Source of the DNA: Embleya scabrispora DSM 41855
GTDB taxonomy: Bacteria; Actinomycetota; Actinomycetes; Streptomycetales; Streptomycetaceae
Direction: 5' to 3'
DNA length: 64,000 bases
Assembly (NCBI RefSeq): GCF_000372745.1
Contig: NZ_KB889695.1
Coordinates: 1 to 64,000 of the forward strand
Of the stretch, positions 1-64,000 are shown in pieces (positions within the stretch are counted from its first letter, which is position 1; each line of letters opens with the position of its first letter). The position numbers and the translations under genes are program-made. The notes beneath the pieces are model-generated. The model did not search any database. It was not told where the DNA came from and saw nothing but the letters and a program-made list of their open reading frames with translations.

Positions 1-338
1 CGGAGAAGTCCCCACGCGAGTGGGGGTGAGCCGGACGAGAGCGTCCGGGGCAACGACACGGTGATGAAGTCCCCACGCGAGTGGGGGTGAGCCGGCCACA
101 TACACCGACGGACCCACCCGAACCCTGAAGTCCCCTCGCGAGTGGGGGTGAGCCTCGGGGTTCGACGCTTACGTGGGCAGCCAGACCGAAGTCCCCACGC
201 GAGTGGGGGTGAGCCGATTTCGCCGTCCGTCATGCGCGCGGTCCCGGCGAAGTCCCCACGCGAGTGGGGGTGAGCCGGGTCAATCCCCTGGCCCATCTCG
301 CGCGGCTACGAAGTCCCCACGCGAGTGGGGGTGAGCCG
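1..338 (+). CRISPR. CRISPR array A (right-hand part; starts before the window)
   Basis: Six 29-nt repeats at 5-33, 66-94, 127-155, 188-216, 249-277 and 310-338 are separated by five unique 32-nt spacers, an exact 61-nt period. The repeat core is CCCCACGCGAGTGGGGGTGA, preceded by GAAGT and followed by GCCG. The 29/32 geometry, the GC-rich hairpin and the GTGAGCCG end match type I-E repeats of actinomycetes and put the crRNA sense on the + strand. The repeat at 127 carries two changes. The leader would lie left of the window. The array ends abruptly at 338, directly against the coding tail of a RiPP precursor. Confidence 0.97.
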
Positions 339-476
339 GCGGACCATGACCTTGGGCCGCTTAAGCACGGCACCAACAGGCACACGGGGACTGCCAGCAT
401 GTCCGGCGGCGGCGACGGCAGCGGCCCCCAGCAGCAGTCCCAGGACGACACCGTCACCGACCACGTGCCGGACTAG
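339..476 (+). pseudogene. tgmA: 5'-truncated grasp-modified RiPP precursor (TgmA tail)
   Basis: Translation from 339 gives ADHDLGPLKHGTNRHTGTAS, continuing SMSGGGDGSGPQQQSQDDTV and ending TDHVPD. The KHGT...TGTASMSGGGDG...Q..DD pattern is the C-terminal (core) half expected of the putative ATP-grasp-modified RiPP precursor family found in front of TgmB in actinomycetes. The usual N-terminal leader half is missing. Immediately upstream, in the same frame, is the last CRISPR repeat (310-338), so the gene was cut by the array or by a recombination that brought the array here. It stops 8 bp before tgmB, the normal operon position. A fortuitous GTG inside the repeats could still start an in-frame chimera. 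Identification rests on recalled family motifs and position. Confidence 0.7.
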
Positions 477-484
477 GGAACCCG

Positions 485-1435
485 ATGACCGGAAACCCCG
501 TGGTGGTCGTGACCGGCAGGGACGACACGACTGCGGACTGGGTGGTCGAGGAACTGCACGACCGGCACGTGCCGGTCGTGCGGCTCGACCCCGCAGACAT
601 CGGCGAGTCCCTGATCATGGACGCGCGCATCGGCGGCGGGTCGACCACGTGGCGGGGACGGATCACGACGCCCTCCCGCGTCCTCGACCTCGCCGGGGCT
701 CGCTCCCTCTACTACCGACGCCCCTCCCCCTACAGCGTGACCTACATGCATCTCGATCCCCCCGACGCCCTGTTCGCCGAGAACGAGGCCCGCTACGGTC
801 TCGGTGGGGTCTTGTCCGCACTGCCGGGCTGCCTCTACGTCAACCACTCGGCGCGGATTTCCCGCGCGGAAATGAAGCCGGAGCAGTTGCAGACGGCCGC
901 CCGGTTGGGTTTCGACATCCCCGCGACGATCGTCACCAACGATCTCGCGGCGGCAAGGGAATTCGCCGCCGGACACGGATCGATCGTCTACAAGCCCTTG
1001 CGCTCCCCGCGCATCCACGCCGGTCAGGCCCGCACCATCTGGGCGCAGGAGATCGACCCGAACGCGCTGGACGAATCCCTCGTTGCCATGCCGCACGTGC
1101 TCCAGGAACGTGTCGACAAGGTCGCCGACCTGCGCGTGACAATGATCGGCAATCGAGCGTTCGGCGTGCGCGTCGACTGCGACCTGCTCGACTGGCGATG
1201 CGCGAACGGCACGCGGGCCGAATACACCCCGATCCCGGTGCCGGACGACCTCGCCGGTCGAATGCGCGCCTATCTCGACGCCTACCGACTCGTGTTCGGC
1301 TGCTTTGACTTCGCCCTGACCGCGTCGTCGGGCCCGGTGTTCTTCGAATGCAACGCGAACGGCCAGTGGGCCTGGCTCCCCGGAGCGGACGCGATGGCCG
1401 CCGCGTTCGCGGACGTACTCCAGAAAGGACTGTGA
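485..1435 (+). CDS. tgmB: ATP-grasp ribosomal peptide maturase TgmB
   Basis: This 316-aa protein fits the TgmB family: ATP-grasp ligases that act on the TgmA precursor and in characterised relatives make ester or amide crosslinks (graspetides). The N-terminus VVVVTGRDDTTADWVVEEL is the pre-ATP-grasp Rossmann-like part. YYRRPSPY near residue 80 is typical of the family. The ATP-binding lysine region is SIVYKPLRSPR (about residues 164-174), and the Mg-binding end is FDFALT...VFFECNANGQW (about 275-300). It overlaps the methyltransferase start by GTGA, showing translational coupling. The precursor just upstream has lost its 5' half, so this enzyme may have no proper substrate here unless one is supplied in trans. 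Confidence 0.85.
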   Translation: MTGNPVVVVTGRDDTTADWVVEELHDRHVPVVRLDPADIGESLIMDARIGGGSTTWRGRITTPSRVLDLAGARSLYYRRPSPYSVTYMHLDPPDALFAENEARYGLGGVLSALPGCLYVNHSARISRAEMKPEQLQTAARLGFDIPATIVTNDLAAAREFAAGHGSIVYKPLRSPRIHAGQARTIWAQEIDPNALDESLVAMPHVLQERVDKVADLRVTMIGNRAFGVRVDCDLLDWRCANGTRAEYTPIPVPDDLAGRMRAYLDAYRLVFGCFDFALTASSGPVFFECNANGQWAWLPGADAMAAAFADVLQKGL

Positions 1436-2652
1436 CCGTGAAGACCAGCACCGACCCCGAGGAGACACGCGCTGTGCGTGCGCGCCTCGCCGACGAGTTG
1501 GAGGCGGCCGGAGAACTCACCGACCCCGCGTGGCGCACCGCCGTGGAGAAGGTTCCTCGCGAGGCGTTCGTTCCCGGGTTCTACCGCAGCGCCGGCTTCG
1601 TCGACGGCGCGACCCGGTGGGAGCCGGTCACTGCAGCGTCCGACCCTGCGGCGTGGCTGGACGCCGTCTACAGCGACACGACCCTCATTACCCAACTCGA
1701 CGGGAAGGCAACCGATTGGGCGGATCCCAAGCCGCGCGTCGGTGGGCACTTCACGTCCTCCTCGACTTTGCCGTCCCTGGTCGTGCGCATGTGGGAGGAC
1801 GCGGACATCCACGACGGACACTCGCTCCTGGAGGTCGGCACGGGCACTGGGTACTCCACCGCTCTGGCCTGTGAGCGACTGGGTTCCGACCTGGTGACCT
1901 CGGTCGACGTGGACGGCTCGGTGCTGGATCGAGCCGTCGACGCGCTGAACCGGCTCGGATACATGCCGTGGGTGGCCACCGCCGACGGGCTCCAGGGATA
2001 TTGGCCGGGAGCGCCCTACGATCGCATCGTCGCCGCCTGCTCGGTGCGGTGCATCCCCGATACCTGGCTGCGGCAGACCACACCCGGCGGCAGGATCCTG
2101 ACGACCCTCGGCGGTTGGGGCGACGGCTACGCCCGCGTCCTGCTGACCGTCGACGGCGATCGCGCACACGGGCACCTCCTCCCGGGCACCGTGTCGTTCA
2201 TGCCCGCCCGCCGCGATGCCACCCCCGCGCCGGGCAACCCCTATCACTGGGCAATGACCGCCAAGGAGGACGAGGACACGACCACCCGCGACACGATCCT
2301 GTCCCCCGTCTTCTATCGCGAAGCCACGGTGTCGGCGTTCCACGCCCGGTTCGTGGCACAACTCGCCGCCCCGACCGCGCAGATGGTCGACCCGGCGGGC
2401 TATCCCGAGGGGAGCGTGTTCCTGGTGGACACGGCAAGCGGGTCGTCGGCCGCGATCGGCCCGGACGGCGACGGCTGGACGGTCACGCAGTCCGGACCCG
2501 ATCGCCTGTGGGATCGGATCGAGGATGCGGTGATGAAGTGGCGGGCAGCCGGCTCGTTCGCCATGACCGAGTTCGAGATGACGGTGCACGCAGACGAGCA
2601 GCTCATCCGGCATGCCGCGACGGGATTGAGATTCGTACTGCCGCACCTGTAG
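1432..2652 (+). CDS. tgmC: PCMT-like methyltransferase of grasp-peptide system, TgmC
   Basis: This is a protein-L-isoaspartate O-methyltransferase-like enzyme of about 406 aa, the standard partner of TgmB. In related graspetide systems such enzymes methylate an aspartate of the modified peptide. The SAM-binding motif LLEVGTGTGYSTALA is near residues 130-145, and the N-terminus has the family's WRTAVEKVPREAFVPGFY. GTG at 1432 overlaps the tgmB stop. A second GTG at 1438 has better spacing from the AGAAAGGA ribosome-binding site, so the start is uncertain by two codons. The C-terminal half (from about residue 270) follows this family rather than plain PCMT. The gene ends 87 bp before CRISPR array B. 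Confidence 0.83.
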   Translation: MTVKTSTDPEETRAVRARLADELEAAGELTDPAWRTAVEKVPREAFVPGFYRSAGFVDGATRWEPVTAASDPAAWLDAVYSDTTLITQLDGKATDWADPKPRVGGHFTSSSTLPSLVVRMWEDADIHDGHSLLEVGTGTGYSTALACERLGSDLVTSVDVDGSVLDRAVDALNRLGYMPWVATADGLQGYWPGAPYDRIVAACSVRCIPDTWLRQTTPGGRILTTLGGWGDGYARVLLTVDGDRAHGHLLPGTVSFMPARRDATPAPGNPYHWAMTAKEDEDTTTRDTILSPVFYREATVSAFHARFVAQLAAPTAQMVDPAGYPEGSVFLVDTASGSSAAIGPDGDGWTVTQSGPDRLWDRIEDAVMKWRAAGSFAMTEFEMTVHADEQLIRHAATGLRFVLPHL

Positions 2653-2715
2653 CAACCACTGACCTTCACCCGTGAGTGCGATGCGCAAGGACACCCGTCC
2701 TGCGAAGCTGGGCCC

Positions 2716-2739
2716 ATGAGCAGCCTCTTCCACTACACG
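2716..2739 (+). pseudogene. possible 5' end of a gene cut off by CRISPR array B
   Basis: ATG at 2716 begins the codons MSSLFHYT, and the next base starts the first repeat of array B (2740). An N-terminal LFHYT is typical of DUF2971-like and related 'LYHYT' proteins, which go on to GLxxIL. Here the frame runs instead through repeat and spacer to a stop after about 36 codons. No convincing ribosome-binding site is visible. This is a hint only, but it mirrors the truncated gene at the end of array A. Confidence 0.3.
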
Positions 2740-3282
2740 GAAGTCCCCACGCGAGTGGGGGTGAGCCGCTCTACAACCTCGCGACCTTCGTCGCCCGCGC
2801 GGAAGTCCCCACGCGAGTGGGGGTGAGCCGGCGGACTTGGACTTGAGGACGAGCTTCACGCCGAAGTCCCCACGCGAGTGGGGGTGAGCTGGCGGGCTGC
2901 GAGTCGGCCATTCTGTGGGGCGAGAAGTCCCTATGCGAGTGGGGGTGAGCCGGTCGCGGCCATCGCGCTGGTGTGGGCGGTCCTGAAGTCCCCACGCGAG
3001 TGGGGGTGAGCCGCGCTCGACCTGAGCGCGGGTTTCCGCGTTGCGGAAGTCCCCACGCGAGTGGGGGTGAGCTGGCGTGGAACGACGCGATCACGGACCC
3101 GCCGTAGAAGTCCCCACGCGAGTGGGTGAGCCGTGGTGTTCGGCGTACACGTCCACGTTCTTCGCGAAGTCCCCACGCGCGTAGGGGTGAGCCGTACAGC
3201 CACGCCACCCGCATGACCACCGGCAGTAAGTCCCCACGCCAGTGGGGGTGAGTCGACGGAGTCCCCACACGGGTGGGTGGAC
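2740..3282 (+). CRISPR. CRISPR array B (no leader, decaying right end)
   Basis: Repeats of the same family as array A start at 2740, 2802, 2863, 2924, 2985, 3046, 3107, 3166 and 3227. A strongly degenerate tenth copy at about 3256 abuts the ninth with no spacer. The first spacer is 33 nt and the others 32 nt. The repeat at 3107 has lost two G (27 nt); those at 2924, 3166 and 3227 carry substitutions. Decay towards the right marks the leader-distal (trailer) end, consistent with + strand transcription. The 87 bp upstream lack the leader seen before arrays C and D. The array may therefore be a displaced continuation of array A. Confidence 0.96.
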
Positions 3283-3860
3283 CGCGCTGGGAGGGGAGGC
3301 CTCGTGGTGTCGGTCGAGCCTTCCGCGTGGGCGTCGAGGGTTGTGGTGCTTCGGGTGGTTCGGGGTGTGGTCGTCGTGTGTCGGATTTGCTTCCGTGGGT
3401 TGATTTCGGCATTCAATGTGGTATCGGGGCATTGTTTCGTGTCGGTCGGCTCGCGCATATCGGACTGTTTCTTCGAGGGCGTCTCGTGGGGTTTGTGACT
3501 TTGGTTCTCCGTCGATAATTTGCCCGGATCCATGATCGTTGTTCCGGGTGGGCCTTCGGCGGTGTGGGGCAGGGCGGGCGTGGGTGGGGCTCGCCGCCTG
3601 TGTGGTGTGCCCTTGGGGGCGTTCGTGTCCGGTGGGAGTGCGGGGGTTTCGGGGGTTCATGGGGATGAGGGCCCTTTGAGGGCTTTTTCTTCGTCCCTGT
3701 CACAACCCGTTCCGCACGGGCACCTACCGAGTGTGCGGATTGCGCCACAGAACAATCGCGTCCGCATGGCTGAAACAGTATGTTGGCTTGTCCGATGGGG
3801 GAATTCTTTATGCCCATTCGGTCGCCGATGTTGTGTATCGGGATATAGGGGGAGTCTGCG
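3283..3860. other. intergenic region between CRISPR B and Tad operon
   Basis: No convincing gene is seen in these 578 bp. The open frames here lack the strong third-position G/C bias of the neighbours. The stretch is relatively T-rich, contains an intrinsic terminator at 3671-3691, and ends with A/T-richer DNA (about 3760-3850) that should hold the promoter of the Tad operon. Confidence 0.6.
3671..3691 (+). terminator. intrinsic terminator
   Basis: GCCCT-TTG-AGGGC forms a 5-bp GC stem with a 3-nt loop (3671-3683), followed by TTTTTCTT. It would end rightward transcripts coming from CRISPR array B before the Tad operon. Confidence 0.55.
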
Positions 3861-4562
3861 TTGAAATCCGCGACGGCGCGTCGGGCTCGGGATGCGGGGG
3901 ACCAGGCCGCGCCGGGGGTTTCGCTGGTGACGCCGCCCAAAGGGCTTGGGCAGCGGCGGCGGCGGCCCGGGGTGATGGCGCTGGCGGTGGCGCTGGTCGC
4001 GGTCGGTGGAGTCGGCGGGGCGGCGTTGTTCACCGCGAAGGACAAGCGGGTCGAGGTGCTGGCCGTGGCGCGGACCGTGCCCTACGGCGCGGTGGTCGCC
4101 GACGCCGACGTGCGGACCGTGATGGTGTCGGTCGGTGGTGGGGTGCAGACGGTCTCGGCCAAGGACAAGCGGGCGGTGGTGGGCAAGCGCGCCGCGGTGG
4201 AGTTGCGGCCGGACACGCTGATCGCGCGCGGGCAGGTCACCGACGCCCTGGTGTTGCAGCCGGACGAGATCCTGGTGGGGATGGCCCTGACTCCGGGGCA
4301 GTTGCCGACCACGCCGTTGCAGCCGGGGCGCAAGGTCTTGGTGGTGTCGACGCCGGGCAAGGTGTCGGACGCGGCCAAGGGGCAGACGCTGGTGTCGCCC
4401 GCGACCGTCGCCGCCACGGTGTTCGCCGTCGGTACGCCCGACCAGTCCGGGCGCGTGGTGGTCGACGTCGCCGTGCCCAAGGGCGACGCCGCGACGGTCG
4501 CCGCGCGCGCCTCGACCGAGCTCGTCGCGCTGGTGGTCCTGCAGCCGGGGGCCAGGCCGTGA
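3861..4562 (+). CDS. SAF-domain protein (CpaB/RcpC-like) of Tad pilus
   Basis: This 233-aa protein has a basic cytoplasmic N-terminus, one TM segment (about residues 38-58, VMALAVALVAVGGVGGAALF) and a periplasmic/cell-wall SAF domain (about 68-130, from VLAVARTVPYGAVV to LIARGQV). This is the layout of CpaB/RcpC pilus-assembly proteins. The TTG start at 3861 is preceded by AGGGGGAG at a normal distance; no better ATG/GTG exists. It is the first gene of the Tad operon, and its stop overlaps the TadZ start (GTGA). Actinomycete Tad loci use such SAF proteins where Gram-negatives have RcpC/CpaB with a secretin; no secretin is expected or seen. Confidence 0.8.
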   Translation: MKSATARRARDAGDQAAPGVSLVTPPKGLGQRRRRPGVMALAVALVAVGGVGGAALFTAKDKRVEVLAVARTVPYGAVVADADVRTVMVSVGGGVQTVSAKDKRAVVGKRAAVELRPDTLIARGQVTDALVLQPDEILVGMALTPGQLPTTPLQPGRKVLVVSTPGKVSDAAKGQTLVSPATVAATVFAVGTPDQSGRVVVDVAVPKGDAATVAARASTELVALVVLQPGARP

Positions 4563-5413
4563 CGGTGGTGGCCGTGGTCGGGGGAGTGGGCGCGCCCGGT
4601 GCCACCACCACCGCGCTGGGCCTGACCCTGGCGTGGCCGCTGCGCGAGGGCCTGCGGGTGGTGCTGGTGGAGGCCGATCCGGACGGCGGCGCGGTCCTGG
4701 CCGGCGCGCTGCGCGGGCGCGTGTCGGCGCAGTACGGCCTGCACCAGCTCGGACTGGCCCACCGCCAGGGCAAGTTGGACGAGTTCTTCTTCCAGCAGCT
4801 GATCGACCTCACCGGCGGCGAACGCAACCGGCTGCTCCTGCCGGGCCTCGCCGACTTCGCCCAGGCGGCCTCGCTCGCGCACACCTGGGAGCCGCTGGCG
4901 CGTTTGCTCGCCTGGCTCGAGGGCCCGGACATCCCGCACGACGTGGTGGTGGACCTGGGCCGCTCGGGCACGTTGGGCTCCTCCGCCGTCCTGGCCCGCA
5001 AGGCCGACGTGGTTCTGGTGGTCGCGCGCGGGACGCTGCGTTCGGCCACCGCCGCCCGGGTTCGCGTCGAGGCGCTGCGCCGGGACCTGGACGCGAACGG
5101 CACCGGCGCGGACGCGATGGGACTGGCCGTCGTGGAGGGCCCGGACTACCCGGCGGGCGAGGTCGCGAAGCTGTTGGGCCTGCCGTTGTTGATGTCGCTG
5201 CCGTGCGACACGCGTACCGCGGAGGCGTTGTCCGACGGTCGCGGCGAGGTGGACAAGCGGGCCATGCGTTCGCGGCTGATGCGCCAGATCGCCTCCGGGG
5301 CGGACGAGATCCTGTCGCAAGCCCGGGCCCGCAAGGTGCGTCTGTGGCTGCCCGGCGGCGGGTCCGAATCGGGCTTCGACTCGGGATCGGGGGAGCAGTC
5401 CCGTGTTGGGTAA
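4559..5413 (+). CDS. TadZ/CpaE-like ParA-superfamily ATPase
   Basis: This 284-aa MinD/ParA-fold protein is expected to place the Tad pilus machine at its site on the membrane. The N-terminal nucleotide loop reads VVGGVGAPGATTTALGL, i.e. the expected lysines of KGGVGKT are replaced, as in atypical TadZ proteins. Later ParA elements remain: VVLVEADPDGG (about 38-48), DVVVDLGRSGTLGSSAVLARKADVVLVV (about 129-157) and the LPCDTRTAEALSDGR switch region. GTG at 4559 overlaps the upstream stop. The gene overlaps tadA by 11 bp. Confidence 0.8.
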   Translation: MTVVAVVGGVGAPGATTTALGLTLAWPLREGLRVVLVEADPDGGAVLAGALRGRVSAQYGLHQLGLAHRQGKLDEFFFQQLIDLTGGERNRLLLPGLADFAQAASLAHTWEPLARLLAWLEGPDIPHDVVVDLGRSGTLGSSAVLARKADVVLVVARGTLRSATAARVRVEALRRDLDANGTGADAMGLAVVEGPDYPAGEVAKLLGLPLLMSLPCDTRTAEALSDGRGEVDKRAMRSRLMRQIASGADEILSQARARKVRLWLPGGGSESGFDSGSGEQSRVG

Positions 5414-7019
5414 CGCCTCGCCCCTGCATCACCGTCCCAGTCCCGACGACACGCCCCAGCCGCCCGCGCCCGCCGCGCCGTCGGCGCCGGCCCAGGCCCC
5501 CGTCCCGTCACCGGCCCCGATCACCGCCGCCGCATGGACGACCGCGCTTCTCACCGGACCCGTCTCGACTCCTCGTGCCGGCCCCGCGACCGCCGCCGGG
5601 AGTGGCACCGCGAACGGCAACGCCGGTGCGGCGGCCATCGGCCCCGCCCTCGGCGCCAATGCCCCTCAATTGGTTCTGGACCTGGCCGCCGTCCGCGTCC
5701 TGCGCGAACGCGCCGCCGAACGCCTCCACGAACAGGACCGCGCCCGCCCGGGTCTGCCCGAGGCGGACCGCGAACAACGCGGACGCGCGCTGATCGCGCA
5801 GGTCGTCGCCGAATGGGCGGACGTGACCGCGCGCGAACGGGGCACCGCCACCACCCCCGTCGAGGACCGCGCCTACACCCGCGCCGTCTTCGACTGGATC
5901 TTCCGCGCCGGGCCGCTGGAGCCCTACCTCAACGACGACGCGGTCGAGAACATCCTGATCAACGGCTACGACACGGTGTGGGTGGACTACGCCGACCGTC
6001 CCCGCCGCAGGGTCGCGCCGCTGACCGCCTCGGACGACGAACTGCGCGAGCTGCTGCGCAATCTCGCCCGTCGCAGCGGCGCGGGCGAGCGCACGCTGTC
6101 CACGTCCTCGCCGTTCCTGGCGCTGCGCCTGCCCGACGGTTCGCGGCTGCAGGCGGTCATCGAGGTCACCCAGCACACCTGCGTGACCATCCGCCGGCAC
6201 CGGGTCAAGACCGTCACCCTCGACGATCTGGTCGCGTGGGGCACCCTCGAACCCGTCCTGGCGCGGTTCCTGGGCGCGTTGATTCGCGCCAAGAAGAACG
6301 TGATCATCTGCGGCACCCAGGGTGTCGGCAAGACCTCCCTCCTGCGCGCGCTGGCCCGTGAGATCCCCGCGAGCGAGCGGGTGGGCACGTTGGAGAGCGA
6401 GTATGAGCTGTTTCTGCACGAACTCGGCCATCTCGAACAGGTGATCGCGTTCGAGGCCCGCGAGGGCAACGGCGAACGCGGCAACGACGGCCGTTCCGCC
6501 GGCGAGATCACCATCGGCGACATGATTCCGCCGGCCCTGCGGATGACGCTCTCCCGGATGATCGTCGGCGAGGTCCGCTCCAGCGAGATCGTTCCGATGT
6601 TGCGGGTGATGACCAACGGCGAGGGCGGCTCGATGTGCACCCTCCACGTCCGCGAACCGCACATGATCTTCGACCGGATCGCCGAACTCTGCCTGGAGTA
6701 CGGCCAACACATGAGCGACCGCCTCGCCTACCGGCTGGCCGCGAACGCCGTCGACTACCTCGTGTTCGTCCGCATGATCGACGAGAGCGGGATCGGCGGA
6801 CGCCGGCACCGTTTCGTTTCGCACGTCCTGCAGATGGCCGGCATGGGGGAGAACGGCCGCCCGGCCACCAACACGGTGTTCGGTCCGCGCGGCGAGGACC
6901 CTCGGGCGGTACCGCTCACCGCGCCCACCGACGCCGCGGCCCTGCGCCGGGCGGGCTTCGACCCGCTGTGGCTCAATGCCGCCCCGCAATGGGCGCCGAT
7001 GCACCTCGTGGGGGGTTGA
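5403..7019 (+). CDS. tadA: TadA/CpaF-type secretion ATPase
   Basis: This 538-aa type II/IV secretion ATPase powers Flp pilus assembly. It starts with a Pro/Ala-rich low-complexity N-terminus of about 90 residues, followed by the NTD with FDWIFRAGPLEPYLNDDAVENILINGYD. The C-terminal motor has Walker A GTQGVGKTS (about 304-312), the Glu-containing ESEYELFLHEL, Walker B-like RMIVGEVRSSEIVPML (about 385-400) and the His-box stretch GGSMCTLHVREP. The GTG start lies inside the end of tadZ. Size and motif order match actinomycete TadA proteins. Confidence 0.9.
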   Translation: MLGNASPLHHRPSPDDTPQPPAPAAPSAPAQAPVPSPAPITAAAWTTALLTGPVSTPRAGPATAAGSGTANGNAGAAAIGPALGANAPQLVLDLAAVRVLRERAAERLHEQDRARPGLPEADREQRGRALIAQVVAEWADVTARERGTATTPVEDRAYTRAVFDWIFRAGPLEPYLNDDAVENILINGYDTVWVDYADRPRRRVAPLTASDDELRELLRNLARRSGAGERTLSTSSPFLALRLPDGSRLQAVIEVTQHTCVTIRRHRVKTVTLDDLVAWGTLEPVLARFLGALIRAKKNVIICGTQGVGKTSLLRALAREIPASERVGTLESEYELFLHELGHLEQVIAFEAREGNGERGNDGRSAGEITIGDMIPPALRMTLSRMIVGEVRSSEIVPMLRVMTNGEGGSMCTLHVREPHMIFDRIAELCLEYGQHMSDRLAYRLAANAVDYLVFVRMIDESGIGGRRHRFVSHVLQMAGMGENGRPATNTVFGPRGEDPRAVPLTAPTDAAALRRAGFDPLWLNAAPQWAPMHLVGG

Positions 7020-7024
7020 CCGAC

Positions 7025-7951
7025 ATGGACGCACAGGCCCTGTGGGCGGGGGTGTGCACGGCGGTGGTCACCGCCGGACTGGTCCTGCTGTGGTGGGGGT
7101 GGCGCGGCACCGAGGGCGAACGCCCTCCGCGGCCCGGTCGTGCCCGCCGGGTACGGGCGCCGCTGTCGCCCGCGGCCGTTCGCGCCCGCAACGTGCGCCG
7201 CGTTGCCGCGGGTGTGGCCGGCGTCGCGGCGTGGCTGCTCACGGGCTGGCTGGTCGCGGTCGCCTTGGTGCCCGTCGCGGTACTGGGGTGGCCCTGGTTG
7301 ATGGCCCCCACCCGTGCCGACTACACCGGCATCGACCGGCTCGACGCCCTCGCCGAGTGGACCAGGCGCCTGGCCGACCTCGTCGAGCTCGGCGCCGGTC
7401 TGGAGAACGCCATCCTCACCTCGCGCGGCACCTGTCCGGCTCCGATCGAGTCGGAGGTCGGCGACCTCGTCTCGCGCCTGCAGGCCCAATGGCGGCCCGC
7501 CGACGCCCTGTATCGCTTCGCCGACGCCTTTCAGGACGCCACCGCCGACAAGATCGCCGCCGCGCTGATCCTGCGTGCCGACGACCGCGGTCCCGGACTG
7601 GCCCTGGCGCTGCGGGACTTCGCCACGACCGTGCGCGAGGAGGTACGCCAGCGTCGCTCGATCGAGGCCGACCGCGCGAGCGCCCGTGCCACGGTCCGCT
7701 GGATCACCTACCTCACCGTCGCGATGGGTGGCCTGATGGCGTTCAACCGCGACTACGCCAAGCCGTACGCCAGTGCCGTCGGTCAGACCTCCCTGGTCGT
7801 GCTGATGGCGTGCTTCACCGGCGTCCTGTTGTGGATGCGGTCGGTGACCGCGTACAAGCCCGCGCCGCGGATCCTGGTCCACGACGACCGCAGCGTCGTC
7901 ACCGTCGTCCCCCCGGCCGACACGGTCGCCGTGCCGGAGGCCGTGCGATGA
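7025..7951 (+). CDS. tadB: TadB-like type II secretion F-domain membrane protein
   Basis: This 308-aa inner-membrane platform protein pairs with TadC. TM segments lie near residues 6-24, 60-95 (two close helices, VAAGVAGVAAWLLTGWLVAV and following) and 220-260. The cytoplasmic T2SSF domain lies between, with LDALAEWTRRLADLVELGAGLENAI and the typical RDFATTVREEVRQRRSIEADRA. It starts 5 bp after tadA, and its stop overlaps the tadC ATG (ATGA). Confidence 0.82.
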   Translation: MDAQALWAGVCTAVVTAGLVLLWWGWRGTEGERPPRPGRARRVRAPLSPAAVRARNVRRVAAGVAGVAAWLLTGWLVAVALVPVAVLGWPWLMAPTRADYTGIDRLDALAEWTRRLADLVELGAGLENAILTSRGTCPAPIESEVGDLVSRLQAQWRPADALYRFADAFQDATADKIAAALILRADDRGPGLALALRDFATTVREEVRQRRSIEADRASARATVRWITYLTVAMGGLMAFNRDYAKPYASAVGQTSLVVLMACFTGVLLWMRSVTAYKPAPRILVHDDRSVVTVVPPADTVAVPEAVR

Positions 7952-8838
7952 TCTCCACCTGGTATCTGATTCCGGGCGCCCTGGTCGGCGCGGGCATCGC
8001 CCTGCTGATCCGCGAACTGCGTCCCGCCCCACCGGACTTGACGGCCGCCGCCGAACGTCTGACGGGCCGGCCCACCGCCGCCGCCCTCGCCGCGCGCGAC
8101 ACCGGCACCGGCAGCGCGTTCGGCGACGTCCTGGCCCGGTTGGCCCAGCGAGTGCCCGGCGTCTCCGTCCCGCACACCCGCCTGGCCCTGGTCGGCCAGA
8201 GCGCCGGCGATCACCTGCGGACCAAGGCCGCGATGGGTCTGCTCGGTCTGCTTCTGCCGGTCCTGTTCTCCACGGCCGTGAGCATGCTCGGCATCACGCT
8301 GCCGTTCGTCGTGCCCGTCGGCGCGTGTCTGGTGCTGTGCGTCGTGATGTGGCAGACCCCCGACCGTGAACTCGCGGTCAAGGCCAAGGCCGCCCGGGTG
8401 GAGTTCCAGCATGCCGCCGCCACCTACCTCGACCTGGTCGCCCTGCAACGCGCCGGTGACGCGGGCCCCGCGGAGGCCCTCGAACACGCCGCGCAGGTCG
8501 GCAACGGATGGGCCTTCCTGCGGATCCAGGACGCGCTCGCCCGTGCCCGCGCGCACGGCGCCGATCCCTGGCAGGCGCTGCGCGACCTCGCCGGCGACCT
8601 CGACCTGCCCGAACTCGCCGACGTCGCCGACATCATCGAACTCGCCGGCGTCGAGGGCGCCGCCGTCTACGGCACCCTGCGGGCCCGGGCCGCCGCGCTG
8701 CGCACCGAACTGCTGTCCGCGGAGCACGAACGCGCCAACACCGACTCGGAACGCCTGGTGGTGCCGGGCACCGTCCTGGTGATCCTGCTGACGATCTTTT
8801 TGGGCCTGCCGGCCATCCTCCAGATCGTCGCGATCTGA
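7948..8838 (+). CDS. tadC: TadC-like type II secretion F-domain membrane protein
   Basis: This is the second platform protein (296 aa). It has an N-terminal TM (about 4-20), a central TM pair (about 92-130, LLGLLLPVLFSTAVSMLGITLPFVVPVGACLVLCVVMW), a T2SSF domain with EFQHAAATYLDLVALQRAGDAGPAEALEHAA, and a C-terminal TM (about 272-292, VPGTVLVILLTIFLGLPAIL). ATGA overlap with tadB implies coupled translation. Gene order SAF-tadZ-tadA-tadB-tadC-pilin is typical of actinomycetes. Confidence 0.83.
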   Translation: MISTWYLIPGALVGAGIALLIRELRPAPPDLTAAAERLTGRPTAAALAARDTGTGSAFGDVLARLAQRVPGVSVPHTRLALVGQSAGDHLRTKAAMGLLGLLLPVLFSTAVSMLGITLPFVVPVGACLVLCVVMWQTPDRELAVKAKAARVEFQHAAATYLDLVALQRAGDAGPAEALEHAAQVGNGWAFLRIQDALARARAHGADPWQALRDLAGDLDLPELADVADIIELAGVEGAAVYGTLRARAAALRTELLSAEHERANTDSERLVVPGTVLVILLTIFLGLPAILQIVAI

Positions 8839-8876
8839 GCCCCGGCCCGCCACCGAACAACCCACGGAGGGACCCC

Positions 8877-9089
8877 ATGTACAACACCGCGCTCCACTTC
8901 GCCCTGACCTTCGCGCTGACCGTGCGCGACCGCTACCGGCGCAAGGTCGAGGAGGAAGGCTCCGACGCGGGGTTGACGAGCCTGGAGGTCGCCCTGATCG
9001 CCGCCGGGGTGGGTGTTCTGGCGGTGGGGCTGATCGCCGTCATCACGAAGGTCGTGAACGGGAAGATCAGCATCATCAATGGGTTCTGA
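8877..9089 (+). CDS. Flp-like pilin
   Basis: This is a 70-aa candidate major pilin. A basic, partly hydrophobic N-terminus ends in RYRRKVEEEGSDAGLTSLEV, followed by one TM helix (about 42-62, VALIAAGVGVLAVGLIAVIT) and a short tail. The glutamate before the hydrophobic helix (SLEVAL) is what class IV/Flp prepilins show at position +5, with cleavage expected around the DAG/LTSLE region. A strong GGAGGGA ribosome-binding site precedes ATG 8877 at 7 nt. No prepilin peptidase is encoded in the window, so processing would need one elsewhere. Confidence 0.75.
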   Translation: MYNTALHFALTFALTVRDRYRRKVEEEGSDAGLTSLEVALIAAGVGVLAVGLIAVITKVVNGKISIINGF

Positions 9090-9510
9090 CATGTTTCACC
9101 CGCTTCGCCGCGTCCGTCGCCGCTATCGGGGGCTGGAACCGGACGCCGGGACCACCTCGCTGCAACTGGCCATCCTGATGCCGGTGGTGCTGACCCTGAT
9201 CCTGGTGACCCTGCAGGGCTGCCTGTGGTGGTTCGCCCGCGAGGCGGCGCTGGCCGCCGCTCGCGAGGGTGTCGAATCCGGCCGGGCCTATCGGATCGGC
9301 GGCACGCAAAGCGCCGCGGAACGCGCCCGGCAGGCCGCCGACAACCTGGGCCTGCGCGACCCGAGCGTGTCCACGTCGGGGAGCACCGCCGACACGGTGC
9401 GGGTGCGAGTCACCGCCAAGTGCCTGTCGATCGTGCCGCTGCTGCCAGACATCACCATCGCCCAGGACGCGCAGGCGCCGGTAGAACAGTGGAGTCCGTT
9501 CGTCCCATGA
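9079..9510 (+). CDS. TadE-like pseudopilin
   Basis: This is a 143-aa TadE-family minor pilin. The basic N-terminus MFHPLRRVRRRYRG is followed by DAGTTSLQLAILMPVVLTLI, the TadE signature with the TM at about 28-50, then AREAALAAAREGVESGRAY and an extracellular region. It overlaps the pilin gene by 11 bp. ATG 9091, four codons later, is an alternative start. The stop overlaps the next gene (ATGA). Confidence 0.8.
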   Translation: MGSDMFHPLRRVRRRYRGLEPDAGTTSLQLAILMPVVLTLILVTLQGCLWWFAREAALAAAREGVESGRAYRIGGTQSAAERARQAADNLGLRDPSVSTSGSTADTVRVRVTAKCLSIVPLLPDITIAQDAQAPVEQWSPFVP

Positions 9511-10178
9511 CACCTGGTCGCCCCGTGATATCCGACCGCCTTATGCCACGGCGCCGTTCCCGGGGACCGGAGAGGAGGACGACACTCGTGTCGGCCGACC
9601 GCTTTCGCCCGCGCGACGACCGGGCCCGAGGTGAGGCCGCTTCCGTGACCGTGCCCGTGGTCGCCCCCGCCCCCGCGAGTGCGCCCGTGGCCGTCTTCGC
9701 GGCTGTCCCCGCGACCGCCCGCGTGTCCGCGTCGGCGCGGCGCGCTCGCGTGGATGGTCGTGATACCGGCTCGGTCACCCTCGAAGTGGCTATCCTGGTC
9801 CCGGCGTTGCTCGCCCTGCTGCTGCTGGGCGTGCTGGCCGGACGGGTCACCCTGGCGGGATCGGCCGTGGACGCCGCGGCGAAGGCCGCCGCCCGCGCCG
9901 CGACCTCGGCCCGAACGGCCGGTGACGCCCAGAGCCGAGCAGTCAGCGCCGCGGGCGCCACGTTGTCCCAGCAGGGACTGCACTGCGCGAGCACCACGGT
10001 CACCGTGGACACCTCCGGCTTCGCTGCGCCCGTGGGCAGCGTCGCCTCGGTCACCGCGACCGTCACCTGCCGCCTCCCGCTCGGGGACCTCGCCGCGCCC
10101 GGCCTGCCCAACTTGGGGACCAAGTCGATGACTTCCACGTTCGTGTCCCCGCTGGACACCTATCGGGCGCGGGGATGA
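9507..10178 (+). CDS. TadE/TadF-like pseudopilin with long basic N-terminus
   Basis: This 223-aa protein has a TadE-type signature at DTGSVTLEVAILVPALLALL (about residues 87-106) and then LAGRVTLAGSAVDAAAKAAARAA. About 85 residues of Arg/Ala/Val-rich low-complexity sequence precede the TM, longer than is usual for this family. Two Cys in the C-terminal part (HCAST, TCRLP) may form a disulfide outside the cell. ATG 9507 overlaps the upstream stop and the gene ends with ATGA overlap, so the long N-terminus appears genuine rather than a wrong start. Confidence 0.75.
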   Translation: MTPGRPVISDRLMPRRRSRGPERRTTLVSADRFRPRDDRARGEAASVTVPVVAPAPASAPVAVFAAVPATARVSASARRARVDGRDTGSVTLEVAILVPALLALLLLGVLAGRVTLAGSAVDAAAKAAARAATSARTAGDAQSRAVSAAGATLSQQGLHCASTTVTVDTSGFAAPVGSVASVTATVTCRLPLGDLAAPGLPNLGTKSMTSTFVSPLDTYRARG

Positions 10179-11176
10179 GCGGCGCAACGCTCGCGGGCGG
10201 GCGCGGGGGCCACGAGGATTTCGGCCGGGTCGGTGGGATTGACGCGGCTTCGGCCGGGGCTGGTGGGCCGGACCCGGCCATTGCCGGCTCCGGCGGGCCG
10301 AAAGCTGCTTCCCGTGAGCCGGGCGGGTTCGGCAACACGTGTGCTCGGGTCGGCCGGACCGGCGCCGTTTGCGCCGAGGCGGGTGGGGCGGGCGCGGCAT
10401 CCGCGAGGGTGGGCGGGACCGATCCGATGTCCGACCGAGCGGGCGGGGCCGGCACCGCCCCCGCCCCCGCCCGGATGGGCGCCGGAGTTGACAGGATCGA
10501 CACCGTTTCCGCTGGGTCGGGCGCGATTGATACCGCTTCCGTTCGGGGCGGCGGTATCGACCTCGCCTCCGCGAACGCGCGGGGGCGGCGCCGCGAACGC
10601 GCCGTTGCGGGCCGTGTCGATGTTGCCCCCGCGAACGTGGGCGAGCTCGGCGAACCGGCCGCCGGCTCGGAGGCTGGGAAGCGGCCCGGATCGCGAACAC
10701 GCCACGCGGTATCCGAGCCACGGTCGCCGGCGGGATGGCGAAGGCCCCGGGGCGTACCGGACGAGGGCAGCGTCAGTCTGCTCTTCGCGGGTGTCGCCAT
10801 CGCGGTCCTGTTGTTGATCGCGCTGGTCGTCGACGGCGGTGGCCGACTGCGCGCCGCCCAACGCGCGGACAGTCTCGCGGCCGAGGCGGCGCGCGCCGCG
10901 GCGCAGGCCATCGATCCGGCCGCCGCCATGCAGGACGGCGCGGTCCGGATGAGCCCCGACTCCGGGGTACCGGCCGCGACGGCCCGTGCCTACCTGGCCC
11001 GCGCGGGCGCGAGCGGCACTGTGTCGATCGGCGCCGACCGGGTCACGCTCACCGTCACCGTCACCGTTCCCTTCAAACCCGTCTTCAGCGGGATGCTCAC
11101 CGACGGATCCGTCTCCGCCACCGCGCGGGTCACCCTCGTCCACGGCGTCATCGCACCGGAGGGCAACACATCATGA
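10175..11176 (+). CDS. TadG-like protein with ~190-aa Gly/Ala-rich N-terminal extension
   Basis: The C-terminal 140 residues of this 333-aa protein are TadE/TadG-like: DEGSVSLLFAGVAIAVLLLI (about 201-220, TM), VVDGGGRLRAAQRADSLAAE, and an extracellular tail that resembles the preceding pseudopilins. The first 190 residues are a low-complexity string of GG, AG, TD and SA pieces (for example AGGAGTAPAPARMGAG) with no recognisable domain. Coupled start (ATGA at 10175) favours the long form. An internal start near the DEGS motif would give a normal-sized TadG and cannot be excluded. The extension may be an intrinsically disordered cytoplasmic tail. Confidence 0.65.
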   Translation: MSGATLAGGRGGHEDFGRVGGIDAASAGAGGPDPAIAGSGGPKAASREPGGFGNTCARVGRTGAVCAEAGGAGAASARVGGTDPMSDRAGGAGTAPAPARMGAGVDRIDTVSAGSGAIDTASVRGGGIDLASANARGRRRERAVAGRVDVAPANVGELGEPAAGSEAGKRPGSRTRHAVSEPRSPAGWRRPRGVPDEGSVSLLFAGVAIAVLLLIALVVDGGGRLRAAQRADSLAAEAARAAAQAIDPAAAMQDGAVRMSPDSGVPAATARAYLARAGASGTVSIGADRVTLTVTVTVPFKPVFSGMLTDGSVSATARVTLVHGVIAPEGNTS

Positions 11177-14100
11177 ACGCCACCCGTCCCACCCCCGACC
11201 GCCGGCCCCGCGCCCCTATCGCGCCCCTGCGGGCCCTGGCAAGTCTGGTGGCGCTGGCCGCGGTTCTGGCCGCGATGCCCACTGTCCTGTTCCTGGCCAC
11301 CCGTACCCTTGCCCCTCGCTTCCCCGACCGTGACGACCTCACCTTCGAGGCGCTCCTGGAGCGGCCCGCCGACGCCGGCGTCGCCTACGTCGCCGCGCTC
11401 GCGGTGGGCTGGCTCGCGTGGGCGATCCTGGCCGGCTCCGTGCTCTGGGAGATCCCGGCTGCGCTGCGCGGCCGCACCCGTCGGGCGGTACGCGGATTCC
11501 GCTGGAGCCAACGTCTGGCCGCGTTCCTCCTCGGCGGCTTGGCCCTGACCATGTCCGGCGGGCCCGCCTTGGCCGCGCACGCCGCCCCGGTGGCCGCCGC
11601 GTCCGCGCCCGCCGGCGTGGAGACGACCGCGCAGGCAGCGCCCGCCGCGCCTGCCGTCGCCCGAGGCAGCGCCGCCCCGACCGGAGCCACGTATACCGTC
11701 CAACGCGGTGACACCCTGTGGGACATCGCCGAACGCACCCTGGGCGACGGCGCCCGCTGGCACGAGATCGCCGAACTCAACGACGGCCGCGACATGGGGG
11801 ACGGGCACACCTTCCGGGCGGCCGACGACATCGACGTCGGCTGGGTTCTGCGGATGCCGGCCGGTGCCCGCGCCACCACGCCGGCCGCCGCGCCCGAGAG
11901 CGCCGACCCCGTCGCCCCCGCGCAAGGACCCGCCGTCGACGCGCCCCGAACCGTTACCGTGCGTTCGGGCGACACCCTCTCCGCCATCGCCCAGCGCGAA
12001 CTGGGCGACCCCGACTGGACGTCGCTGTTCGAGGCCAATAGGGACCGGTCGCAGCCGGACGGAGGTGCGCTCACCGACCCCGACGTGATCGAGACCGGGT
12101 GGGTGCTGAACCTGCCGACGGCCTCGGACGCGCAGGCCGCTCCTGCCGCGCCGGCCGCTCCGGACACGACGCAAGCCCCTCCTGCGGCAGTTCCGGAAGC
12201 CGTGCCCGGCGCGCCTTCGACACGTGCGGCAGACCCCGGCGAGGCGCCTGGTGCGGGGGGCGCCACCGCGGCACCGTCCGAGCAGACACCGCGCGCTCAG
12301 ACGCCGCCGGCCCAAGTGCCGCCCGCTCAGGTCCCGCAGACCCGGATTCCGCCCGCTCAGGTGCCGCCCGCCCAGCCGCCCGGTGAAAAGCCTCCGGTTG
12401 CCGACGTGCCGGCGCCCCCCGCACAGGACCCCGGCGCCCGACAGCCCGCGCCGGCCGAAACGGCCCAGGCACCATCACCGGCGTCCACGGGTGCGCCCGC
12501 GACGCAACCACCCGCTACGGCCGACGCCCCCGCGCCGCCGGCACAGTCCGCAGCGCCCGCCGGCGTCGACGGCGATGACGACGGTGACGGGACTTCGTCC
12601 CCGGTCCCGATCGGCATCGGCGTCGGCGCGCTGGCCGGTGCCGGACTGATCGCCGCCGTGGGGGTGCGCCGACGACTCCAGCAGCGTGAACGTCGCGCCC
12701 ACCGGCGCATCGCCCTGCCCGCCCCGGGCCCGGCAGCGTACGAGCAGCGGCTGCGCGCGGCGGAACGACCCGAAGGCGCCGAGTTCCTCGACCTGGCCCT
12801 GAGCACGCTGGGCATCGAACTCGCCGACGTGGGCCGCACGATGCCCGCCTTCACCACCGGCCACCTCACCGTCGCCGGCCTCGAACTGCGCCTGCGTACC
12901 GCCGAACCGCCCATCGCACCCTTCAACGCCGTCGACGGCGACACCACCCGCTGGTTCTGCCCGGTCGACGCACCTTTGGGCGGCCCCGAGCGCGCGCGGG
13001 TCTTGCCCGCCCCCTGCCCGGCCCTGACCCCGATCGCGCGAACGGGCATCGGGGAGGTCCTCCTGGACCTGGAGTCCTGCCCGGTCACCCTCCTCGACGG
13101 CACCCCCGAGGAGCAGCGGCGGATTCTGCGCACCCTGGCCGTCGCCCTGCTGACCGGGCCCCGGAGCGAGGATGTCTCGGTCACCGTCGTCGGCCTCGAC
13201 GACGACCTCGACTCCCTGCCCGGACAACGGGTCTTCCGCGCCGCCTCACCCGCCGAGGCCCTGTCCCGCCTGGCCGGCTGGCACGACGAGTGCACCGAGG
13301 TCCTGGCCCGCGAGTACACGCCCTCGGCCCGAGCGGCCCGTACCATCGGCGCGGCCCCCGACACCTGGCCCCCGGAGATCGTGCTGTCCCGAGAGCCCTT
13401 GGACGCCGACGCGATCACCGCGCTGCGGCGCCTGGAGGAACACGACACCCGTACCGCCTGGGCCGTCGTCGCGCCCGCTCCCACCGATGTCGAGACGTCC
13501 GAGCACTGGTACACCCTGCCAGCCGGCCCCGACCCGAGCACGCTGCCGGGCATCGACGGCGATGTCACCGTCCACCGGCTTTCCGACGAGGAACTCGTCG
13601 CCCTGGTGGGGATCTTCACCGCCGCAGCGGATACCACGGGTCAGCCCGCGCCGCCGCCGGAGGACGACGAGGCAGCCGGGGACGTGGGTGCGGAGACACC
13701 GCCGAGCGTCTCGACGGTACCCCCTGCGACGGCCGCGGCAGGCGGAGCCTTGGCCGCCGAGGCGCCCGGACGCGGTTCCGTCACCGTGACGACGTACGGC
13801 GGGCCTCCCCGCGACGGCGGCGCCGCGGCGGCCCATGGCGCCCCTACCGCGGTGCCCACGTTCCCGCTTCCGGTGGGTCCGATGTCGGCGACTTTGCCCG
13901 CGAAGCCCTCGTACAGCCCGACCATCGGGGTCGCACCGCCCGCCGGGAACGACGGCGACGCGGGTTCGGCGGGTGACGTCGGCGCCACCGGCGATCCGGG
14001 TCCGGTGGAGAACGACCTCGGTGTGCAGGGGACGGAGCGCGCGACGGTCGCTGCGGGCGAGCCCGTTCCTCCGGCCGAGCCGGAGGGGGACCCCGGGGCA

Positions 14101-15216
14101 ACCGACCCTACGGAAGCCTCCGCCTCCGTTTCCACCACCGCGTCGCCGTCCGTCGCCCCGTTCAGGTCCTTTCTCGGATCCACCGAGCCCGATCCCACGA
14201 ATGACGGCGGAGCGCCGGACGTCGACCCGACATCAATCCCGGCGCTGCCCAACGAAGGCGACCACGCCGACGTCAGCGCCTGGTTGGACTCCTTGCCCAC
14301 CCCCGACGACGAGGACGCCGCCTGGGCGCAGGCATGGGAGGAGACGATGGCCGAGACCTCCTCGAGGATCCTGCCCACGATCTCCTCCTCCCCAAAACCG
14401 TCGGGGTCAGCGTCCGCGGAGGCCCAACCGGGGCTGTCCGGTGTGCCCGCCCTGCCTCACATCGGACCGGAGATCCGCGTGCTGGGACCGGTCGAGATCG
14501 TCGGTGTGGGCGATCCGGCCGAGGCCAGCAAACGCGCCCGCCTCACCGAACTCGCCGCGTTCCTCGTGCTCAACCCGGGCTTGGGCCACAACGACGTCGA
14601 CGCCGCGATCTGGCCCGACAGCGGCTCCGCCACCAACCGCCACACCGCGATGAGCAAGCTCCGCCGGTGGCTGGGTGGCAACCCCGACGGAGAGCCGTAC
14701 CTGCCGATGATCGGCGACGCCGGTTACCGCTTCGCCCCGGGAGTGACCTGCGACTGGATCCGCTTCCAGCGCCTGGCACGCAAGGGCATGCGGCTGGGCC
14801 CGCTGGGTGGCCCCGACCTGACCACCGCGCTGTCGCTGGTGCGTGGACGCCCGTTCGGCGGAACCAGCCCCCGCCGCTACATCTGGGCGGAATACCTGCG
14901 TCAGGACATGACGTCGTCGATCGTCGATGTGGCCGCACGCCTGGGCGAACTGCGCCTGCGCGACGGGGACGTCCGCGGTGCGAAGCTCGCCCTGAGCAAG
15001 GGCCTCGAGGTCTGCCCCGAGTCCGAGATGCTCTACCGTTTGATGTTCCGTGCCGCCTACCTCTCCGGCGACATCGACGAACTCGAGGCGTACGCCGCCC
15101 GCCTCAACCGCCTGCTCGACGATCTCGGCTGCGACATGGAGGACGACACCATCCACCTCCTTCGCTCCCTCCTGGAAGCCCGCCGCAGAAGCGCCAACTC
15201 CCGGGCTGCGGGATAG
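11173..15216 (+). CDS. membrane-anchored LysM / BTAD transcriptional regulator
   Basis: This 1347-aa protein ends the Tad operon. It has hydrophobic segments near residues 22-45, 66-90 and 115-140, and two LysM-like domains: YTVQRGDTLWDIAERTLGDG (about 173-227) and TVTVRSGDTLSAIAQRELGD (about 258-316). A Pro/Ala-rich spacer follows, with PPAQVPPAQ repeats around 375-405, then a TM helix (about 476-496, PIGIGVGALAGAGLIAAVGV). A long acidic region leads to a C-terminal SARP-like DNA-binding domain plus BTAD (from IRVLGPVEIVGVGDPAEA, about 1101-1340). LysM domains would sit outside the membrane and BTAD inside, so it could link cell-wall state or pilus assembly to transcription. Similar fusions occur beside actinomycete Tad loci; function is inferred. 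ATG overlaps the upstream stop. Confidence 0.8.
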   Translation: MNATRPTPDRRPRAPIAPLRALASLVALAAVLAAMPTVLFLATRTLAPRFPDRDDLTFEALLERPADAGVAYVAALAVGWLAWAILAGSVLWEIPAALRGRTRRAVRGFRWSQRLAAFLLGGLALTMSGGPALAAHAAPVAAASAPAGVETTAQAAPAAPAVARGSAAPTGATYTVQRGDTLWDIAERTLGDGARWHEIAELNDGRDMGDGHTFRAADDIDVGWVLRMPAGARATTPAAAPESADPVAPAQGPAVDAPRTVTVRSGDTLSAIAQRELGDPDWTSLFEANRDRSQPDGGALTDPDVIETGWVLNLPTASDAQAAPAAPAAPDTTQAPPAAVPEAVPGAPSTRAADPGEAPGAGGATAAPSEQTPRAQTPPAQVPPAQVPQTRIPPAQVPPAQPPGEKPPVADVPAPPAQDPGARQPAPAETAQAPSPASTGAPATQPPATADAPAPPAQSAAPAGVDGDDDGDGTSSPVPIGIGVGALAGAGLIAAVGVRRRLQQRERRAHRRIALPAPGPAAYEQRLRAAERPEGAEFLDLALSTLGIELADVGRTMPAFTTGHLTVAGLELRLRTAEPPIAPFNAVDGDTTRWFCPVDAPLGGPERARVLPAPCPALTPIARTGIGEVLLDLESCPVTLLDGTPEEQRRILRTLAVALLTGPRSEDVSVTVVGLDDDLDSLPGQRVFRAASPAEALSRLAGWHDECTEVLAREYTPSARAARTIGAAPDTWPPEIVLSREPLDADAITALRRLEEHDTRTAWAVVAPAPTDVETSEHWYTLPAGPDPSTLPGIDGDVTVHRLSDEELVALVGIFTAAADTTGQPAPPPEDDEAAGDVGAETPPSVSTVPPATAAAGGALAAEAPGRGSVTVTTYGGPPRDGGAAAAHGAPTAVPTFPLPVGPMSATLPAKPSYSPTIGVAPPAGNDGDAGSAGDVGATGDPGPVENDLGVQGTERATVAAGEPVPPAEPEGDPGATDPTEASASVSTTASPSVAPFRSFLGSTEPDPTNDGGAPDVDPTSIPALPNEGDHADVSAWLDSLPTPDDEDAAWAQAWEETMAETSSRILPTISSSPKPSGSASAEAQPGLSGVPALPHIGPEIRVLGPVEIVGVGDPAEASKRARLTELAAFLVLNPGLGHNDVDAAIWPDSGSATNRHTAMSKLRRWLGGNPDGEPYLPMIGDAGYRFAPGVTCDWIRFQRLARKGMRLGPLGGPDLTTALSLVRGRPFGGTSPRRYIWAEYLRQDMTSSIVDVAARLGELRLRDGDVRGAKLALSKGLEVCPESEMLYRLMFRAAYLSGDIDELEAYAARLNRLLDDLGCDMEDDTIHLLRSLLEARRRSANSRAAG

Positions 15217-15279
15217 AGGGGCAGCCACCGTCGACGATCCACCAAACCGACCCGGAGAGGCCTTCCGAAGGAGGCACGC

Positions 15280-15324
15280 ATGAACCCTCGACGGAGAAGC
15301 CCAATCAGGCAAGCCATCGCCTGA
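15280..15324 (+). CDS. 14-codon mini-ORF running into the CRISPR C leader
   Basis: AAGGAGG at 15267-15273 is one of the best Shine-Dalgarno sequences in the window and sits 6 nt before ATG 15280. The ORF reads MNPRRRSPIRQAIA and stops inside the first dyad of the CRISPR leader. Either it is a short leader-type peptide, or it is the 5' end of a gene whose remainder was replaced when the array inserted. Seen: signal and ORF. Inferred: meaning. Confidence 0.35.
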   Translation: MNPRRRSPIRQAIA

Positions 15325-15383
15325 TTACCCCGCGTTCCGATCACGGATCGGTAACGACCTCAAAGCGCCGCAGGTCAGCAAGG
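15302..15383 (+). promoter_or_regulatory. CRISPR leader of array C
   Basis: These 82 bp directly before the first repeat match the 82 bp before array D in length and landmarks: an inverted repeat AATCAGGC/GCCTGATT near the far end, GGTAACG in the middle, and CGCAGGTC...AAGG against the first repeat. Arrays A, B and E show no such sequence in the window. It should hold the array promoter and the Cas1-Cas2 integration signal. Confidence 0.75.
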
Positions 15384-15595
15384 GAAGTCCCCACGCAGGT
15401 GGGGGTGAGCCGTCGCCGGGACCGATCAACCCCAGAAGCGGTCCGAAGTCCCCACGCAGGTGGGGGTGAGCCGGTGTCGATGGCGGAACCGGCCGCATGC
15501 GGCATGAAGTCCCCACGCAGGTGGGGGTGAGCCGGAGCGCAACCAACACTCGAAGAGCGACGCACAGAAGTCCCCACGCAGGTGGGGGTGAGCCG
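15384..15595 (+). CRISPR. CRISPR array C (4 repeats, variant repeat)
   Basis: Four identical 29-nt repeats start at 15384, 15445, 15506 and 15567 with three 32-nt spacers. All four carry CACGCAGGTGGGGG instead of CACGCGAGTGGGGG in the other arrays, so the array was built from its own variant repeat. The lack of decay and the presence of a leader suggest a short, recently active array. Confidence 0.97.
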
Positions 15596-15700
15596 CCGGA
15601 CCCGGCTTGATCTTGTTCGGCTAGCACAGTGCCCGCTTGCTCCGGGGCGGTTCGGTGAAAGCCCGTCGGGTCCTTGCGGACCACCGCTGGCATCCGCCGG

Positions 15701-15886
15701 GTGCCAGTGGAATCACGGTACGCCCTGGGCAGCAAGGCCCCGCTGCTGGACTGCGTTACGGAGCCGAAGCGTGCGGCGATGCTCACCGCAGTGATGCGGC
15801 ATCTTGAGGCGAAGGCGATCGACGAGGCGCTGGAGGGACCCCGAGCCGGGCGGCTGCCCGGCAAGACGGTGGTCCTCGCTCCCTGA
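15701..15886 (+). pseudogene. remnant of Tn3-family transposase
   Basis: Codons from 15701 read VPVESRYALGSKAPLLDCVT, then EPKRAAMLTAVMRHLEAKAI and DEALEGPRAGRLPGKTVVLAP before a stop. The run 'RHLEAKAIDEAL' resembles the segment of Tn3-family transposases that normally continues ...LDLL.TL.. . Here the match ends after DEAL. No start codon or rest of the gene is nearby. Assignment rests on motif memory only. Confidence 0.4.
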
Positions 15887-16129
15887 CCGCACCCGACCCG
15901 GGCCGTCCGCTGTTCGCTCTCCCGCCGGCGGGCGGCCCGGAAGCGCGCGACGAATCCGAAGTTCGCACAGCCAAGGCGTCGACTGTCGACGGGAGTTGCC
16001 TTGCCTCGAAGTCGAATATCGGTGTGCGCAAGGTAAATTGGGCTTTCGCGCAGAGACCACACTTTCGCTCCGACCACCCCGACCACATTGCCCCGGTCGG
16101 GGTTTCGGCCTTTCCGAAGGGGTTCTTCC

Positions 16130-17149
16130 GTGAGCACGTTCAACACCTCCTCGCCCGTACCCATTGCCTTGCCGGCGGTTGTCCTCACAGGACGAGGCAC
16201 CGCCGCCGTCGGCGGACCCAAGAACTTCGCGAAGTCGATCCAGGAGGGCGTGCGGCTCGCCACGCTCCGCAAGCCGGGGAAGGACGCCGGTAGGCTCACC
16301 AAGCTCTATCCGGCCGGTACCGCGTACCTGTGGGGGGCGACCCCGACGGACCAGACCGGCAACCGGAAGGCCCTCGCACTGGCCACGCGCTCCGCCGGCG
16401 ATCGTGTGCTCTTCTACGCCGAGGGCGAGATCATCGCCCAAGCCACCATCCTGGACTGTTTCGACAACGAGGATCTGGCCACGGAGATCTGGGGCCTCGA
16501 CGCGAAGACCGGCAAGACGTGGAAGCACATCATGGCCCTCACCAACGTCGACGAGTTCGACCCCGGCCTCGATTCTGGGCCCATATTGATACCGCTCATA
16601 GGTCGCCGCGACGTGCGCACGCTCGAGCGACGCACCGCCGTCGAGTTTGCGCGGGTCGCCCACCTCTTGGAACGGGAAGCCGACGATCCCGCGGGTCTCC
16701 TTGTCCCGACGCGGACCGACGCCGGTCACGGCGAGGTCGTACAGACCGTCCGCACCGCGTACAGCGGGACCCGGGTCAAACGCGACACCAAGGTCTCCGC
16801 GCGGGTCAAGGAGATGTACAGCAACGCGTGCCAGGTATGTGGCGACGTCATGTACGCGCTCGACGTTCCGCGAAGCATCGGCGCGCACATCCGCGGCCTC
16901 GGCGCGCCTCACAACGGGCCGGATCACATCTCGAACATCCTGTGCCTGTGCGGCAAGTGCCACGCCGAGTTCGACTGGTGCACCTTCCACATCGCCCGAA
17001 CCCCCACCGGATCACTCGCCGTCTTCGACACGCTCACTCGCGCACGGCGCGGTGATCTGCGTGTCGTCGAAGGCCACGCGATCGACGAGCGATACACGCG
17101 CTACCACCGGGACTGGTGCCTGGACGAAGCCGCTCGGAGGAAGGCCTGA
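16130..17149 (+). CDS. HNH endonuclease, possible modification-dependent restriction enzyme
   Basis: This 339-aa protein has a C-terminal HNH fold: CQVCG (C234, C237), GAHIRGLGAPHNGPDHISN, then LCLCGKCHAEFD. This layout (paired Cys, AHIR-LG-PHNGPD, N, CxxCH) is that of HNH domains in ScoMcrA-type restriction enzymes that cut modified DNA. The N-terminal 190 residues contain no obvious SRA domain. GDRVLFYAEGEIIAQATILDCFD suggests a small beta-barrel reader (PUA/EVE-like), which is inference. GTG 16130 follows AAGGGG. The gene stands alone between CRISPR array C and a helicase-nuclease gene, a plausible defence context. Confidence 0.7.
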   Translation: MSTFNTSSPVPIALPAVVLTGRGTAAVGGPKNFAKSIQEGVRLATLRKPGKDAGRLTKLYPAGTAYLWGATPTDQTGNRKALALATRSAGDRVLFYAEGEIIAQATILDCFDNEDLATEIWGLDAKTGKTWKHIMALTNVDEFDPGLDSGPILIPLIGRRDVRTLERRTAVEFARVAHLLEREADDPAGLLVPTRTDAGHGEVVQTVRTAYSGTRVKRDTKVSARVKEMYSNACQVCGDVMYALDVPRSIGAHIRGLGAPHNGPDHISNILCLCGKCHAEFDWCTFHIARTPTGSLAVFDTLTRARRGDLRVVEGHAIDERYTRYHRDWCLDEAARRKA

Positions 17150-17898
17150 CACGACGTTCGTCCGCGAACGCGTTCACACGGCTTGGGAACAGCGGCTCCC
17201 AGCGGCGGAGTCCCGGAGCTGCCGGCTGTGGATCGCGGGACACCGCGCGGCCTTGAGGCATATGGGGTGTCATGAGGGCGACCTCGATCGCCCTCGGCCA
17301 GGAGCTTTGGACCGTCCACCGCGTGGTGCCCCCGTCGTGTTGCCGGTAGTGATCGGGCGTCCACACCCGTTGGGGAAGGCGCGTCGCAGGGGGCGTCTTG
17401 GCCTGCGGCAGGGGCTTTGGTGTCGGGGTGTGAGACAGCCGCCGTCACCCCGCAACAGGTCCACGTGTCGGCGTGGCGTCGTCGTCGTGTAGGCGGCCAG
17501 GACGAGCCGATGCGATGACGGTGAACTTGAGGCCACACGTATCCGGATCCTCGACGCGCGGCAGAACAGGGGACGCGGACCCCGGCCGCCCGCCGTTCGT
17601 ACCCGCAACAACCCCTCGACGCCGACCGACGTCCACGACCGACGACCCACGACACGTGTTCGATCACCATGGAGCCCGGGCCGTGCGCAAGTTCCGGGGA
17701 TCGCACGGCCGGCCCCGGGCCTTCACCGCGACGAGGAACGATCCTGTCTCGTGGTGGCGTGGCTGTCCGGCGTCGGGAACGAGGACGTTCGAAGGTCGTC
17801 GGAACGTAGCCCTCGACGGCATCGCTCCACCGAATCGTCGCCGTTTACGCCGACCGCGCCACTTGGTGCCGGGGATGTTCCGGGCGCGCGCGAAATTG
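17150..17898. other. non-coding or decayed stretch
   Basis: In 749 bp no frame shows sustained G/C third-position bias plus a usable start. Fragments such as DHYRQHDGGTTRWTVQ on the minus strand (about 17290-17345) look protein-like but are quickly lost. Probably decayed gene remains between the HNH gene and the convergent helicase gene. Confidence 0.45.
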
Positions 17899-19833
17899 TC
17901 ATTGTTGCGGGGTCGCGACTGGGTGCCGGGGTGCACCTTCCTCCGGGTCCCGTACATCCTCGTGCCGGGGCATAAGCGTTTTCAGGTACGCCTGTGTCTG
18001 CGGATCCGTGGAGTACAGCCGGGTGCCGAGGATGCCGCGGGTGGCGAGTACGCGGTAGGTGTTGAGGGCGTACGGCAGGTACTGCTCGGCGGTGAGGTTC
18101 TTCATGACGGGGTCGCGGCTGTGCTCGGGGCGGGCGCGCCAGCCGTCCGGAGCGTGGACCAGGTCGGGGCCTATGATGACGGCGGAGTATTCGTACTCCA
18201 TGCCCTGGGCGGTGTAGATGCAGCCGACCTGGAACCGCCCGCCCGGATCGGTGGCCCAGAACACCCGACCGGGGACGTCCTGGTGTGCGTTCGTGGAGAA
18301 CCCGCTGTTCCATGGGCGATCCCAGCGATGTTCTCCGTCGGTGTCGGTCCAGGTGATCGACACGTCCGGGGCCAGTGGGGGACGCGTGGCGCGTGTCCAT
18401 GTCCAACAGAATCCGGCGCTTATCCGGGCGATGGGGCCGTTCCCGCCCTCGTCGCGCGCCGCGGTCCAAGAGTCGAGTTGGTCCGGGGATTCGGCGAGGG
18501 CGAGATCGTAGTCTTCGTCGCCGCCCGGCCACCGGTGGGCACGGCCGTCGCGGTCGAAGAGGGCGTCGACCCATTCCTGGTACATCCGGGAGCCGCCACA
18601 TCGGAACTGTGCGACGAGGTCGACGAGTTCGAAGTGGCGGCCTTCCCGGGTGGCGAGTGCCCGGAGTTCGTCTACCGTGACGCCTTCGTCGGGTCGGATG
18701 ATCTGACGTTCGTCCAGGAAGAAGACGGTCGCGGCGCACCGCTGGATCATCGCCTCGAGGACGCCGCCGTCGCGGCGGATCCGGTGTGCCTCGTCGAGCA
18801 GGACGATGCTGTGCTCGCGGGTGAGCCCCGAGGGGAGGCCGGAGGCCAGGGTGGCGACCAGTCCGGTGGCGTCGGGGCCGAGGGAGCGCAGGAGTTGTTG
18901 GGTGACGGCACCCGAGGGGGACATGAGCCGGGGGTTGGCGTTCTCGCGGGCGCACAGGTCGGCGAGTACTCGGGTGGCGATGGCGGTCTTGCCCGTACCG
19001 GGGCCTCCCGTGACCACGACGACCGAACCGTTGGGACGGAGCGGGTCGTGGCCGGCCAGGCGCGCGATGCTCTGCCGGGCGATGTCCTGCTCCTCGAGGA
19101 GTTGAAAACGGTCGTGTGTCGCGATCGTGCCGCGTACGCGGTTCAGGAGTTTGCGCGAGGGCCGGTATTGCCCGTTCAGGAACTGCGACAGGCGGCCTTC
19201 GGCGGCCGAGAGCCGTGTGGGGAAGGCGAAGTTCGGAAAGATCTGCCCCATCAGGCGGCCCGCGGCCAGGTCGCCGTTGCCCAGCAGGGGGAAGTCGGCG
19301 CTGGGGCCGCTGGCGACCTGGCGTCGGAGGCCCTGGACGAGATCGTCTGGGGCGTTGTGCAGGAGTGCGGTGCCATACACGTCCAGTGAGAGGGCGGGAT
19401 CCGCCCAGTTCCGGAGGTAGTTCACGTAGGTTCCGACCTGACGTCCGGGATGCTGCACCTGCCGTCCGGAGACCTCCACCAGGCCCGGCATGCGAGGGAC
19501 GGGAGCCGCGTGCGACCACTGCTTCAGCTCTATGACCAGTGCCGTGATGCCGTGGGCAGGGATGGTCCGCCGCCCCAGGACCAGGGCGTCCAGGCGCAGT
19601 TGGGTACCCGGCAGTTCGTACTCGAGGAGAAGGTGCAGGTCGCCCAACCCCGCGTCGACGAGCGCGGTCAGCAGCGGCGGCCAACTGTTCTCCCAGCTGC
19701 TTCGTTCCGATGCGCCGACCGGCCGGCGATGAATGCGCTGGAACTCCCGCGCGGCGTCGGTTACGAGATCGGAGATCGCCTGCTGGGCCGCCTCGGTGAC
19801 CGTTCCGCTGAAGACACTTCTCCGGGCACTCAT
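17899..19833 (-). CDS. PD-(D/E)XK-like nuclease fused to DUF2075 helicase/ATPase
   Basis: This is a 644-aa protein. The N-terminal part contains LRLDALVLG (D82) followed by VIELKQW (E102-x-K104), spaced as in PD-(D/E)XK nucleases. From about residue 270 comes a DUF2075-type P-loop domain: Walker A TGGPGTGKTAIA (276-283), Walker B IVLLDEAHR (DEAH 347-350), FFLDERQIIRPDEG, and the C-terminal helicase-like GCIYTAQGMEYEYSAVIIGP and LLATRG-type end (YRVLATRGILGTRLYS). ATG 19833 is the first codon in good coding sequence; the ribosome-binding site is weak. Similar nuclease-DUF2075 proteins occur in bacterial defence islands. It lies between CRISPR arrays C and D, convergent with the HNH gene. Confidence 0.75.
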   Translation of the reverse strand: MSARRSVFSGTVTEAAQQAISDLVTDAAREFQRIHRRPVGASERSSWENSWPPLLTALVDAGLGDLHLLLEYELPGTQLRLDALVLGRRTIPAHGITALVIELKQWSHAAPVPRMPGLVEVSGRQVQHPGRQVGTYVNYLRNWADPALSLDVYGTALLHNAPDDLVQGLRRQVASGPSADFPLLGNGDLAAGRLMGQIFPNFAFPTRLSAAEGRLSQFLNGQYRPSRKLLNRVRGTIATHDRFQLLEEQDIARQSIARLAGHDPLRPNGSVVVVTGGPGTGKTAIATRVLADLCARENANPRLMSPSGAVTQQLLRSLGPDATGLVATLASGLPSGLTREHSIVLLDEAHRIRRDGGVLEAMIQRCAATVFFLDERQIIRPDEGVTVDELRALATREGRHFELVDLVAQFRCGGSRMYQEWVDALFDRDGRAHRWPGGDEDYDLALAESPDQLDSWTAARDEGGNGPIARISAGFCWTWTRATRPPLAPDVSITWTDTDGEHRWDRPWNSGFSTNAHQDVPGRVFWATDPGGRFQVGCIYTAQGMEYEYSAVIIGPDLVHAPDGWRARPEHSRDPVMKNLTAEQYLPYALNTYRVLATRGILGTRLYSTDPQTQAYLKTLMPRHEDVRDPEEGAPRHPVATPQQ

Positions 19834-19973
19834 GGAGACGTTGTCTACCAGGAAGTCCGGCGGATCGCTTACCGCACATCGCCGGGAGGAAGGACGTTGC
19901 GGGGCGACGGTTGCCGCGAGGTGTCGGACTAGGCTCTCCGGTATGACACGCGACGTGATCAAGTGTGGCGTAT

Positions 19974-20055
19974 CAATCAGGCAAGGCGTTGCCTGATTAA
20001 CTCGAACTTTGGTAACGGAATGATAATGCTCGTGTGAACCCGCAGGTCGGGAAGG
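19974..20055 (+). promoter_or_regulatory. CRISPR leader of array D
   Basis: These 82 bp are homologous to the array C leader. Here the dyad is longer: AATCAGGCAA and TTGCCTGATT, 10-bp perfect arms around GGCG. GGTAACG and CGCAGGTC...GAAGG are at the same positions as in the C leader. The sequence is clearly A/T-richer than its surroundings, as leaders usually are. Confidence 0.75.
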
Positions 20056-20267
20056 AAAGTTCCCACGCGAGTGGGGGTGAGCCGCTGTGCCCGGAGCACG
20101 CCGACAAGATCCGGCGGAAGTCCCCACGCGAGTGGGGGTGAGCCGTGGTTCATCGGCTTCTCGTGCTTCCTGATCAAGAAGTCCCCACGCGAGTGGGGGG
20201 TGAGCCGAGTGGAGGAGGCGGCGACGGCACCCGTCTCGCGAAGTCCCCACGCGAGTGGGGTGAGCCG
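20056..20267 (+). CRISPR. CRISPR array D (4 repeats)
   Basis: Repeats start at 20056, 20117, 20178 and 20240, with 32-nt spacers between. The first repeat, next to the leader, has two changes (AAAGTTCCC). The third has an extra G (30 nt) and the fourth has lost one G (28 nt), so the G-run of the stem is slipping. The consensus is the GCGAGT form shared with arrays A, B and E. Confidence 0.95.
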
Positions 20268-20537
20268 GTTCGGGCGCTGTGCCTGGAGTACGCGTTGGGA
20301 AGCTGCGTGGTCTCCACCCAGCGGCTGTTGGCGGTGGGGTAGGTACTGGTGCGTCAGGGGGTTCCCCGGGCTGGAAGCGTCGTCGACGGCGTCGTCTCGC
20401 GCCGATCGTCAGGTCTACCTGATACGGGCCGCGTCGACCCCACCGCCCCAATCCGGCCGGAGAAGCGCTGGGAATCCAACTGCGGTGATCACTGGGAGTC
20501 TTGATAGGGTCACGGAGTCGATCCACGCGGGGGCGCC

Positions 20538-21736
20538 ATGAGACGACGACGTTCCGCAGTCATATCCGGCCTGATCCTGGCGGCAACGCTGGTGGCCGGA
20601 TGCAGCGACGACGGAGACGGGGGCGGGATCCAAGGGCGTCCGGCCTCGCCCGACCAGACCGCAGCCGGGAACTCTGCCGCGCCGAAACCCGATTCCGGAC
20701 GCCTGTTCGAGAGGGGGACCGTGACGGTGATGTGGTGCGACGGACCAGCCGGGGGCTTGAGCACGTTCGGGGCCGTGCTCGCCTCCTACAGGACGACCGA
20801 TGGCGGGATCGCCGCGCAGCGCCAGGTCTCATTTCCCTCCGAGAGCACGCCGGAGTACGTGTGCGGCGCCTCCGGCGCGGTTCGATCGCAGCAGCAGGTG
20901 CGGCAGTTGTTCAACAAGGACTTCACGTTACTCGCCGGGGTGGTGCGCGGGGCGAACGGCCAGGGCCGCCAGGCCATCGCGCTCGACCTCGCGTCCGGGC
21001 GGGTCATCGGCCCACGGCCGGATCCCGACGCGTTCGGCGTTGCGCCCCAGCACTTCTCGCCCGCGTTCCAGCCGGGCACCGACATCCTGTGGTACCAGGA
21101 CCAGGACGAGCGCATCCGCTCGCGTGACGCCCGCACGCCGCAGGCGCCCGAGACGGATCGCGGGCTCTCCGTGAACGGCGGATTCATGTTCGGCGGGCCG
21201 GACGGCACGATGGTGTGGACCCCGCTGTCCTGGTCGATGGTCAGCGCCTCGGCCGAGGCTGTCTCACCCGCAGGCACCGTCGCCGCCGTGTTCAGTGACA
21301 CCTACGGATGCGCTTGGTCCGCAACGGGCAGGAGGGCCCGGTCGGTCCGAAGGTGGGGGCGCCCAGCTACTACGGGGACAAGGCGCTCCCGGGCGGCGAC
21401 AGCGTCCCGTCCGGGTGCTCACCGCGGTTCTGGACCGCGCCCACGGTGCTGGTATGCGGCAACGCCCGCACTCTTGCCCGTGTGACCTTCACATCCGACT
21501 TCGCCTCGATCTCGGCTGTTGAGAACCTGCTGCCCGCCAACGATCGCACCAACAGCGAAGCGATCCTGTCCGTCGACGGCCACACCGCCTACTTCGTCTC
21601 CCAGGCAGGAACTGGCACCCCGGCCCTGTACCGACTCCCCCTGGACACTCCGGGCTCGGCGCCCGCCAAGGTCGCCGACCTGATCGGGCCAGCCAACGCA
21701 CGCAGCGCGCAACTCCGCCTGCTCGCCGCGCAATAG
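20538..21736 (+). pseudogene. secreted lipoprotein with frameshift
   Basis: The N-terminus MRRRRSAVISGLILAATLVA followed by GCSDD is a signal peptide with lipobox LVAGC. Coding continues in frame to AAVFSDTYG near 21305, then the sense moves to another frame at MRLVRNGQEGPVGPKVGAPS and runs to ...RSAQLRLLAAQ at 21736. One missing base near 21300-21308 would give a single protein of 399 aa. The repeated 'V.GTMVWTP', 'AEAVSPAGTVAAVFS' and 'EAILSVDGHTAYFVS' suggest a beta-propeller-like extracellular sensor. It may be a true pseudogene or an assembly error. Confidence 0.7.
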
Positions 21737-21973
21737 CGCCTGCCGACGGGCGCCGGGCGAAGCAGGCCTGGGGATGCGGCAGTCGTCATGTTGTCGGCGC
21801 GCCGACCCCACTCCGGGGACTGCCTCGGGATGGTAAGGCCTCTCCGTAGTACTCGCCGAAAAAACACCGGATTTCGCTGACCTGCACTTATGCGCGTCGA
21901 TGCGGGCCGAGGCAGTCGGCGAGTGTCTGTCGTCGGCGGGTCGTGACTTCCGTGAAGTTCCTCCTGTCGGCTC

Positions 21974-22393
21974 GTGGACGCTATTCCGATCCACGGCGTG
22001 AACACGCCACAGTTGCCCCCGCCCGTCGACGCGCCCGAACTCCTGAAGGTGTTCGAGGTGTTGGGGCTCCGGTTCAGCACCGGTCCTGCCGCGGGCAAGC
22101 AGGAAAATCTGGTCCTGAGCCTGTCCCACGGGTTGATCGGCGCCGCCGAGCAGCACGCCATGCGCGCGGAACAGGCGGCCCGGGCGGTCGGGACGACGAT
22201 CGAGGACATCGGCACGGCCACCGGCCAGGCGTTCGAGGCGGCCGGGTGTCGAAGCGCCGGCGACGACATCGCGTTGTTGTCGTGGCTGGCCCAGCGTCAG
22301 GCCCAGGCCGTCGGTCAGGTCAACGCGACCAACGAACCGGACGAGTTGACCGGGTACCGGCCGCTACGGGCCAGGCGCCCCGAACGGCCATGA
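21974..22393 (+). CDS. hypothetical protein, 139 aa
   Basis: The GTG start begins MDAIPIHGVNTPQLPPPVDA, followed by PELLKVFEVLGLRF. The middle is a helical, Ala-rich region (EQHAMRAEQAARAVGTTIED and so on). Third-position G/C bias is strong, so it is probably a real gene. The size and central helices recall ESX/WXG-like small proteins, but no WXG motif is seen. No ribosome-binding site is obvious. No function is assigned. Confidence 0.5.
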   Translation: MDAIPIHGVNTPQLPPPVDAPELLKVFEVLGLRFSTGPAAGKQENLVLSLSHGLIGAAEQHAMRAEQAARAVGTTIEDIGTATGQAFEAAGCRSAGDDIALLSWLAQRQAQAVGQVNATNEPDELTGYRPLRARRPERP

Positions 22394-22464
22394 CGGGGAG
22401 CGGCCGGTCGGCGGTCGTGCGCGTGAAGCCCGCCGCGTCGGAAGAGGGTGTGCGATCCCCGCGT

Positions 22465-23520
22465 TCAGCCGGGCGTGCTCACCGGGACCGCGAACGAACC
22501 GGAGAACGGCTCGTCGGTCATCGGGTCCGGGATCGGGACCGTCGTGCCGGTGCGTGCGGCTTCGGCGGTGGCGTGGGCGGTCAGGACGATCCGCAGGGCG
22601 CCGCGCAGGTCGCCGGGGTGTCGGTCGCGTCCGGTGATCATGTCGCGGAAGGCTTCGTGTTCGGCGACCAGGGGTTCCTTCTTGGGGATGGCGTATCGGG
22701 TGACGTCGCCTTCGGTGACGCCGCGGAACGCGCTGAGGGCCTCCCACTCGTGGGGGGTTCGGCCGTTGGCCCAGTAGGTGAGGTCGGCGGTGAGGGTGTC
22801 GGCGACCAGGCATCCGTGGTCGCCGGTGACGATGGTGGTGCGGCTCTTCATCGGGGAGATCCAGTTGACCTGGTGGTGGGTGATGGTGCCGTCGTCGAGT
22901 TGGCCGAGGGCGGCGAGGAGGTCTTCGTGGGGGCGGCCGCTGCGGTGGGCGGTGCGGGCGGCGATCGAGGTGTAGGGGTGGCCGGTGACCCAGGCGGTGA
23001 GGTCGAGGTCGTGGGTGGCGAGGTCGTGGATGACGCCGACGTCGGTGATCCGGGCGGGGTAGGGGCCGGCGCGACGGGTGCCGACCTCGAAGACGTCGCC
23101 GAGTTGGCCGTCCTCCAGGCGCGCGCGGAGCGCGATGAGCGCCGGGTTGAAGCGTTCGATGTAGCCGACGCGGGCCGGCACCCCGGCCGTGTGGAAGGCG
23201 TTGACGATGCGGCGGGCCGCGCGCGGGGTCGCGGCGAGCGGCTTCTCGACGAGGGTCGGGATACCCGCGGCGGCAAGGCGGACCGCGAGGGCTTCGTGCA
23301 GGAGCGTGGGGCAGGCCAGGACCGCGTAGTCGACGCCCAGGTTCGTGAGGGCGTCGAGGTCCGCGAAGAGGGGGATGCCCTCGGCGGCGCGGTGGAGGTC
23401 GCCGGCGGGGTCGACGGCCGCGACGAGGTCGACGCCGTCGAGCCTGCGGAGCACGCGGGCGTGCAGGCGGCCCATGCGTCCGAGGCCGACGACGGCGGCG
23501 CGCAGGGTGTGCCTGGTCAT
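22465..23520 (-). CDS. Gfo/Idh/MocA-family dehydrogenase
   Basis: This 351-aa NAD(P)-dependent oxidoreductase has an N-terminal Rossmann fold with RAAVVGLGRMGRLHARVL (about 7-24), the family's VEKPLA (about 91-96) and a C-terminal substrate domain. The GVIHDLATHDLDL stretch contains the catalytic His region. Paired with a DegT aminotransferase and a hexapeptide N-acyltransferase, it matches the WbpB/WlbA type that oxidises C-3 of UDP-GlcNAc uronic acid. A different hexose or cyclitol substrate is equally possible. ATGA overlap with the upstream aminotransferase shows one operon. It is the last gene of the minus-strand cluster. Confidence 0.83.
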   Translation of the reverse strand: MTRHTLRAAVVGLGRMGRLHARVLRRLDGVDLVAAVDPAGDLHRAAEGIPLFADLDALTNLGVDYAVLACPTLLHEALAVRLAAAGIPTLVEKPLAATPRAARRIVNAFHTAGVPARVGYIERFNPALIALRARLEDGQLGDVFEVGTRRAGPYPARITDVGVIHDLATHDLDLTAWVTGHPYTSIAARTAHRSGRPHEDLLAALGQLDDGTITHHQVNWISPMKSRTTIVTGDHGCLVADTLTADLTYWANGRTPHEWEALSAFRGVTEGDVTRYAIPKKEPLVAEHEAFRDMITGRDRHPGDLRGALRIVLTAHATAEAARTGTTVPIPDPMTDEPFSGSFAVPVSTPG

Positions 23521-24626
23521 GTCGTGGCCTTCTTTCCCCGGGCCAGGGCGGTGACGGCGCCGGCGATGCGGTCGAGATCGGATTCGCTCAGGTGCGGGTG
23601 GACGGGCAGGGACAAAACCTCGGCGGCCGCGCGGTCGCTGTGCGGGAGATCGAGGGCGGCCCGGTAGGCGGGCGAGCGGTGGAGCGGGACGGGGTAGTGC
23701 ACCGCGTTGCCGATCCCGAGCGCGGACAGCTCCTCGGCGAACTCGTCGCGGGACAGGGCCGCTTCGCGCACGCGGATCGTGTACTGGTGGCGGACGTGTC
23801 GTGCGCCGGGCGCGGTCCACGTGGTGATGATGCCGGGGACGTCGGCGAGGGCGGCGTCGAGGCGGTCCGCGTTGCGGCGGCGGGCCGTCGTCCGCTCGTC
23901 CAGGCGGCGGAGTTGGCTGCGGGCGATGGCGGCGTTGACGTCGCTCATCCGGGCGTTGGTGCCCACGCGTTCGTGCCGGTAGCGCTCCTGCGCGCCGTGG
24001 TTGCGCAGCAGCCGCAGGGCGCGGGCGAGTTCGGGGTCGGCGGTGGCGACGAGGCCACCTTCGACGGCCTGCATGTTCTTGGTCGGGTAGAAGCTGAACG
24101 CGGCGGCGTCGCCGAAGCCGCCGACCGGGCGTCCGTCGAGGACGGCGGCGTGGGCCTGAGCGGCGTCTTCGACCAGGGCCAGGCCGCGCCGGCGGGCGAG
24201 CGGCACCAGGTCGTGCATGGCGGCAGGGTGTCCGTACAGGTGGACGGGCAGCAGCGCGGCGGTACGCGGCCCGATCGCGGCCGCCGCGGAGGCGGCGTCG
24301 AGGCAGAAGGTGCGCGGGTCGATGTCGGCGAAGACGCAGTCGGCGCCGGTCAGGCGTACGGCCGCGGCGGTGCCGGCGAAGGTGAACGCGGGCAGGACGA
24401 CCTCGTCGCCGGTGCCGATGCCCAGCGCGAGGAGGCTCAGCCACAGCGCAGAGGTACCGGAGTTGACGGCGACGCACTCGCGGCCGTCGACCAGGGTGGC
24501 GAACTCGACCTCGAAAGCGGCGACTTCGGGGCCCTGGACGAGCCGGCAGCCGCGCAGGACGCGCAGGGCTGCGGTGATGTCCGCCTCGTCCAGTGTCGCG
24601 TGGGCGAGCGGGATGGGAGAGGTCAC
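23517..24626 (-). CDS. DegT/DnrJ/EryC1/StrS aminotransferase
   Basis: This 369-aa PLP enzyme transfers an amino group to a keto-sugar or similar ketone. Family motifs: VAVNSGTSALWLSLLALG (about 53-70), GDEVVLPAFTFAGTA, LVEDAAQAHAA (D154 region) and the PLP-lysine site FSFYPTKNMQAVEGG (K183). GTG 24626 is preceded by GGAAGGGA. The stop overlaps the dehydrogenase start. The next-door dehydrogenase would supply the 3-keto substrate and the ACP-acyltransferase could acylate the new amine. Confidence 0.87.
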   Translation of the reverse strand: MTSPIPLAHATLDEADITAALRVLRGCRLVQGPEVAAFEVEFATLVDGRECVAVNSGTSALWLSLLALGIGTGDEVVLPAFTFAGTAAAVRLTGADCVFADIDPRTFCLDAASAAAAIGPRTAALLPVHLYGHPAAMHDLVPLARRRGLALVEDAAQAHAAVLDGRPVGGFGDAAAFSFYPTKNMQAVEGGLVATADPELARALRLLRNHGAQERYRHERVGTNARMSDVNAAIARSQLRRLDERTTARRRNADRLDAALADVPGIITTWTAPGARHVRHQYTIRVREAALSRDEFAEELSALGIGNAVHYPVPLHRSPAYRAALDLPHSDRAAAEVLSLPVHPHLSESDLDRIAGAVTALARGKKATT

Positions 24627-24679
24627 GGGGTGGTCCCTTCCGTGTCGGCGCCGGCCGGCACGGGGAACCCGGTGCACGG

Positions 24680-25189
24680 TCAGCGTTGGGGTGTCGCCGG
24701 ATCCGATCCGTGGTGCAGGTAGGCGGTGGTGCCGCGGGCCAGCGCGTTCGCGCAGGCCCGCAGTCGGCGGGCCATGTGGGGGGCCATCAGGACGTCCCAC
24801 TCGGCCGGTTCGGCGAGGTGCCAGGCCATGAGCTCACCGGCCGCGAGGTGGACGCGCGTCTGGGCGTCGGCTCGGGTGAGGGTGCCGCCGTCGAAGAGGT
24901 AGTTCGCCAGCGCGGGCCGACCGTCGGGTTGCGGGGGGACCCAGTCGACGACCAGGAGCCGGCCGGGGGCCAGGTCGAGGCCGAGTTCCTCCTTGATCTC
25001 GCGGTGCGCGGTGTCCCACGGGTATTCGCCGGCGTCCATGGCGCCGCCGGGGATCTCCCAGCGGCCGTCGCCGTAGGAGGGTTCGACGAGCAGGATCCGC
25101 CCGTCTTCGTCGTGGAGGATCGCGCCGGCGCCGCCGATGTGCTTGGGCAGGCCGGCGTAGTACTCGGCGGGGGGAAGGGGATGGCTCAT
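24680..25189 (-). CDS. NUDIX hydrolase
   Basis: This 169-aa protein has a full Nudix box GGAMDAGEYPWDTAHREIKEELGLD (fitting Gx5Ex7REUxEExGU) at about residues 46-70. It would cleave a nucleoside-diphosphate-linked compound and could release a sugar phosphate from a nucleotide or clean up side products of the cluster. ATG 25189 lies after GGGGATGGCTC-type sequence without a clear ribosome-binding site. The gene is spaced 53 bp from the aminotransferase and 84 bp from the acyltransferase, so it is probably in the same transcript. Confidence 0.8.
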   Translation of the reverse strand: MSHPLPPAEYYAGLPKHIGGAGAILHDEDGRILLVEPSYGDGRWEIPGGAMDAGEYPWDTAHREIKEELGLDLAPGRLLVVDWVPPQPDGRPALANYLFDGGTLTRADAQTRVHLAAGELMAWHLAEPAEWDVLMAPHMARRLRACANALARGTTAYLHHGSDPATPQR

Positions 25190-25273
25190 GCCGCGTGAGG
25201 TTAGTGCCGTGCCGCCGTGGGTTTGCGGCGGCACGGGCGCTTGCGACAGGGGTGTGACAAAGCGGTGCGATCA

Positions 25274-26131
25274 TCACCCGGCCGGGTGGTCCTCGATCAG
25301 GGTGTCGTCCCGGAGCCGGTGGGAGCGCGGGCAGGCGGGGCATCGCAGGGATTCGTCCAGGGTTCGGCCGCAGCGGCATACCCAGCCGCAGCGGCGGGCG
25401 GGGTTGCCCGCGACCAGGGCGTGGGCGGGGACATCGCGCACGACGACCGCGCCGATCGCGACCAGGGCGTGATCGCCGACGCGGATCCCGGGTGCGAGGA
25501 CGGCGCCGGCGCCGATCGTGGCGCCTTGCCCGACGGTGACGGGCGCCCGGGTGAAGTCGGACGCGGTCTTGCGGTGCCCGTCCGGGGTGGTGGCCCGTGG
25601 GGCGGGGTCTTCCAGCAGAAGGGCGCCGGGGCAGATCATCGCCTCGTCGCCCACCGTCGCGCCGAAGATGTTCGCGTAGTTCCCGACCTTGACCCGATCG
25701 CCCAGGGTGCTGCCGGTGCCGACGAAGGCGCCCTTGCCGAGGGTGCAGTCGGCGCCGACGCTCGCGCCCGGGGCGATCTGGGCCTGGTGCCACATCCTGG
25801 TCGCCTCGCCCACGGTGGCTCCGGGGTCGGCCCAACCGGCGTTCACGGGTGCGGTGTTCGTCACGGGCGTGCTCCTTTCGGTCGCGAGGTGGTCGATCAG
25901 GTCGCGCAGGGTGCCGGCGTTCGCCAGGACGTGGTCGGGGACGTCTCGGCCGGTGGCGTTCTCGATCGCGACGGCGAGCGTCACTCGGTCCAGCGAATCG
26001 AAGCCGAGGTCGGCGAACGAGTCGGTCACGGTCACCGGGGTCACCGGGGTCACCGGGGTCACCGGGGTCGACGGGCGCATCGCGCGGACCGCGTCCAGGA
26101 CGAGCACGGCAACGCGTTCGTTCGCGGTCAC
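25274..26131 (-). CDS. acyl carrier protein fused to hexapeptide-repeat acyltransferase
   Basis: This is a 285-aa fusion. Residues 1-86 are an acyl carrier domain: FADLGFDSLDRVTLAVAIEN with D45-S46-L47 as the phosphopantetheine site. Residues 95-245 form a left-handed beta-helix acyltransferase with hexapeptide repeats (ATVGEATRMWHQ, APGASVGADCTLGKGAFVGT, TIGAGAVLAPGIRVGDHALV). The C-terminus has a four-Cys zinc-ribbon-like tail (CRCG...CPACP), as in WbpD-type sugar N-acyltransferases. The fusion suggests an acyl group loaded on its own carrier and passed to an amine. The ACP holds a tandem TPV repeat. GTG overlaps the upstream stop (GTGA). Confidence 0.8.
   Translation of the reverse strand: MTANERVAVLVLDAVRAMRPSTPVTPVTPVTPVTVTDSFADLGFDSLDRVTLAVAIENATGRDVPDHVLANAGTLRDLIDHLATERSTPVTNTAPVNAGWADPGATVGEATRMWHQAQIAPGASVGADCTLGKGAFVGTGSTLGDRVKVGNYANIFGATVGDEAMICPGALLLEDPAPRATTPDGHRKTASDFTRAPVTVGQGATIGAGAVLAPGIRVGDHALVAIGAVVVRDVPAHALVAGNPARRCGWVCRCGRTLDESLRCPACPRSHRLRDDTLIEDHPAG
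26031..26075. repeat. 9-bp tandem repeat inside the ACP coding region
   Basis: Four perfect copies of GTCACCGGG (26031-26066) and a fifth with two changes (26067-26075). On the coding strand each unit adds TPV to the loop before the FADLGFDSL motif. Copy number changes would keep the reading frame. Confidence 0.9.
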
Positions 26132-27527
26132 CGGCTCTTCTCCAGTCGCCGGGCGAGCGCGTACAGGGAGGGCACCGCCTCCACGACGGGCGCCGCGCGC
26201 CACAGGCGCCGCACGGCCGCCCCGCCGGCGGAGTCCTCCTCGCCGAGCGCGCGCAGGGACAAAGCGGCGAACGCGGCGAACTCCCGGGCTGCGGCGGGCG
26301 GCAGGTTGGCGCCGCCTTGGAGGAGGTGCTCGACGAGGGCCTCGCCCGCGCCCTCGTCCAGGACCTGCCCGATGGTCGGGGCGGGCATGGGACGCAGGGC
26401 CCGGTACGGGTGCGCGTCCAGGGTGCCGGGGTGGTGATCTCGTCCGCGATCAGCGCGGCGATCCGCGGGGCGAGGAGGATCCCGCAGCGGTAGGTCGCGG
26501 TCGCCAGCAGCAGCGACGCCTCGCGCGTGGGGCCGATCAGCGGGAGGTGATCCAGCGTGTACGGGCGCAGCCCCACGCGCGGCGACAGGAGTTCGGCCGA
26601 CCCCAGCGCGGGATCGAGCAGGCCGGCGGCGTCCCCGGCCAGGACCGCGAGCTCGTCGAGCGTCGCCGGCCGGGAGGGATCCGGCGTGGTGGTGAGCCGG
26701 TTCGTCCCGCCCAGGTACACGCACCCGTCGTCGCGCGGCACCAGGTGGACCCCGCACGCGAACGCCGCGTTCGGCGTACGCACCACACGGTCCGCAGAAA
26801 CGGCGGGCGCGTTCAGGGTCACCCCCACCCCGCGCCCGGCCAGGACCGGCGGCACCCCCAGGTCCCGGCCCGCCCCGGGCAGCAGCGACGCCGTCCCGGC
26901 GCCGGCCGCCAACACGATCCGGGACGCGCGAGCCCGGGTACCGTCCGCGCACGCGACCACGCCGACGCGCACCGAGACCGCCGCGGTGTCGAGCCACGCG
27001 CATCGGCGGTGACCGGAGACCGCGGCGGTGAGCGCGCGCATGAGCGCCCCGCTGTCGACGCGGGCCTCGGTCGGCAGCCACAACGCGCCCGCCGACGAGA
27101 CGGGCACCTCAAGTCCCGGCACCTGACGGGCGTCGTGTTCCTCCACGGGATGCCCGGCACCGCGCGCCACCGCGGCGATGGCCGCCAGGTGCGCGGCCCG
27201 ACCCGCCGGCGCCAGGACCCACGTGCCGGACACGGCGGGAACCTCGACGCCGCCGGCGGCCGCGATCCGCGCGAGCCAAGCCCCGTACATCCCGTGTGCC
27301 AGGACCCGCTCGCCGGTCTCGACCCGCGTGCGCTCGGCCGGGTGTCCGGGCTCGACCTCGGAGAACGTGGACAACATCGCGCCGGCCGCGCGGGTCGCCT
27401 GACCCACGTGGTCCCCGCTACGCGGGCCCACGACCGTCACCGCGATCCCGCGCTCCAGCAGGGCGAATGCCACGGCGAGCCCGACGACGCCCGTGCCCAC
27501 GACCACCACATCGCCGCGCTCAACCAT
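26128..27527 (-). pseudogene. FAD-dependent (DAO/ThiO-like) oxidoreductase with one-base frameshift
   Basis: The N-terminus DVVVVGTGVVGLAVAFALLE is a dinucleotide-binding GxGxxG site; REASLLLATATYRCGILLAP and IAALIADEITTP are the C-terminal FAD contacts of D-amino-acid/glycine oxidase-like enzymes. At 26428-26431 a run of four G (C on the coding strand) is one base short: the frame changes from DEITTP to GTLDAHPYRALRPMPAPTIG and continues to ...ARRLEKSR at 26128. With one base added the protein is 466 aa, including a helical C-terminal domain of about 90 residues. It overlaps the dioxygenase end by 8 bp. It could oxidise an amino-acid or amine precursor of the cluster, if functional. Confidence 0.75.
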
Positions 27528-28443
27528 CGGAGCCCCCCACGGCCGTCGCCTGCGCGGGGGCGAGGGCGTCGAACGCGGCCTTGGCCTGCATGAGCATTCG
27601 CCTGCCGCCGTCGGGCAGCCCGCTCTGGTCGCCCAGCGGCGCGCGACCGTGCGCGGCCCGCCGCTGATCGCAGACGAGCAGTTGCCCCCGGCCGAGCGCG
27701 ACCGCGCGGGTGTGCCGCGAAAGCGCCGCGTCGAAGCGCGTCAACGCGCCCGTGTCGCCCGCGTTGCGCGGGTCGTCGAGCATCTTGGCCGCCCACCGGA
27801 TCCACGAAGGGTCCTCGCCCGCGTCGTCCAGGACGGGGAACGGCATCCGCGGCGCCCCGACACCGAGCAGGCCCTCGGCGCGTCCCTCGAAGTACACCGG
27901 ACGTCGCAACTCCCGCGCGTCCGCCTCGGAGATCTCCCGAGCGGCGGCCCGCAGGTCGCCCACCAATGACGCCCCGCCGCCCGCCGGGTCCGGCCGCAGC
28001 ACCAACAGCGCCGTGTAATCGGGCACCCGCTCGACGTTGGGCGCGTCCACGTGCAACCGGTTGTGACCGGTCCCGCCGAAGGAGCCCGGGTCCTTGTCGG
28101 CGGACGACTCCCCGCCGATCCACAGCCCCCGACCGCCCGGAACGGACAGGAACGGGCGGCCGATCGCGGCCAGCACTCCGGCGGCGGCCCGCTCCAACTC
28201 CTCGTCGCCCAGCCGGGCGGGCAACGCCAGCACCGCCCAGCCCGGCGCCCCGCCACGGGCCACCGACCGGGACAACCGGGCGACCACCGCCCGGCCCTCC
28301 CCTCCGGCGAGCACCCTCCGGGCCCTCTCGACGTTGCCGGCATCCCACAGATGCCCGTCCATGTCGGCCGTGCACGCGGCCACCAGCTTTCCGGCCAGCA
28401 CGTGGGGTACCACCACGCGCACCGGGTCCTCGAACCGAGTCAT
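27520..28443 (-). CDS. TauD/clavaminate-synthase-like 2-oxoglutarate/Fe(II) dioxygenase
   Basis: This 307-aa protein is probably a non-haem iron hydroxylase. The metal triad fits HNRLHVDAPN (H131, D133) and the distal AAHGRAPL (H265), with R267 placed to bind 2-oxoglutarate. LALPARLGDEELERAAAGVLAAIGRP and DYTALLVLRPDPAGGGASLV are typical of the family. ATG 28443 has a good GGAGGGG site. It is the first gene of the minus-strand cluster, divergent from the XRE regulator at 28608, and likely sets a hydroxyl or another oxidation on the product. Confidence 0.72.
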   Translation of the reverse strand: MTRFEDPVRVVVPHVLAGKLVAACTADMDGHLWDAGNVERARRVLAGGEGRAVVARLSRSVARGGAPGWAVLALPARLGDEELERAAAGVLAAIGRPFLSVPGGRGLWIGGESSADKDPGSFGGTGHNRLHVDAPNVERVPDYTALLVLRPDPAGGGASLVGDLRAAAREISEADARELRRPVYFEGRAEGLLGVGAPRMPFPVLDDAGEDPSWIRWAAKMLDDPRNAGDTGALTRFDAALSRHTRAVALGRGQLLVCDQRRAAHGRAPLGDQSGLPDGGRRMLMQAKAAFDALAPAQATAVGGSDG

Positions 28444-28471
28444 CGTCAATTCCCCTCCATCGGCGGCGAAT

Positions 28472-28489
28472 CCCGGCGCAAGCGCCGGG
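28472..28489. promoter_or_regulatory. palindrome in divergent promoter region
   Basis: CCCGGCGC-AA-GCGCCGGG is an 8-bp perfect dyad between the dioxygenase start (28443) and the divergent XRE gene (28608). It could be an operator for that regulator or a leader hairpin of the dioxygenase mRNA. Confidence 0.35.
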
Positions 28490-28607
28490 TGGACAAGACC
28501 CAGCAAAAGGCCAAAATCCGTGCCCGAGTTGCACAGATGTCGCACAGCCCGGGCCGCTAGCTTGGGGAGTGGGGCGGGCCGCCCTACCGTCGGGAAAGGT
28601 GAGGGCG

Positions 28608-29829
28608 ATGCGGGACTTCCTGGAGGACCTGATGGGTGATCAGCCGCTCGGCACGGGAAACAACATCGCCGTCCTACGCAAGGCCGCCGGCCTCACCCAA
28701 GGGCAACTGGCCAACCGGGCGGCGATCAGCAAGAGCATGCTGTCCAAGGTCGAGGTTGGCGACCGCACCGCGAGCCACGCGCTGATCGCGGCCGTCGCCC
28801 GAGCCCTGCGCGTGCCCGTCCAACGCATCCACGGCCAGCCCTACCGCGACGAACCCACCGTCCCCGTGCGCATCGACGCGCTCCGCGACGCCCTGCGCGC
28901 CTGGGACCTGCCCACCGACGACACCACGCCCCGCCCCCTCGCCGACCTCGCGGCGGATGTCCGCGCCGCGCAGACCGACCGCCGCGACGGCCACTACGTC
29001 CGCCTGGCCGCGAACCTGCCCGCGCTCCTGGAGGAACTCGCCGCCGCCGCCCACGCCGCCACCGACGAGAACACCCGCCGCGCCCTGTTCGCGCTGTTGA
29101 CGACCGGCTACTACTGCGCCCACGGACTCGCCTCCCGTCTGGGATACGGCGACCTCGCCGACGCCATCGACCCCAAACTCGCCTGGGCCGCGACCCGCGC
29201 CCACGACCCCCTCGCCGTCGCCCTCGCCGACTGGACCCGCAGCGCGTCCTTCCAGGGCCGCCGGCGACTACGACCACGGCCTGCAACTCCTGGACCGGGC
29301 ACGAACAACCCTCGAAGGCGGCCCCGCCGACCGGGCCCACCCCGCGACGGTCACCGTCCTCGGCAGCCTGCATCTGCGCGCCGTCACCCTGGCCTCGCGC
29401 GCCAAGGACGCAGGCGAGACGACCCGGCAACTCGCCGCCGCCCAGCGCCTCGCCGACGGCTTCACCACCGAACAGCGCCACTACCAACTCACGTTCGGGC
29501 CCGCGAACTGCCGTATCCACCACGTCGCGGCCGAGGTCGAACTCGGTCGCCCCGCGGCCGCCGCGCACATCGCCGCCGGGTTCGAGCCACCCCCCGAGAT
29601 CGCCCCCACCCGGGCCGGCCATCACTGGATCGACCTCGCCCGCGCCCACACCGACACCGGGAACGTCCGGGCCGCGCTCGACACCCTCTACCGGGCCCGC
29701 AAGACGGCTCCGGAACAGACCCGCTTCCACCCCATGGTCCGCGAGACCGCCCGCGTCCTCATCAGCCTGCACCGCAGGTCCAACCCCGACCTGACCCGCC
29801 TCGCCACCTGGCTCGGACTCACCCCCTGA
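28608..29829 (+). pseudogene. XRE-family regulator with one-base frameshift
   Basis: The N-terminal HTH (NIAVLRKAAGLTQGQLANRA, ISKSMLSKVEVGDRTAS, about residues 18-55) is followed by a TPR-like helical domain of the type in Streptomyces cluster-associated regulators. After ALADWTRSASFQ (about 29253) one extra G moves the frame. The sense resumes as AGDYDHGLQLLDRARTTLEG and ends ...LTRLATWLGLTP at 29829. Corrected length is 406 aa. ATG 28608 follows GGGAAAGG. Divergent orientation points to control of the minus-strand cluster. It may be a pseudogene or a sequence error. Confidence 0.72.
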
Positions 29830-29881
29830 ACCGAACCGCGGTCGGGGCAACTCCCCGCCCCGGAGCGTCAGGTCGAGTGGG

Positions 29882-30657
29882 TCACCTTCGTGGTGATCGT
29901 GGCCGGCGGCGGTTGTGTTCGTCGTTCTCGGCGGTCACCCGCGCGGACGTCTCCTCGCCCAGTCGGACGTAGATGCCCAGGGTGGCGAGGTCTTGTGGCG
30001 GCTCTTGGCCTGGAGTTCGGCCCCGTGCGGCCCTTCGCGGCCAAATGTCGCAGACCGGAGTGCCGGAGCTGGTGCAGCGTCCAGCCCTTGCCGTGCGGGT
30101 CGTGGAGGGCGGAGGCGGTCTTGAACAGGTGCTCGGCGCGGGGGTAGGACAGGCGTCCGCGGCCGGTGGCGGGATCGATGTCGGCCAGGGCGGGCGCCCG
30201 CCGGCCCGAGGTGGGCGCGCGGCGCTCGGCGAGGAAGACCGGACCGGTGGCGCGGCCCCGGAGCAGGCGCGGCAGCAGCCGCGCGGTGGGGGTCTCCCAG
30301 TGGACGTACGCGAGGTTGCCGCCCTTCTCGACGACGTGGCCCGGCGGAACTCCGGGTCCAGGTCCGGCACGTCGAGTTGCAGGACCTCCTCCGCGCGGGC
30401 GCACGTCTCGTAGAGGAAGCGCCAGAACACCCGTTCGCGCAACGGGTTGCGGTCGTCGGCGAACAGCCGTTCCAGCCCGGCGCGGGGGATCGCCCGGCCA
30501 TGACGGCCTCGACCTGCTCGCAGGACAGGTCGCCGGTGGGGAATGCGTCGCCGAGGAGGTCGCGGAGCCGGGCGAGGGTGCCCGCGTAGGTCGAGCGGGT
30601 GGTGGGCACCTCGCGGAAACGATCGAGGAAGTTGTCGACCGCGACGACCAGCGGCAC
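29882..30657 (-). pseudogene. tyrosine recombinase (integrase), broken by several frameshifts
   Basis: Sense sequence jumps among three frames: MPLVVAVDNFLDRFREVPTT, then VFWRFLYETCARAEEVLQLD (first catalytic Arg), then [20 protein letters not shown] to WTLHQLRHSGLRHLAAKG (H-x-x-R), then AELQAKSRHK, then DLATLGIYVRLGEETSARVT with the Tyr. All catalytic boxes are still recognisable, so decay is recent, yet at least four indels are needed. It is clearly related to the intact integrase at 55491 (compare [26 protein letters not shown]). It lies at the left border of the secretion locus. Confidence 0.75.
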
Positions 30658-30659
30658 AC

Positions 30660-31793
30660 CGCTCCACCAAACTCAGAGCACCTCAGTCCGGCAGTGCTGC
30701 CGCGGTGTGGCAGCCGTAGCCCGGCACCCGACCAACGTGACCGGCCTGTTTTTGGCGCGACCTTGGTCGTCGGGCGGATGACTCGGCGGATTTCGGCTCG
30801 GAGTCGCGCCCTGGTGTGTTCGATCCCCGTTCCGTCCCGCAGAAAAGCGCCGGCCGGAGACCTGATGGCGTAAGGCGAGCGAGCAGGAACGGGGGGACCG
30901 AAGGGACCGAGCCCCCCATTCCTGTGACCGCGCGCGTGTGCGCGGGCGAGAGGTGCTTGTCATGGACGACTCATAAGCGGAAACTCGGTCCCTTCAGTCC
31001 CTGCCAGTCGATGGCGAGTATGTTGACCTGCGCTTTTTCATAGCGCGCCCAGCGACAGCCAGAGCGACGAACGGCACTTCGACGCCCCTGCGGCAGCCCC
31101 GCAGATGGTCGCCCTTCAGGTTCACCACACGCTGCCGTGCTCGCCCGACACGGCGGGCCACCATCCCGACGCAGCACGCGCTTCGTGCTCCGGGATCAGC
31201 TGCAGGGTGTGCTTGATGTCGGCGTTGCGGCGGACTTGGGCGCGTCAGTTGCGACAGGGCTCGCGGTAGAGGTCCGCGTGGACCTCGTCGCGGATTTCGA
31301 TGCGGGCTTGGCGTACTTCGGGGCCGGCTGCGCAGTGCCGGGTGTGGGTGTGGCCGACGGCTTGGACGAGGTCGAGGCGCCGCAGCCCGCGCAGGCCGCC
31401 GAGGGCCTGGTCGCCGGTGAGGACTTCCTTCGGCCTGGTAGGTGGCGCGGCGCAGGGCATTCTCCGATTCCGCAACGCCGCATGGTGGTTCTCGGTGGCG
31501 AGACCGGCCGTTCCGACCGCCGATCTGCCGTGGTCTTCTCCCATCCCCATCCCCATCCCCATCCCCAACCCCCACACCCGCGCCCGCGCCCGCGCGCGTT
31601 CGGTGCGCGATCGATTCCCTTCGCTTCAACCGCGCCCGCCCGAGACACCCTCGCCGGTCCCTCGCCTCGACGTTGCCTGCGCGTCGCCCGGAGCCCTTTC
31701 CCTTCCCTGACCTGCGTTGATGTCGGAGCGGGCCAGACAACGGGCAAGGCCCCGCGGCCAACGTTCTCGGCATCGGCTACGGGAGGAGCAGCG
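30660..31793. other. region upstream of the secretion locus, with a possible decayed minus-strand ORF
   Basis: About 1.1 kb without a confident gene. On the minus strand (about 31190-31500) protein-like text VLTGDQALGGLRGLRRLDLV, then QAVGHTHTRHCAAGPEVRQA, then RIEIRDEVHADLYREP is followed by a frame break and RRNADIKHTLQLIPEHEARA, suggesting a degraded gene of unknown type. A run of CCCCAT units lies at 31540-31570. Confidence 0.4.
31540..31576. repeat. CCCCAT tandem repeat (G-quadruplex-prone on minus strand)
   Basis: Four to five units of CCCCAT, then CCCCAACCCCCACACCC. The complementary strand has six closely spaced runs of at least three G. It lies about 220 bp before the first gene of the secretion locus. 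Confidence 0.8.
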
Positions 31794-32792
31794 GTGATCG
31801 AGACACGGAGCCAGGCGGGAAGTCGGGCACAGGACCGGGCGCAAGACCGGGTGCGGCCTCAGGCACAGGGGCGTACCGAGAGCCCGGCGCGTAGCGGATT
31901 CCGGAGCGTGTCGGGGGAGTTCGGTGGCAGGTTGCGCACCGGGGTGATCGGGCGGCTGAACGACGAGTGGGACGAGATCGCGTACGGCCTGCGCGGTGGG
32001 GACGCGTTGGCGTCCTGGTCGCGGGACTTCGCGGAGTTGGGGGCGTACGGCACGCTCGCGGAGCTTCAGCGGGGGATCAGCGCGGCGGCTCCGGTCGAGC
32101 AGGACGCGTTGTTGATCGCGTTGTTGGCGCTGGCGGACTCCGGGGTGGAGTTGGCGGGGCGGGTGTTGTTGCAGCAGATGTTGCCGCACGCGGTGCGGTT
32201 GGCGTCGGCGCGGCGGGGGCCGGGGCAGAGTTTCGACGACGCGGCCGGGCACGTTCTGGGGTGTCTGTACGAGGTCATTCGGGCCTATCCGTACCACCGG
32301 CGTACGGGGCGGGTCGCGGCGAATCTGGCCTGCGACACGCTGCACCGGGTCGTGTACGGGACGGGGGCGGGTCGTCGACGGGGGCACGTGACGCTCGTGC
32401 TGACGCCTGATCCGATTGGCGACACCGGGGTGTCGGCGCCGTTTCCGGCGTTGGAAAGGCGCCTGGACACCGGGGCGGCGTTGGCGCGCGGGGTGCGGTT
32501 GGGGGTGATCGACGCCTCGGATCCGGCGTTGCGGGACTGGCGGGTGGTGGGGCCGCACTCCGTCGACGCCGCGCGTGGGGATCTGATCGCGTTGTTGGTG
32601 GGCGCGGTGGAGGAGGGGGTCCTCACCGCGGAGCAGGCGCGGATGTTGGCGCAGGACTATCGCGAGTCGGCGCCGCCGGCGGCGGAGATCGCCGCGTCCC
32701 GGGGGATCTCGTACGCGTCGCTGCGGCAGCGGCACAGTCGCGCGGTGCGGCGGTTGCGGGAGGCCGGGCATGGCGCGCCGCGTGCCGCCTGA
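31794..32792 (+). CDS. sigma-factor-like DNA-binding protein of the secretion locus
   Basis: This is a 332-aa protein. The C-terminus LTAEQARMLAQDYRESAPPA, AEIAASRGISYASLRQRHSR, AVRRLREAG is a sigma-70 region 4-like helix-turn-helix. The central part (ALLIALLALADSGVELAGRV and following) is helical and may correspond to a degenerate region 2. The first 50 residues are disordered and repetitive (QAGSRAQDRAQDRVRPQAQG). GTG 31794 has GGGAGGAG at ideal distance. It opens the + strand locus that encodes the secretion machine and may control it. Similar proteins precede SCO6880-type loci in streptomycetes, as far as recalled. Confidence 0.6.
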   Translation: MIETRSQAGSRAQDRAQDRVRPQAQGRTESPARSGFRSVSGEFGGRLRTGVIGRLNDEWDEIAYGLRGGDALASWSRDFAELGAYGTLAELQRGISAAAPVEQDALLIALLALADSGVELAGRVLLQQMLPHAVRLASARRGPGQSFDDAAGHVLGCLYEVIRAYPYHRRTGRVAANLACDTLHRVVYGTGAGRRRGHVTLVLTPDPIGDTGVSAPFPALERRLDTGAALARGVRLGVIDASDPALRDWRVVGPHSVDAARGDLIALLVGAVEEGVLTAEQARMLAQDYRESAPPAAEIAASRGISYASLRQRHSRAVRRLREAGHGAPRAA

Positions 32793-32898
32793 GATCGGTG
32801 GGCGCGGATTACCCGAGGTTGGCGGGCGCATGCCGGTCACAGCGCGGCGGGTGGGCGCACCTTCGTCGGTGTCCGTCCGGCGTAGCGGGGGAGTGGTG

Positions 32899-33252
32899 AT
32901 GACCGAGCCGACGTGGTCGGTGCCAGGGGGGTTCGAGTCGGGTTCCTTCGAACCCGACGGGTTCGAGCCGGACTTCGGGCTCTCCAAGCAGGACGTCGAC
33001 GGTCTGGATCCGGACGAGTTGTGTCTGGCGCGGGCTCGGCGGCAGGCGTACCGGATCGCGTATCGGCTGGTCACCGACCCGTTCGCGCCGGAGACGTTGA
33101 ACGTGATGGAGGACTTCCTGGACGACGCCGGCGAGGTTCAGGCGTCGTACATGGCCGTCGCGGGTCGGGACGATCGCGAGTTGCGCAGTCGGCTGGACGA
33201 CCTGACCTCGGTGCGACGGGCACGGCGACAGGGACGGGGGGAGGGATCGTGA
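32899..33252 (+). CDS. small acidic protein of the secretion locus
   Basis: This is a 117-aa protein with an acidic N-terminus (FESGSFEPDGFEPDFGLSKQ) and a helical core (DPDELCLARARRQAYRIAYR, LVTDPFAPETLNVMEDFLDD). ATG 32899 is chosen because GGGGGAG lies 6 nt upstream. An earlier ATG at 32770 would overlap the previous gene by 23 bp and add low-complexity sequence. The stop overlaps the next start (GTGA). Function unknown. Confidence 0.65.
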   Translation: MTEPTWSVPGGFESGSFEPDGFEPDFGLSKQDVDGLDPDELCLARARRQAYRIAYRLVTDPFAPETLNVMEDFLDDAGEVQASYMAVAGRDDRELRSRLDDLTSVRRARRQGRGEGS

Positions 33253-34271
33253 GCGAGACGGTGTCCCTGGCGGGGCGGCGGACGGCACCGGTGCCGGAGA
33301 GGGGCTCGGCCGGTCCGGCGGAACGGGCGATCGGCGCGACGCCGCCCGCTCCGCCGCCCGCTCCGCCGCCCGCTCCGCCGGACGGACCGTCGGTGTCGCC
33401 GAACGCCCCGGCCGCCGGTGGAACCCGCCAGGTTCCCAAGGGCCTGCCGATGTCCGCGTGCACCCACGCGGTGTGGACGGCGATGGCGAGGCTGCCCGCC
33501 CGGGCCCCGGTAGTGGCGCTGACCTCGCCCGCCGGGGGCGTGGGGGTGTCGACGGTGACCGCCGCGCTCGGGGCGTTGCTGGCGCTCGCGGCGCCGCGAG
33601 CGGCTCCGCCGTTGGCGATCGACGCCGGTACCCGGGCGTGGAGCGGGCTTCCGGCGCGGGTGGGGCCGCCGTGCGAGGCGACGTTCAACGACCTGCTCGC
33701 GCGGGAGGGGTTGGAGGCGATGCCCCACCACGAGGCGCGGGCGTTCACGCAACAGGGTCCGACGGGGCTGGAGATGCTCGCCGGCGAGACCCGACCGGGA
33801 GGTGACGGGACGCGTCCGCCGATGACGGCGGGGGCGCTGTACCGAGTCCTCACCCGTGTGCGCGGCGCGTATCCGTTGGTCCTGGTGGACGCGCCGGCCG
33901 CCGGGGACGCGGTGTGTGAGCAGGCGTTGCGGCGCTCGACGACGGCCGTGCTGGTGGCGCGGGCGAGCGGCGACGGGACCGAGCACGCGCTGGCGTTCCT
34001 GGCCTGGTTGCGCTCGCTGGGCCACGACCGGCTCGTGGACGGCGCGGTGGTGGTGGTCAACGAAGTCGCGCCGAATCCGCCGCGCGAGGTGCGGGCGGGG
34101 GAGCGGGTGCTGGCGCGGCAGGTGCGGGCGGTCGTGCGACTGCCGTACGACCGCGAGTTGGCCAAGCCGGAGCCGGTGCGTCCGATGGCGCTGGGCAAGG
34201 CCGCCCGCGGCGCGCTCTTGGAGATCGCCGCCGCGGTGGTGGCGGCTTGGGAATCGACCACGTCCGCGTAG
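33249..34271 (+). CDS. ParA/MinD-like protein with altered P-loop
   Basis: This 340-aa protein has a Pro/Ala-rich N-terminus of about 65 residues (APPPAPPPAPPDGP repeats), then a MinD/ParA fold: ALTSPAGGVGVSTVTAALGA, where both P-loop lysines are missing; PPLAIDAGTRAWSG; GAYPLVLVDAPAAGDAVCEQ; and AVVVVNEV. Without the lysine, ATP hydrolysis is doubtful; it may be a structural scaffold like TadZ. It probably localises the secretion apparatus. It is translationally coupled to the upstream gene. Confidence 0.7.
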   Translation: MSETVSLAGRRTAPVPERGSAGPAERAIGATPPAPPPAPPPAPPDGPSVSPNAPAAGGTRQVPKGLPMSACTHAVWTAMARLPARAPVVALTSPAGGVGVSTVTAALGALLALAAPRAAPPLAIDAGTRAWSGLPARVGPPCEATFNDLLAREGLEAMPHHEARAFTQQGPTGLEMLAGETRPGGDGTRPPMTAGALYRVLTRVRGAYPLVLVDAPAAGDAVCEQALRRSTTAVLVARASGDGTEHALAFLAWLRSLGHDRLVDGAVVVVNEVAPNPPREVRAGERVLARQVRAVVRLPYDRELAKPEPVRPMALGKAARGALLEIAAAVVAAWESTTSA

Positions 34272-34300
34272 GCGGACCCCACGACTTCGAAGGACATGAC

Positions 34301-34687
34301 ATGAGTTCTCTTGCGCACGCCTTGGTCCGGGCCCACGCCCGGGTGATGTTCCCGGCCGAGACTCCGGTGTCCAGTCCGCCCCCCGGTGGCGGCACGGGTA
34401 CCGGTTCGACATTCGACTACACCAGGTTCAAGCCCGACAAGGGCGCCGTTCCGCAGGGTGGGGTACTGGACACCATTGCCAACGGCATGTTGTGGATCGG
34501 CTTCTCGATGGCCATCGCGGCTCTGGCGGGCGGCGCGGTCATGTGGATGGTCGGGCCGATATTCGGGAGCCACCACGTGTCCGCGCAGGGCAAGACGTTC
34601 ATGTGGAAGGCGCTGGGCGGTGTCGCCATCCTGGGGGCCTCCGGGGCGATCCTCAAGTTCGTCATCGACACGGTGATCGCGGGATGA
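34301..34687 (+). CDS. two-TM pilin-like subunit (VirB2/TrbC-like position)
   Basis: This is a 128-aa protein. After a polar N-terminus with SSPPPGGGTGTGSTFDYTRF there are two TM helices: MLWIGFSMAIAALAGGAVMW (about 65-85) and KALGGVAILGASGAILKFVI (about 103-122), separated by a short basic loop. Small size, two helices and position before the VirB8- and VirB6-like genes fit the pore/pilin subunit. AAGGA lies 6 nt before ATG 34301. No sequence family is firmly recognised. Confidence 0.6.
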   Translation: MSSLAHALVRAHARVMFPAETPVSSPPPGGGTGTGSTFDYTRFKPDKGAVPQGGVLDTIANGMLWIGFSMAIAALAGGAVMWMVGPIFGSHHVSAQGKTFMWKALGGVAILGASGAILKFVIDTVIAG

Positions 34688-35427
34688 GCGCGCGTCGGTT
34701 GGGTGTGGGCTACACGTCCGCGCACGCGGGACGGCCGCGCGCCTTGGTGGTGTTGTTGGTCCTGGCGCTCGTCGCGGGTGTCGCGGGCGGGGCCTGGTAC
34801 TGGGGGCGCAGTTCGGTGCCCGCGACCGCCGCGTCGGACGCCGACGCGCAGTCGGGTGCGGGCGGCGTCGGCGGCGGGGCCGCGAGCGGTCCCGCCGGTA
34901 CGCCGTGGATGCCGGTGCGTACGAGTCAGGCGCCGTCGTACCCGAATACGACCGAGGGCGCGGGCCAGGCGCTGGCCGCCTACCTGCGCAACGTCTTCGC
35001 GTTGAGCACGGGTCCGCGCGCGGCGGGGGTGGAGTACGCGCGTCGGATCGTCCTGGCGGGTGCCCCGCAGGAGCAGATCGACCGGCTCGCGGGGTCGACG
35101 TTCTCCGCCGATCGCCCGGGCGCGGTCAATCAGTTCGTGCCGATGCGGGTGATCACCCAGTCCGAGCCGGACGGGCAGGTCAGGGCGTTGGTGTGGGCGA
35201 TCGACCTGATCGGGATGAAGACCGACGGCCGCACGCCGGAGGCGACGCCGATGTTGTCGTGGGTGACGATGGGCGCGCGCCTTCGGTGGGTGGACGACGG
35301 GTGGCGGATCGTCGTCTTGAACGAGCCGCAGCCCGGACCGATACCGGCGACGTTGGGACAGCCGGACACCGCGGATCGGTTCACGGTGGTGCTGGCCGCG
35401 CCGGGGGCGGCGGCCGATGGCCCGTGA
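34684..35427 (+). CDS. VirB8/TcpC-like membrane-anchored protein
   Basis: This is a 247-aa protein with a short cytoplasmic N-terminus, one TM (about 20-42, LVVLLVLALVAGVAGGAWYW), a Gly/Ser/Ala linker and an extracellular alpha+beta domain (PNTTEGAGQALAAYLRNVFA, ...LRWVDDGWRIVVLNE). This is the NTF2-like fold and topology of VirB8/TcpC proteins that hold the secretion channel together. ATGA overlap upstream and an 11-bp overlap downstream show tight coupling. Confidence 0.65.
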   Translation: MSARRLGVGYTSAHAGRPRALVVLLVLALVAGVAGGAWYWGRSSVPATAASDADAQSGAGGVGGGAASGPAGTPWMPVRTSQAPSYPNTTEGAGQALAAYLRNVFALSTGPRAAGVEYARRIVLAGAPQEQIDRLAGSTFSADRPGAVNQFVPMRVITQSEPDGQVRALVWAIDLIGMKTDGRTPEATPMLSWVTMGARLRWVDDGWRIVVLNEPQPGPIPATLGQPDTADRFTVVLAAPGAAADGP

Positions 35428-37945
35428 CGGCGTGTGGCGGCGCGCGGGTCTGCTCGTGGTCTTCGCTCTGGTGGCTTGCCTGCTGGGGGTGGGGAGTTCA
35501 TCCGCCGACGATGTGCCGCCGAAGCCCACCCCCCCTGAGCACCCCAACCTGGCATCCGCGTGGCCGGACGTGGGCTGGTTGATGACCCAGCCCATCGACT
35601 GCCGCTCGATGGCGGTCAAGAAGACGCAGCAGCAGTGCGAGAAGTACGGCTTGAAGACGCTGGGGACCAGGTTCATCGGCCTGGATGGCAGGATCCACTG
35701 TGAAGTGCTCAACCCGAAGACCGGCAAGCCGTTCTTCGACAAATGTGATGCGGAAAAGATTCGCAAGGAGATTACCGGAGGCCGCACCAGCGACCCGCCG
35801 CCGCCGGCCCCGCCCAAGCCCCCGCCGGATCCCAACGCTCCGGTGTCGGCATCCCAACTCACGCTCGCCTGGCCGGACGTGTCGTGGATCAAGGCGAACA
35901 CCATCGATTGCGCGGGCTCCGCCCCCGAGGTCTACAACCTGTGCCGTACGTACGGTCTGCTCACGCCCACAGGCTTCCTGGGCTGGGACGGCAAGGTCCA
36001 CTGCGACAAGCTCCCCGAGGGCCACGCGTTGGTGGGCAACTGCGATCCTGCGGCGATCAGGGCGCAGGTCACCGGTGGGCGCACGACCGACATCAACGTG
36101 GTGCCGCCGAGCACGCAGCCCTGGCTCCGCAAGGTCTTCGAGGGTCTGAGCAAGGCGTGGCCCACGGTCACCTGGATCAAGGACGACGCCGTGATGGAGT
36201 GCGGCGAGCGGATGCCGGTGCCGACGCCGGACTGGATGACCTGCACCTACTTCGGGACGTTCCCCGGGCTTTTGGGTGTCGATGGTCAGATTCACTGCGA
36301 CATGATCCCCAAGGGCGATGCCATGTCGCGGACATGCGATCCGGTCAAGGTCAGAGAATCGCTGCTCGACAAGAGCGGCAAGACGCTCGATATCAGTTTC
36401 GGGAACGTCATCCCGGATGTTCCGGGCGCTGTCAAGTCGATCGTCTCGGCCGCCGGGAAGGTCTTGAAACTCCCCGGGAAATTCGCGGGATGGCTGGCCA
36501 ACAAGGGCCTCGAGCAGCTCGTCAAGGCGGCCGCGGAGAGCGCCACGACGCTGTTCGCGAAGGCGGCCGAGTTCATCTTCGACAAGACCGCCCCGGATTT
36601 GCACGGCACCGCTTTCACCTCGGTGTACGACTCGGTGGCCACGGTGATGCTGGCGTTGGTGTTCATCTTCTTCGTCGCGGCGGTGCTCCTGAACATCGTC
36701 TCCGACAAGTTCGGGCATGTGCCCGCGTCGGTGGGCGGCCTGATCCGGGCGGTGCTGGGGATCTGCCTCGCGGCCAACGTCGCCGACCTCATGGTCAAGC
36801 TCTCCGATCAGTGCACGACGAAGCTCCTGGAGTCCAACGAGAACAAGCCCCAGTGGAGTGCGCAGGCGTTCGCCGACCAGTTGGGCGAAGTGATGGGCGA
36901 CGGCGGCATGGTCATCGTGGTGCTGCTGGCCTCCATCTTCGCGATCATCGGACTGATCGCCCTGATGGTGATCATGTTCGTCCGGGGCATCGAGCTGTAC
37001 GCGGCGGCCCTGTTCGGGGCCATCGCGATGGTGGGTCAGGCGCATCCCCACACCCGTACCTGGGCGCGCAAGTGGTTCTGGAACTTCACGGCGTTGGCCT
37101 GGAGCAAGTTCGTGATCGCGGCGCTGTGGCTGCTGGCGGGGAGCCTGATCGGCGAGGGCGACTCGTTGGTGGCGGTCCTCAGCGGCCTCGGGATGATCTG
37201 GATGATGGTCTACGCGCCATTCGCGTTGATGAAGATGTTCTCCTTCATCGACGCGCAGGCCACCGGCATCGGCAACGACCTCGGCGCCAAGATGATGAAG
37301 AACGCCAAGGACGCCGCGATGCCCGGCAGCGGGTCCGAGGACGATCCCGCCCCGGCCGCCCCCGGCCGGGATTCCCCGGGCGGTTCGCCCGCGTCGCAGA
37401 TGGACGCCAACCTCGCGGACGTGGAGTCGGGCATGGCCGCCGAGACCGGCGACGACGACACGGACATGGACGCGGACGACGAGGGTTCGACGCCGGGCGG
37501 CGGGCCCGCCGAGAACGCCGCCGACGGGGCGGACGACCCCACGCCCGAGGCGGAGGAGGACGGCCCCCACGACGGCGGTGCGCCGGGCGTTCCCGAGGAC
37601 GGTGGCGATCCCGGTGCCCTGAACCCGGGCGGCGCCCTGGCGGCCGAGACCGCGGGTTCGCCCACCGGCGGCCCGGGCCCGGGCTCGCCCGGTTCCCCCT
37701 CGGGCGACGAGCAGATCGCCGCCGAGGTCGCGCTGGCCGGAGCAGGTGCCGGGGCCGGGTCGGCCGGCTCACGGGGTCCGGGTGCTTCGTCCGGCGCGGC
37801 CTTCTCCGGTGGATCCGCTCCCACCTCCATGGTGGGCCCGCCGTCCACGTCCGCCTCGTCGGACTCGTCCGGTGCGGACGGCCCCATGGAGACGGTGCCG
37901 GGTGTCGGTCACAACAGTCACAGCGGCGAACAGGCGTGGGGGTAG
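35417..37945 (+). CDS. polytopic VirB6/TrbL-like channel protein with three extracellular Cys repeats
   Basis: This 842-aa protein has a signal segment at about 10-28, then three tandem units of about 75 residues (48-125, 151-225, 246-325). Each has AWPDV.W, C, C...YG, G.DG..HC, CD...IR and mostly GGRT, i.e. four conserved Cys per unit. About six TM helices follow between 405 and 610 (for example VIVVLLASIFAIIGLIALMV), the TrbL/VirB6-type region. The C-terminal 220 residues are acidic, Gly/Pro-rich and disordered. The Cys units are expected outside the membrane and could form the surface part of the channel. No named domain is recognised for them. Confidence 0.7.
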   Translation: MARDGVWRRAGLLVVFALVACLLGVGSSSADDVPPKPTPPEHPNLASAWPDVGWLMTQPIDCRSMAVKKTQQQCEKYGLKTLGTRFIGLDGRIHCEVLNPKTGKPFFDKCDAEKIRKEITGGRTSDPPPPAPPKPPPDPNAPVSASQLTLAWPDVSWIKANTIDCAGSAPEVYNLCRTYGLLTPTGFLGWDGKVHCDKLPEGHALVGNCDPAAIRAQVTGGRTTDINVVPPSTQPWLRKVFEGLSKAWPTVTWIKDDAVMECGERMPVPTPDWMTCTYFGTFPGLLGVDGQIHCDMIPKGDAMSRTCDPVKVRESLLDKSGKTLDISFGNVIPDVPGAVKSIVSAAGKVLKLPGKFAGWLANKGLEQLVKAAAESATTLFAKAAEFIFDKTAPDLHGTAFTSVYDSVATVMLALVFIFFVAAVLLNIVSDKFGHVPASVGGLIRAVLGICLAANVADLMVKLSDQCTTKLLESNENKPQWSAQAFADQLGEVMGDGGMVIVVLLASIFAIIGLIALMVIMFVRGIELYAAALFGAIAMVGQAHPHTRTWARKWFWNFTALAWSKFVIAALWLLAGSLIGEGDSLVAVLSGLGMIWMMVYAPFALMKMFSFIDAQATGIGNDLGAKMMKNAKDAAMPGSGSEDDPAPAAPGRDSPGGSPASQMDANLADVESGMAAETGDDDTDMDADDEGSTPGGGPAENAADGADDPTPEAEEDGPHDGGAPGVPEDGGDPGALNPGGALAAETAGSPTGGPGPGSPGSPSGDEQIAAEVALAGAGAGAGSAGSRGPGASSGAAFSGGSAPTSMVGPPSTSASSDSSGADGPMETVPGVGHNSHSGEQAWG

Positions 37946-37949
37946 TGCG

Positions 37950-39431
37950 ATGAGGTTCAAGTTCTCGCCGTTGGAGTCGCGTGGTGTCCTGATGGGATTC
38001 ACGCTCGGGCGGCTCGGCGCGCTGGTCGCGGCGCTACTGTGCGGGGTCGCGGTACTCAGAGCCGATAACTGGCCTTTGAGAATCATCTGGATCGTCGTCA
38101 TGGCACTGTTCCTGACGATCGCCCTGGCCCGTTGGAGCGGCCGTGCGTTGACCGCCTGGGTACCGGTGATCTGGGCCTACCTGGCCCAGCGCGGCATGCG
38201 CCAGAACGTCTACCGGGGCGGGCCGTTCGCGCGCAACGCCGTGCAGGAGCACATGGAGTTGCCCGGTGCGTTGGCCGGGTGCGTATGGCTGCCGGCCCGC
38301 GCACCCGACGGGCAACGCGAGGTCGGGTTGATCCACGACCGTCACGCCCGCCACGTGGTGGCGGTGCTGCGTTGCCAGGGGACCAACACCATCCTGGAGG
38401 ACTCCTCGTTGCAGGAGCGCCGGGTGGTGGACTGGGGCTCGGTGATGCGCTCGTTCGGCGACGACGAGTCGTTGGCGTCGTGGTCGGTGATGGAACGCAC
38501 CGTCCCGGACGGCGCCAACCGGGCGCAACGCTTCATCCGGACCCGGATGGTGCGCCCCGACACACTCGCCGCGACGTCGCTCAAGCAACTCGTCGCGGCC
38601 TCGGCCCCCTCGACGCTGCGGCACGAGGTGTACCTGGCCGTGCGGTTCGACCTGGCGCGGTTGTCCGCGCAGGTCAAGGAGGCCGGCGGGACCGACGCGG
38701 CGATCGCGGCGGTGGTCGTCGACGCCCTCGGCGCGCTCGAACAGGGCGTGCTGGACGCCGGGGTGGCCACCGAGGGCTGGCTGTCCCCGCGCGGCTTGGC
38801 CGCCGTGCTGCGCACCCAGTTCGACCCCGCGGACCTGACCACGCTGGAGGCGCGCGGCGTCGACGGCGAGGGCGCCGCCGAGGGGGTGGACCCGCGACTG
38901 GCCGGACCGGCCGCGACCGAGTCGCACTGGGCGTACTACCGGCACGACTCGGGCTGGTCCCAGACGGTGTGGGTGCACCAGCTGCCGGTGCGCGAGGTGG
39001 GCCGGAACTGGCTGACGCCGGTGCTGAACCAGACCTCCTGCCGGCGGTCGGTGACGCTGGTCGCGCAGCCCCTGTCGACGGCCAAGGCCGAGGCGATGTC
39101 GCGGCGGCAGATGGTCGCGCACGAGGGCGACCGGCGTACCCGGCAGAAGCTCAAGTTGGTCGAGGGCGCCCGACAGCGTCAGGAGGCGCGGGCCGCCTCG
39201 CGCGAGGACGAGGAGGTCGCCGCCGGGTTCACCCGGGTCCGGTACTCGATGTTCGTCACGGTCACCGCAGTCGACATCGCCGCGCTGGAGAAGGAGATGC
39301 GGGTCGTGCGACGCAAGTTGTCCCAGTCGGGCTGCGAGTCGGTCGTGCTGTACGGCGAACAGGACCAGGCGTTCCTGGCGGGCGCGTTGCCGCTGGCGTA
39401 CGGACTGGCCCCGATGCGAGGGGTGATCTGA
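37950..39431 (+). CDS. SCO6880/PrgI-type membrane protein of type IV secretion
   Basis: This is a 493-aa protein. After a basic start come two adjacent TM helices (about 17-36, LGRLGALVAALLCGVAVLRA; and 46-65, RIIWIVVMALFLTIALARW), as in PrgI. A large cytoplasmic part follows, resembling the N-terminal domain of VirB4-like proteins (HARHVVAVLRCQGTNTILED; YYRHDSGWSQTVWVHQLPVR; FMVTVTAVD-type end). It forms a split pair with the following ATPase: together they equal PrgI plus VirB4. ATG 37950 is close to the end of the VirB6-like gene. Confidence 0.78.
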   Translation: MRFKFSPLESRGVLMGFTLGRLGALVAALLCGVAVLRADNWPLRIIWIVVMALFLTIALARWSGRALTAWVPVIWAYLAQRGMRQNVYRGGPFARNAVQEHMELPGALAGCVWLPARAPDGQREVGLIHDRHARHVVAVLRCQGTNTILEDSSLQERRVVDWGSVMRSFGDDESLASWSVMERTVPDGANRAQRFIRTRMVRPDTLAATSLKQLVAASAPSTLRHEVYLAVRFDLARLSAQVKEAGGTDAAIAAVVVDALGALEQGVLDAGVATEGWLSPRGLAAVLRTQFDPADLTTLEARGVDGEGAAEGVDPRLAGPAATESHWAYYRHDSGWSQTVWVHQLPVREVGRNWLTPVLNQTSCRRSVTLVAQPLSTAKAEAMSRRQMVAHEGDRRTRQKLKLVEGARQRQEARAASREDEEVAAGFTRVRYSMFVTVTAVDIAALEKEMRVVRRKLSQSGCESVVLYGEQDQAFLAGALPLAYGLAPMRGVI

Positions 39432-41036
39432 GTGGCACGTCGTGACAAGGGCCTGGTCCGCGAGGGCAACCGGGGCGAGGAACTGCGCCGCCTGGCCGAG
39501 ACCCGGGACGAGGAACGCGCGCGCAAACGGCTGGAACGGCGACGCGCGCGGGCCGAGTCGGCCTGGGAAAAGCTGACCGGGCCGCCGCCGGCCGACGGCC
39601 GGGGCACGTTCGGCCGGGCGGCCGGCCGGGTGGCCCGCAGGATGCGCGTGCAGCCGCACACCACCACCACCGCGCACCTGCGGTCGTGGTTCCCGTTCAC
39701 CAACGACGCCGGCCTGGCGGTGGACGGGCCGCTGATCGGGTTCGACGTGTTCTCCCGGACCGCGTTCACCTTCTCCGTGCACGAGCTGTACCGGGCCGGG
39801 CTGTTGACCGCCCCGAACGTGGTGGTCATCGGCGAGATCGGGTCCGGCAAGTCGTCGCTGCTGAAGTGCCTGGTGTTCCGCAACGTGCCGTTCGGGGTGA
39901 AGTTCTCGATCAGCGCCGACATCAAGGGCGAGTACGGGCCGCTGGCCGCGGCCACCGGGGTGACGCCGCTGCGGGTGGGCCCGGGGCTGTCCGCCCGGAT
40001 GAACCCGCTCCAGGGGGTGCGCCGGGCGCCCGGCCAGACCGAGGAGGCGTGGCTGGCCCACCAGCGCACCCGCCGACTGCTCCTGGTCGAGGGCCTGCTG
40101 GAGATCGAGAAGGGCCAACGCCTCACCGACGCCGAACGCACCGCCGTCACCTTCGGGATGGACGCCCTCACCCGCGAACACGACGGCACCAGCGCCGGAC
40201 GGCGCGCCGACCCCACCCTGGGACAGTTGCTGGAGGGCATGAGCGATCCGCATCGCTGGCGCACCGACGCGTCCCGGATCAGCGTCGACCCGCAACGGCT
40301 GCTGGAGAACGCCTCCAACGCGCGGATGGCGCTGTACCGGATCGTGCACGGGCCCCTGTCGGGGATCTTCGACGGCGCGTCCACGTCCAACCTGGACTTC
40401 ACCGCCGACGGCACCGTCCTCGACCTGTCCGCGATGCGCTCCTCGGACGAGATGACCGCGATGGCGATGACCTGCGCCCAATCCTGGCTGGAGGCGGAGT
40501 TGTCCCGGCCGGACGGCGAGCAGCGCATCGTCGTCTACGACGAGTTCGCGCTCATCGCACGCTACCTGCCGCTGGTGCGCCGGCTGCGCGAACAGTTCAA
40601 GATCGCCCGCGCGTACGGCATGTCGAACGTGATCGGGTTCCACCGCTTCTCCGACCTGGCGGCCGTCGGCGACGGCGACAGCGAGATCGTGCGGATGGCG
40701 CGCGGCCTGATCGAGGACACCGGCGTGCGGATCTCCTACCGGCAGTCCGAGGGCAGCCTGGCCCAGGCACGCGAGTTCCTGGGCACCTCCGACGTGGTCA
40801 CCGACCTCCTCAAACGCCTCAAGCAGGGCGTCGCGGTGTGGAACATCGGCACCCAATACCACGTGGTCAAGCACCGGTTGAGCCGGATCGAGAAGGAGAT
40901 GGTCCAGACGGACAGCCGGATGAACCACGTCGGCGAGACCCCGGACGGCCCCGAAACGTCACCGCCTTCCCCCGCGCCGGCGCCGACCGCCATGGGCACC
41001 GACGCCGTCTCGACGGCCTCGGGGGTGGGCGTGTGA
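39432..41036 (+). CDS. VirB4-like secretion ATPase
   Basis: This 534-aa P-loop ATPase has Walker A GEIGSGKSSLLKCL (about 134-147), Walker B RIVVYDEFALIARYL (about 363-377) and the RLREQFKIARAYGMSNVIGFH region of the VirB4/TraC family. The basic coiled N-terminus (MARRDKGLVREGNRGEELRR and following) suits membrane or partner docking. GTG 39432 directly follows the stop of the PrgI-like gene, so the two are made together. It would energise assembly and substrate transfer. Confidence 0.85.
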   Translation: MARRDKGLVREGNRGEELRRLAETRDEERARKRLERRRARAESAWEKLTGPPPADGRGTFGRAAGRVARRMRVQPHTTTTAHLRSWFPFTNDAGLAVDGPLIGFDVFSRTAFTFSVHELYRAGLLTAPNVVVIGEIGSGKSSLLKCLVFRNVPFGVKFSISADIKGEYGPLAAATGVTPLRVGPGLSARMNPLQGVRRAPGQTEEAWLAHQRTRRLLLVEGLLEIEKGQRLTDAERTAVTFGMDALTREHDGTSAGRRADPTLGQLLEGMSDPHRWRTDASRISVDPQRLLENASNARMALYRIVHGPLSGIFDGASTSNLDFTADGTVLDLSAMRSSDEMTAMAMTCAQSWLEAELSRPDGEQRIVVYDEFALIARYLPLVRRLREQFKIARAYGMSNVIGFHRFSDLAAVGDGDSEIVRMARGLIEDTGVRISYRQSEGSLAQAREFLGTSDVVTDLLKRLKQGVAVWNIGTQYHVVKHRLSRIEKEMVQTDSRMNHVGETPDGPETSPPSPAPAPTAMGTDAVSTASGVGV

Positions 41037-42859
41037 ACCGCGACAGCGGTCGAACCCGCGACAAGGGCAAGATCACCGCCGGTGAACCCGAGGAGATCCG
41101 CGCCCGCGTACTGCTGGGCCTGTGCACGCTCACGCTCTTCGCGCTGGTGGTCTGGACGGTGTGGCTGGCCGGACAACTCGCCGGCGTCCTCACCCACGGG
41201 AGTTGGCCGGACGCAGGCCCCGGGGACGCACCCGGGACCGCCGCGCGCTGGATCGCCCACGGCGGCGACCCCGCCCGGGCGTGGCCGGAGCCGGCCCGCG
41301 CCGACGTCGGCGGACCGGTGGCGGTGTACGCGGTCCTGACCGTCCTGCTGGGCGCGCTCGTGGGCGCGCTGGGCTGGGGCGTGTGGCGACTACGGGGTCG
41401 AACGCGCGGACGGCGCCCGGGATTCGCGACCCCCTCCGACATCGAGGGCCTGCTGTCGGAGGAGGCCGTGCTGGCCAAGGCCGCCGTGGTGCGGCCGTCC
41501 CTGGCGGGCCGCAAGGGCGTCGAACCCGGGCAGGTGGCGTACTCGCTGGGCCGCGAGGCCGGCACCCGACGCCGCCTGTGGGGACTGTACGAGTGGTCCG
41601 GGCTGCTGGTGGCCGCGGAACGCATGGGCAAGACGATGTTCTACATCGTCGACCGCATCCTGGGCGCCCCCGGCGCGGTGATCACCACCAGCACCCGCCT
41701 GGACACCCTGCCGGTCACCTACGCCGCCCGCGCCCGCCTGGGCCCGGTGTACGTCTTCGACCCGCAGCACATCACCTCCGGGATGGACCGCCTGCGCTGG
41801 TCCCCGGTGGCCGGCTGCGCGGACCCCCTGGTCGCGATCCAGCGCTCGGCCGGGTTCGTCGCCGGTTCCGGCGTCGGCGGCAAGAACGTCGAGAACGGCG
41901 AGTTCTTCGCCGGCATGGCCACCGCCGTGCTCCGCGCCTACCTGCACGCCGCCGACCTGGGCGGATACACCGTACGCACGGTGCTGGAGTGGTCGATGAA
42001 CCCGGACGACCGCACCCCGGTGGGCATCCTGCGCTCGCACCCGGACGCGGCGCCGATGTGGGCCGACCAACTCGCCGAGCTCCAAGCCGCGGACCCGCGC
42101 CTGCGCGGCAGCGTGTGGGCGGTGGTGCAACGCGCCTTCGACGCGTTCGCCGACCCGCGCGTACTGGCCGGCTGCGACGTCGCCTCGAACGAGGCGTTCG
42201 ACGCGGCCGACTTCCTGAGGCGCAAGGGCACCCTGTACATCCTGGGCTCGCGCAGCTCGCAGATCTCGGTCGCGCCGCTGATCTGCGCGTTCATCGAGGA
42301 CATCGTGCGCGTCGCCCAGGACCTCGCGCAGCGCTCGGTCGGTTCGCGCCTGGACCCGCCGCTGTCGCTGGTCCTGGACGAGTGCACGAACATCGCGCCG
42401 ATCCCCTCGCTCCCGAACCTGATGTCCGACGGCGGCGGCAAGGGCATCACCACCATCGCCGCGATGCAGTCGCGCTGGCAGGCCAGAGCCCGCTGGGACG
42501 AGGCGGGCGCCGCGGCGATGTGGGAGACCTGCTCGGTCAAGCTGATCCTGGGCGGCCTCTCCGACCCGGCCGACCTGGGCAACCTCGCGGACATGTCCGG
42601 CCAGGTGGACGAGTACACCCCCGGGGACAGCTTCAGCGAGGGCCGGATGACGTTCAGCCGCTCGGTCCGCCGGATCCCGGTGCTGGAGAAGTCCGAGATC
42701 CGCCAACTCCCGGTCGGCCACGCACTCCTGTTCACCCGCAACCTGCCCCCGATCGAAACCGTGCTCACCCCGTGGTGGGAGCGCGAGGACGCGAAGGAAC
42801 TGGCGGAGTCGCGGGACGCGCTGTACGCCCGCATGGGCATCGAGGGCGGTGCCGGATGA
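41033..42859 (+). CDS. VirD4/TraG-type coupling ATPase
   Basis: This 608-aa protein has two N-terminal TM segments (about 25-47, VLLGLCTLTLFALVVWTVWL; and about 97-120, VYAVLTVLLGALVGALGWGV), a P-loop variant VAAERMGKTMF (about 195-205), Walker B PLSLVLDECTNIAPIPSLPN (about 443-462) and the coupling-protein end GHALLFTRNLPPIETVLTPW. It should select substrates and feed them to the channel. The P-loop AERMGKT differs from GxxGxGKT but keeps GKT. It overlaps the neighbours on both sides (GTGA, ATGA). Confidence 0.85.
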   Translation: MNRDSGRTRDKGKITAGEPEEIRARVLLGLCTLTLFALVVWTVWLAGQLAGVLTHGSWPDAGPGDAPGTAARWIAHGGDPARAWPEPARADVGGPVAVYAVLTVLLGALVGALGWGVWRLRGRTRGRRPGFATPSDIEGLLSEEAVLAKAAVVRPSLAGRKGVEPGQVAYSLGREAGTRRRLWGLYEWSGLLVAAERMGKTMFYIVDRILGAPGAVITTSTRLDTLPVTYAARARLGPVYVFDPQHITSGMDRLRWSPVAGCADPLVAIQRSAGFVAGSGVGGKNVENGEFFAGMATAVLRAYLHAADLGGYTVRTVLEWSMNPDDRTPVGILRSHPDAAPMWADQLAELQAADPRLRGSVWAVVQRAFDAFADPRVLAGCDVASNEAFDAADFLRRKGTLYILGSRSSQISVAPLICAFIEDIVRVAQDLAQRSVGSRLDPPLSLVLDECTNIAPIPSLPNLMSDGGGKGITTIAAMQSRWQARARWDEAGAAAMWETCSVKLILGGLSDPADLGNLADMSGQVDEYTPGDSFSEGRMTFSRSVRRIPVLEKSEIRQLPVGHALLFTRNLPPIETVLTPWWEREDAKELAESRDALYARMGIEGGAG

Positions 42860-43506
42860 GCGGGGCGGCGGCGGCCGATCGGGGCGGCGAGGACCGGGGC
42901 AACGAGGAGTACCTGGCGGAACTCGAGGAACTGTTGCTGCGGTTGGCGGAGCAACAGCAGAGCGTGGTGGCCCGCCTGCAGGCGCTGGAGGCGGGCGGCG
43001 GGCGCGGAGGTACGGATGCGGAGGGGGAGGGGGAGGGGCCGGCCACTGCGGACTACGACTGGCGGGTGCTGGACGCGGACGCGACCCGGGCGGCGTGGGA
43101 ACGCCTGATCGGGTGGGTGGAGTGGCTGGTCTCGGTGTTCCCGGTGGCCGACGTACTGCCCGGGTGCTGGTTCGAACATCCGGTCCTGGTCTGGGAGTTG
43201 GCGGCGCTGCACCTCGCCTTCACGGACGCCTACGAGGTCCCCGACGCGCCGCGCGGCGCCGCGCTGGGATGGATGGAGGCCCTCCAGCGGGCGCACGGGC
43301 GCTGGCGGATGTGGGACCAGCACAAGTGCGCGGGCGCGGGGCGGCACAAGCCCGGGTACGCGCAGGCGGTCTGGGCCGCGGGATGGGCCGACAACGCCCG
43401 GGCGAGGGCGCTCGCGGACGCGGACGAGCGGCCCGTGTCGACGCGGAAAGCGGTACTGGGGATGGACGCCGAAGAGGGCTTTCGGCCGGGGGCGGTGGGG
43501 GCGTGA
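42856..43506 (+). CDS. DUF4913-like protein with N-terminal coiled coil
   Basis: This is a 216-aa protein. Residues 16-50 form a heptad-rich coiled coil (EEYLAELEELLLRLAEQQQS). The rest has many Trp residues (DYDWRVLDADATRAAWERLI, LPGCWFEHPVLVWELAALHL, RWRMWDQHKCAGAGRHKPGY), the pattern of DUF4913 proteins found in actinomycete conjugation and secretion loci. It is probably a cytoplasmic accessory protein. ATG overlaps the coupling-protein stop; the end overlaps the lipoprotein start. Confidence 0.65.
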   Translation: MSGAAAADRGGEDRGNEEYLAELEELLLRLAEQQQSVVARLQALEAGGGRGGTDAEGEGEGPATADYDWRVLDADATRAAWERLIGWVEWLVSVFPVADVLPGCWFEHPVLVWELAALHLAFTDAYEVPDAPRGAALGWMEALQRAHGRWRMWDQHKCAGAGRHKPGYAQAVWAAGWADNARARALADADERPVSTRKAVLGMDAEEGFRPGAVGA

Positions 43507-44156
43507 GGCAGGTGAAGGGGCTGCGCGCCGTGGCGGCGATCGTGCTGGCGGGGGTGTGCCTGACGGTGGGCGGGTGCGCGTTCCCGGGCGGGCCGCCGGA
43601 CACCGGCTCCGCCGCCCCGCCCACCGGGGCGACGCGGGCGGCCGCTTCCGGGCCGGGACGGCCCCCGGCCCCCGCCGGGACGGGTGTGCCGTCGGCTTCG
43701 GTCCCGTTCGAACGCCCACCCGCGCGCACGGTGCCACCCCCGGTCGCGGCACGGTCGGACGTGGACTTCGCGGACCCGGCGGCGGTGGCGGCGGCGTTCG
43801 CCGAGGTGTACCTGTCCTACCGCTGGGACCAGGACCAGGCCTGGTGGGGCCGGGAGTTGGCGCGGTTCGCCACCGAGGCCTGGATCCGGGACCTGCCGGC
43901 GCCGGGCGCGGCCCGGGAGAGCGCGGGCTGGCGCGTGTTCGTTGCCACGCGCGGCACGGTCACCGCCCGAGTCGATCACGCCGCGGTGGTCCCCGCCGCG
44001 CCGGGCGGCCCCGGCGTGGCGTTCGTCCAGGTCAGCGCGTGGCAGCTGACGGCACGCGACGGCGAGGTGGACCGCGCGGACGAGGCACCGATCAGCGTCG
44101 AACTACACCGCGCGAACGACGGGGTGTGGCGGGTCGCACGGGCCTGGTCGCTCTGA
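43503..44156 (+). CDS. lipoprotein of the secretion locus
   Basis: This 217-aa protein has signal peptide VKGLRAVAAIVLAGVCLTVG and lipobox TVGGC. A Pro/Ala-rich linker (about 27-85) leads to an extracellular domain (VAAAFAEVYLSYRWDQDQAW ... ISVELHRANDGVWRVARAWS) with the same NTF2-like flavour as the VirB8-like protein at 34684. It would sit on the outer face of the membrane as part of, or next to, the channel. Confidence 0.7.
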   Translation: MRQVKGLRAVAAIVLAGVCLTVGGCAFPGGPPDTGSAAPPTGATRAAASGPGRPPAPAGTGVPSASVPFERPPARTVPPPVAARSDVDFADPAAVAAAFAEVYLSYRWDQDQAWWGRELARFATEAWIRDLPAPGAARESAGWRVFVATRGTVTARVDHAAVVPAAPGGPGVAFVQVSAWQLTARDGEVDRADEAPISVELHRANDGVWRVARAWSL

Positions 44157-44271
44157 GTCGTCCCGCTGACCTGTCTTTCTGACCTGTCCGTGCCGAGCGG
44201 TCGCGCGGAGCGCGGTCGCGGGTTCACCCATGGGTTCTTCGTCTTCACTTTCATGATTTGGGGGTTCGGAG

Positions 44272-45693
44272 GTGGTGCGTTTCGTGGTCTCGGTGCTCGC
44301 CGGGATGCTGCTCTTCATGGTGCTGGTCCCGGTGTTGCTGCTCGGGGGCGGCGACAGCGGTGGTGTGACGCTCGCGGGTTCGGGGGGCGCGCTGCGCGAG
44401 GACGCGAAGATCCCCGCCGAGTACCGGCCGCACATCGAGCAGGCGGCAACCAAGTGCCCGGAACTGAACCCGGCGCTCCTCGCGGCCCAACTCAAGCAGG
44501 AGAGCACGTGGGACCCGCGCGCCGTGAGCAACGTCGGCGCGCAGGGCCTGGCCCAATTCATGCCGGACACGTGGACCACCTACGGCGTCGACGGCAACAA
44601 CGACGGCCGCAAGGACCCGTTCGACCCGATCGACGCCATCTACTCGATGGCCAACTACGACTGCGTGGTCCTCAAGGAGGTCGCCGGCATACCGGGCGAC
44701 CCGATCGACCTGATGCTGGCCGCCTACAACGCCGGCCCGAACGCGGTCCAGCGCCATCAGGGCATCCCGCCGTACGCCCAGACCCAGGAGTATGTGCGCA
44801 TCATCAAGGCCACGGCGGCAGAGCTGGCCGCGTCGGCCGAGACCGGCGAGGGCATGACGGCCATCATCGCCTGGGCCCAGCAGCAATTGGGGACGTCGTA
44901 CTCCTACGGCGGCGACTGCACCGACGCGCACGGCCCGAACATGGCACGGCACTGCGACTGCAGCAGCCTGATGCAGATGGCATACCTGCGCGGAGCCGGG
45001 CTCAAGCTGCCCCGGGACACCTACGGCCAGATCGACGCCGGCCCGAAGGTGACCGGACAGCCGCTGCTTCCCGGCGACCTGGTGTTCCCGAACGAAGGCC
45101 ACGTAGGCATGTACGTGGGCACGATCCCCGGATTCGGCGACGACACGATCATCGAGGCCCCCAAAACCGGCCTCAACGTGCGCTACGCGCACTTCCGGGA
45201 CTCCGGCTACTGGTCGAAAGGCGTGGTCGTGCGCCCCTCGGTCCTGGCGCGACTGGCCGCTGCCCCCCTCGCGAAAACGGGAGGAGGCGAAGGACAGGGC
45301 GGCTGGACGCTACCGCTGGCCTCGTACACGCTGACCGCCCGCTTCGGCCAGTCCGGCGACCGTTGGGCCCACAACCACACCGGCCTGGACTTCGCCGCCG
45401 GCGAAGGCACCGACGTCCGCGCGGTGGGCGGCGGCGAGATCGTCGAGGCGGCCTGGGCCGGGGCGTACGGCAACCGCATCGTCCTGCGCCACGGCGACGG
45501 AACGCTGACCTGGTACTGCCACCTGTCCTCGTTCGTCCGCCCCCAAGGCAGTGTCGCCACCGGCGAGGTCATCGCCAAGGTCGGCTCGACCGGCAACGTC
45601 ACCGGCCCCCACCTGCACCTCGAGGTCCGCCCCGGCGGCGGCGCCCCGATCGACCCGTACGCATGGCTGCAAGGCAAGGGCCTGAAACCGTAA
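44272..45693 (+). CDS. three-domain peptidoglycan hydrolase (transglycosylase + NlpC/P60 + M23)
   Basis: This is a 473-aa secreted or anchored enzyme with an N-terminal TM (about 4-25). Domain 1 (50-180) is lytic transglycosylase-like, with LAAQLKQESTWDPRAVSNVG (catalytic E77), GLAQFMPDTW and AAYNAGPNAV. Domain 2 (195-320) is NlpC/P60, with DCSSLMQMAY (C230) and GHVGMYVG (H277). Domain 3 (345-470) is an M23 metallopeptidase, with HNHTGLDFA (H369, D373) and GPHLHLEV (H447, H449). It can cut both glycan strands and peptide stems and is the VirB1-like enzyme that opens the wall for the secretion machine. GTG at 44272 or 44275 follows GGAGG. Confidence 0.87.
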   Translation: MVRFVVSVLAGMLLFMVLVPVLLLGGGDSGGVTLAGSGGALREDAKIPAEYRPHIEQAATKCPELNPALLAAQLKQESTWDPRAVSNVGAQGLAQFMPDTWTTYGVDGNNDGRKDPFDPIDAIYSMANYDCVVLKEVAGIPGDPIDLMLAAYNAGPNAVQRHQGIPPYAQTQEYVRIIKATAAELAASAETGEGMTAIIAWAQQQLGTSYSYGGDCTDAHGPNMARHCDCSSLMQMAYLRGAGLKLPRDTYGQIDAGPKVTGQPLLPGDLVFPNEGHVGMYVGTIPGFGDDTIIEAPKTGLNVRYAHFRDSGYWSKGVVVRPSVLARLAAAPLAKTGGGEGQGGWTLPLASYTLTARFGQSGDRWAHNHTGLDFAAGEGTDVRAVGGGEIVEAAWAGAYGNRIVLRHGDGTLTWYCHLSSFVRPQGSVATGEVIAKVGSTGNVTGPHLHLEVRPGGGAPIDPYAWLQGKGLKP

Positions 45694-45719
45694 ACAACGC
45701 CCCGACGAGGGAGAATCCG

Positions 45720-45971
45720 ATGACTGGATCCGCGCACGTGGCACGTCGGCGAGGGGAAGCCGCCCGCATCCTGACCATCCTCGAATCCTGGGCCCGAGCC
45801 CACTTATCCGACGCCCACGGCCGAGGCGACCGCAGCGCGATCGCCCACTGGACCCGTGAAACGAACATGTACACCCACGCGCTCGGCTCCCTCCCCGACT
45901 CCGACGCGGAACGCCTCGAGGAACTCATCACCACCCACGGCCCCTTGGCCCGCGAGGTCGCCCGGGCGTGA
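45720..45971 (+). CDS. small helical protein at the end of the secretion locus
   Basis: This 83-aa protein is mostly helical (ARRRGEAARILTILESWARA, ALGSLPDSDAERLEELITTH). ATG 45720 is preceded by GACGAGGGAGA. It is the last gene on the + strand run before CRISPR array E. Function unknown. Confidence 0.55.
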   Translation: MTGSAHVARRRGEAARILTILESWARAHLSDAHGRGDRSAIAHWTRETNMYTHALGSLPDSDAERLEELITTHGPLAREVARA

Positions 45972-46066
45972 ACGGCCCGTACACAGGCCGCTTGTCCTCC
46001 TGGCCCCGCGGCCCGGACCGCCCGGAGCAAACCCCGTCGGGGGCGGACCGAGGGCTGCCATGCTGG

Positions 46067-46156
46067 GAACGTCTCCACGCAAGTGGGGTGAGCCGGGGGA
46101 ACCGGGCCTGTTCCCTGCCGTGTTGCAGAAGTCCCCACGCGAGTGGGGGTGAGCCG
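46067..46156 (+). CRISPR. CRISPR remnant E (2 repeats, 1 spacer)
   Basis: A degenerate repeat (46067-46095, GAACGTCTCCACGCAAGTGG) and a near-consensus repeat (46128-46156) are 61 bp apart with one 32-nt spacer. No leader is seen on either side. Same repeat family and strand as the other four arrays. It may be a decayed array end or a piece copied to this place. Confidence 0.85.
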
Positions 46157-46400
46157 CGTTCAGCCGTCCCGGAGTCGTCCGCGAGCGCTACTGTAATCAG
46201 TACTTAACAGCTCTGGTTCGTGGACGTTGCTCCCGGCTGGGTTGTGCGAGTGCCGGACCGCCACGCCTGTCGTATAGCTGGCGTCCGATGCCTTGCCGTA
46301 GAGCGGCGGGCGGTTCCGGCATGTCGTACGGCGGTCACGTGAGGGCGATTGGCGTTCATATGACCATCGCACGGTCACGCTCGTTGACTTCGTGGTGTGA
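46157..46400. other. intergenic region left of the IS110 element
   Basis: No gene is seen. This belongs to a 422-bp gene-free gap between CRISPR remnant E and the IS110 transposase; its right part contains a long dyad (see the ncRNA entry). An A/T-richer spot TAATCAGTACTTAACAG (about 46194-46210) could hold a promoter. Confidence 0.4.
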
Positions 46401-46476
46401 GCGCACCGCATGGTGATCCCTTGAAGGTGCCGGGCCGTCAAGCCCTGGGGAATAGACAGGGGCCCGTGCGGTGCGC
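46401..46476 (+). ncRNA. structured region upstream of IS110 transposase (candidate bridge RNA)
   Basis: GCGCACCGCA (46401-46410) and TGCGGTGCGC (46467-46476) form a perfect 10-bp stem. The 56-nt loop contains a second hairpin around CCCTGGGGAATAGACAGGGG. It lies about 100 bp before the transposase start, where IS110 elements encode a bridge RNA whose loops pair with target and donor DNA. Seen: dyads and position. Known: IS110 biology. Inferred: that this copy makes such an RNA. Confidence 0.4.
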
Positions 46477-46495
46477 CGGCACCGCGAGAGGTCTT

Positions 46496-47773
46496 CTGAG
46501 ATGTCGGCACCCGATGCCTGTGATTAGCGCGATGCGCGGTTCCGCATGTGCTCTCACCAGCACTGACAACGACAACAGGTGGGGGAATTGACGGTGGTCT
46601 ACTGCGGGATCGACTGGGCCGAGTCGCACCATGACGTCGCCGTGATCAACAATGCGGGCGAGCTGCTGGCCAAGCGCCGCATCACGGACGACGCCGAGGG
46701 CTACAGGATCCTCGCGGATCTGCTCGCCGACCACGGCGACGGCCCGGACGACCGGATCCCGGTCTGCATCGAGACCAACCGCGGTCTGCTCGTCGCGCTG
46801 CTCAATCAGGGCGGACGCAAGGTCTACGCGATCAATCCCATGGCGGCATCCCGCTACAGGGACCGCCACGGCGTCTCGCGGAAGAAATCCGACCCGGGTG
46901 ACGCCCTGGTCCTGGCGAACATCCTGCGCACCGACATGCACGTACACCGGCCGATTCCCGCCGACACTCCGCAGGCCAGAGCGGTGGCGGTCCTGGCGCG
47001 TGCCCAGCAGGAGGCACAGTGGAACCGGCAGCAGATGTCGAATCAGGTCCGCTCGCTGCTGCGCGAGTACTACCCGGCTGCCCTGTACGCCTTCGCCACC
47101 TGGACCAACCCACTGACCAGGCCCGAGGCACGCGAGATCCTGCGCATCGCCCCGACTCCGGCCAGGGGTGCCAAGCTGACCATCGCGCTACTGCGCGTCG
47201 CCCTGGTGCGCGCCGGCCGCAGCCGAGGCATCGAGGCCGCCATGGGTGCCCAACTCCTCGGCCTGTTGCGGCAGCTCGACGCCGCCCGCATCGCGGCCGA
47301 CGAACTCGCCGCCTGGGCCGAGGCGGCGTTCCGCGAACACCCGGATTCGAAGATCATGCTGTCGTTTCCCGGCATCGGCACACAACTCGGAGCGCGCATC
47401 CTGGTCGAGATCGGCGACGATCGCTCCCGCTTCTCCGACGCCCGAGCCCTCAACGCTTATGCCGGTTCCGCGCCCATCACCCGGGCATCGGGAAGAAACG
47501 CCACGTCGGACGCCGCATGGTCAAGAACGACCGACTCAACCACGCGGGCTCTGTGGTCCTTCGCCCCCTCAACGCATCCGAGGGAGCCAACGGCCCACTA
47601 CCGGGCCCGCCGAGAACGCGGAGACTGGCACGCAGCTGGCCTCCGGCACTTCTTCAACCGGATGATCGGACAGCTCTTCCACTGCCTTCAGAGAGGCGAA
47701 GTGTTCGAAGAACATGAGGCGTTCCCCTCCGCGCTGAGGGATGCGGCTTGACTTCTCAGACCCCTGAGATGTC
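46496..47773 (+). mobile_element. IS110-family insertion sequence (boundaries tentative)
   Basis: The transposase is surrounded by a 10-bp direct repeat CTGAGATGTC at 46496-46505 and 47764-47773, which may mark the ends. IS110 elements lack terminal inverted repeats and often show only a short shared core, so this is a suggestion. If correct, the element is about 1.27 kb, but the structured upstream region would lie partly outside. Confidence 0.4.
46579..47751 (+). CDS. IS110-family transposase (DEDD), internally frameshifted
   Basis: This is a 390-aa open frame. The N-terminal DEDD/RuvC-like domain has VYCGIDWAESHHDVAVINNA and SRKKSDPGDALVLANILRTD. The C-terminal Tnp20 domain has FPGIGTQLGARILVEIGDDR and SDARALNAYAGSAPITRASG. 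From about 47495 the family sequence switches frames (GKKRHVGRRMVKNDRLNHAG, PLNASEGAN) and returns at HYRARRERGDW near 47600. Paired indels therefore leave the frame open but scramble about 35 residues around the C-terminal active region. Probably inactive, or the sequence has errors. Confidence 0.8.
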   Translation: MGELTVVYCGIDWAESHHDVAVINNAGELLAKRRITDDAEGYRILADLLADHGDGPDDRIPVCIETNRGLLVALLNQGGRKVYAINPMAASRYRDRHGVSRKKSDPGDALVLANILRTDMHVHRPIPADTPQARAVAVLARAQQEAQWNRQQMSNQVRSLLREYYPAALYAFATWTNPLTRPEAREILRIAPTPARGAKLTIALLRVALVRAGRSRGIEAAMGAQLLGLLRQLDAARIAADELAAWAEAAFREHPDSKIMLSFPGIGTQLGARILVEIGDDRSRFSDARALNAYAGSAPITRASGRNATSDAAWSRTTDSTTRALWSFAPSTHPREPTAHYRARRERGDWHAAGLRHFFNRMIGQLFHCLQRGEVFEEHEAFPSALRDAA

Positions 47774-47893
47774 TACGGCCAGGTGGCGTGTAGCTCTAAG
47801 TAATCATCTGACAACAGATATGTGCTTCTGGTCTTCGCTCCGGTTCCGCCTGGCCGCTCTGTGGTGATCCTAGTGGTTGGGCAAAGAGCGCGG

Positions 47894-48060
47894 GTCCGGC
47901 AGGACTGGGAGCCGGAAGACCTGATCGAGGTCTGGACGTTGCTCGAAGACGACATGAAGAAGGGTCCGGAACAAATCCGGGGTGACCCGGTTGGGCTTCG
48001 CGCTGTTGCTCAAGTTTTTCGAGGTGGAGGCCCGGTTCCCGAAGTCTGCCAAGGAGATGC
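47894..48060 (+). pseudogene. 5' fragment of a Tn3-family transposase
   Basis: VRQDWEPEDLIEVWTLLEDD is followed, after a frame change near 47960, by RLGFALLLKFFEVEARFPKS. This aligns with the start of the intact transposase at 49482 ([40 protein letters not shown]). The rest is absent. It is a relic of an older related Tn3 element. Confidence 0.65.
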
Positions 48061-48360
48061 TCAGCCAGCCTGGCACGCCTGCCGGATCCGCACCGTGCAC
48101 GCCGTCAACTCCGTGCCGGGCCGGGGTCAGAACAATGCCTCCGGCGGGCCACCCTGCGGAGGGGAGGGGCCCTGGCCCGTGCCGGGCGGAACCCACCGTT
48201 CGGGGTTGGGTGGTGACGGGGGCGCTGGTGGGAGAACTGGCAGGAGTTCGATGGGCTGTCCGCCCCCGAAGAACACAGCGGCAGCCGCCGTGGTGGTCCG
48301 GACCGGCCATGCCGGAGGGCACCGCCGACAGGATCGTAATGGCTTCTTGACGACTCGTGA

Positions 48361-48382
48361 GACGTAATGAAAGCATTACGTC
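48361..48382. promoter_or_regulatory. perfect palindrome before the HTH gene
   Basis: GACGTAATG and CATTACGTC are perfect 9-bp arms around AAAG. The dyad ends 1 bp before the ATG of the HTH protein at 48384, in unusually A/T-rich surroundings. Position favours an operator for autoregulation at the translation start. Confidence 0.55.
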
Positions 48383-48383
48383 C

Positions 48384-48896
48384 ATGGCAGCGTATGACTT
48401 CGACGGGCACCGCTTCGCTTCCGAGGCCACGGTGGACTACCGCGACCCCGACGCCCCCATCGAGGGCCTGGTTGCCACCTGCAGCTGCGGCTGGCGCGGC
48501 GGCGAAGGCCCTCAGCACATAGAACGTGGCCGACCCGGTGGCTCCTACCACCTGTACAACCCATACGACGTCGGCGAGGCCGAACAGGCCGCCAAGAACG
48601 AGTGGCTGGACGAGCACATCACCGAGTTCGGCCCCCTCGCTCCGGCCGCACTTGCGGACCAGATCCGCAGCATCGGCGAACAGCTCGACACCCTGATCCG
48701 GGAAGACCAGCCGATGGCCGCCCTGGCCGCGATCCGCCTGTCCGACGGCTACTTCGCCCGCCAGGCCCGTGACGCGGCCCTTCGGGCCAGCTTCCTGGAC
48801 AACTCCTGGTCGGAGATCGGCGAGGCGCTCGGCATCTCCAAGCAGGCTGCCTGGGAGCGATACGGCAAAGCCCGCCCACAGAAGACCGCGAGTTGA
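48384..48896 (+). CDS. small HTH-domain protein
   Basis: This is a 170-aa protein. The N-terminal half has a compact Cys/Trp/His-containing part (LVATCSCGWRGGEG, the 'C-x-C-GW' pattern of small actinomycete proteins). The C-terminal half ends with an HTH: NSWSEIGEALGISKQAAWER YGKA. ATG 48384 follows directly on a perfect palindrome. An upstream in-frame ATG at 48357 would add nine residues across that palindrome. Probably a DNA-binding regulator that acts on its own promoter; partner genes unknown. Confidence 0.6.
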   Translation: MAAYDFDGHRFASEATVDYRDPDAPIEGLVATCSCGWRGGEGPQHIERGRPGGSYHLYNPYDVGEAEQAAKNEWLDEHITEFGPLAPAALADQIRSIGEQLDTLIREDQPMAALAAIRLSDGYFARQARDAALRASFLDNSWSEIGEALGISKQAAWERYGKARPQKTAS

Positions 48897-48998
48897 CGCC
48901 CTTGCCCGGCAAGGAGGCGTTCCGCCGGATATCTGCACAGCCTGTCCCGAGCGACTCCTACGCTCGATCACCTGGATCACCCGACACGAAGGACGCCA

Positions 48999-49196
48999 AT
49001 GGACACCCCAAGCCAGCCCCAGCCACTCACCGTTCTGCAGGCGGTCATGCTCGGCACCGTTGCGGTAATCACCATCGCAGCGTCCTCGGCCGCGCTGTGG
49101 GGAAACGCTGAACAGAGCGACCGCGGCTTCCGACTCCTGAACTTGCTGCACAACCGCAGTGAGACCGAGCTCCCGCCCGCAGAGTCGGACCTGTAG
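48999..49196 (+). CDS. small single-TM protein
   Basis: This 65-aa protein has a TM helix at about residues 12-33 (VLQAVMLGTVAVITIAASSA) and a polar tail. AAGGA lies 6 nt before ATG 48999. It follows the HTH gene at 102 bp on the same strand and may be co-transcribed. Function unknown. Confidence 0.5.
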   Translation: MDTPSQPQPLTVLQAVMLGTVAVITIAASSAALWGNAEQSDRGFRLLNLLHNRSETELPPAESDL

Positions 49197-49257
49197 GCCG
49201 AGTTCTCGTATAGCTGCCGCCACCCGACAAGTATCAGGGAGTTACTGACTGTTACAT

Positions 49258-49358
49258 CTAGCGATGAGGTTGGGTGAGGGCGACGAAGTCGGCGTGAGCT
49301 TGCTCGACGGCTTCCGGGTGCGCCTGGCGCTTCTCGTGGTCGGCGAGCGCGCGGTAGA
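49258..49358 (-). pseudogene. 3' end of a serine recombinase split by the Tn3 transposon
   Basis: The minus strand reads YRALADHEKRQAHPEAVEQA, then HADFVALTQPHR and stop. It is the end of the recombinase whose upstream part lies at 55012-55235, beyond the Tn3 transposon. The 5 bp at 49354-49358 (GTAGA) are the target duplication. Joining the two parts gives ...NPGLASIYRALADHEKRQA, a normal resolvase HTH. Confidence 0.75.
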
Positions 49359-49395
49359 GGCCCCGGTCTCCTATCTCTGGCCCACGGTGCAAAGT
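49359..49395 (+). repeat. left terminal inverted repeat of the Tn3 transposon
   Basis: Begins GGCCCCGGTCTCCTATCTCT and ends GGTGCAAAGT. It matches the complement of 54975-55011 at 36 of 37 positions. Confidence 0.93.
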
Positions 49396-49481
49396 GGCCG
49401 TCGCTCCCTTGTCCGGGCCCGTTGCTTCATGGTCGGCCACCTCGTTAGGCCGAACGAGTAGTCGGCGGAGGGGGAGCGTTC

Positions 49482-52466
49482 ATGCGTCGGGAGTGGTCCT
49501 CCGAGGACGTGGTGGCGTGCTGGACGCCGGTAGGCAGTGACTGGGACCTGGTCGCAAACAAGTCCGGTCCGACCCGACTCGGCTTCGTGCTGATGCTGAA
49601 GTTCTTCGAGCTGGAAGGCCGGTTTCCCCAGTTCGTGGAGGAGTTCCCTCAGGCTGCGGTCGACTATGTGGCCGACGTCGTCAAGGTGTCGGCGGAGGAC
49701 TTGGCGAAGTACGAGCTGTCGTCCCGCTCGGCGAAGGGGCACCGTACGCAGATCCGCGAGGCCCTCGGGTTCCGCCCCGCGACCCGTGCGGACGAGGAAC
49801 GGCTGACCGCCTGGCTCGCCGATGACGTCTGCCCGGTGGAACTGGTGGAGGACCGGTTGCGCGAGGCCCTGCTCGTGCAGTGCCGCAGTGACCGCATCGA
49901 GCCCCCGGGCCGTGTCGAGCGGATCGTGGCCACGGCACGGGCACGGGCGGACCGCGTCTTCTGCGCGCAGACCGTCGCGCGTCTGGGCGAGGTGTGCGCC
50001 GACCGCCTCCTGGCGCTGGTCGTGGAGGGCAACGAGGACGGCACGGCGCTGCTGGCCTCGCTGAAGCGGGACCCGGGCGCGGTGGGGCTGGACTCGCTGC
50101 TGACGGAGATCGTCAAGCTGACCGCCGTACGGCAACTCGGTCTGCCGGACGGGACGTTCGCGAACTGCTCGGAGAAGCTGGTGACCGCGTGGCGGGCGCG
50201 GGCGATCAAGATGTACCCCTCGGACTTCCGGGATGCGGGCGAGGACGTACGGACCACCCTGCTGGCCGCCCTGTGCGCGTCCCGCCAGGCGGAGATCACC
50301 GACGCCCTGGTGGAACTGCTCGTCGCCCTGGTCCACAAGATCAACGCCCGTGCCGAGCGGCGGGTCGAGCGACAGCTGACGGCGGAGCTGAAGAAGGTAC
50401 GGGGCAAGGAGGGCATCCTCTTCAAGCTCGCCGACGCGGCGGTAGGACGGCCCGAGGGGACCGTACGAGCCGTGCTGTACCCGGTGGTCGGGGAGAAGAC
50501 GCTGCGCGACCTGATCGCCGAGGCGAAGGCGAACGAGAAGGCGTTCAAGGCGAAGGTCCGCACCACACTGCGGTCCTCCTACAGCTCGTACTACCGGCAG
50601 ATGCTGCCGCCGCTGCTGCGGACACTGGGCTTCAGGTGCAACAACACCGCCTACCGGCCCGTGATGGACGCGCTCGTACTGCTGGAGAAGTACGCCGGCG
50701 TCGACGGCAAGACCCGCTTCTACGACGCGTCCGACGCGGTGCCGATCGGCGGTGTCGTACGCAAGGACTGGCGCGAGGCGGTCGTCGACGAAAAGGGCCG
50801 GACCGAGCGCATCCCGTACGAGCTGTGCGTGCTGGTGGCGGTGCGGGACGCGATCAGGCGCCGTGAGATCTACGTCGAGGGTGCGGCCCGGTGGTGCGAC
50901 CCGGAGGACGACTTGCCCGGTGACTTCGAGTCCGCCCGTACCGTGCACTACGCCGCGATCCGCCAGCCCGAGGACCCCGGGGAGTTCGTCGCCGGGCTGA
51001 AGCAGCGGATGACGGACTCTCTGGACCGGCTGTCGGCGGCGCTCGCGGACGGCAGTGCGGGCGGGGTGAAGGTCACCACCCGCAAGGGCGAGCCGTGGAT
51101 CACCGTGCCGAAGCTGGAGCCGCTGGACGAGCCCACCGGCCTGGCGGCCCTGAAGGACGAGGTCGTACAACGGTGGGGCGTGCTCGATCTCCTGGACGTG
51201 CTGAAGAACGCCGACTTCCTGACCGGCTTCACCGACGAGTTCTCCTCGGTCGCCGCGTACGAGCGCATCGACCGCGCCACCCTCCAGCGGCGCCTGCTGC
51301 TCGCGCTGTTCGCCCTGGGCACGAACATGGGCATCCGGGCGATCGTGGCGACCGGCGAGCACGGCGAGAGCGAGGCCGCGCTGCGGCACGTGCGCCGGCA
51401 CTTCATCACCGTCGACAACCTGCGCGCCGCAGTGACCAAGATGGTCAACGGCACGTTCGCCGCACGGGACGCCGCATGGTGGGGGCAGGGCACCGCGTGC
51501 GCTTCGGACTCGAAGAAGTTCGGGTCCTGGTCCTCGAATTTCATGACCGAGTACCACGCCCGCTACGGCGGCAACGGCGTGATGATCTACTGGCACGTGG
51601 AGCGGAAGAACGTCTGCATCTACTCCCAGCTCAAGAGCTGTTCGTCGTCCGAGGTTGCGGCGATGATCGAGGGCCTGCTGCGGCACTGCACGGACGCCGA
51701 GATCGAGTCGAACTACGTCGACACCCACGGCGCGAGCGTCGTCGGATTCGCCTTCACCGAGCTGCTCAGCTTCCGCCTGCTGCCCCGGCTGAAGAACATC
51801 GGCAGCATCCGCCTGTACCGCCCGGACGACACCCCGCCCGGCTGGCCCGCGCTCGGCGGCTCCCTGACCCGTCCGATCCGCTGGGACCTGATCGAGCAGC
51901 AGTACGACCAGACGGTCAAGTACGCCACCGCCCTGCGCCTGGGGACGGCGGAGGCTGAGCAGGTGCTGCGGCGCTTCACCCGCGGCGGCCCCAAGCACCC
52001 CACCTACGCCGCGCTCGAAGAACTCGGCCGCGCCGTACGCACCATCTTCGCCTGCGACTACCTGGCCAGCCCCGCCCTGCGCCGTGAGATCCACGGCGGC
52101 CTCCAGGTCGTTGAGAACTGGAACTCGGCGAACACCGTGCTCCACTACGGCAAGGACGGTGCCCTGACCGGCCCGGACAGGGAGCACGCCGAGACGTCGA
52201 TGCTCGCGCTACACCTGCTCCAGTCCAGCCTCGTGCACGTCAACACGCTGCTGCTCCAGCAGGTCCTGGCCGAGCCGAAGTGGGCGAAGAAGCTTTCGGA
52301 CGAGGACCGACGCGGCCTGACCGCGCTGTTCTGGTCCAACGTCAACCCGTACGGCACCTTCCGTCTGGACATGGACAAGCGGCTCAACCTCGGGGCGGTC
52401 GCCGCCGTGCCCCGCCCCCGAACACCGGCGGACACCAGCGCCCGATCGACCACGGGGACACGATGA
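49482..52466 (+). CDS. tnpA: Tn3-family transposase TnpA
   Basis: This is a 994-aa full-length Tn3 transposase (family about 950-1010 aa). The N-terminal DUF4158-type region ([20 protein letters not shown]) is followed by the large DDE domain from about residue 590. The first Asp is in [13 protein letters not shown] (about 678), the second in [13 protein letters not shown] (about 746), and the family end has [19 protein letters not shown] 49482 follows GGAGGGGGAG. It binds the 37-bp ends and forms cointegrates that the resolvase at 54082 would separate. It overlaps the next small gene by 4 bp. Confidence 0.93.
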
Positions 52467-52801
52467 AGAACACCCAGGACTTCCAGGACCTCACCGACCC
52501 TTGGATGAACGAGGCCGCGTGGCGGGCGCTCGACCTGATGCGCGCCTACGCGGCCCGGGACCGCGTCGCGATCGTCGAACACCTGGCGCACCTGGAGGCG
52601 GACCAGCTGGAGTTCACCGCGGGCGTGCTCCGCAACACCTACAACGACACCCTCCAGGTCCTGGGGGAGACCGGCCGCCCGCACAACCCGGCCACCGTGG
52701 TCCGCCAGGCGGTGCGGACGGTGTCGGTCTTGTCGGCTGGGACGGCTGGGCGGTGCCCGCCCTTCTTGTCCTTGGCCTCGGCGGCCCGGAGCCCGTCGTA
52801 G
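52463..52801 (+). CDS. small protein coupled to tnpA
   Basis: This 112-aa protein starts [20 protein letters not shown], with a helical middle ([40 protein letters not shown]). Its ATG overlaps the tnpA stop region. After about residue 88 the composition turns atypical. In another frame, 52753-52932 reads [40 protein letters not shown] and stops at 52932. That tail looks like the C-terminus of a different Tn3 transposase, so either the small gene is frameshifted or a transposase relic follows it. Confidence 0.55.
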
Positions 52802-52962
52802 GTCAGCTCTCGTCGGAAGTCGCGTTGGACTTCCTCGGCCGCTACGCCTTCACCCGCACGCCGGCGGCCGGGCTGCGCCCGCTGCGTGACCCGAGCACCG
52901 ACGAGAAAGCGGCCGACGACGAGAACAGCTGACCGCTTCCAGCGGTCAGGTCGTTCTGGTTG

Positions 52963-53751
52963 CTACTCGGCCTGCAGGACGAAGAACAGGAAGCACAGGA
53001 AGCGCGGCTCGGCCGCGATGGCCTCGGGGAACATCTCGCGGGCGGCGGGATCAGGATCCGGCTCGCTGATGACCGTTATCCGGAAACCGGCCCCGATGAA
53101 AGCCTCGATCATCGCGTGCAGCGGCCTGCTCCATCTGCTCACCAGGGCGGTCTGGCCGCCTATGGTCCACTCTACGGTCCATTTGGTGGTGTCGAAGTAG
53201 TTGCACTCGGCCTCGCGACCGGCCTCGCGGTGTATGAGGTTGATGGCAAAGGGATGGTCGACAGACGCGATCAGCCGACCGCCGGGCCTGAGTATGCGTC
53301 GCAGCTCGGCCAGCGCCGGCCCCCAGTCCTCCAGGTAGTGCAGCACCAGGGACGCCGCTACATCGTCGAACGTGTCATCAGCGTAAGGAAGCGGGCTGCC
53401 CAGGTCCGCCACCTGCAGGTCCGCACCGTCGCCGAGGCGCTGCCGAGCCAGCTCCAGCATCCCGGCACTCGCGTCGAAGCCACTCACAATGGCGCCACGG
53501 TCGCGCAGCGCGGCAAACAGGGACCCCGAGCCGCAGCCGGCGTCGAGGATCCGCCGGCCGGCCACGTCTCCAGCGAGGGCCAGCATCGCGGGCCGCTCGT
53601 AGTAGGCATTGACCAGGTTGGTTTCGTTTGCGGCCGCGTACGCCTCGGCGAAGCTGTTGTAGTCGTTGGTCTTCGACGGATCCACACTCACTGCGGACGG
53701 CGAGACCAGCCTGCTGGAAATCGCGTGCTCTTGGCGCTCGCTTGAGATCAT
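52963..53751 (-). CDS. SAM-dependent methyltransferase carried by the transposon
   Basis: This is a 262-aa class I methyltransferase. Motif I is RRILDAGCGSGSLFAALRDR (about 75-94), the acidic loop VSGFDASAGM, motif II-like DTFDDVAASLVLHYLEDW, and RRILRPGGRLIASVDHPF. It is the small-molecule methyltransferase type (UbiE/Methyltransf_11). ATG 53751 is chosen as the first start in coding-biased sequence. It is the only cargo gene of the Tn3 transposon and runs opposite to tnpA and the resolvase. Target unknown; antibiotic or metabolite modification is possible. Confidence 0.8.
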   Translation of the reverse strand: MISSERQEHAISSRLVSPSAVSVDPSKTNDYNSFAEAYAAANETNLVNAYYERPAMLALAGDVAGRRILDAGCGSGSLFAALRDRGAIVSGFDASAGMLELARQRLGDGADLQVADLGSPLPYADDTFDDVAASLVLHYLEDWGPALAELRRILRPGGRLIASVDHPFAINLIHREAGREAECNYFDTTKWTVEWTIGGQTALVSRWSRPLHAMIEAFIGAGFRITVISEPDPDPAAREMFPEAIAAEPRFLCFLFFVLQAE

Positions 53752-53954
53752 GGCGCGGGAGACGTGCGCCGCAGCAGTTCGGTTCCTGGCTGCGGCCAAC
53801 TGCTGCGCTGCGTCGTCGCACGGATCGATCTCGTCTACCCCGGAGTCCTCTCCCTGCCGGGCCACGCCGGTGCGGCGGGCCCTCCCGGATACAGCAAGCG
53901 CCCCCGGCGCTGGTGCCGGAGAGCCGAAGCGCGAGCGCAAGGCTCCCCGGGCCG

Positions 53955-54072
53955 GGTTTGTTTCATAGGCGACCGCTCGTGAAACACCCCGACGCCCGGA
54001 GGTCCACCTGCGGCGATCATGTTTCATGAGCTGTTGCAAACGACTGGATGTCTGAAACGCCCCCATGAAACG
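53955..54072. promoter_or_regulatory. candidate resolution (res) site
   Basis: Six copies of a TTTCAT/ATGAAA-type half-site in 118 bp directly before the resolvase: GTTTCAT at 53959, GTGAAAC at 53979, GTTTCAT at 54021, GCAAAC at 54036, TGAAAC at 54052 and ATGAAAC at 54065. They form three inverted pairs with different spacing, like subsites I-III bound by serine resolvases. The stretch is A/T-rich compared with its surroundings. Confidence 0.5.
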
Positions 54073-54081
54073 GTCTGAGGC

Positions 54082-54954
54082 GTGAACGACGACTTCAAGC
54101 TCGTGGAATCGCACGCCTGCCCGATGTCCACCTGCGCCGCCCCCGCGGGCTCCCCGTGCCGGACCGGCAAGGCCAAGGTGGCCATCCAGTACCACACCGC
54201 CCGCTTCCGCCTTGTGCCTCAACTCGCCAGGGCCCTCAGCATCCCGACCCCTGCCGTACGCAAGCCGGGCTCGGTCTGGACCGAGCTCCCCCGGCCCGCG
54301 AGCGCCGGCGCCGAGACGGTCGGACACGCCCGACTCGGGTACGCCCGCGCCTCGACCGCCCGACAGTCCCTGGACGCACAGCTCGACTCCCTCGCCGAAG
54401 CCGGGGTCACCCGGATCTTCTCGGAGAAGATCTCCACCCGTGCCACCAGACGCCCCGAGCTGGAGGCCGCGGTCAGGCTCGCCGGGGAGATCCGCTCCTC
54501 CGGCGTCGCCGTCACCCTCGTCGTCCACGAGCACAAACGGCTCGGCCGCGGCATCGAACTCGCCATGCTCGCCGAGGAACTGAAGGCGAGCGATGTCGGC
54601 CTGGAGTTCCTCGCAGGGGAACTGAAGGGCTCGCACGACCCCTCCGGCATCGTGTTCACCGTGCTGGCCGCCATGTCCGGCATGGAGCGCGAGTACATCC
54701 GCGACCGCACCCTCGAAGGCCACGAGTCCGCCCGCAACCGCGGCAAGACCATCGGTGGCGCTGGCGTCACCGACCCCGACATGCTCTCCATGGCCCTCCA
54801 CCTGCGCGACGAGAAGGAGATGAGCCTGCGCGACATCGCCAAGCGGCTCGTCATCACCACGGGCACGAAGAAGGGACAGCACCCCTCACCAGCCACCGTC
54901 ATGCGGATGCTGCGCGAACACGACGAACAGGCGGCAGCACTGGCGAGCGCCTGA
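54082..54954 (+). CDS. tnpR: serine recombinase (Tn3 resolvase, TnpR-like) with N-terminal zinc-finger-like part
   Basis: This is a 290-aa protein. Residues 10-41 form a C/H-rich motif (C13, C18, C26, H38 in ACPMSTCAAPAGSPC...YHTARF) resembling phage-type zinc fingers. The resolvase domain starts at about 85 with LGYARASTARQSLDAQLDSL (catalytic S91), REYIRDRT and the C-terminal HTH MSLRDIAKRLVI...SPATVMRMLREH. It would resolve Tn3 cointegrates at the repeats just upstream. GTG 54082 is the start; the gene ends 20 bp before the right terminal repeat. The N-terminal finger is unusual for TnpR. Confidence 0.85.
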   Translation: MNDDFKLVESHACPMSTCAAPAGSPCRTGKAKVAIQYHTARFRLVPQLARALSIPTPAVRKPGSVWTELPRPASAGAETVGHARLGYARASTARQSLDAQLDSLAEAGVTRIFSEKISTRATRRPELEAAVRLAGEIRSSGVAVTLVVHEHKRLGRGIELAMLAEELKASDVGLEFLAGELKGSHDPSGIVFTVLAAMSGMEREYIRDRTLEGHESARNRGKTIGGAGVTDPDMLSMALHLRDEKEMSLRDIAKRLVITTGTKKGQHPSPATVMRMLREHDEQAAALASA

Positions 54955-54974
54955 CCGCTGCGACCCCTGCCGCT

Positions 54975-55011
54975 ACTTTGCACCGTGGGTCAGAGATAGG
55001 AGACCGGGGCC
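54975..55011 (-). repeat. right terminal inverted repeat of the Tn3 transposon
   Basis: ACTTTGCACCGTGGG to GACCGGGGCC; inverted copy of 49359-49395 with a single mismatch. Directly followed by the GTAGA duplication. Confidence 0.93.
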
Positions 55012-55235
55012 GTAGATGCTGGCCAGGCCCGGGTTTCGCCCCTTGCGCTTGCCGGTGGGGATGATCAGGTCGAGGCCGGCGGCTCGGCGTCGCAGCACGG
55101 TGTGCAGCATGTCGTCGGTGGTGACGGGCGGCCGGCCGCCGTGCTTGCCCTTGCGGGCGGCGGCGTCGAGTCCTTCGAGGGTGGCCTCGCAGCAGCCACG
55201 GTCCCGCCCACTCCTGCCGCCGGTGGCGGAGCACG
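55012..55235 (-). pseudogene. upstream part of the serine recombinase split by the Tn3 transposon
   Basis: The minus strand reads EATLEGLDAAARKGKHGGRP, PVTTDDMLHTVLRRRAAGLD, LIIPTGKRKGRNPGLASIY and then enters the transposon end. LEGLDAAARxGxxGGRPPVTTDD is the hinge after the catalytic domain of resolvase/invertase proteins. The catalytic N-terminus is not found upstream, so the gene was truncated as well as interrupted. It continues at 49258-49358. Confidence 0.7.
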
Positions 55236-55392
55236 TGGTGGCCGGCGGCGCTGCGCGCGAGCAGGACCGAGTTGTCGCGGACGTAGGTGTCGGGGGTTGA
55301 GCAACATCGGAACGAAAACCGGCGCTAAGCCTTCGTCTGGCCTGGTGGACGGCTGACGGAGTGTGCGCAGTGGGAGAGTTCCGAGATTGAGG

Positions 55393-55487
55393 CACAGATA
55401 ATCCCCTATTATCTGTGGCAATTCCCCGCGCGAGCTGAGCAGACCGTTCTCGGGGCCGAGGCGAAGCGACCCCGTTATCTGTGGCAA
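55393..55487. promoter_or_regulatory. repeats upstream of integrase (possible attachment or recombinase-binding sites)
   Basis: CACAGATAA (55393-55401) and TTATCTGTG (55409-55417) form a perfect 9-bp dyad around TCCCCTA. A third copy, TTATCTGTGGCAA (55475-55487), repeats 55409-55421 in direct orientation and ends 3 bp before the integrase ATG. Such core and arm repeats in front of a tyrosine recombinase suit binding or crossover sites. Confidence 0.45.
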
Positions 55488-55490
55488 GGC

Positions 55491-56480
55491 ATGCGAGGGG
55501 GCCGGGTGGCGGAACTCGTGGCGCTGCCGGTTGCGGCCGGGCCGACGGTGCGGGCGGCGGCGGACGCGTTCCTCGACGCGCAGCCGAACCCGAACACTGC
55601 CCGTGCGTACACCACCGCCGTCGGCAAGGTCGCCGAACATCTCGGTGACGCCCGGCCGCTTGCGTCGGTCGCCGACGACGAGGTCGGCCAGGCCCTCGAA
55701 CTTCAGTGGGGCGGCGCAGCGGTCAACACGTGGAACGCGCGGCGCGCGGCGGTGCTGTCCTGGCTGGGCTGGTGCCACGTGCGCGGGTACGCAGCGCCGG
55801 CGGTGCCTGCGTGGGCCAAGCGCCTCGCACCGCCGGACTCGGTCACGCCGGTGCGCTCCAAGACTGCGGTCGACCGGCTGATCGCGCGGCGCGAGGTCGG
55901 GCTGCGGGAGAAGACGCTCTACCAGATGCTGTACGAGACCGCCGCGCGCGCCGAGGAAATCCTCGGGTTGAACATCGAAGACCTGGACCTCGCCCAGCGA
56001 CGCGCGCCGGTCAAAGCCAAGGGCGCCGCCACGCGCCGACGTGGGTCGGCCGCCCGCGAGGACGCGGTGCGCGAATGGGTGTACTTGGATGCAGGCACCG
56101 CGCGGCTCCTGCCGCGCCTGCTCAAGGGGCGAACGCGCGGGCCGGTGTTCACCACCCACCGCAGGCCCGCGCCGGGCAAGGTCGTGGGTCTGCGGGACGT
56201 GTGCCCGGACACCGGGATGGCGAGACTGTCGTACGGCCAGGCACGCGCGCTGCTGGACCGGCATACCGCCCTGGCCGGGTCGGGAACCGGGTGGGACCTG
56301 CACGAGTTCCGGCACAGCGCGCTCACTCACCTCGGCCGCACGCCAGGCGTGAACCTGTTGCTGCTGATGGCCAAGTCGAGGCATCGCAAGGCCGATGGCC
56401 TGCGTCTCTACTTCCACCCCACCGGCGAGGACGTCGCCGCGCTCACCGCGCATCTCGCTCCCGGTGACGCCCGCCGCTGA
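55491..56480 (+). CDS. tyrosine recombinase / integrase
   Basis: This is a 329-aa phage-type integrase. The N-terminal SAM-like domain ([20 protein letters not shown]) is followed by the catalytic domain with [20 protein letters not shown] (first Arg), the box [12 protein letters not shown] (H-x-x-R) and [16 protein letters not shown] (catalytic Tyr). ATG 55491 or GTG 55506 could start it. It belongs to the same subfamily as the broken integrase at 29882-30657. No linked excisionase is seen. The nearby TTATCTGTG repeats may be its sites. Confidence 0.85.
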
Positions 56481-56500
56481 AGCTGCTCACGTCATCGGGT

Positions 56501-57577
56501 TCAGGACGCTGGCTCACTCCAGCGGTAGAGCGTCTCGCTCGTGCTGTCGTAGGTCAGCCACGTCCCATCGCCGAGCGGGCGCACATAGCTGCCGTTGGCG
56601 CCGGTGGGGTACGTCGGCGTCCCACGTATTTCGAGGGTCCGGCCGTCCAGGAGCCAGTGTCGGACTGCTCGTTCCGAGTCCTCGTCTGCGTCGACCGTCG
56701 TGGCGATGACGGTGCCGCCGTCGACGAAGCCGCATCCGTAGTCCCACCACGCCGGGTCCTTGCCATCGGCGGCCTCGGGCGCTCCGGTGGCGAGGACGGT
56801 GCCGTCCAGCATGTGAAGTCGCACGTCGGTTCCGTAGTGCTCGACCGTCAGGAAGCCCGCGTGGTCCGGATGGACGTCCGTCAGGATGCGGTCCATTCCG
56901 TCGTTCAGATCCCAGCTGGTCAGCTTCTCGCCGTCCCAGCGCGCCCAGTAGAGCAGGATGCCGTCCTGGCCCATACCGATGCACAGGCCGACGTGGATGC
57001 CGTCCGGGTGGGACACGTGATGCGAGCCGGCAGCGGCACTGTCGAGCCGCAGTTGGGCCAGCTCCCGTCCGTCCCGGGCATCCAGGACGACCCAACACTC
57101 GTGCCAGTCGTCCCAATCTCGGTCATGGACGCCGACCACGACATGCGCCCACACGAGCCGACCGTCGTCGGAGACGCGGCAGGAGCCGTGTTCGAGGCCG
57201 CGGCACACCTCCTGCTCGTCCCCCGTGTGGGAGTGACCGAACGCCGGTCCCCAGCAACTGTGCCGGTACTCCCACAGCGTCTCGCCGGCGCTGCTGACAG
57301 CCCGCACCGCGCGTTGGCCGGAGAACACCGCGAACGCGGCGTCGGGGCTCACCGAGTCGACACCGCGGTCCCACCCCGGCCACGGAACCGGGAAGACCGC
57401 AGTCGGCGCGGTTTCGCCGGTGAAGAGCTCGTCGAGGTCGTAGACCTCCAGCTCGTGCCCGTTCCGGATCAGCGTGCGGCGTGCCCAGCCACTGCGGCTC
57501 TCCAACGCGTAGCCGTTGACCAGGGCGTCACCCCCCGGCAGCCGTACCGAGTCGCGAAGTTGTGCAGTTATCGACAT
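56501..57577 (-). CDS. hypothetical beta-propeller-like protein
   Basis: This is a 358-aa soluble protein without a signal peptide. Repeated short strands with W and D/G turns (SPDAAFAVFSGQRAVRAVSS, DDGRLVWAHVVVGVHDRDWD, YGCGFVDGGTVIATTVDADE, LGDGTWLTYDSTSETLYRWS) suggest a WD40- or quinoprotein-like propeller. Such proteins are common in streptomycetes without known role. It lies between the integrase and the nested Tn3 remains and ends 20 bp from the convergent integrase. Confidence 0.6.
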   Translation of the reverse strand: MSITAQLRDSVRLPGGDALVNGYALESRSGWARRTLIRNGHELEVYDLDELFTGETAPTAVFPVPWPGWDRGVDSVSPDAAFAVFSGQRAVRAVSSAGETLWEYRHSCWGPAFGHSHTGDEQEVCRGLEHGSCRVSDDGRLVWAHVVVGVHDRDWDDWHECWVVLDARDGRELAQLRLDSAAAGSHHVSHPDGIHVGLCIGMGQDGILLYWARWDGEKLTSWDLNDGMDRILTDVHPDHAGFLTVEHYGTDVRLHMLDGTVLATGAPEAADGKDPAWWDYGCGFVDGGTVIATTVDADEDSERAVRHWLLDGRTLEIRGTPTYPTGANGSYVRPLGDGTWLTYDSTSETLYRWSEPAS

Positions 57578-57724
57578 GCGCGAAAGCTAGCGAATCCCAC
57601 TGACGGGTTCGTTGTCGGGCAGATCGGAGCTCCGGTCGGCTCCCACTCGACCCCCGTGTTCAGCACGCCGCAGGCGCGCACCGTGCCCACAATCCGCCGC
57701 CGCGCGGCCTCCCGGAAGGACGTG

Positions 57725-57817
57725 TCATTCGTCGTCGGCCTCGGCGGCGATGCTGTCCCGCAAGGGACGCAGGCCGCCTGGCAGTTCGGGGAGCTTGAAG
57801 GAGTACCGGCCGAGCAT
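57725..57817 (-). pseudogene. Tn3-family transposase, C-terminal piece
   Basis: The minus strand reads MLGRYSFKLPELPGGLRPLR, then DSIAAEADDE and stop. This is the typical C-terminus of the Tn3 transposase family whose preceding piece ends ...SPFVRHHVN at 61195. The Tn554-like element (57818-61194) separates the two pieces. The join is exact: HHVN followed by MLGRYSF. Confidence 0.85.
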
Positions 57818-57918
57818 GTCCTTATCTGGACACCTTCGAGTGGCCGCGGCGGCTGCCTCGTGGCCGCAGGCTCGCCGGGCTCGTTGAGCCGGTCGAGTGA
57901 CGGTTCCGGGAGGCACGG

Positions 57919-59058
57919 GTGCAGGTTCTGAAAGAGCGTCAGGGCGGGATCGTTCGACGGGTGCGGCTCGTGGACGACGACGGGGAACCGGTGGGGCCCG
58001 CTTGTCGGTTCCTGGACCATCTCGGCGACCGGGAGTTCTCACCGCACACGTTGAGCGCGTACGCCTACGACCTGCAATACCTGTTCACGTTCCTGCGCTC
58101 GGAGGGCCTGGACTGGCAGGGATTCCGGTCGCCGGACGCCCTGCGTCTGCTGGCCTTTCTGCGTCGCACGCCCTCACGGCGGCCGGCTCAACGACTCGGG
58201 CTGACCGTGATTGCCGGTGGAGCGAGCGCGCCGGGCCGGTTGTTGGCGCCCTCGACGGTGAACCGGATCCTCGCGGCGGTCTCGAGCTTCTACGACTGGG
58301 CGATCGTCGCCGAGGAGTACGACGGCGAGACGTCGCCCATGCAGACCCGCCTCGATCCCGCGCTGGCCCGAGTCCCCGCCCGGCACCAGCCGTTCATGGG
58401 CCGGGCCAGCAGGCAGCAGCCGATCCGCCGCACGGTGACGGTGAAGCAACCCAGGCGTCTCCCGCGCCCGATGGACGAACCCGCGTTGGAGGAGTTCCTC
58501 GGCGGCCTGAAGAGGCTTCGCGACCTGGCCGTCTTCCTGCTCATGCTCGACGGTGGACTTCGTCCCGGCGAAGTCCTCTCGCTGCACGTCGGCGACATCT
58601 CCTACGGACGGCGCCGGGTGACCGTCCGCAAGCGCGACGACCATCCGCGCGGAGTGCGCGGGAAGTCGCGCACCGAACGCGTCGTCGACGTCCACGAGCC
58701 GCGAACCCTGGACGCGGTGAGCCGCTACGTGATGCACGAACGCCCCATGGAGGCGACCAGCCCGTTCGTCTTCCTCATTGGCGGCGACGGTCTTCGACGC
58801 CTGGAACCGCTCGGCTACGACGCGGTCGTGCGGTTGTTCTCGCGCCGCATGGCCAAGCTCGGACTGCGCACGCCCGAGACCACGCCCCACGCCCTGCGGC
58901 ACACGCACGCCACCGCGATGTGGGAGGGCGGCATGCGCGAACTGGCCCTGCAGAAAAGACTCGGACACGCGTCCCCCGAATCGACGAAGGTCTACACCCG
59001 CGTCTCCGACGACGCCGTCCTCGCCGAGTACACCCGCGCGTTGGAGAACAACCGGTGA
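57919..59058 (+). CDS. tyrosine recombinase, Tn554 TnpA-like
   Basis: This is a 379-aa protein. The N-terminal core-binding domain (SPHTLSAYAYDLQYLFTFLR) is followed by the catalytic domain with LMLDGGLRPGEVLSLHVGDI (first Arg), TPHALRHTHATAMWEGG (H-x-L-R-H) and LGHASPESTKVYTRVSD (catalytic Tyr). Length and linkage to the larger recombinase match TnpA of Tn554. GTG 57919 has GGGAGG upstream. Its stop overlaps the next start (GTGA), so both recombinases are made together. Confidence 0.87.
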   Translation: MQVLKERQGGIVRRVRLVDDDGEPVGPACRFLDHLGDREFSPHTLSAYAYDLQYLFTFLRSEGLDWQGFRSPDALRLLAFLRRTPSRRPAQRLGLTVIAGGASAPGRLLAPSTVNRILAAVSSFYDWAIVAEEYDGETSPMQTRLDPALARVPARHQPFMGRASRQQPIRRTVTVKQPRRLPRPMDEPALEEFLGGLKRLRDLAVFLLMLDGGLRPGEVLSLHVGDISYGRRRVTVRKRDDHPRGVRGKSRTERVVDVHEPRTLDAVSRYVMHERPMEATSPFVFLIGGDGLRRLEPLGYDAVVRLFSRRMAKLGLRTPETTPHALRHTHATAMWEGGMRELALQKRLGHASPESTKVYTRVSDDAVLAEYTRALENNR

Positions 59059-61160
59059 CCGTCACGGCCCTGGCGCCGACTCCCGACTCGCCGCGGCGAC
59101 GCCACGCCTCGCGCGAGGAATACGCCGCCTGGGTCCGCGCCACGTTCGCGGGTTCACGCGGCACGATCAGTACGAGACTGTGGTTCTACGACCGGTTCGT
59201 GAAACTCTGGCCCGACCTGGACGAGTGGTTCGCGGCACCGCTGCTGACACGGCTGGACCTGGACGCCGACACGCCGCCCGAACCCGGCAAACGCTACGGG
59301 CCCTCGCACGAAGCGGGCTCCTATCTCGCCTACCTGTCCTTGACCCACCGCCTGCCGATGGATGCCGGCTGGGTGCTGGCCCGCAACTTCGACAGCCTGT
59401 TCAACCCACGGGTCGCCCCCGGTCTGGGCATGGACCTCGACGCCGTCGACGCGCTCGACCGGCGCCAGCGACAACTGGGCTACCGCAACGGCCGGACCGC
59501 GCTGACCTGGGCGATCGCGCGACTCGTCCTCTGGAAGGGTGACCCGGAAATCGGGGCGGTCGGCTATGAGGACCTGACCGCGTTCGCCGACGAGATCCGG
59601 CGTTGGTGCGCGCTGCCGGAGGCTCGGATCGTTCGGACCGCCCACGTTCACCGCACCCGCCGCAACCACGACCCGAGCGTGCTGGTCACCGAGTTCGAGA
59701 AGGCGTGCCTGACCCGATTGCACGTCCTGCACGTGTTGCTGTTCAACACGGGACGGATCGCGCAGACCCCTTTCCGCGGGCCCCGGACCGGAGAGGTCTG
59801 GCGCGAGGAACTCACCCCGCCCGACCTGCCGACCCCACTCACGGCACCGGTCGATCGATGGCTCTCGGGACGGCTGCAGAGCACCGATCGCGCGACGTCG
59901 GTGCGCCATGCGCGCGACGCGTTCCGCTACTTCCTGCGCTGGCTCGCGAAGACCCATCCCGAACTGGCCTGTCTCGACGAGCTGACGCGCACCCACGTCG
60001 AAGGGTTCCTCGCCCACCTGCACGAGCACGTCAACGAGCGCACGGGTCGACCGTTGTCGGCGCGCACGCGCTACACCTACATCAGTCCGCTGCTGCAGTT
60101 CTTCCGAGAGACCAGCCAGTGGGGCTGGTCGGACGTCCCCGCCCGGCCACTGCTGGGACGCTCCGACATGCCCAAGCTGCCGATGCGGCTGCCCCGGTTC
60201 ATCCCCCGCGACGAACTGGATCGGTTGATGGAGGCGGTCGAGGAGTTGACGGACCCGCATCAGCGGGCCGCGATGCTCCTGTTGCGGTGGAGCGGCGCCC
60301 GCCGCGGCGAGATCATGCGGTTGGCCATCGACTGCCTGGACGCCTACCCGGACGGCTATCCGAGGTTGCGGATTCCGGTCGGCAAGACCTACACCGAGCG
60401 CATGATCCCGCTCCACCCGCAGGCGGCCGACGCCCTGCGCGTCCTGATCGACGCCGCGAAGGACGGCAATGCCGCCGCCCGCCACGACGCCTGGGCGCAA
60501 CAAGCGGTCCGCTACGTGTTCATGCGCCGCGGCATGCCGATGGGCAAACACTTCCTCTTCAAGGACGCGCTGGAGATCGCCTGCACCAAGGCCGGGCTCG
60601 TCGACGGCGACGGCCGCCCCACCGTCACGGCCCACCGGTTCCGTCACACCGTCGGGACGCAACTCGCCGAAGGCGGCGCCCAGATCCAGACCATCATGGC
60701 GATCCTCGGGCATCGCAACGCGCAGATGTCGGCCACCTACTCCCACATCAGCGACCCCGTCCTCAAGGAACAGTACGAGAGGGTCATCGCCGCCGGCGGA
60801 CGCATCGCGGGCCCTGCCGCCCAAACACTGCTCAGTCTGACCATCGGCGAGGACACCCTCGACTGGCTGAAGACGAACTTCTTCAAGAGCGAGCTCGAAC
60901 TCGGTCATTGCCTACGGGCACCCGCCGAAGGCCCCTGCGAGTGCGACCTCTATCTGCGTTGCTCGAAGTTCCTCACCACCAGCGAGTACGCACCCCGCCC
61001 GCGAGCCCGACTCGCCCGCGAACGGCAACTCGCCCAGGACGCCGTCGAACGCGGCTGGCCCCGCGAGGTCGAACGCCACCACGCCATCGCCGACCGGATC
61101 CGCGGCCTCCTCACAGACCTCGACGAGAGCACCGAACCCGGCCCCGACGACCACTGTTGA
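59055..61160 (+). CDS. tyrosine recombinase, Tn554 TnpB-like
   Basis: This is a 701-aa protein. About 300 extra N-terminal residues precede a core-binding domain (RTRYTYISPLLQFFRETSQW) and a catalytic domain with LLLRWSGARRGEIMRLAIDC (Arg), VTAHRFRHTVGTQLAEGG (H-x-x-R-H) and LGHRNAQMSATYSHISD (Tyr). The C-terminus has a Cys cluster (GHCLRAPAEGPCECDLYLRC) typical of TnpB-type recombinases. TnpB of Tn554 is about 630 aa, so this is somewhat longer. It acts with the upstream recombinase in excision and insertion. Confidence 0.87.
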   Translation: MTVTALAPTPDSPRRRHASREEYAAWVRATFAGSRGTISTRLWFYDRFVKLWPDLDEWFAAPLLTRLDLDADTPPEPGKRYGPSHEAGSYLAYLSLTHRLPMDAGWVLARNFDSLFNPRVAPGLGMDLDAVDALDRRQRQLGYRNGRTALTWAIARLVLWKGDPEIGAVGYEDLTAFADEIRRWCALPEARIVRTAHVHRTRRNHDPSVLVTEFEKACLTRLHVLHVLLFNTGRIAQTPFRGPRTGEVWREELTPPDLPTPLTAPVDRWLSGRLQSTDRATSVRHARDAFRYFLRWLAKTHPELACLDELTRTHVEGFLAHLHEHVNERTGRPLSARTRYTYISPLLQFFRETSQWGWSDVPARPLLGRSDMPKLPMRLPRFIPRDELDRLMEAVEELTDPHQRAAMLLLRWSGARRGEIMRLAIDCLDAYPDGYPRLRIPVGKTYTERMIPLHPQAADALRVLIDAAKDGNAAARHDAWAQQAVRYVFMRRGMPMGKHFLFKDALEIACTKAGLVDGDGRPTVTAHRFRHTVGTQLAEGGAQIQTIMAILGHRNAQMSATYSHISDPVLKEQYERVIAAGGRIAGPAAQTLLSLTIGEDTLDWLKTNFFKSELELGHCLRAPAEGPCECDLYLRCSKFLTTSEYAPRPRARLARERQLAQDAVERGWPREVERHHAIADRIRGLLTDLDESTEPGPDDHC

Positions 61161-61194
61161 AGGACTCCGCGTTCCGAAAAACGTCCAGATAAAT

Positions 61195-62055
61195 GTTGAC
61201 GTGGTGGCGGACGAACGGCGAGAGACGGGCGACGTCCTCGTCGCGGACGTCGAACCCGTCCGCGCGTAGCTTCGTGACGGCGGCGTCCATGTAGCGGGTG
61301 TTGAACAGCACCAGCGCGTTCAGGACCAGGCCCAGCGCCCCGATCTGGTCCTCCATGCCGTCCTGGTAGCGCTGGTACAGCTGCCCGTGCTTGCCATGGA
61401 AGATCTTGCGGGCCAGCGCATGCCAGCCCTCCTGGAGATTGGCCTGGACCTTGATCTGGCGGCGGTAGCCGGGCTCGTCGGCCAAGCGCAGGATGTGCAG
61501 GGTCTTGGAGATCCGCCCGTAGTGCGCGATGGCGTCGCCCAGCGGGGTGGGGCGGCCGTCGCGCGACAGCATCCGGATGACGTCGTACGCGCGCACCGCG
61601 CCGGTGTGGATGGAGCCGATGATCCGCAGGATGTCGTCCCAGTGCCGGGCGATCCGGTCTGGGTCGATCCGGCCGCGAGCCGCGTCCTCGAACGCCCCGT
61701 AGTCGGCGGTGCGGTCGATCCGCCACATCTTCTGGTGGGGCAGGTCGGCCAGTTGCGGAGCGTACGCGAATCCGGCCAAGGTCAGGAGCCCGAAGACGAT
61801 GTCGCTGTACGAGGCCGTGTCGGTGACGATCATCTCCGGGCGCTTGCCGCCGTCGCGGTCGTAGAGCACGTCCAGCACGTACAGCGAGTCGCGCGGGGTG
61901 CCGGCCACCACTTTGCCGCCCAGCCCGGCGGCTTGGTCGTTGAGCAGGTTCAGCCACGTCGCGCCGCCGCGGCGCCCGAAGTAGCGCGGGTTCGGCCGCG
62001 CGTACACCGACGGCACCGGCACCACGAACCGCATACCGTCCACCGAGGCGACTAG
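61195..62055 (-). pseudogene. Tn3-family transposase, middle C-terminal piece
   Basis: The minus strand reads (G)LVASVDGMRFVVPVPSVYAR ... GGATWLNLLNDQAAGLGGKV ... RPEMIVTDTASYSDIVFGLL ... ARLSPFVRHHVN. It contains the first two catalytic Asp regions of the Tn3 DDE domain (SVDGMRF, TDTASYSD). The IS5-family element at 62056 cuts it off from the N-terminal piece and the Tn554-like element from the last 30 residues. The CTAG at 62052-62055 is one copy of the IS5 target duplication. Confidence 0.88.
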
Positions 62056-63042
62056 AGCGTGTCCTGCGGATCATCTGATCGTTGTATTAATCGTGGATGG
62101 TCGGGGTGATTTGACGGATGAGGAGTGGGAGTGGCTGCGGCCGCTCCTGCCCGAGGTGGGTCGTCGGGGCGGTCGGTGGCGTGATCACCGGCAGGTGATC
62201 GACGGTGTGCTGTTCCGGACCCGGACGGGGACGCAGTGGCGTGATCTGCCGGAGCGGTTCGGGCCGTGGAAGACGGTGCACGAACGGCATCGCCGCTGGT
62301 CCGCGGACGGCACGTGGGAGCGATTGCTGCGCGCGATCCGGACGAAAGCCGATGCGGCGGGCGGCATCGACTGGGACGTCTCGGTCGACTCCTCGACCGT
62401 GCGCGTGCACCCCCACGCAGCCGGCGCGCGGGTTGCCCCGCCGCCGATCCCGGCCCAAAAGGGGGCCCGGAATCGGACCGAGCGGGACGCGACGGTGCTG
62501 CGGGGCCTGGCCGACCGCCTGGCGGAGGTGGTGAGGCGGGCGAGCAACTCGGCCGGTCCCGAGGCGGGTTCACCACCAAGGTCCATCCGTGCGCCGACGG
62601 GAGATGCCGTCTCCTCTCCCTCGTCCCGACACCCGGCCAATGGGGCGACAGTCCGCAGTTCGAGGCCGTGTTGGAAGGTGTTCGCGTTCCGCGGGTCGGG
62701 CCGGGCAGACCCCGCACCCGACCCGACAGCGTCAGCGCCGACAAGGCCTACAGCTCCCGGGACAACCGCCGCCACCTGCGGCGACGCAGGATCCCGCACA
62801 CCATCCCCGAACCCGACGACCAAATCGCCAACCGTCGCAGACGCGGTTCCGCCGGAGGACGACCCACCGGATTCGACGAGGACCGCTACAAGAAACGCAA
62901 CGTCGTCGAGCGCGCCATCGGCCGCCTGAAACAGTTCCGCGGCGTGGCGACCCGATACGACAAACGCGGCTACGTCTTCCACGGCACCGTCATCTTCGCG
63001 GCCCTGATCATCTGGCTCCGCACATGATCCGCAGGACAGAAC
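62056..63042 (+). mobile_element. IS5-family insertion sequence (987 bp)
   Basis: The element is flanked by CTAG direct repeats (62052-62055 and 63043-63046). The ends share TGTCCTGCGGATCAT as inverted repeat (62060-62074, and its complement near 63022-63037). It encodes one transposase read in two frames. It lies in the Tn3 transposase gene; taking it out with one CTAG rejoins AWGGG to LVASVDGMRF, the family consensus. Confidence 0.9.
62093..63027 (+). CDS. IS5-family transposase (two frames, probable -1 frameshift)
   Basis: Frame 1 from GTG 62093 reads DLTDEEWEWLRPLLPEVGRR, then VIDGVLFRTRTGTQWRDLPE, then WDVSVDSSTVRVHPHAAG with the first catalytic Asp. The continuation is in the -1 frame: GRSRGGFTTKVHPCADGRCR, SADKAYSSRDNRRHLRRRRI (second Asp) and YKKRNVVERAIGRLKQFRGV (Glu), stop at 63027. 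AAAAGGGGG at 62457-62465 reads CAA AAG GGG in the first frame and allows simultaneous -1 slippage. The fused product is 311 aa, the normal size for the family. Confidence 0.85.
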
Positions 63043-63046
63043 CTAG

Positions 63047-64000
63047 CCCGCCGCCCCACGCGGTCGCGAGCGGGATCGACGCCTGGTGCTCGATCAGCGT
63101 GGCGTTCGCTGCCCGATACGTCGCAAGGCGCAGGTACGTCTGGTCGACGTGGGACAGCGTGCCGTACTTCAGCGCGTCGACGCCGCCGATCGCCGGGGTG
63201 TAGCCGACGTTGCAGCCGTGCGCAACCAGCAGCGCGGCGATCGTGATGTGCAGGTCCTTCAGCCGGGCCTCGCCGCCGGTGACCGAGGTGAACGCGGCGT
63301 CAGCGCCGGTCCAGGAGAACACCTCCAACAAAACCTCGGGCAGGTCCACGCGCGGCAGCATCGCGTTCACCGCCGCCCGAAGATCCAGCAGGGAGGCGGG
63401 TTCGGGCTCCGGTTCCAGCGCCGCGAAGTGCAGCCTTCCCGCGTCGTCGACGGTGATCTGCGCGTTGTCCGGCAGCCGCGCGGCGACCTCGCGGTACGTG
63501 CCGTCCAGCAGCGCGGCCCGCGCCGTCAGGTGCCCGCCCGGCTCCCCGGGCAGGCTGAGCGACGCCAGCACGGTCGGCTTCGCCTGCTCCCATGCGTCCC
63601 CGGCGAGCAGCTTCGCCCGCGGGTCGCCCCACTTGGAGGAGTTATTCGCGAACACCTCCTGCTGGCGCAGCATCCGGTGGAACTGCTCCAGCACGCAGAA
63701 CACGTACGCCTTCCAGTCCACCGTCCCCGGCTCCAGGCCCGGCGCGGACAGCACCAGGCGCCGCCACGACCCGACCAACAGGGTGTCGATCTCGGCAGGG
63801 CCGACCTTCTTGCGGCCCATCAGGTCCGGCAGCGTCTTCAACGCGGCCAGCACCGGCGCGCCTTCCGGGGTCGCGCCGAAGTCCACGGCCCGGACGAGCA
63901 GCTTCAAGAACGGCCGCACCGTGCCGAACCGGGACACCAGCAGCGCCCGCCACGCCGCATCCGCGTCCGAGTCCAGCGGCGGCGTCAGCTCGAACAGCGC
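63047..64000 (-). pseudogene. Tn3-family transposase, upstream piece (runs off the window)
   Basis: The minus strand is open from the window edge (ALFELTPPLDSDADAAWRAL, LVSRFGTVRPFLKLLVRAVD) to LKYGTLSHVDQTYLRLATYR and LIEHQASIPLATAWGGG, where the IS5-family element begins. This is the region before the DDE core of a Tn3 transposase different from that at 49482. Together with 61195-62055 and 57725-57817 it forms one uninterrupted frame once both insertions are removed. N-terminus and terminal repeat lie beyond 64000. Confidence 0.88.

Follow-up and report, generated by a model that had tools for sequence, protein, structure and literature searches.

A mobile island combining an ACP-fused acyltransferase with a predicted Orf1-type FAD enzyme in Embleya scabrispora, a candidate amidine-tailored aminosugar cluster

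Layout and recurrence of the island

The window analysed, a 64,000-nucleotide stretch of Embleya scabrispora DSM 41855 DNA, contains an island with six enzyme genes on the minus strand and an XRE regulator gene divergent on the plus strand. The features are as follows.

22366..29937, no strand: mobile island, its limits being the outer edges of blastn homology to strain SID3343 (G003)
22465..23520, minus: Gfo/Idh/MocA dehydrogenase (Gfo), UDP-GlcNAc 3-dehydrogenase-like (PF01408, NF040723)
23517..24626, minus: DegT/DnrJ/EryC1/StrS aminotransferase (DegT), NDP-3-ketosugar type (PF01041, E 3e-115; catalytic Lys in SFYPTKN)
24680..25189, minus: NUDIX hydrolase (PF00293; motif GX5EX7REUXEEXGU complete)
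25190..25273, minus: conserved intergenic element (alignment of ten loci; also in the relic island L111)
25274..25864, minus: left-handed beta-helix (hexapeptide) N-acyltransferase (AT) domain (PF00132; C-terminal CxC...CxxC)
25865..26131, minus: N-terminal acyl carrier protein (ACP) domain, FAS/PKS-type, Ser in DSLD (PF00550; in frame with the AT)
26128..27527, minus: predicted FAD-dependent Orf1-type N-formimidoyl/N-iminoacetyl synthase, DAO/ThiO-like (motif RTPNAAFACGVHLVPR, phmmer, alignments, tree)
27520..28443, minus: TauD/clavaminate-synthase-like Fe(II)/2OG dioxygenase (PF02668, E 1e-14; HxD...H triad conserved in the alignment)
28608..29829, plus: XRE-family regulator with a long C-terminal region (PF13560/PF01381; translation in two frames)
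29868..30670, minus: degraded ORF bordering the island, possibly left over from a tyrosine recombinase (ORF reading, blastn boundary)

The ORFs and Pfam matches bear out the gene content that the initial annotation had placed at 22465-29829, including the 2OG dioxygenase and the NUDIX hydrolase; its list of six genes named every enzyme but left off the regulator, which lies inside that span. The 2OG/FAD, FAD/ACP and DegT/Gfo genes overlap by 4-8 nt and the remaining two gaps measure 84 and 53 nt, so that the simplest reading is a single operon of the six minus-strand genes. As had been noted, adenylation, PKS and glycosyltransferase genes are absent from the island and the directly adjoining window DNA, and the island gene set includes neither a transporter nor a clear resistance gene; the missing glycosyltransferase, transporter and resistance genes count against the pathway proposed below. 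The ORF at 29868..30670 gave no match in a Pfam search, and its final ~70 bp fall within the blastn homology shared with SID3343.

Four linear Streptomyces plasmids (L048, L049, L050 and L052) and one further strain (L061) have the same gene order, with protein identities of 60-75%, and conservation of the order in these five loci indicates that the set did not arise by chance. A divergent regulator occupies the equivalent place in all five, the 2OG gene is shortened in L052, and the window Gfo is ~75% identical to the copy on the NBC_00057 plasmid. In blastn, L029 matched the window at 94.9% across 22366-25654 and 29643-29937; the SID3343 copy has chromosomal-type gene surroundings and an internal deletion of ~4 kb. 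Decayed copies are present at further loci. The six-enzyme set and its regulator are a discrete, horizontally mobile island. Two genes of the window copy contain frame changes, the FAD gene between 26427 and 26475 (a single 466-aa protein in the other islands) and the XRE gene near 29.24 kb; these represent sequencing error or decay, and the window copy may thus be inactive. An 86-aa ORF at 26128-26388 was ruled out as a gene of its own, because its counterpart in the other islands forms the C-terminus of the FAD protein.

The predicted sugar core and the ACP-fused acyltransferase

The best of all models for Gfo was NF040723 (UDP-GlcNAc 3-dehydrogenase), though its 169.9 bits lie far below the cut-off of 450 and weigh against the proposed pathway. 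The PDB relatives of DegT are the NDP-sugar 3-aminotransferases DesV and WbpE, and the closest relative of the AT is WlbB. These kinships agree with the 2,3-diamino-sugar-type core proposed initially. An AT-DegT-Gfo trio occurs in seven actinobacterial loci (DegT 51-64% identical), where it is not accompanied by a NUDIX gene, and the three island genes appear to derive from this common trio of UDP-3-amino-sugar type.

The trio adjoins a glycosyltransferase gene in L010 and at similar loci, and distant relatives of the 2OG enzyme have genes for nucleotide-sugar dehydrogenases and glycosyltransferases as neighbours, a setting that also favours the amino-sugar pathway proposed below. Both contexts would suit an island making an amidine-modified sugar nucleotide for host glycosyltransferases, that is, surface-glycan decoration as plasmid cargo rather than an antibiotic pathway. 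We consider this unlikely, since the island lacks an accompanying glycosyltransferase or flippase in all contexts, known Orf1-type enzymes work in antibiotic pathways, and the NUDIX enzyme would counter the accumulation of a sugar nucleotide. In a puromycin- or A201A-like aminonucleoside route, Gfo, NUDIX and DegT would play the parts of Pur10, Pur7 and Pur4, respectively, and form a 3'-amino-3'-deoxynucleoside, with acylation and amidination of the 3'-amine to follow. Such a route has precedents: the clusters for puromycin, A201A and cystocin combine a dehydrogenase and an aminotransferase with a NUDIX enzyme that converts NTP to NMP (PMC11641026), and tubercidin biosynthesis also has a NUDIX tailoring enzyme (PMC6112128). 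The route is quite improbable here, because DegT, Gfo and AT are nearest to the sugar-nucleotide trio without NUDIX and a Pur3-like phosphatase gene is absent.

The ACP-AT gene (25274-26131) encodes both domains in one frame (PF00550, E 2e-11; PF00132, E 3e-15), with the carrier serine in GFDSLD. The ACP domain scored 44 bits against the PF00550 cut-off of 20.8, its nearest models being FAS/PKS ACPs. The fusion and the DSL serine are kept in every island that retains the 5' part of the gene, confirming that the acyltransferase has its own carrier domain. Translation of the AT as a separate protein from an internal GTG at 25864 after AAAGGAG is possible in the window but unneeded, as ACP-AT is in frame in the islands. 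The description of the AT as WbpD-like holds for its kinship to WlbB but not for its motif: LLLEDPAPR replaces LTNDxYPR (TND to LED), with LE(D) in all islands examined compared to TN in WlbB and in 19 of 19 WbpD/WlbB-like relatives. In WbpD/WlbB-type N-acetyltransferases the active-site motif TN(D/V) precedes PR(A/S), and its Asn has a catalytic role. A search for phosphopantetheinyl transferases (PPTases) that could serve the ACP found candidates in the host genome. Comparison of the AT with phage sequences gave weak matches only.

The PDB relatives of the 2OG enzyme are clavaminate synthase and Lys hydroxylase; IMG/VR yielded no relative of the protein, and a viral origin was rejected.

The FAD enzyme and the NUDIX hydrolase

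The FAD enzyme had been annotated as a ThiO-like oxidase, but it groups with Orf1 instead. In phmmer, Orf1 structures were the best PDB relatives (E 4e-30), compared to about 1e-8 for Bacillus subtilis glycine oxidase. The catalytic Cys281 motif, AFACGxHLVPR, aligned in all six islands and all eight Orf1-type proteins and in none of five true ThiO proteins. In the tree, islands and Orf1-type proteins fell on one side of ThiO (100/100), yet in two separate clades, a long branch separating the island proteins from the remaining Orf1-type proteins. Residues C281, H284, R342 and R368 described for Orf1 (PMC10156733) are matched in the island proteins (CGxH, GLRPY and TYRCG), whereas F316 and E434 are not conserved; F316 is replaced by V in all islands, which concerns the product rather than membership. 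The ~100-aa C-terminal region is also present, with an E in (L/V)EHLL aligned to Orf1 E426 (numbering inferred), though the PDB profile match ends before this region.

The match to the NCBIfam ThiO model TIGR02352 would be consistent with an enzyme like ThiO or CmiS2 that does no more than oxidise glycine or amino acids and so provides glyoxylate imine or peroxide. The score of 147.3 bits is, however, under the cut-off of 250.8, and true ThiO proteins have neither the Cys motif nor the extra C-terminal domain; a role in thiamine synthesis was ruled out on these grounds, and we regard a plain oxidase as very improbable. The genomic Orf1-type proteins found are 32-37% identical to the island protein, and all seven other Orf1-type genes adjoin genes of secondary-metabolite type, such as APH, B12-radical SAM and PIG-L genes in L080 and a PCP gene and an NRPS in L076. 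The AlphaFold models of the FAD protein (pLDDT 47; C-terminal region helical at low confidence) and ACP-AT (pLDDT 64.5) could not support a fold search, as the alignments behind them contained just three and two sequences, respectively. By its motif, domain layout and tree position, the FAD enzyme is thus predicted to belong with the Orf1 amidine-forming group transferases, and the product is predicted to carry a glycine-derived amidine. This assignment is the most informative evidence on the nature of the product.

The NUDIX motif is complete in the window, L048, L050, L052 and L061, and in L049 the Gly of EEXG is replaced by S. The conserved element between the NUDIX and ACP-AT genes contains TTTGTCAC ~72 nt upstream of NUDIX and a TA(G/A)CGTC-like sequence near its start, and may be an internal promoter. 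Eight decayed islands retain an intact NUDIX gene, suggestive of a protective function; a strong claim of immunity is tempered by the close relatives found in 390 of the taxonomic order's 392 genomes and by the absence of NUDIX from the relic island L051. These widespread relatives, orphan copies on plasmids, and the frequency of NUDIX proteins on AICEs with conjugal immunity via Pif (PMC3218068) would also fit an unrelated plasmid gene, for house-cleaning or for conjugal immunity like pSAM2 Pif, inserted in an operon whose other genes form the pathway. We hold this to be doubtful, as NUDIX lies within the operon, between AT and DegT, in all islands. Anti-phage defence was rejected, PADLOC yielding just a weak NUDIX match to the candidate PDC-S07.

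Proposed pathway and comparison with known systems

Considering these results, we propose, with a probability of roughly 55%, that the island is a self-contained mobile pathway whose small product is an amino-sugar, or an amino-sugar nucleotide, that is N-acylated and bears an amidine. The analysis establishes which genes are present, their order and conservation, the mobility of the set, the protein families and the key residues; the substrates, step order, acyl group and biological activity set out below are inferred from them. Gfo would oxidise C3 of a UDP-GlcNAc-type sugar nucleotide, and DegT would aminate it. The hexapeptide domain would then pass an acyl group to an amine of the sugar from its own ACP domain, which may be made holo by a host PPTase and receive its acyl group from FAS-type or other trans enzymes of the host. 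The FAD enzyme may oxidise glycine, its Cys281 equivalent handing an N-formimidoyl or N-iminoacetyl group to an amine, like Orf1 in BD-12, and the 2OG enzyme may hydroxylate or otherwise oxidise the molecule. Finally, NUDIX would cut a diphosphate, either releasing a sugar phosphate or detoxifying a nucleotide-type intermediate or product, and the divergent XRE protein would regulate the gene set. A small antibiotic or antimetabolite is the most likely product.

A bolder version, speculative and on balance unlikely, is a minimal plasmid-borne antibiotic-plus-immunity module, in which the six enzymes, a new ACP-tethered N-acyltransferase among them, would produce a toxin, either an acylated 2,3-diaminosugar nucleotide with an amidine cap or a derivative of it, and NUDIX would be the immunity gene persisting on plasmids after biosynthetic decay. 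Such a module, if real, would parallel a bacteriocin system with a small molecule as the toxin. No described pathway with the same gene combination was found in the open-access text, and within that literature the cluster is, as initially stated, uncharacterised and outside known pathways. It is best filed as a candidate amidine-tailored aminosugar cluster.

The island shares its dehydrogenase, 3-aminotransferase and hexapeptide N-acyltransferase families with WbpB-WbpE-WbpD and WlbA-WlbC-WlbB, but has no WbpA-like 6-dehydrogenase or polysaccharide genes, and its acyltransferase differs from WbpD/WlbB in the N-terminal ACP and in LED instead of TN(D/V). LpxA, where lipid A contains GlcN3N, is a hexapeptide acyltransferase that N-acylates using acyl-ACP. 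Together with the UDP-GlcNAc 3-oxidation and amination by GnnA/GnnB (PMC7663294), this route resembles the island in 3-oxidation, amination and then hexapeptide N-acylation; LpxA, however, belongs to another hexapeptide subfamily and works with a free-standing ACP, and the route has no amidine chemistry. Puromycin Pur10/Pur4/Pur7, compared by description, are likewise the dehydrogenase, aminotransferase and NUDIX enzyme of an antibiotic cluster, but the substrate there is a nucleotide, and an ACP, a hexapeptide acyltransferase or an amidine synthase is not known from that cluster.

The closest parallel to the FAD enzyme is Orf1 of BD-12, along with Fms14 of fortimicin and the proposed KasN of kasugamycin, with which it has in common the GR2 glycine-oxidase fold, the Cys281 motif, the glycine-binding Arg residues and, probably, the C-terminal helical acceptor-binding region. 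In its proposed role, KasN offers a precedent for transferring a glycine imine onto an amino-sugar, and kasugamycin and dactimicin exemplify the glycine-derived amidine cap predicted here. In the Orf1 F316A variant, iminoacetyl becomes the major product; the island enzyme has V at this position. Acceptor-site residues of Orf1 are not conserved in the island enzyme, and its gene sits with an ACP-acyltransferase, not in an aminoglycoside or streptothricin pathway. The literature searched contained no Orf1-type enzyme characterised outside those pathways, kasugamycin being a proposed case. Orf1-type enzymes matter for their NOS-bridge chemistry and for drug-like amidine groups that block aminoglycoside acetylation, and the six-enzyme mobile island with its ACP-fused acyltransferase would be a new setting for them. 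At ~7.5 kb it is small enough for whole transfer into a laboratory Streptomyces, and could yield three novelties: an amidine aminosugar scaffold, an acyl-ACP N-acyltransferase and, perhaps, a NUDIX self-resistance gene.

Layout, distribution and surroundings of the island

The six enzyme genes named in the initial annotation lie where it had placed them, all on the minus strand, and encode an Fe(II)/2OG dioxygenase (2OG), an FAD enzyme, a hexapeptide N-acyltransferase with an N-terminal acyl carrier protein (ACP-AT), a NUDIX protein, a DegT aminotransferase and a Gfo/Idh dehydrogenase (Gfo). The six genes are likely co-transcribed, because neighbouring genes overlap by 4-8 nt at three junctions and are separated by small gaps (84 and 53 nt) at the other two. 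Comparison with the other islands places a frame change of the FAD gene between 26427 and 26475; the XRE gene, read by itself, changes frame near 29.24 kb. These frameshifts may be sequencing errors or true decay.

Features of the window
1-339: CRISPR array at the contig edge, six repeats, 61-nt period
485-2652: directly after this array, ATP-grasp ribosomal peptide maturase (TIGR04187, 349.3 bits against a cut-off of 350), then methyltransferase (TIGR04188); a predicted graspetide-type RiPP pair
16250-17149: weak match (34 bits) to a phosphorothioated-DNA-binding restriction endonuclease model
20057-20268: four-repeat CRISPR array, repeat identical to that of the 1-339 array
28608-29829: XRE regulator, divergent from the six minus-strand enzyme genes
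49482-52466 and 55506-61160: a transposase of the Tn3 family together with several tyrosine recombinases

With the 2OG protein as query, islands in identical order, XRE / 2OG - FAD - ACP-AT - NUDIX - DegT - Gfo, were retrieved from the linear plasmids of four Streptomyces strains, NBC_00057, NBC_00724, NBC_00984 and NBC_00053 (the last with a shortened 2OG gene); ACP-AT as query retrieved one island in Streptomyces sp. ADI95-17. Identity of the window proteins to those of the plasmid and ADI95-17 islands is 60-75%, and the flanking genes differ in every context. The island is mobile and conserved. On plasmid NBC_01591, it is cut within the FAD gene. The contig that holds the window is 64.5 kb long and belongs to an 11.4 Mb genome; outside the island it carries tyrosine recombinases, a Tn3 transposase and conjugation-type genes (a TraG/VirD4-like coupling protein, a TrbL-like protein and an M23/SLT hydrolase). 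Among 393 sampled Streptomyces species, ACP-AT was found in one, and the island is therefore rare and patchy.

Streptomyces sp. SID3343, placed in the same GTDB genus as the window genome, carries an island surrounded by chromosomal-type genes (murA-like and others) that has a deletion of approximately 4 kb running from regulator into acyltransferase gene. At about 16918-16960 of this locus (L029), a short sequence common to both sides marks where the deletion fuses the 3' region of the regulator with the acyltransferase, a microhomology-like junction.

The FAD and 2OG enzymes

The FAD enzyme had been annotated as a ThiO-like oxidase. This label was not borne out, as among solved structures the enzyme comes closest to Orf1 of the BD-12 pathway (E 4e-30), against an E of about 1e-8 for the ordinary glycine oxidase of B. 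subtilis. Orf1 oxidises glycine and uses Cys281 in AFACGLHLVPR to place a formimidoyl or iminoacetyl group on an amine (PMC10156733). The corresponding peptide of the island proteins reads RTPNAAFACGxHLVPR. These proteins also have the glycine-site arginines, and a C-terminal region of approximately 100 residues stands at the place of the acceptor-binding helical bundle of Orf1; the Cys motif is absent from all five true ThiO proteins of related genomes. In the tree, island and Orf1-type proteins fall on the same side of ThiO with full support, and since they form two separate long-branch clades, the island enzymes are assigned by sequence to a distinct subfamily. The position of Orf1 F316 is V in the islands, and because F316A shifts the Orf1 product to iminoacetyl, our guess is that the group made would be iminoacetyl, as in kasugamycin, for which KasN is proposed to attach the glycine imine to a kasugamine precursor (PMC8869731).

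Seven other genomic Orf1-type genes all adjoin secondary-metabolite-type genes, as identified by translations and partly by Pfam, with aminodeoxychorismate-synthase-like genes among the neighbours. At L076 the Orf1-type gene borders directly on a carrier protein gene that is part of an NRPS set, and at L080 its neighbours are APH, PIG-L and B12-radical SAM genes, which make up an aminoglycoside-like set. At three loci (L073, L074 and L077), the Orf1-type amidine synthase has a methyltransferase-like domain fused at its C-terminus and adjoins AONS-like and aminodeoxychorismate-synthase-like genes, a cluster type that was not recognised.

The 2OG enzyme belongs to the TauD/clavaminate synthase/Lys-hydroxylase group, and its iron triad is conserved. 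Relatives at approximately 36% identity repeatedly have genes for a nucleotide-sugar dehydrogenase and a glycosyltransferase of family 2 as neighbours, a set recurring in Streptomyces (L081-L092), and two of their loci (L056 and L087) have a NUDIX gene near the 2OG gene.

NUDIX retention in decayed islands

In eight decayed islands recognised by remnants of neighbouring genes (L028, L029, L059, L060, L106, L111, L134 and L135), NUDIX is intact and AT is broken or lost; DegT is intact in three of these and Gfo in two. Several NUDIX-bearing relics came from searches with NUDIX as the query. Orphan NUDIX copies show pairwise dN/dS of about 0.2-0.45, and a conserved element upstream of NUDIX is retained in relic L111. 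A role of NUDIX in immunity or detoxification would fit this intactness, these dN/dS values and the kept upstream element, and may be compared with Pur7, which is listed among resistance-mediating enzymes (PMC11641026). NUDIX proteins on actinobacterial elements are also able to mediate conjugal immunity (PMC3218068). Caution is called for by this, by the use of NUDIX as the query, by the absence of NUDIX from relic L051, by its being the shortest gene of the set and by the near universality of its family in the order.

Probable sugar core and carrier-fused acyltransferase

The nearest relatives of DegT are the NDP-sugar 3-aminotransferases DesV and WbpE, except for one entry named scyllo-inositol transaminase; the top curated model for Gfo is UDP-GlcNAc 3-dehydrogenase, with a score far under the cut-off, and AT is nearest to WlbB. 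Seven related loci have AT, DegT (51-64% identical) and Gfo together in island order without NUDIX, Gfo being scored only where the examined stretch extends to it. With this trio at seven loci, and in L010 adjoining a glycosyltransferase gene, the island looks like a re-used surface-sugar trio.

The carrier domain with a DSL serine, reported in the initial annotation, is indeed in frame with AT in all islands retaining the 5' part, the G002 copy included; it is nearest to FAS/PKS carriers, not peptide carriers, and the question of an available phosphopantetheinyl transferase is answered by two in the host genome. At 26.02-26.08 kb, a 9-bp ACCCCGGTG-like unit is present in about four copies inside the ACP coding region, adding a PVTPVTPVT stretch not seen in other islands. 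The islands have LE where 19 of 19 AT relatives and WlbB have TN, the Asn of which we take to be important in WlbB.

No description of the gene set was found in the open-access papers searched, and the initial annotation likewise did not recognise the combination from a known pathway. We call the island a putative amidine-tailored aminosugar pathway, and its two unusual features are the altered acyltransferase fused to ACP and the compact mobile form. GnnA, GnnB and LpxA provide a precedent for N-acylation of a UDP-2,3-diamino sugar by acyl-ACP, LpxA being the part that carries out the acyl-ACP N-acylation. GnnA and GnnB represent the UDP-2,3-diamino sugar side of this precedent (PMC7663294).
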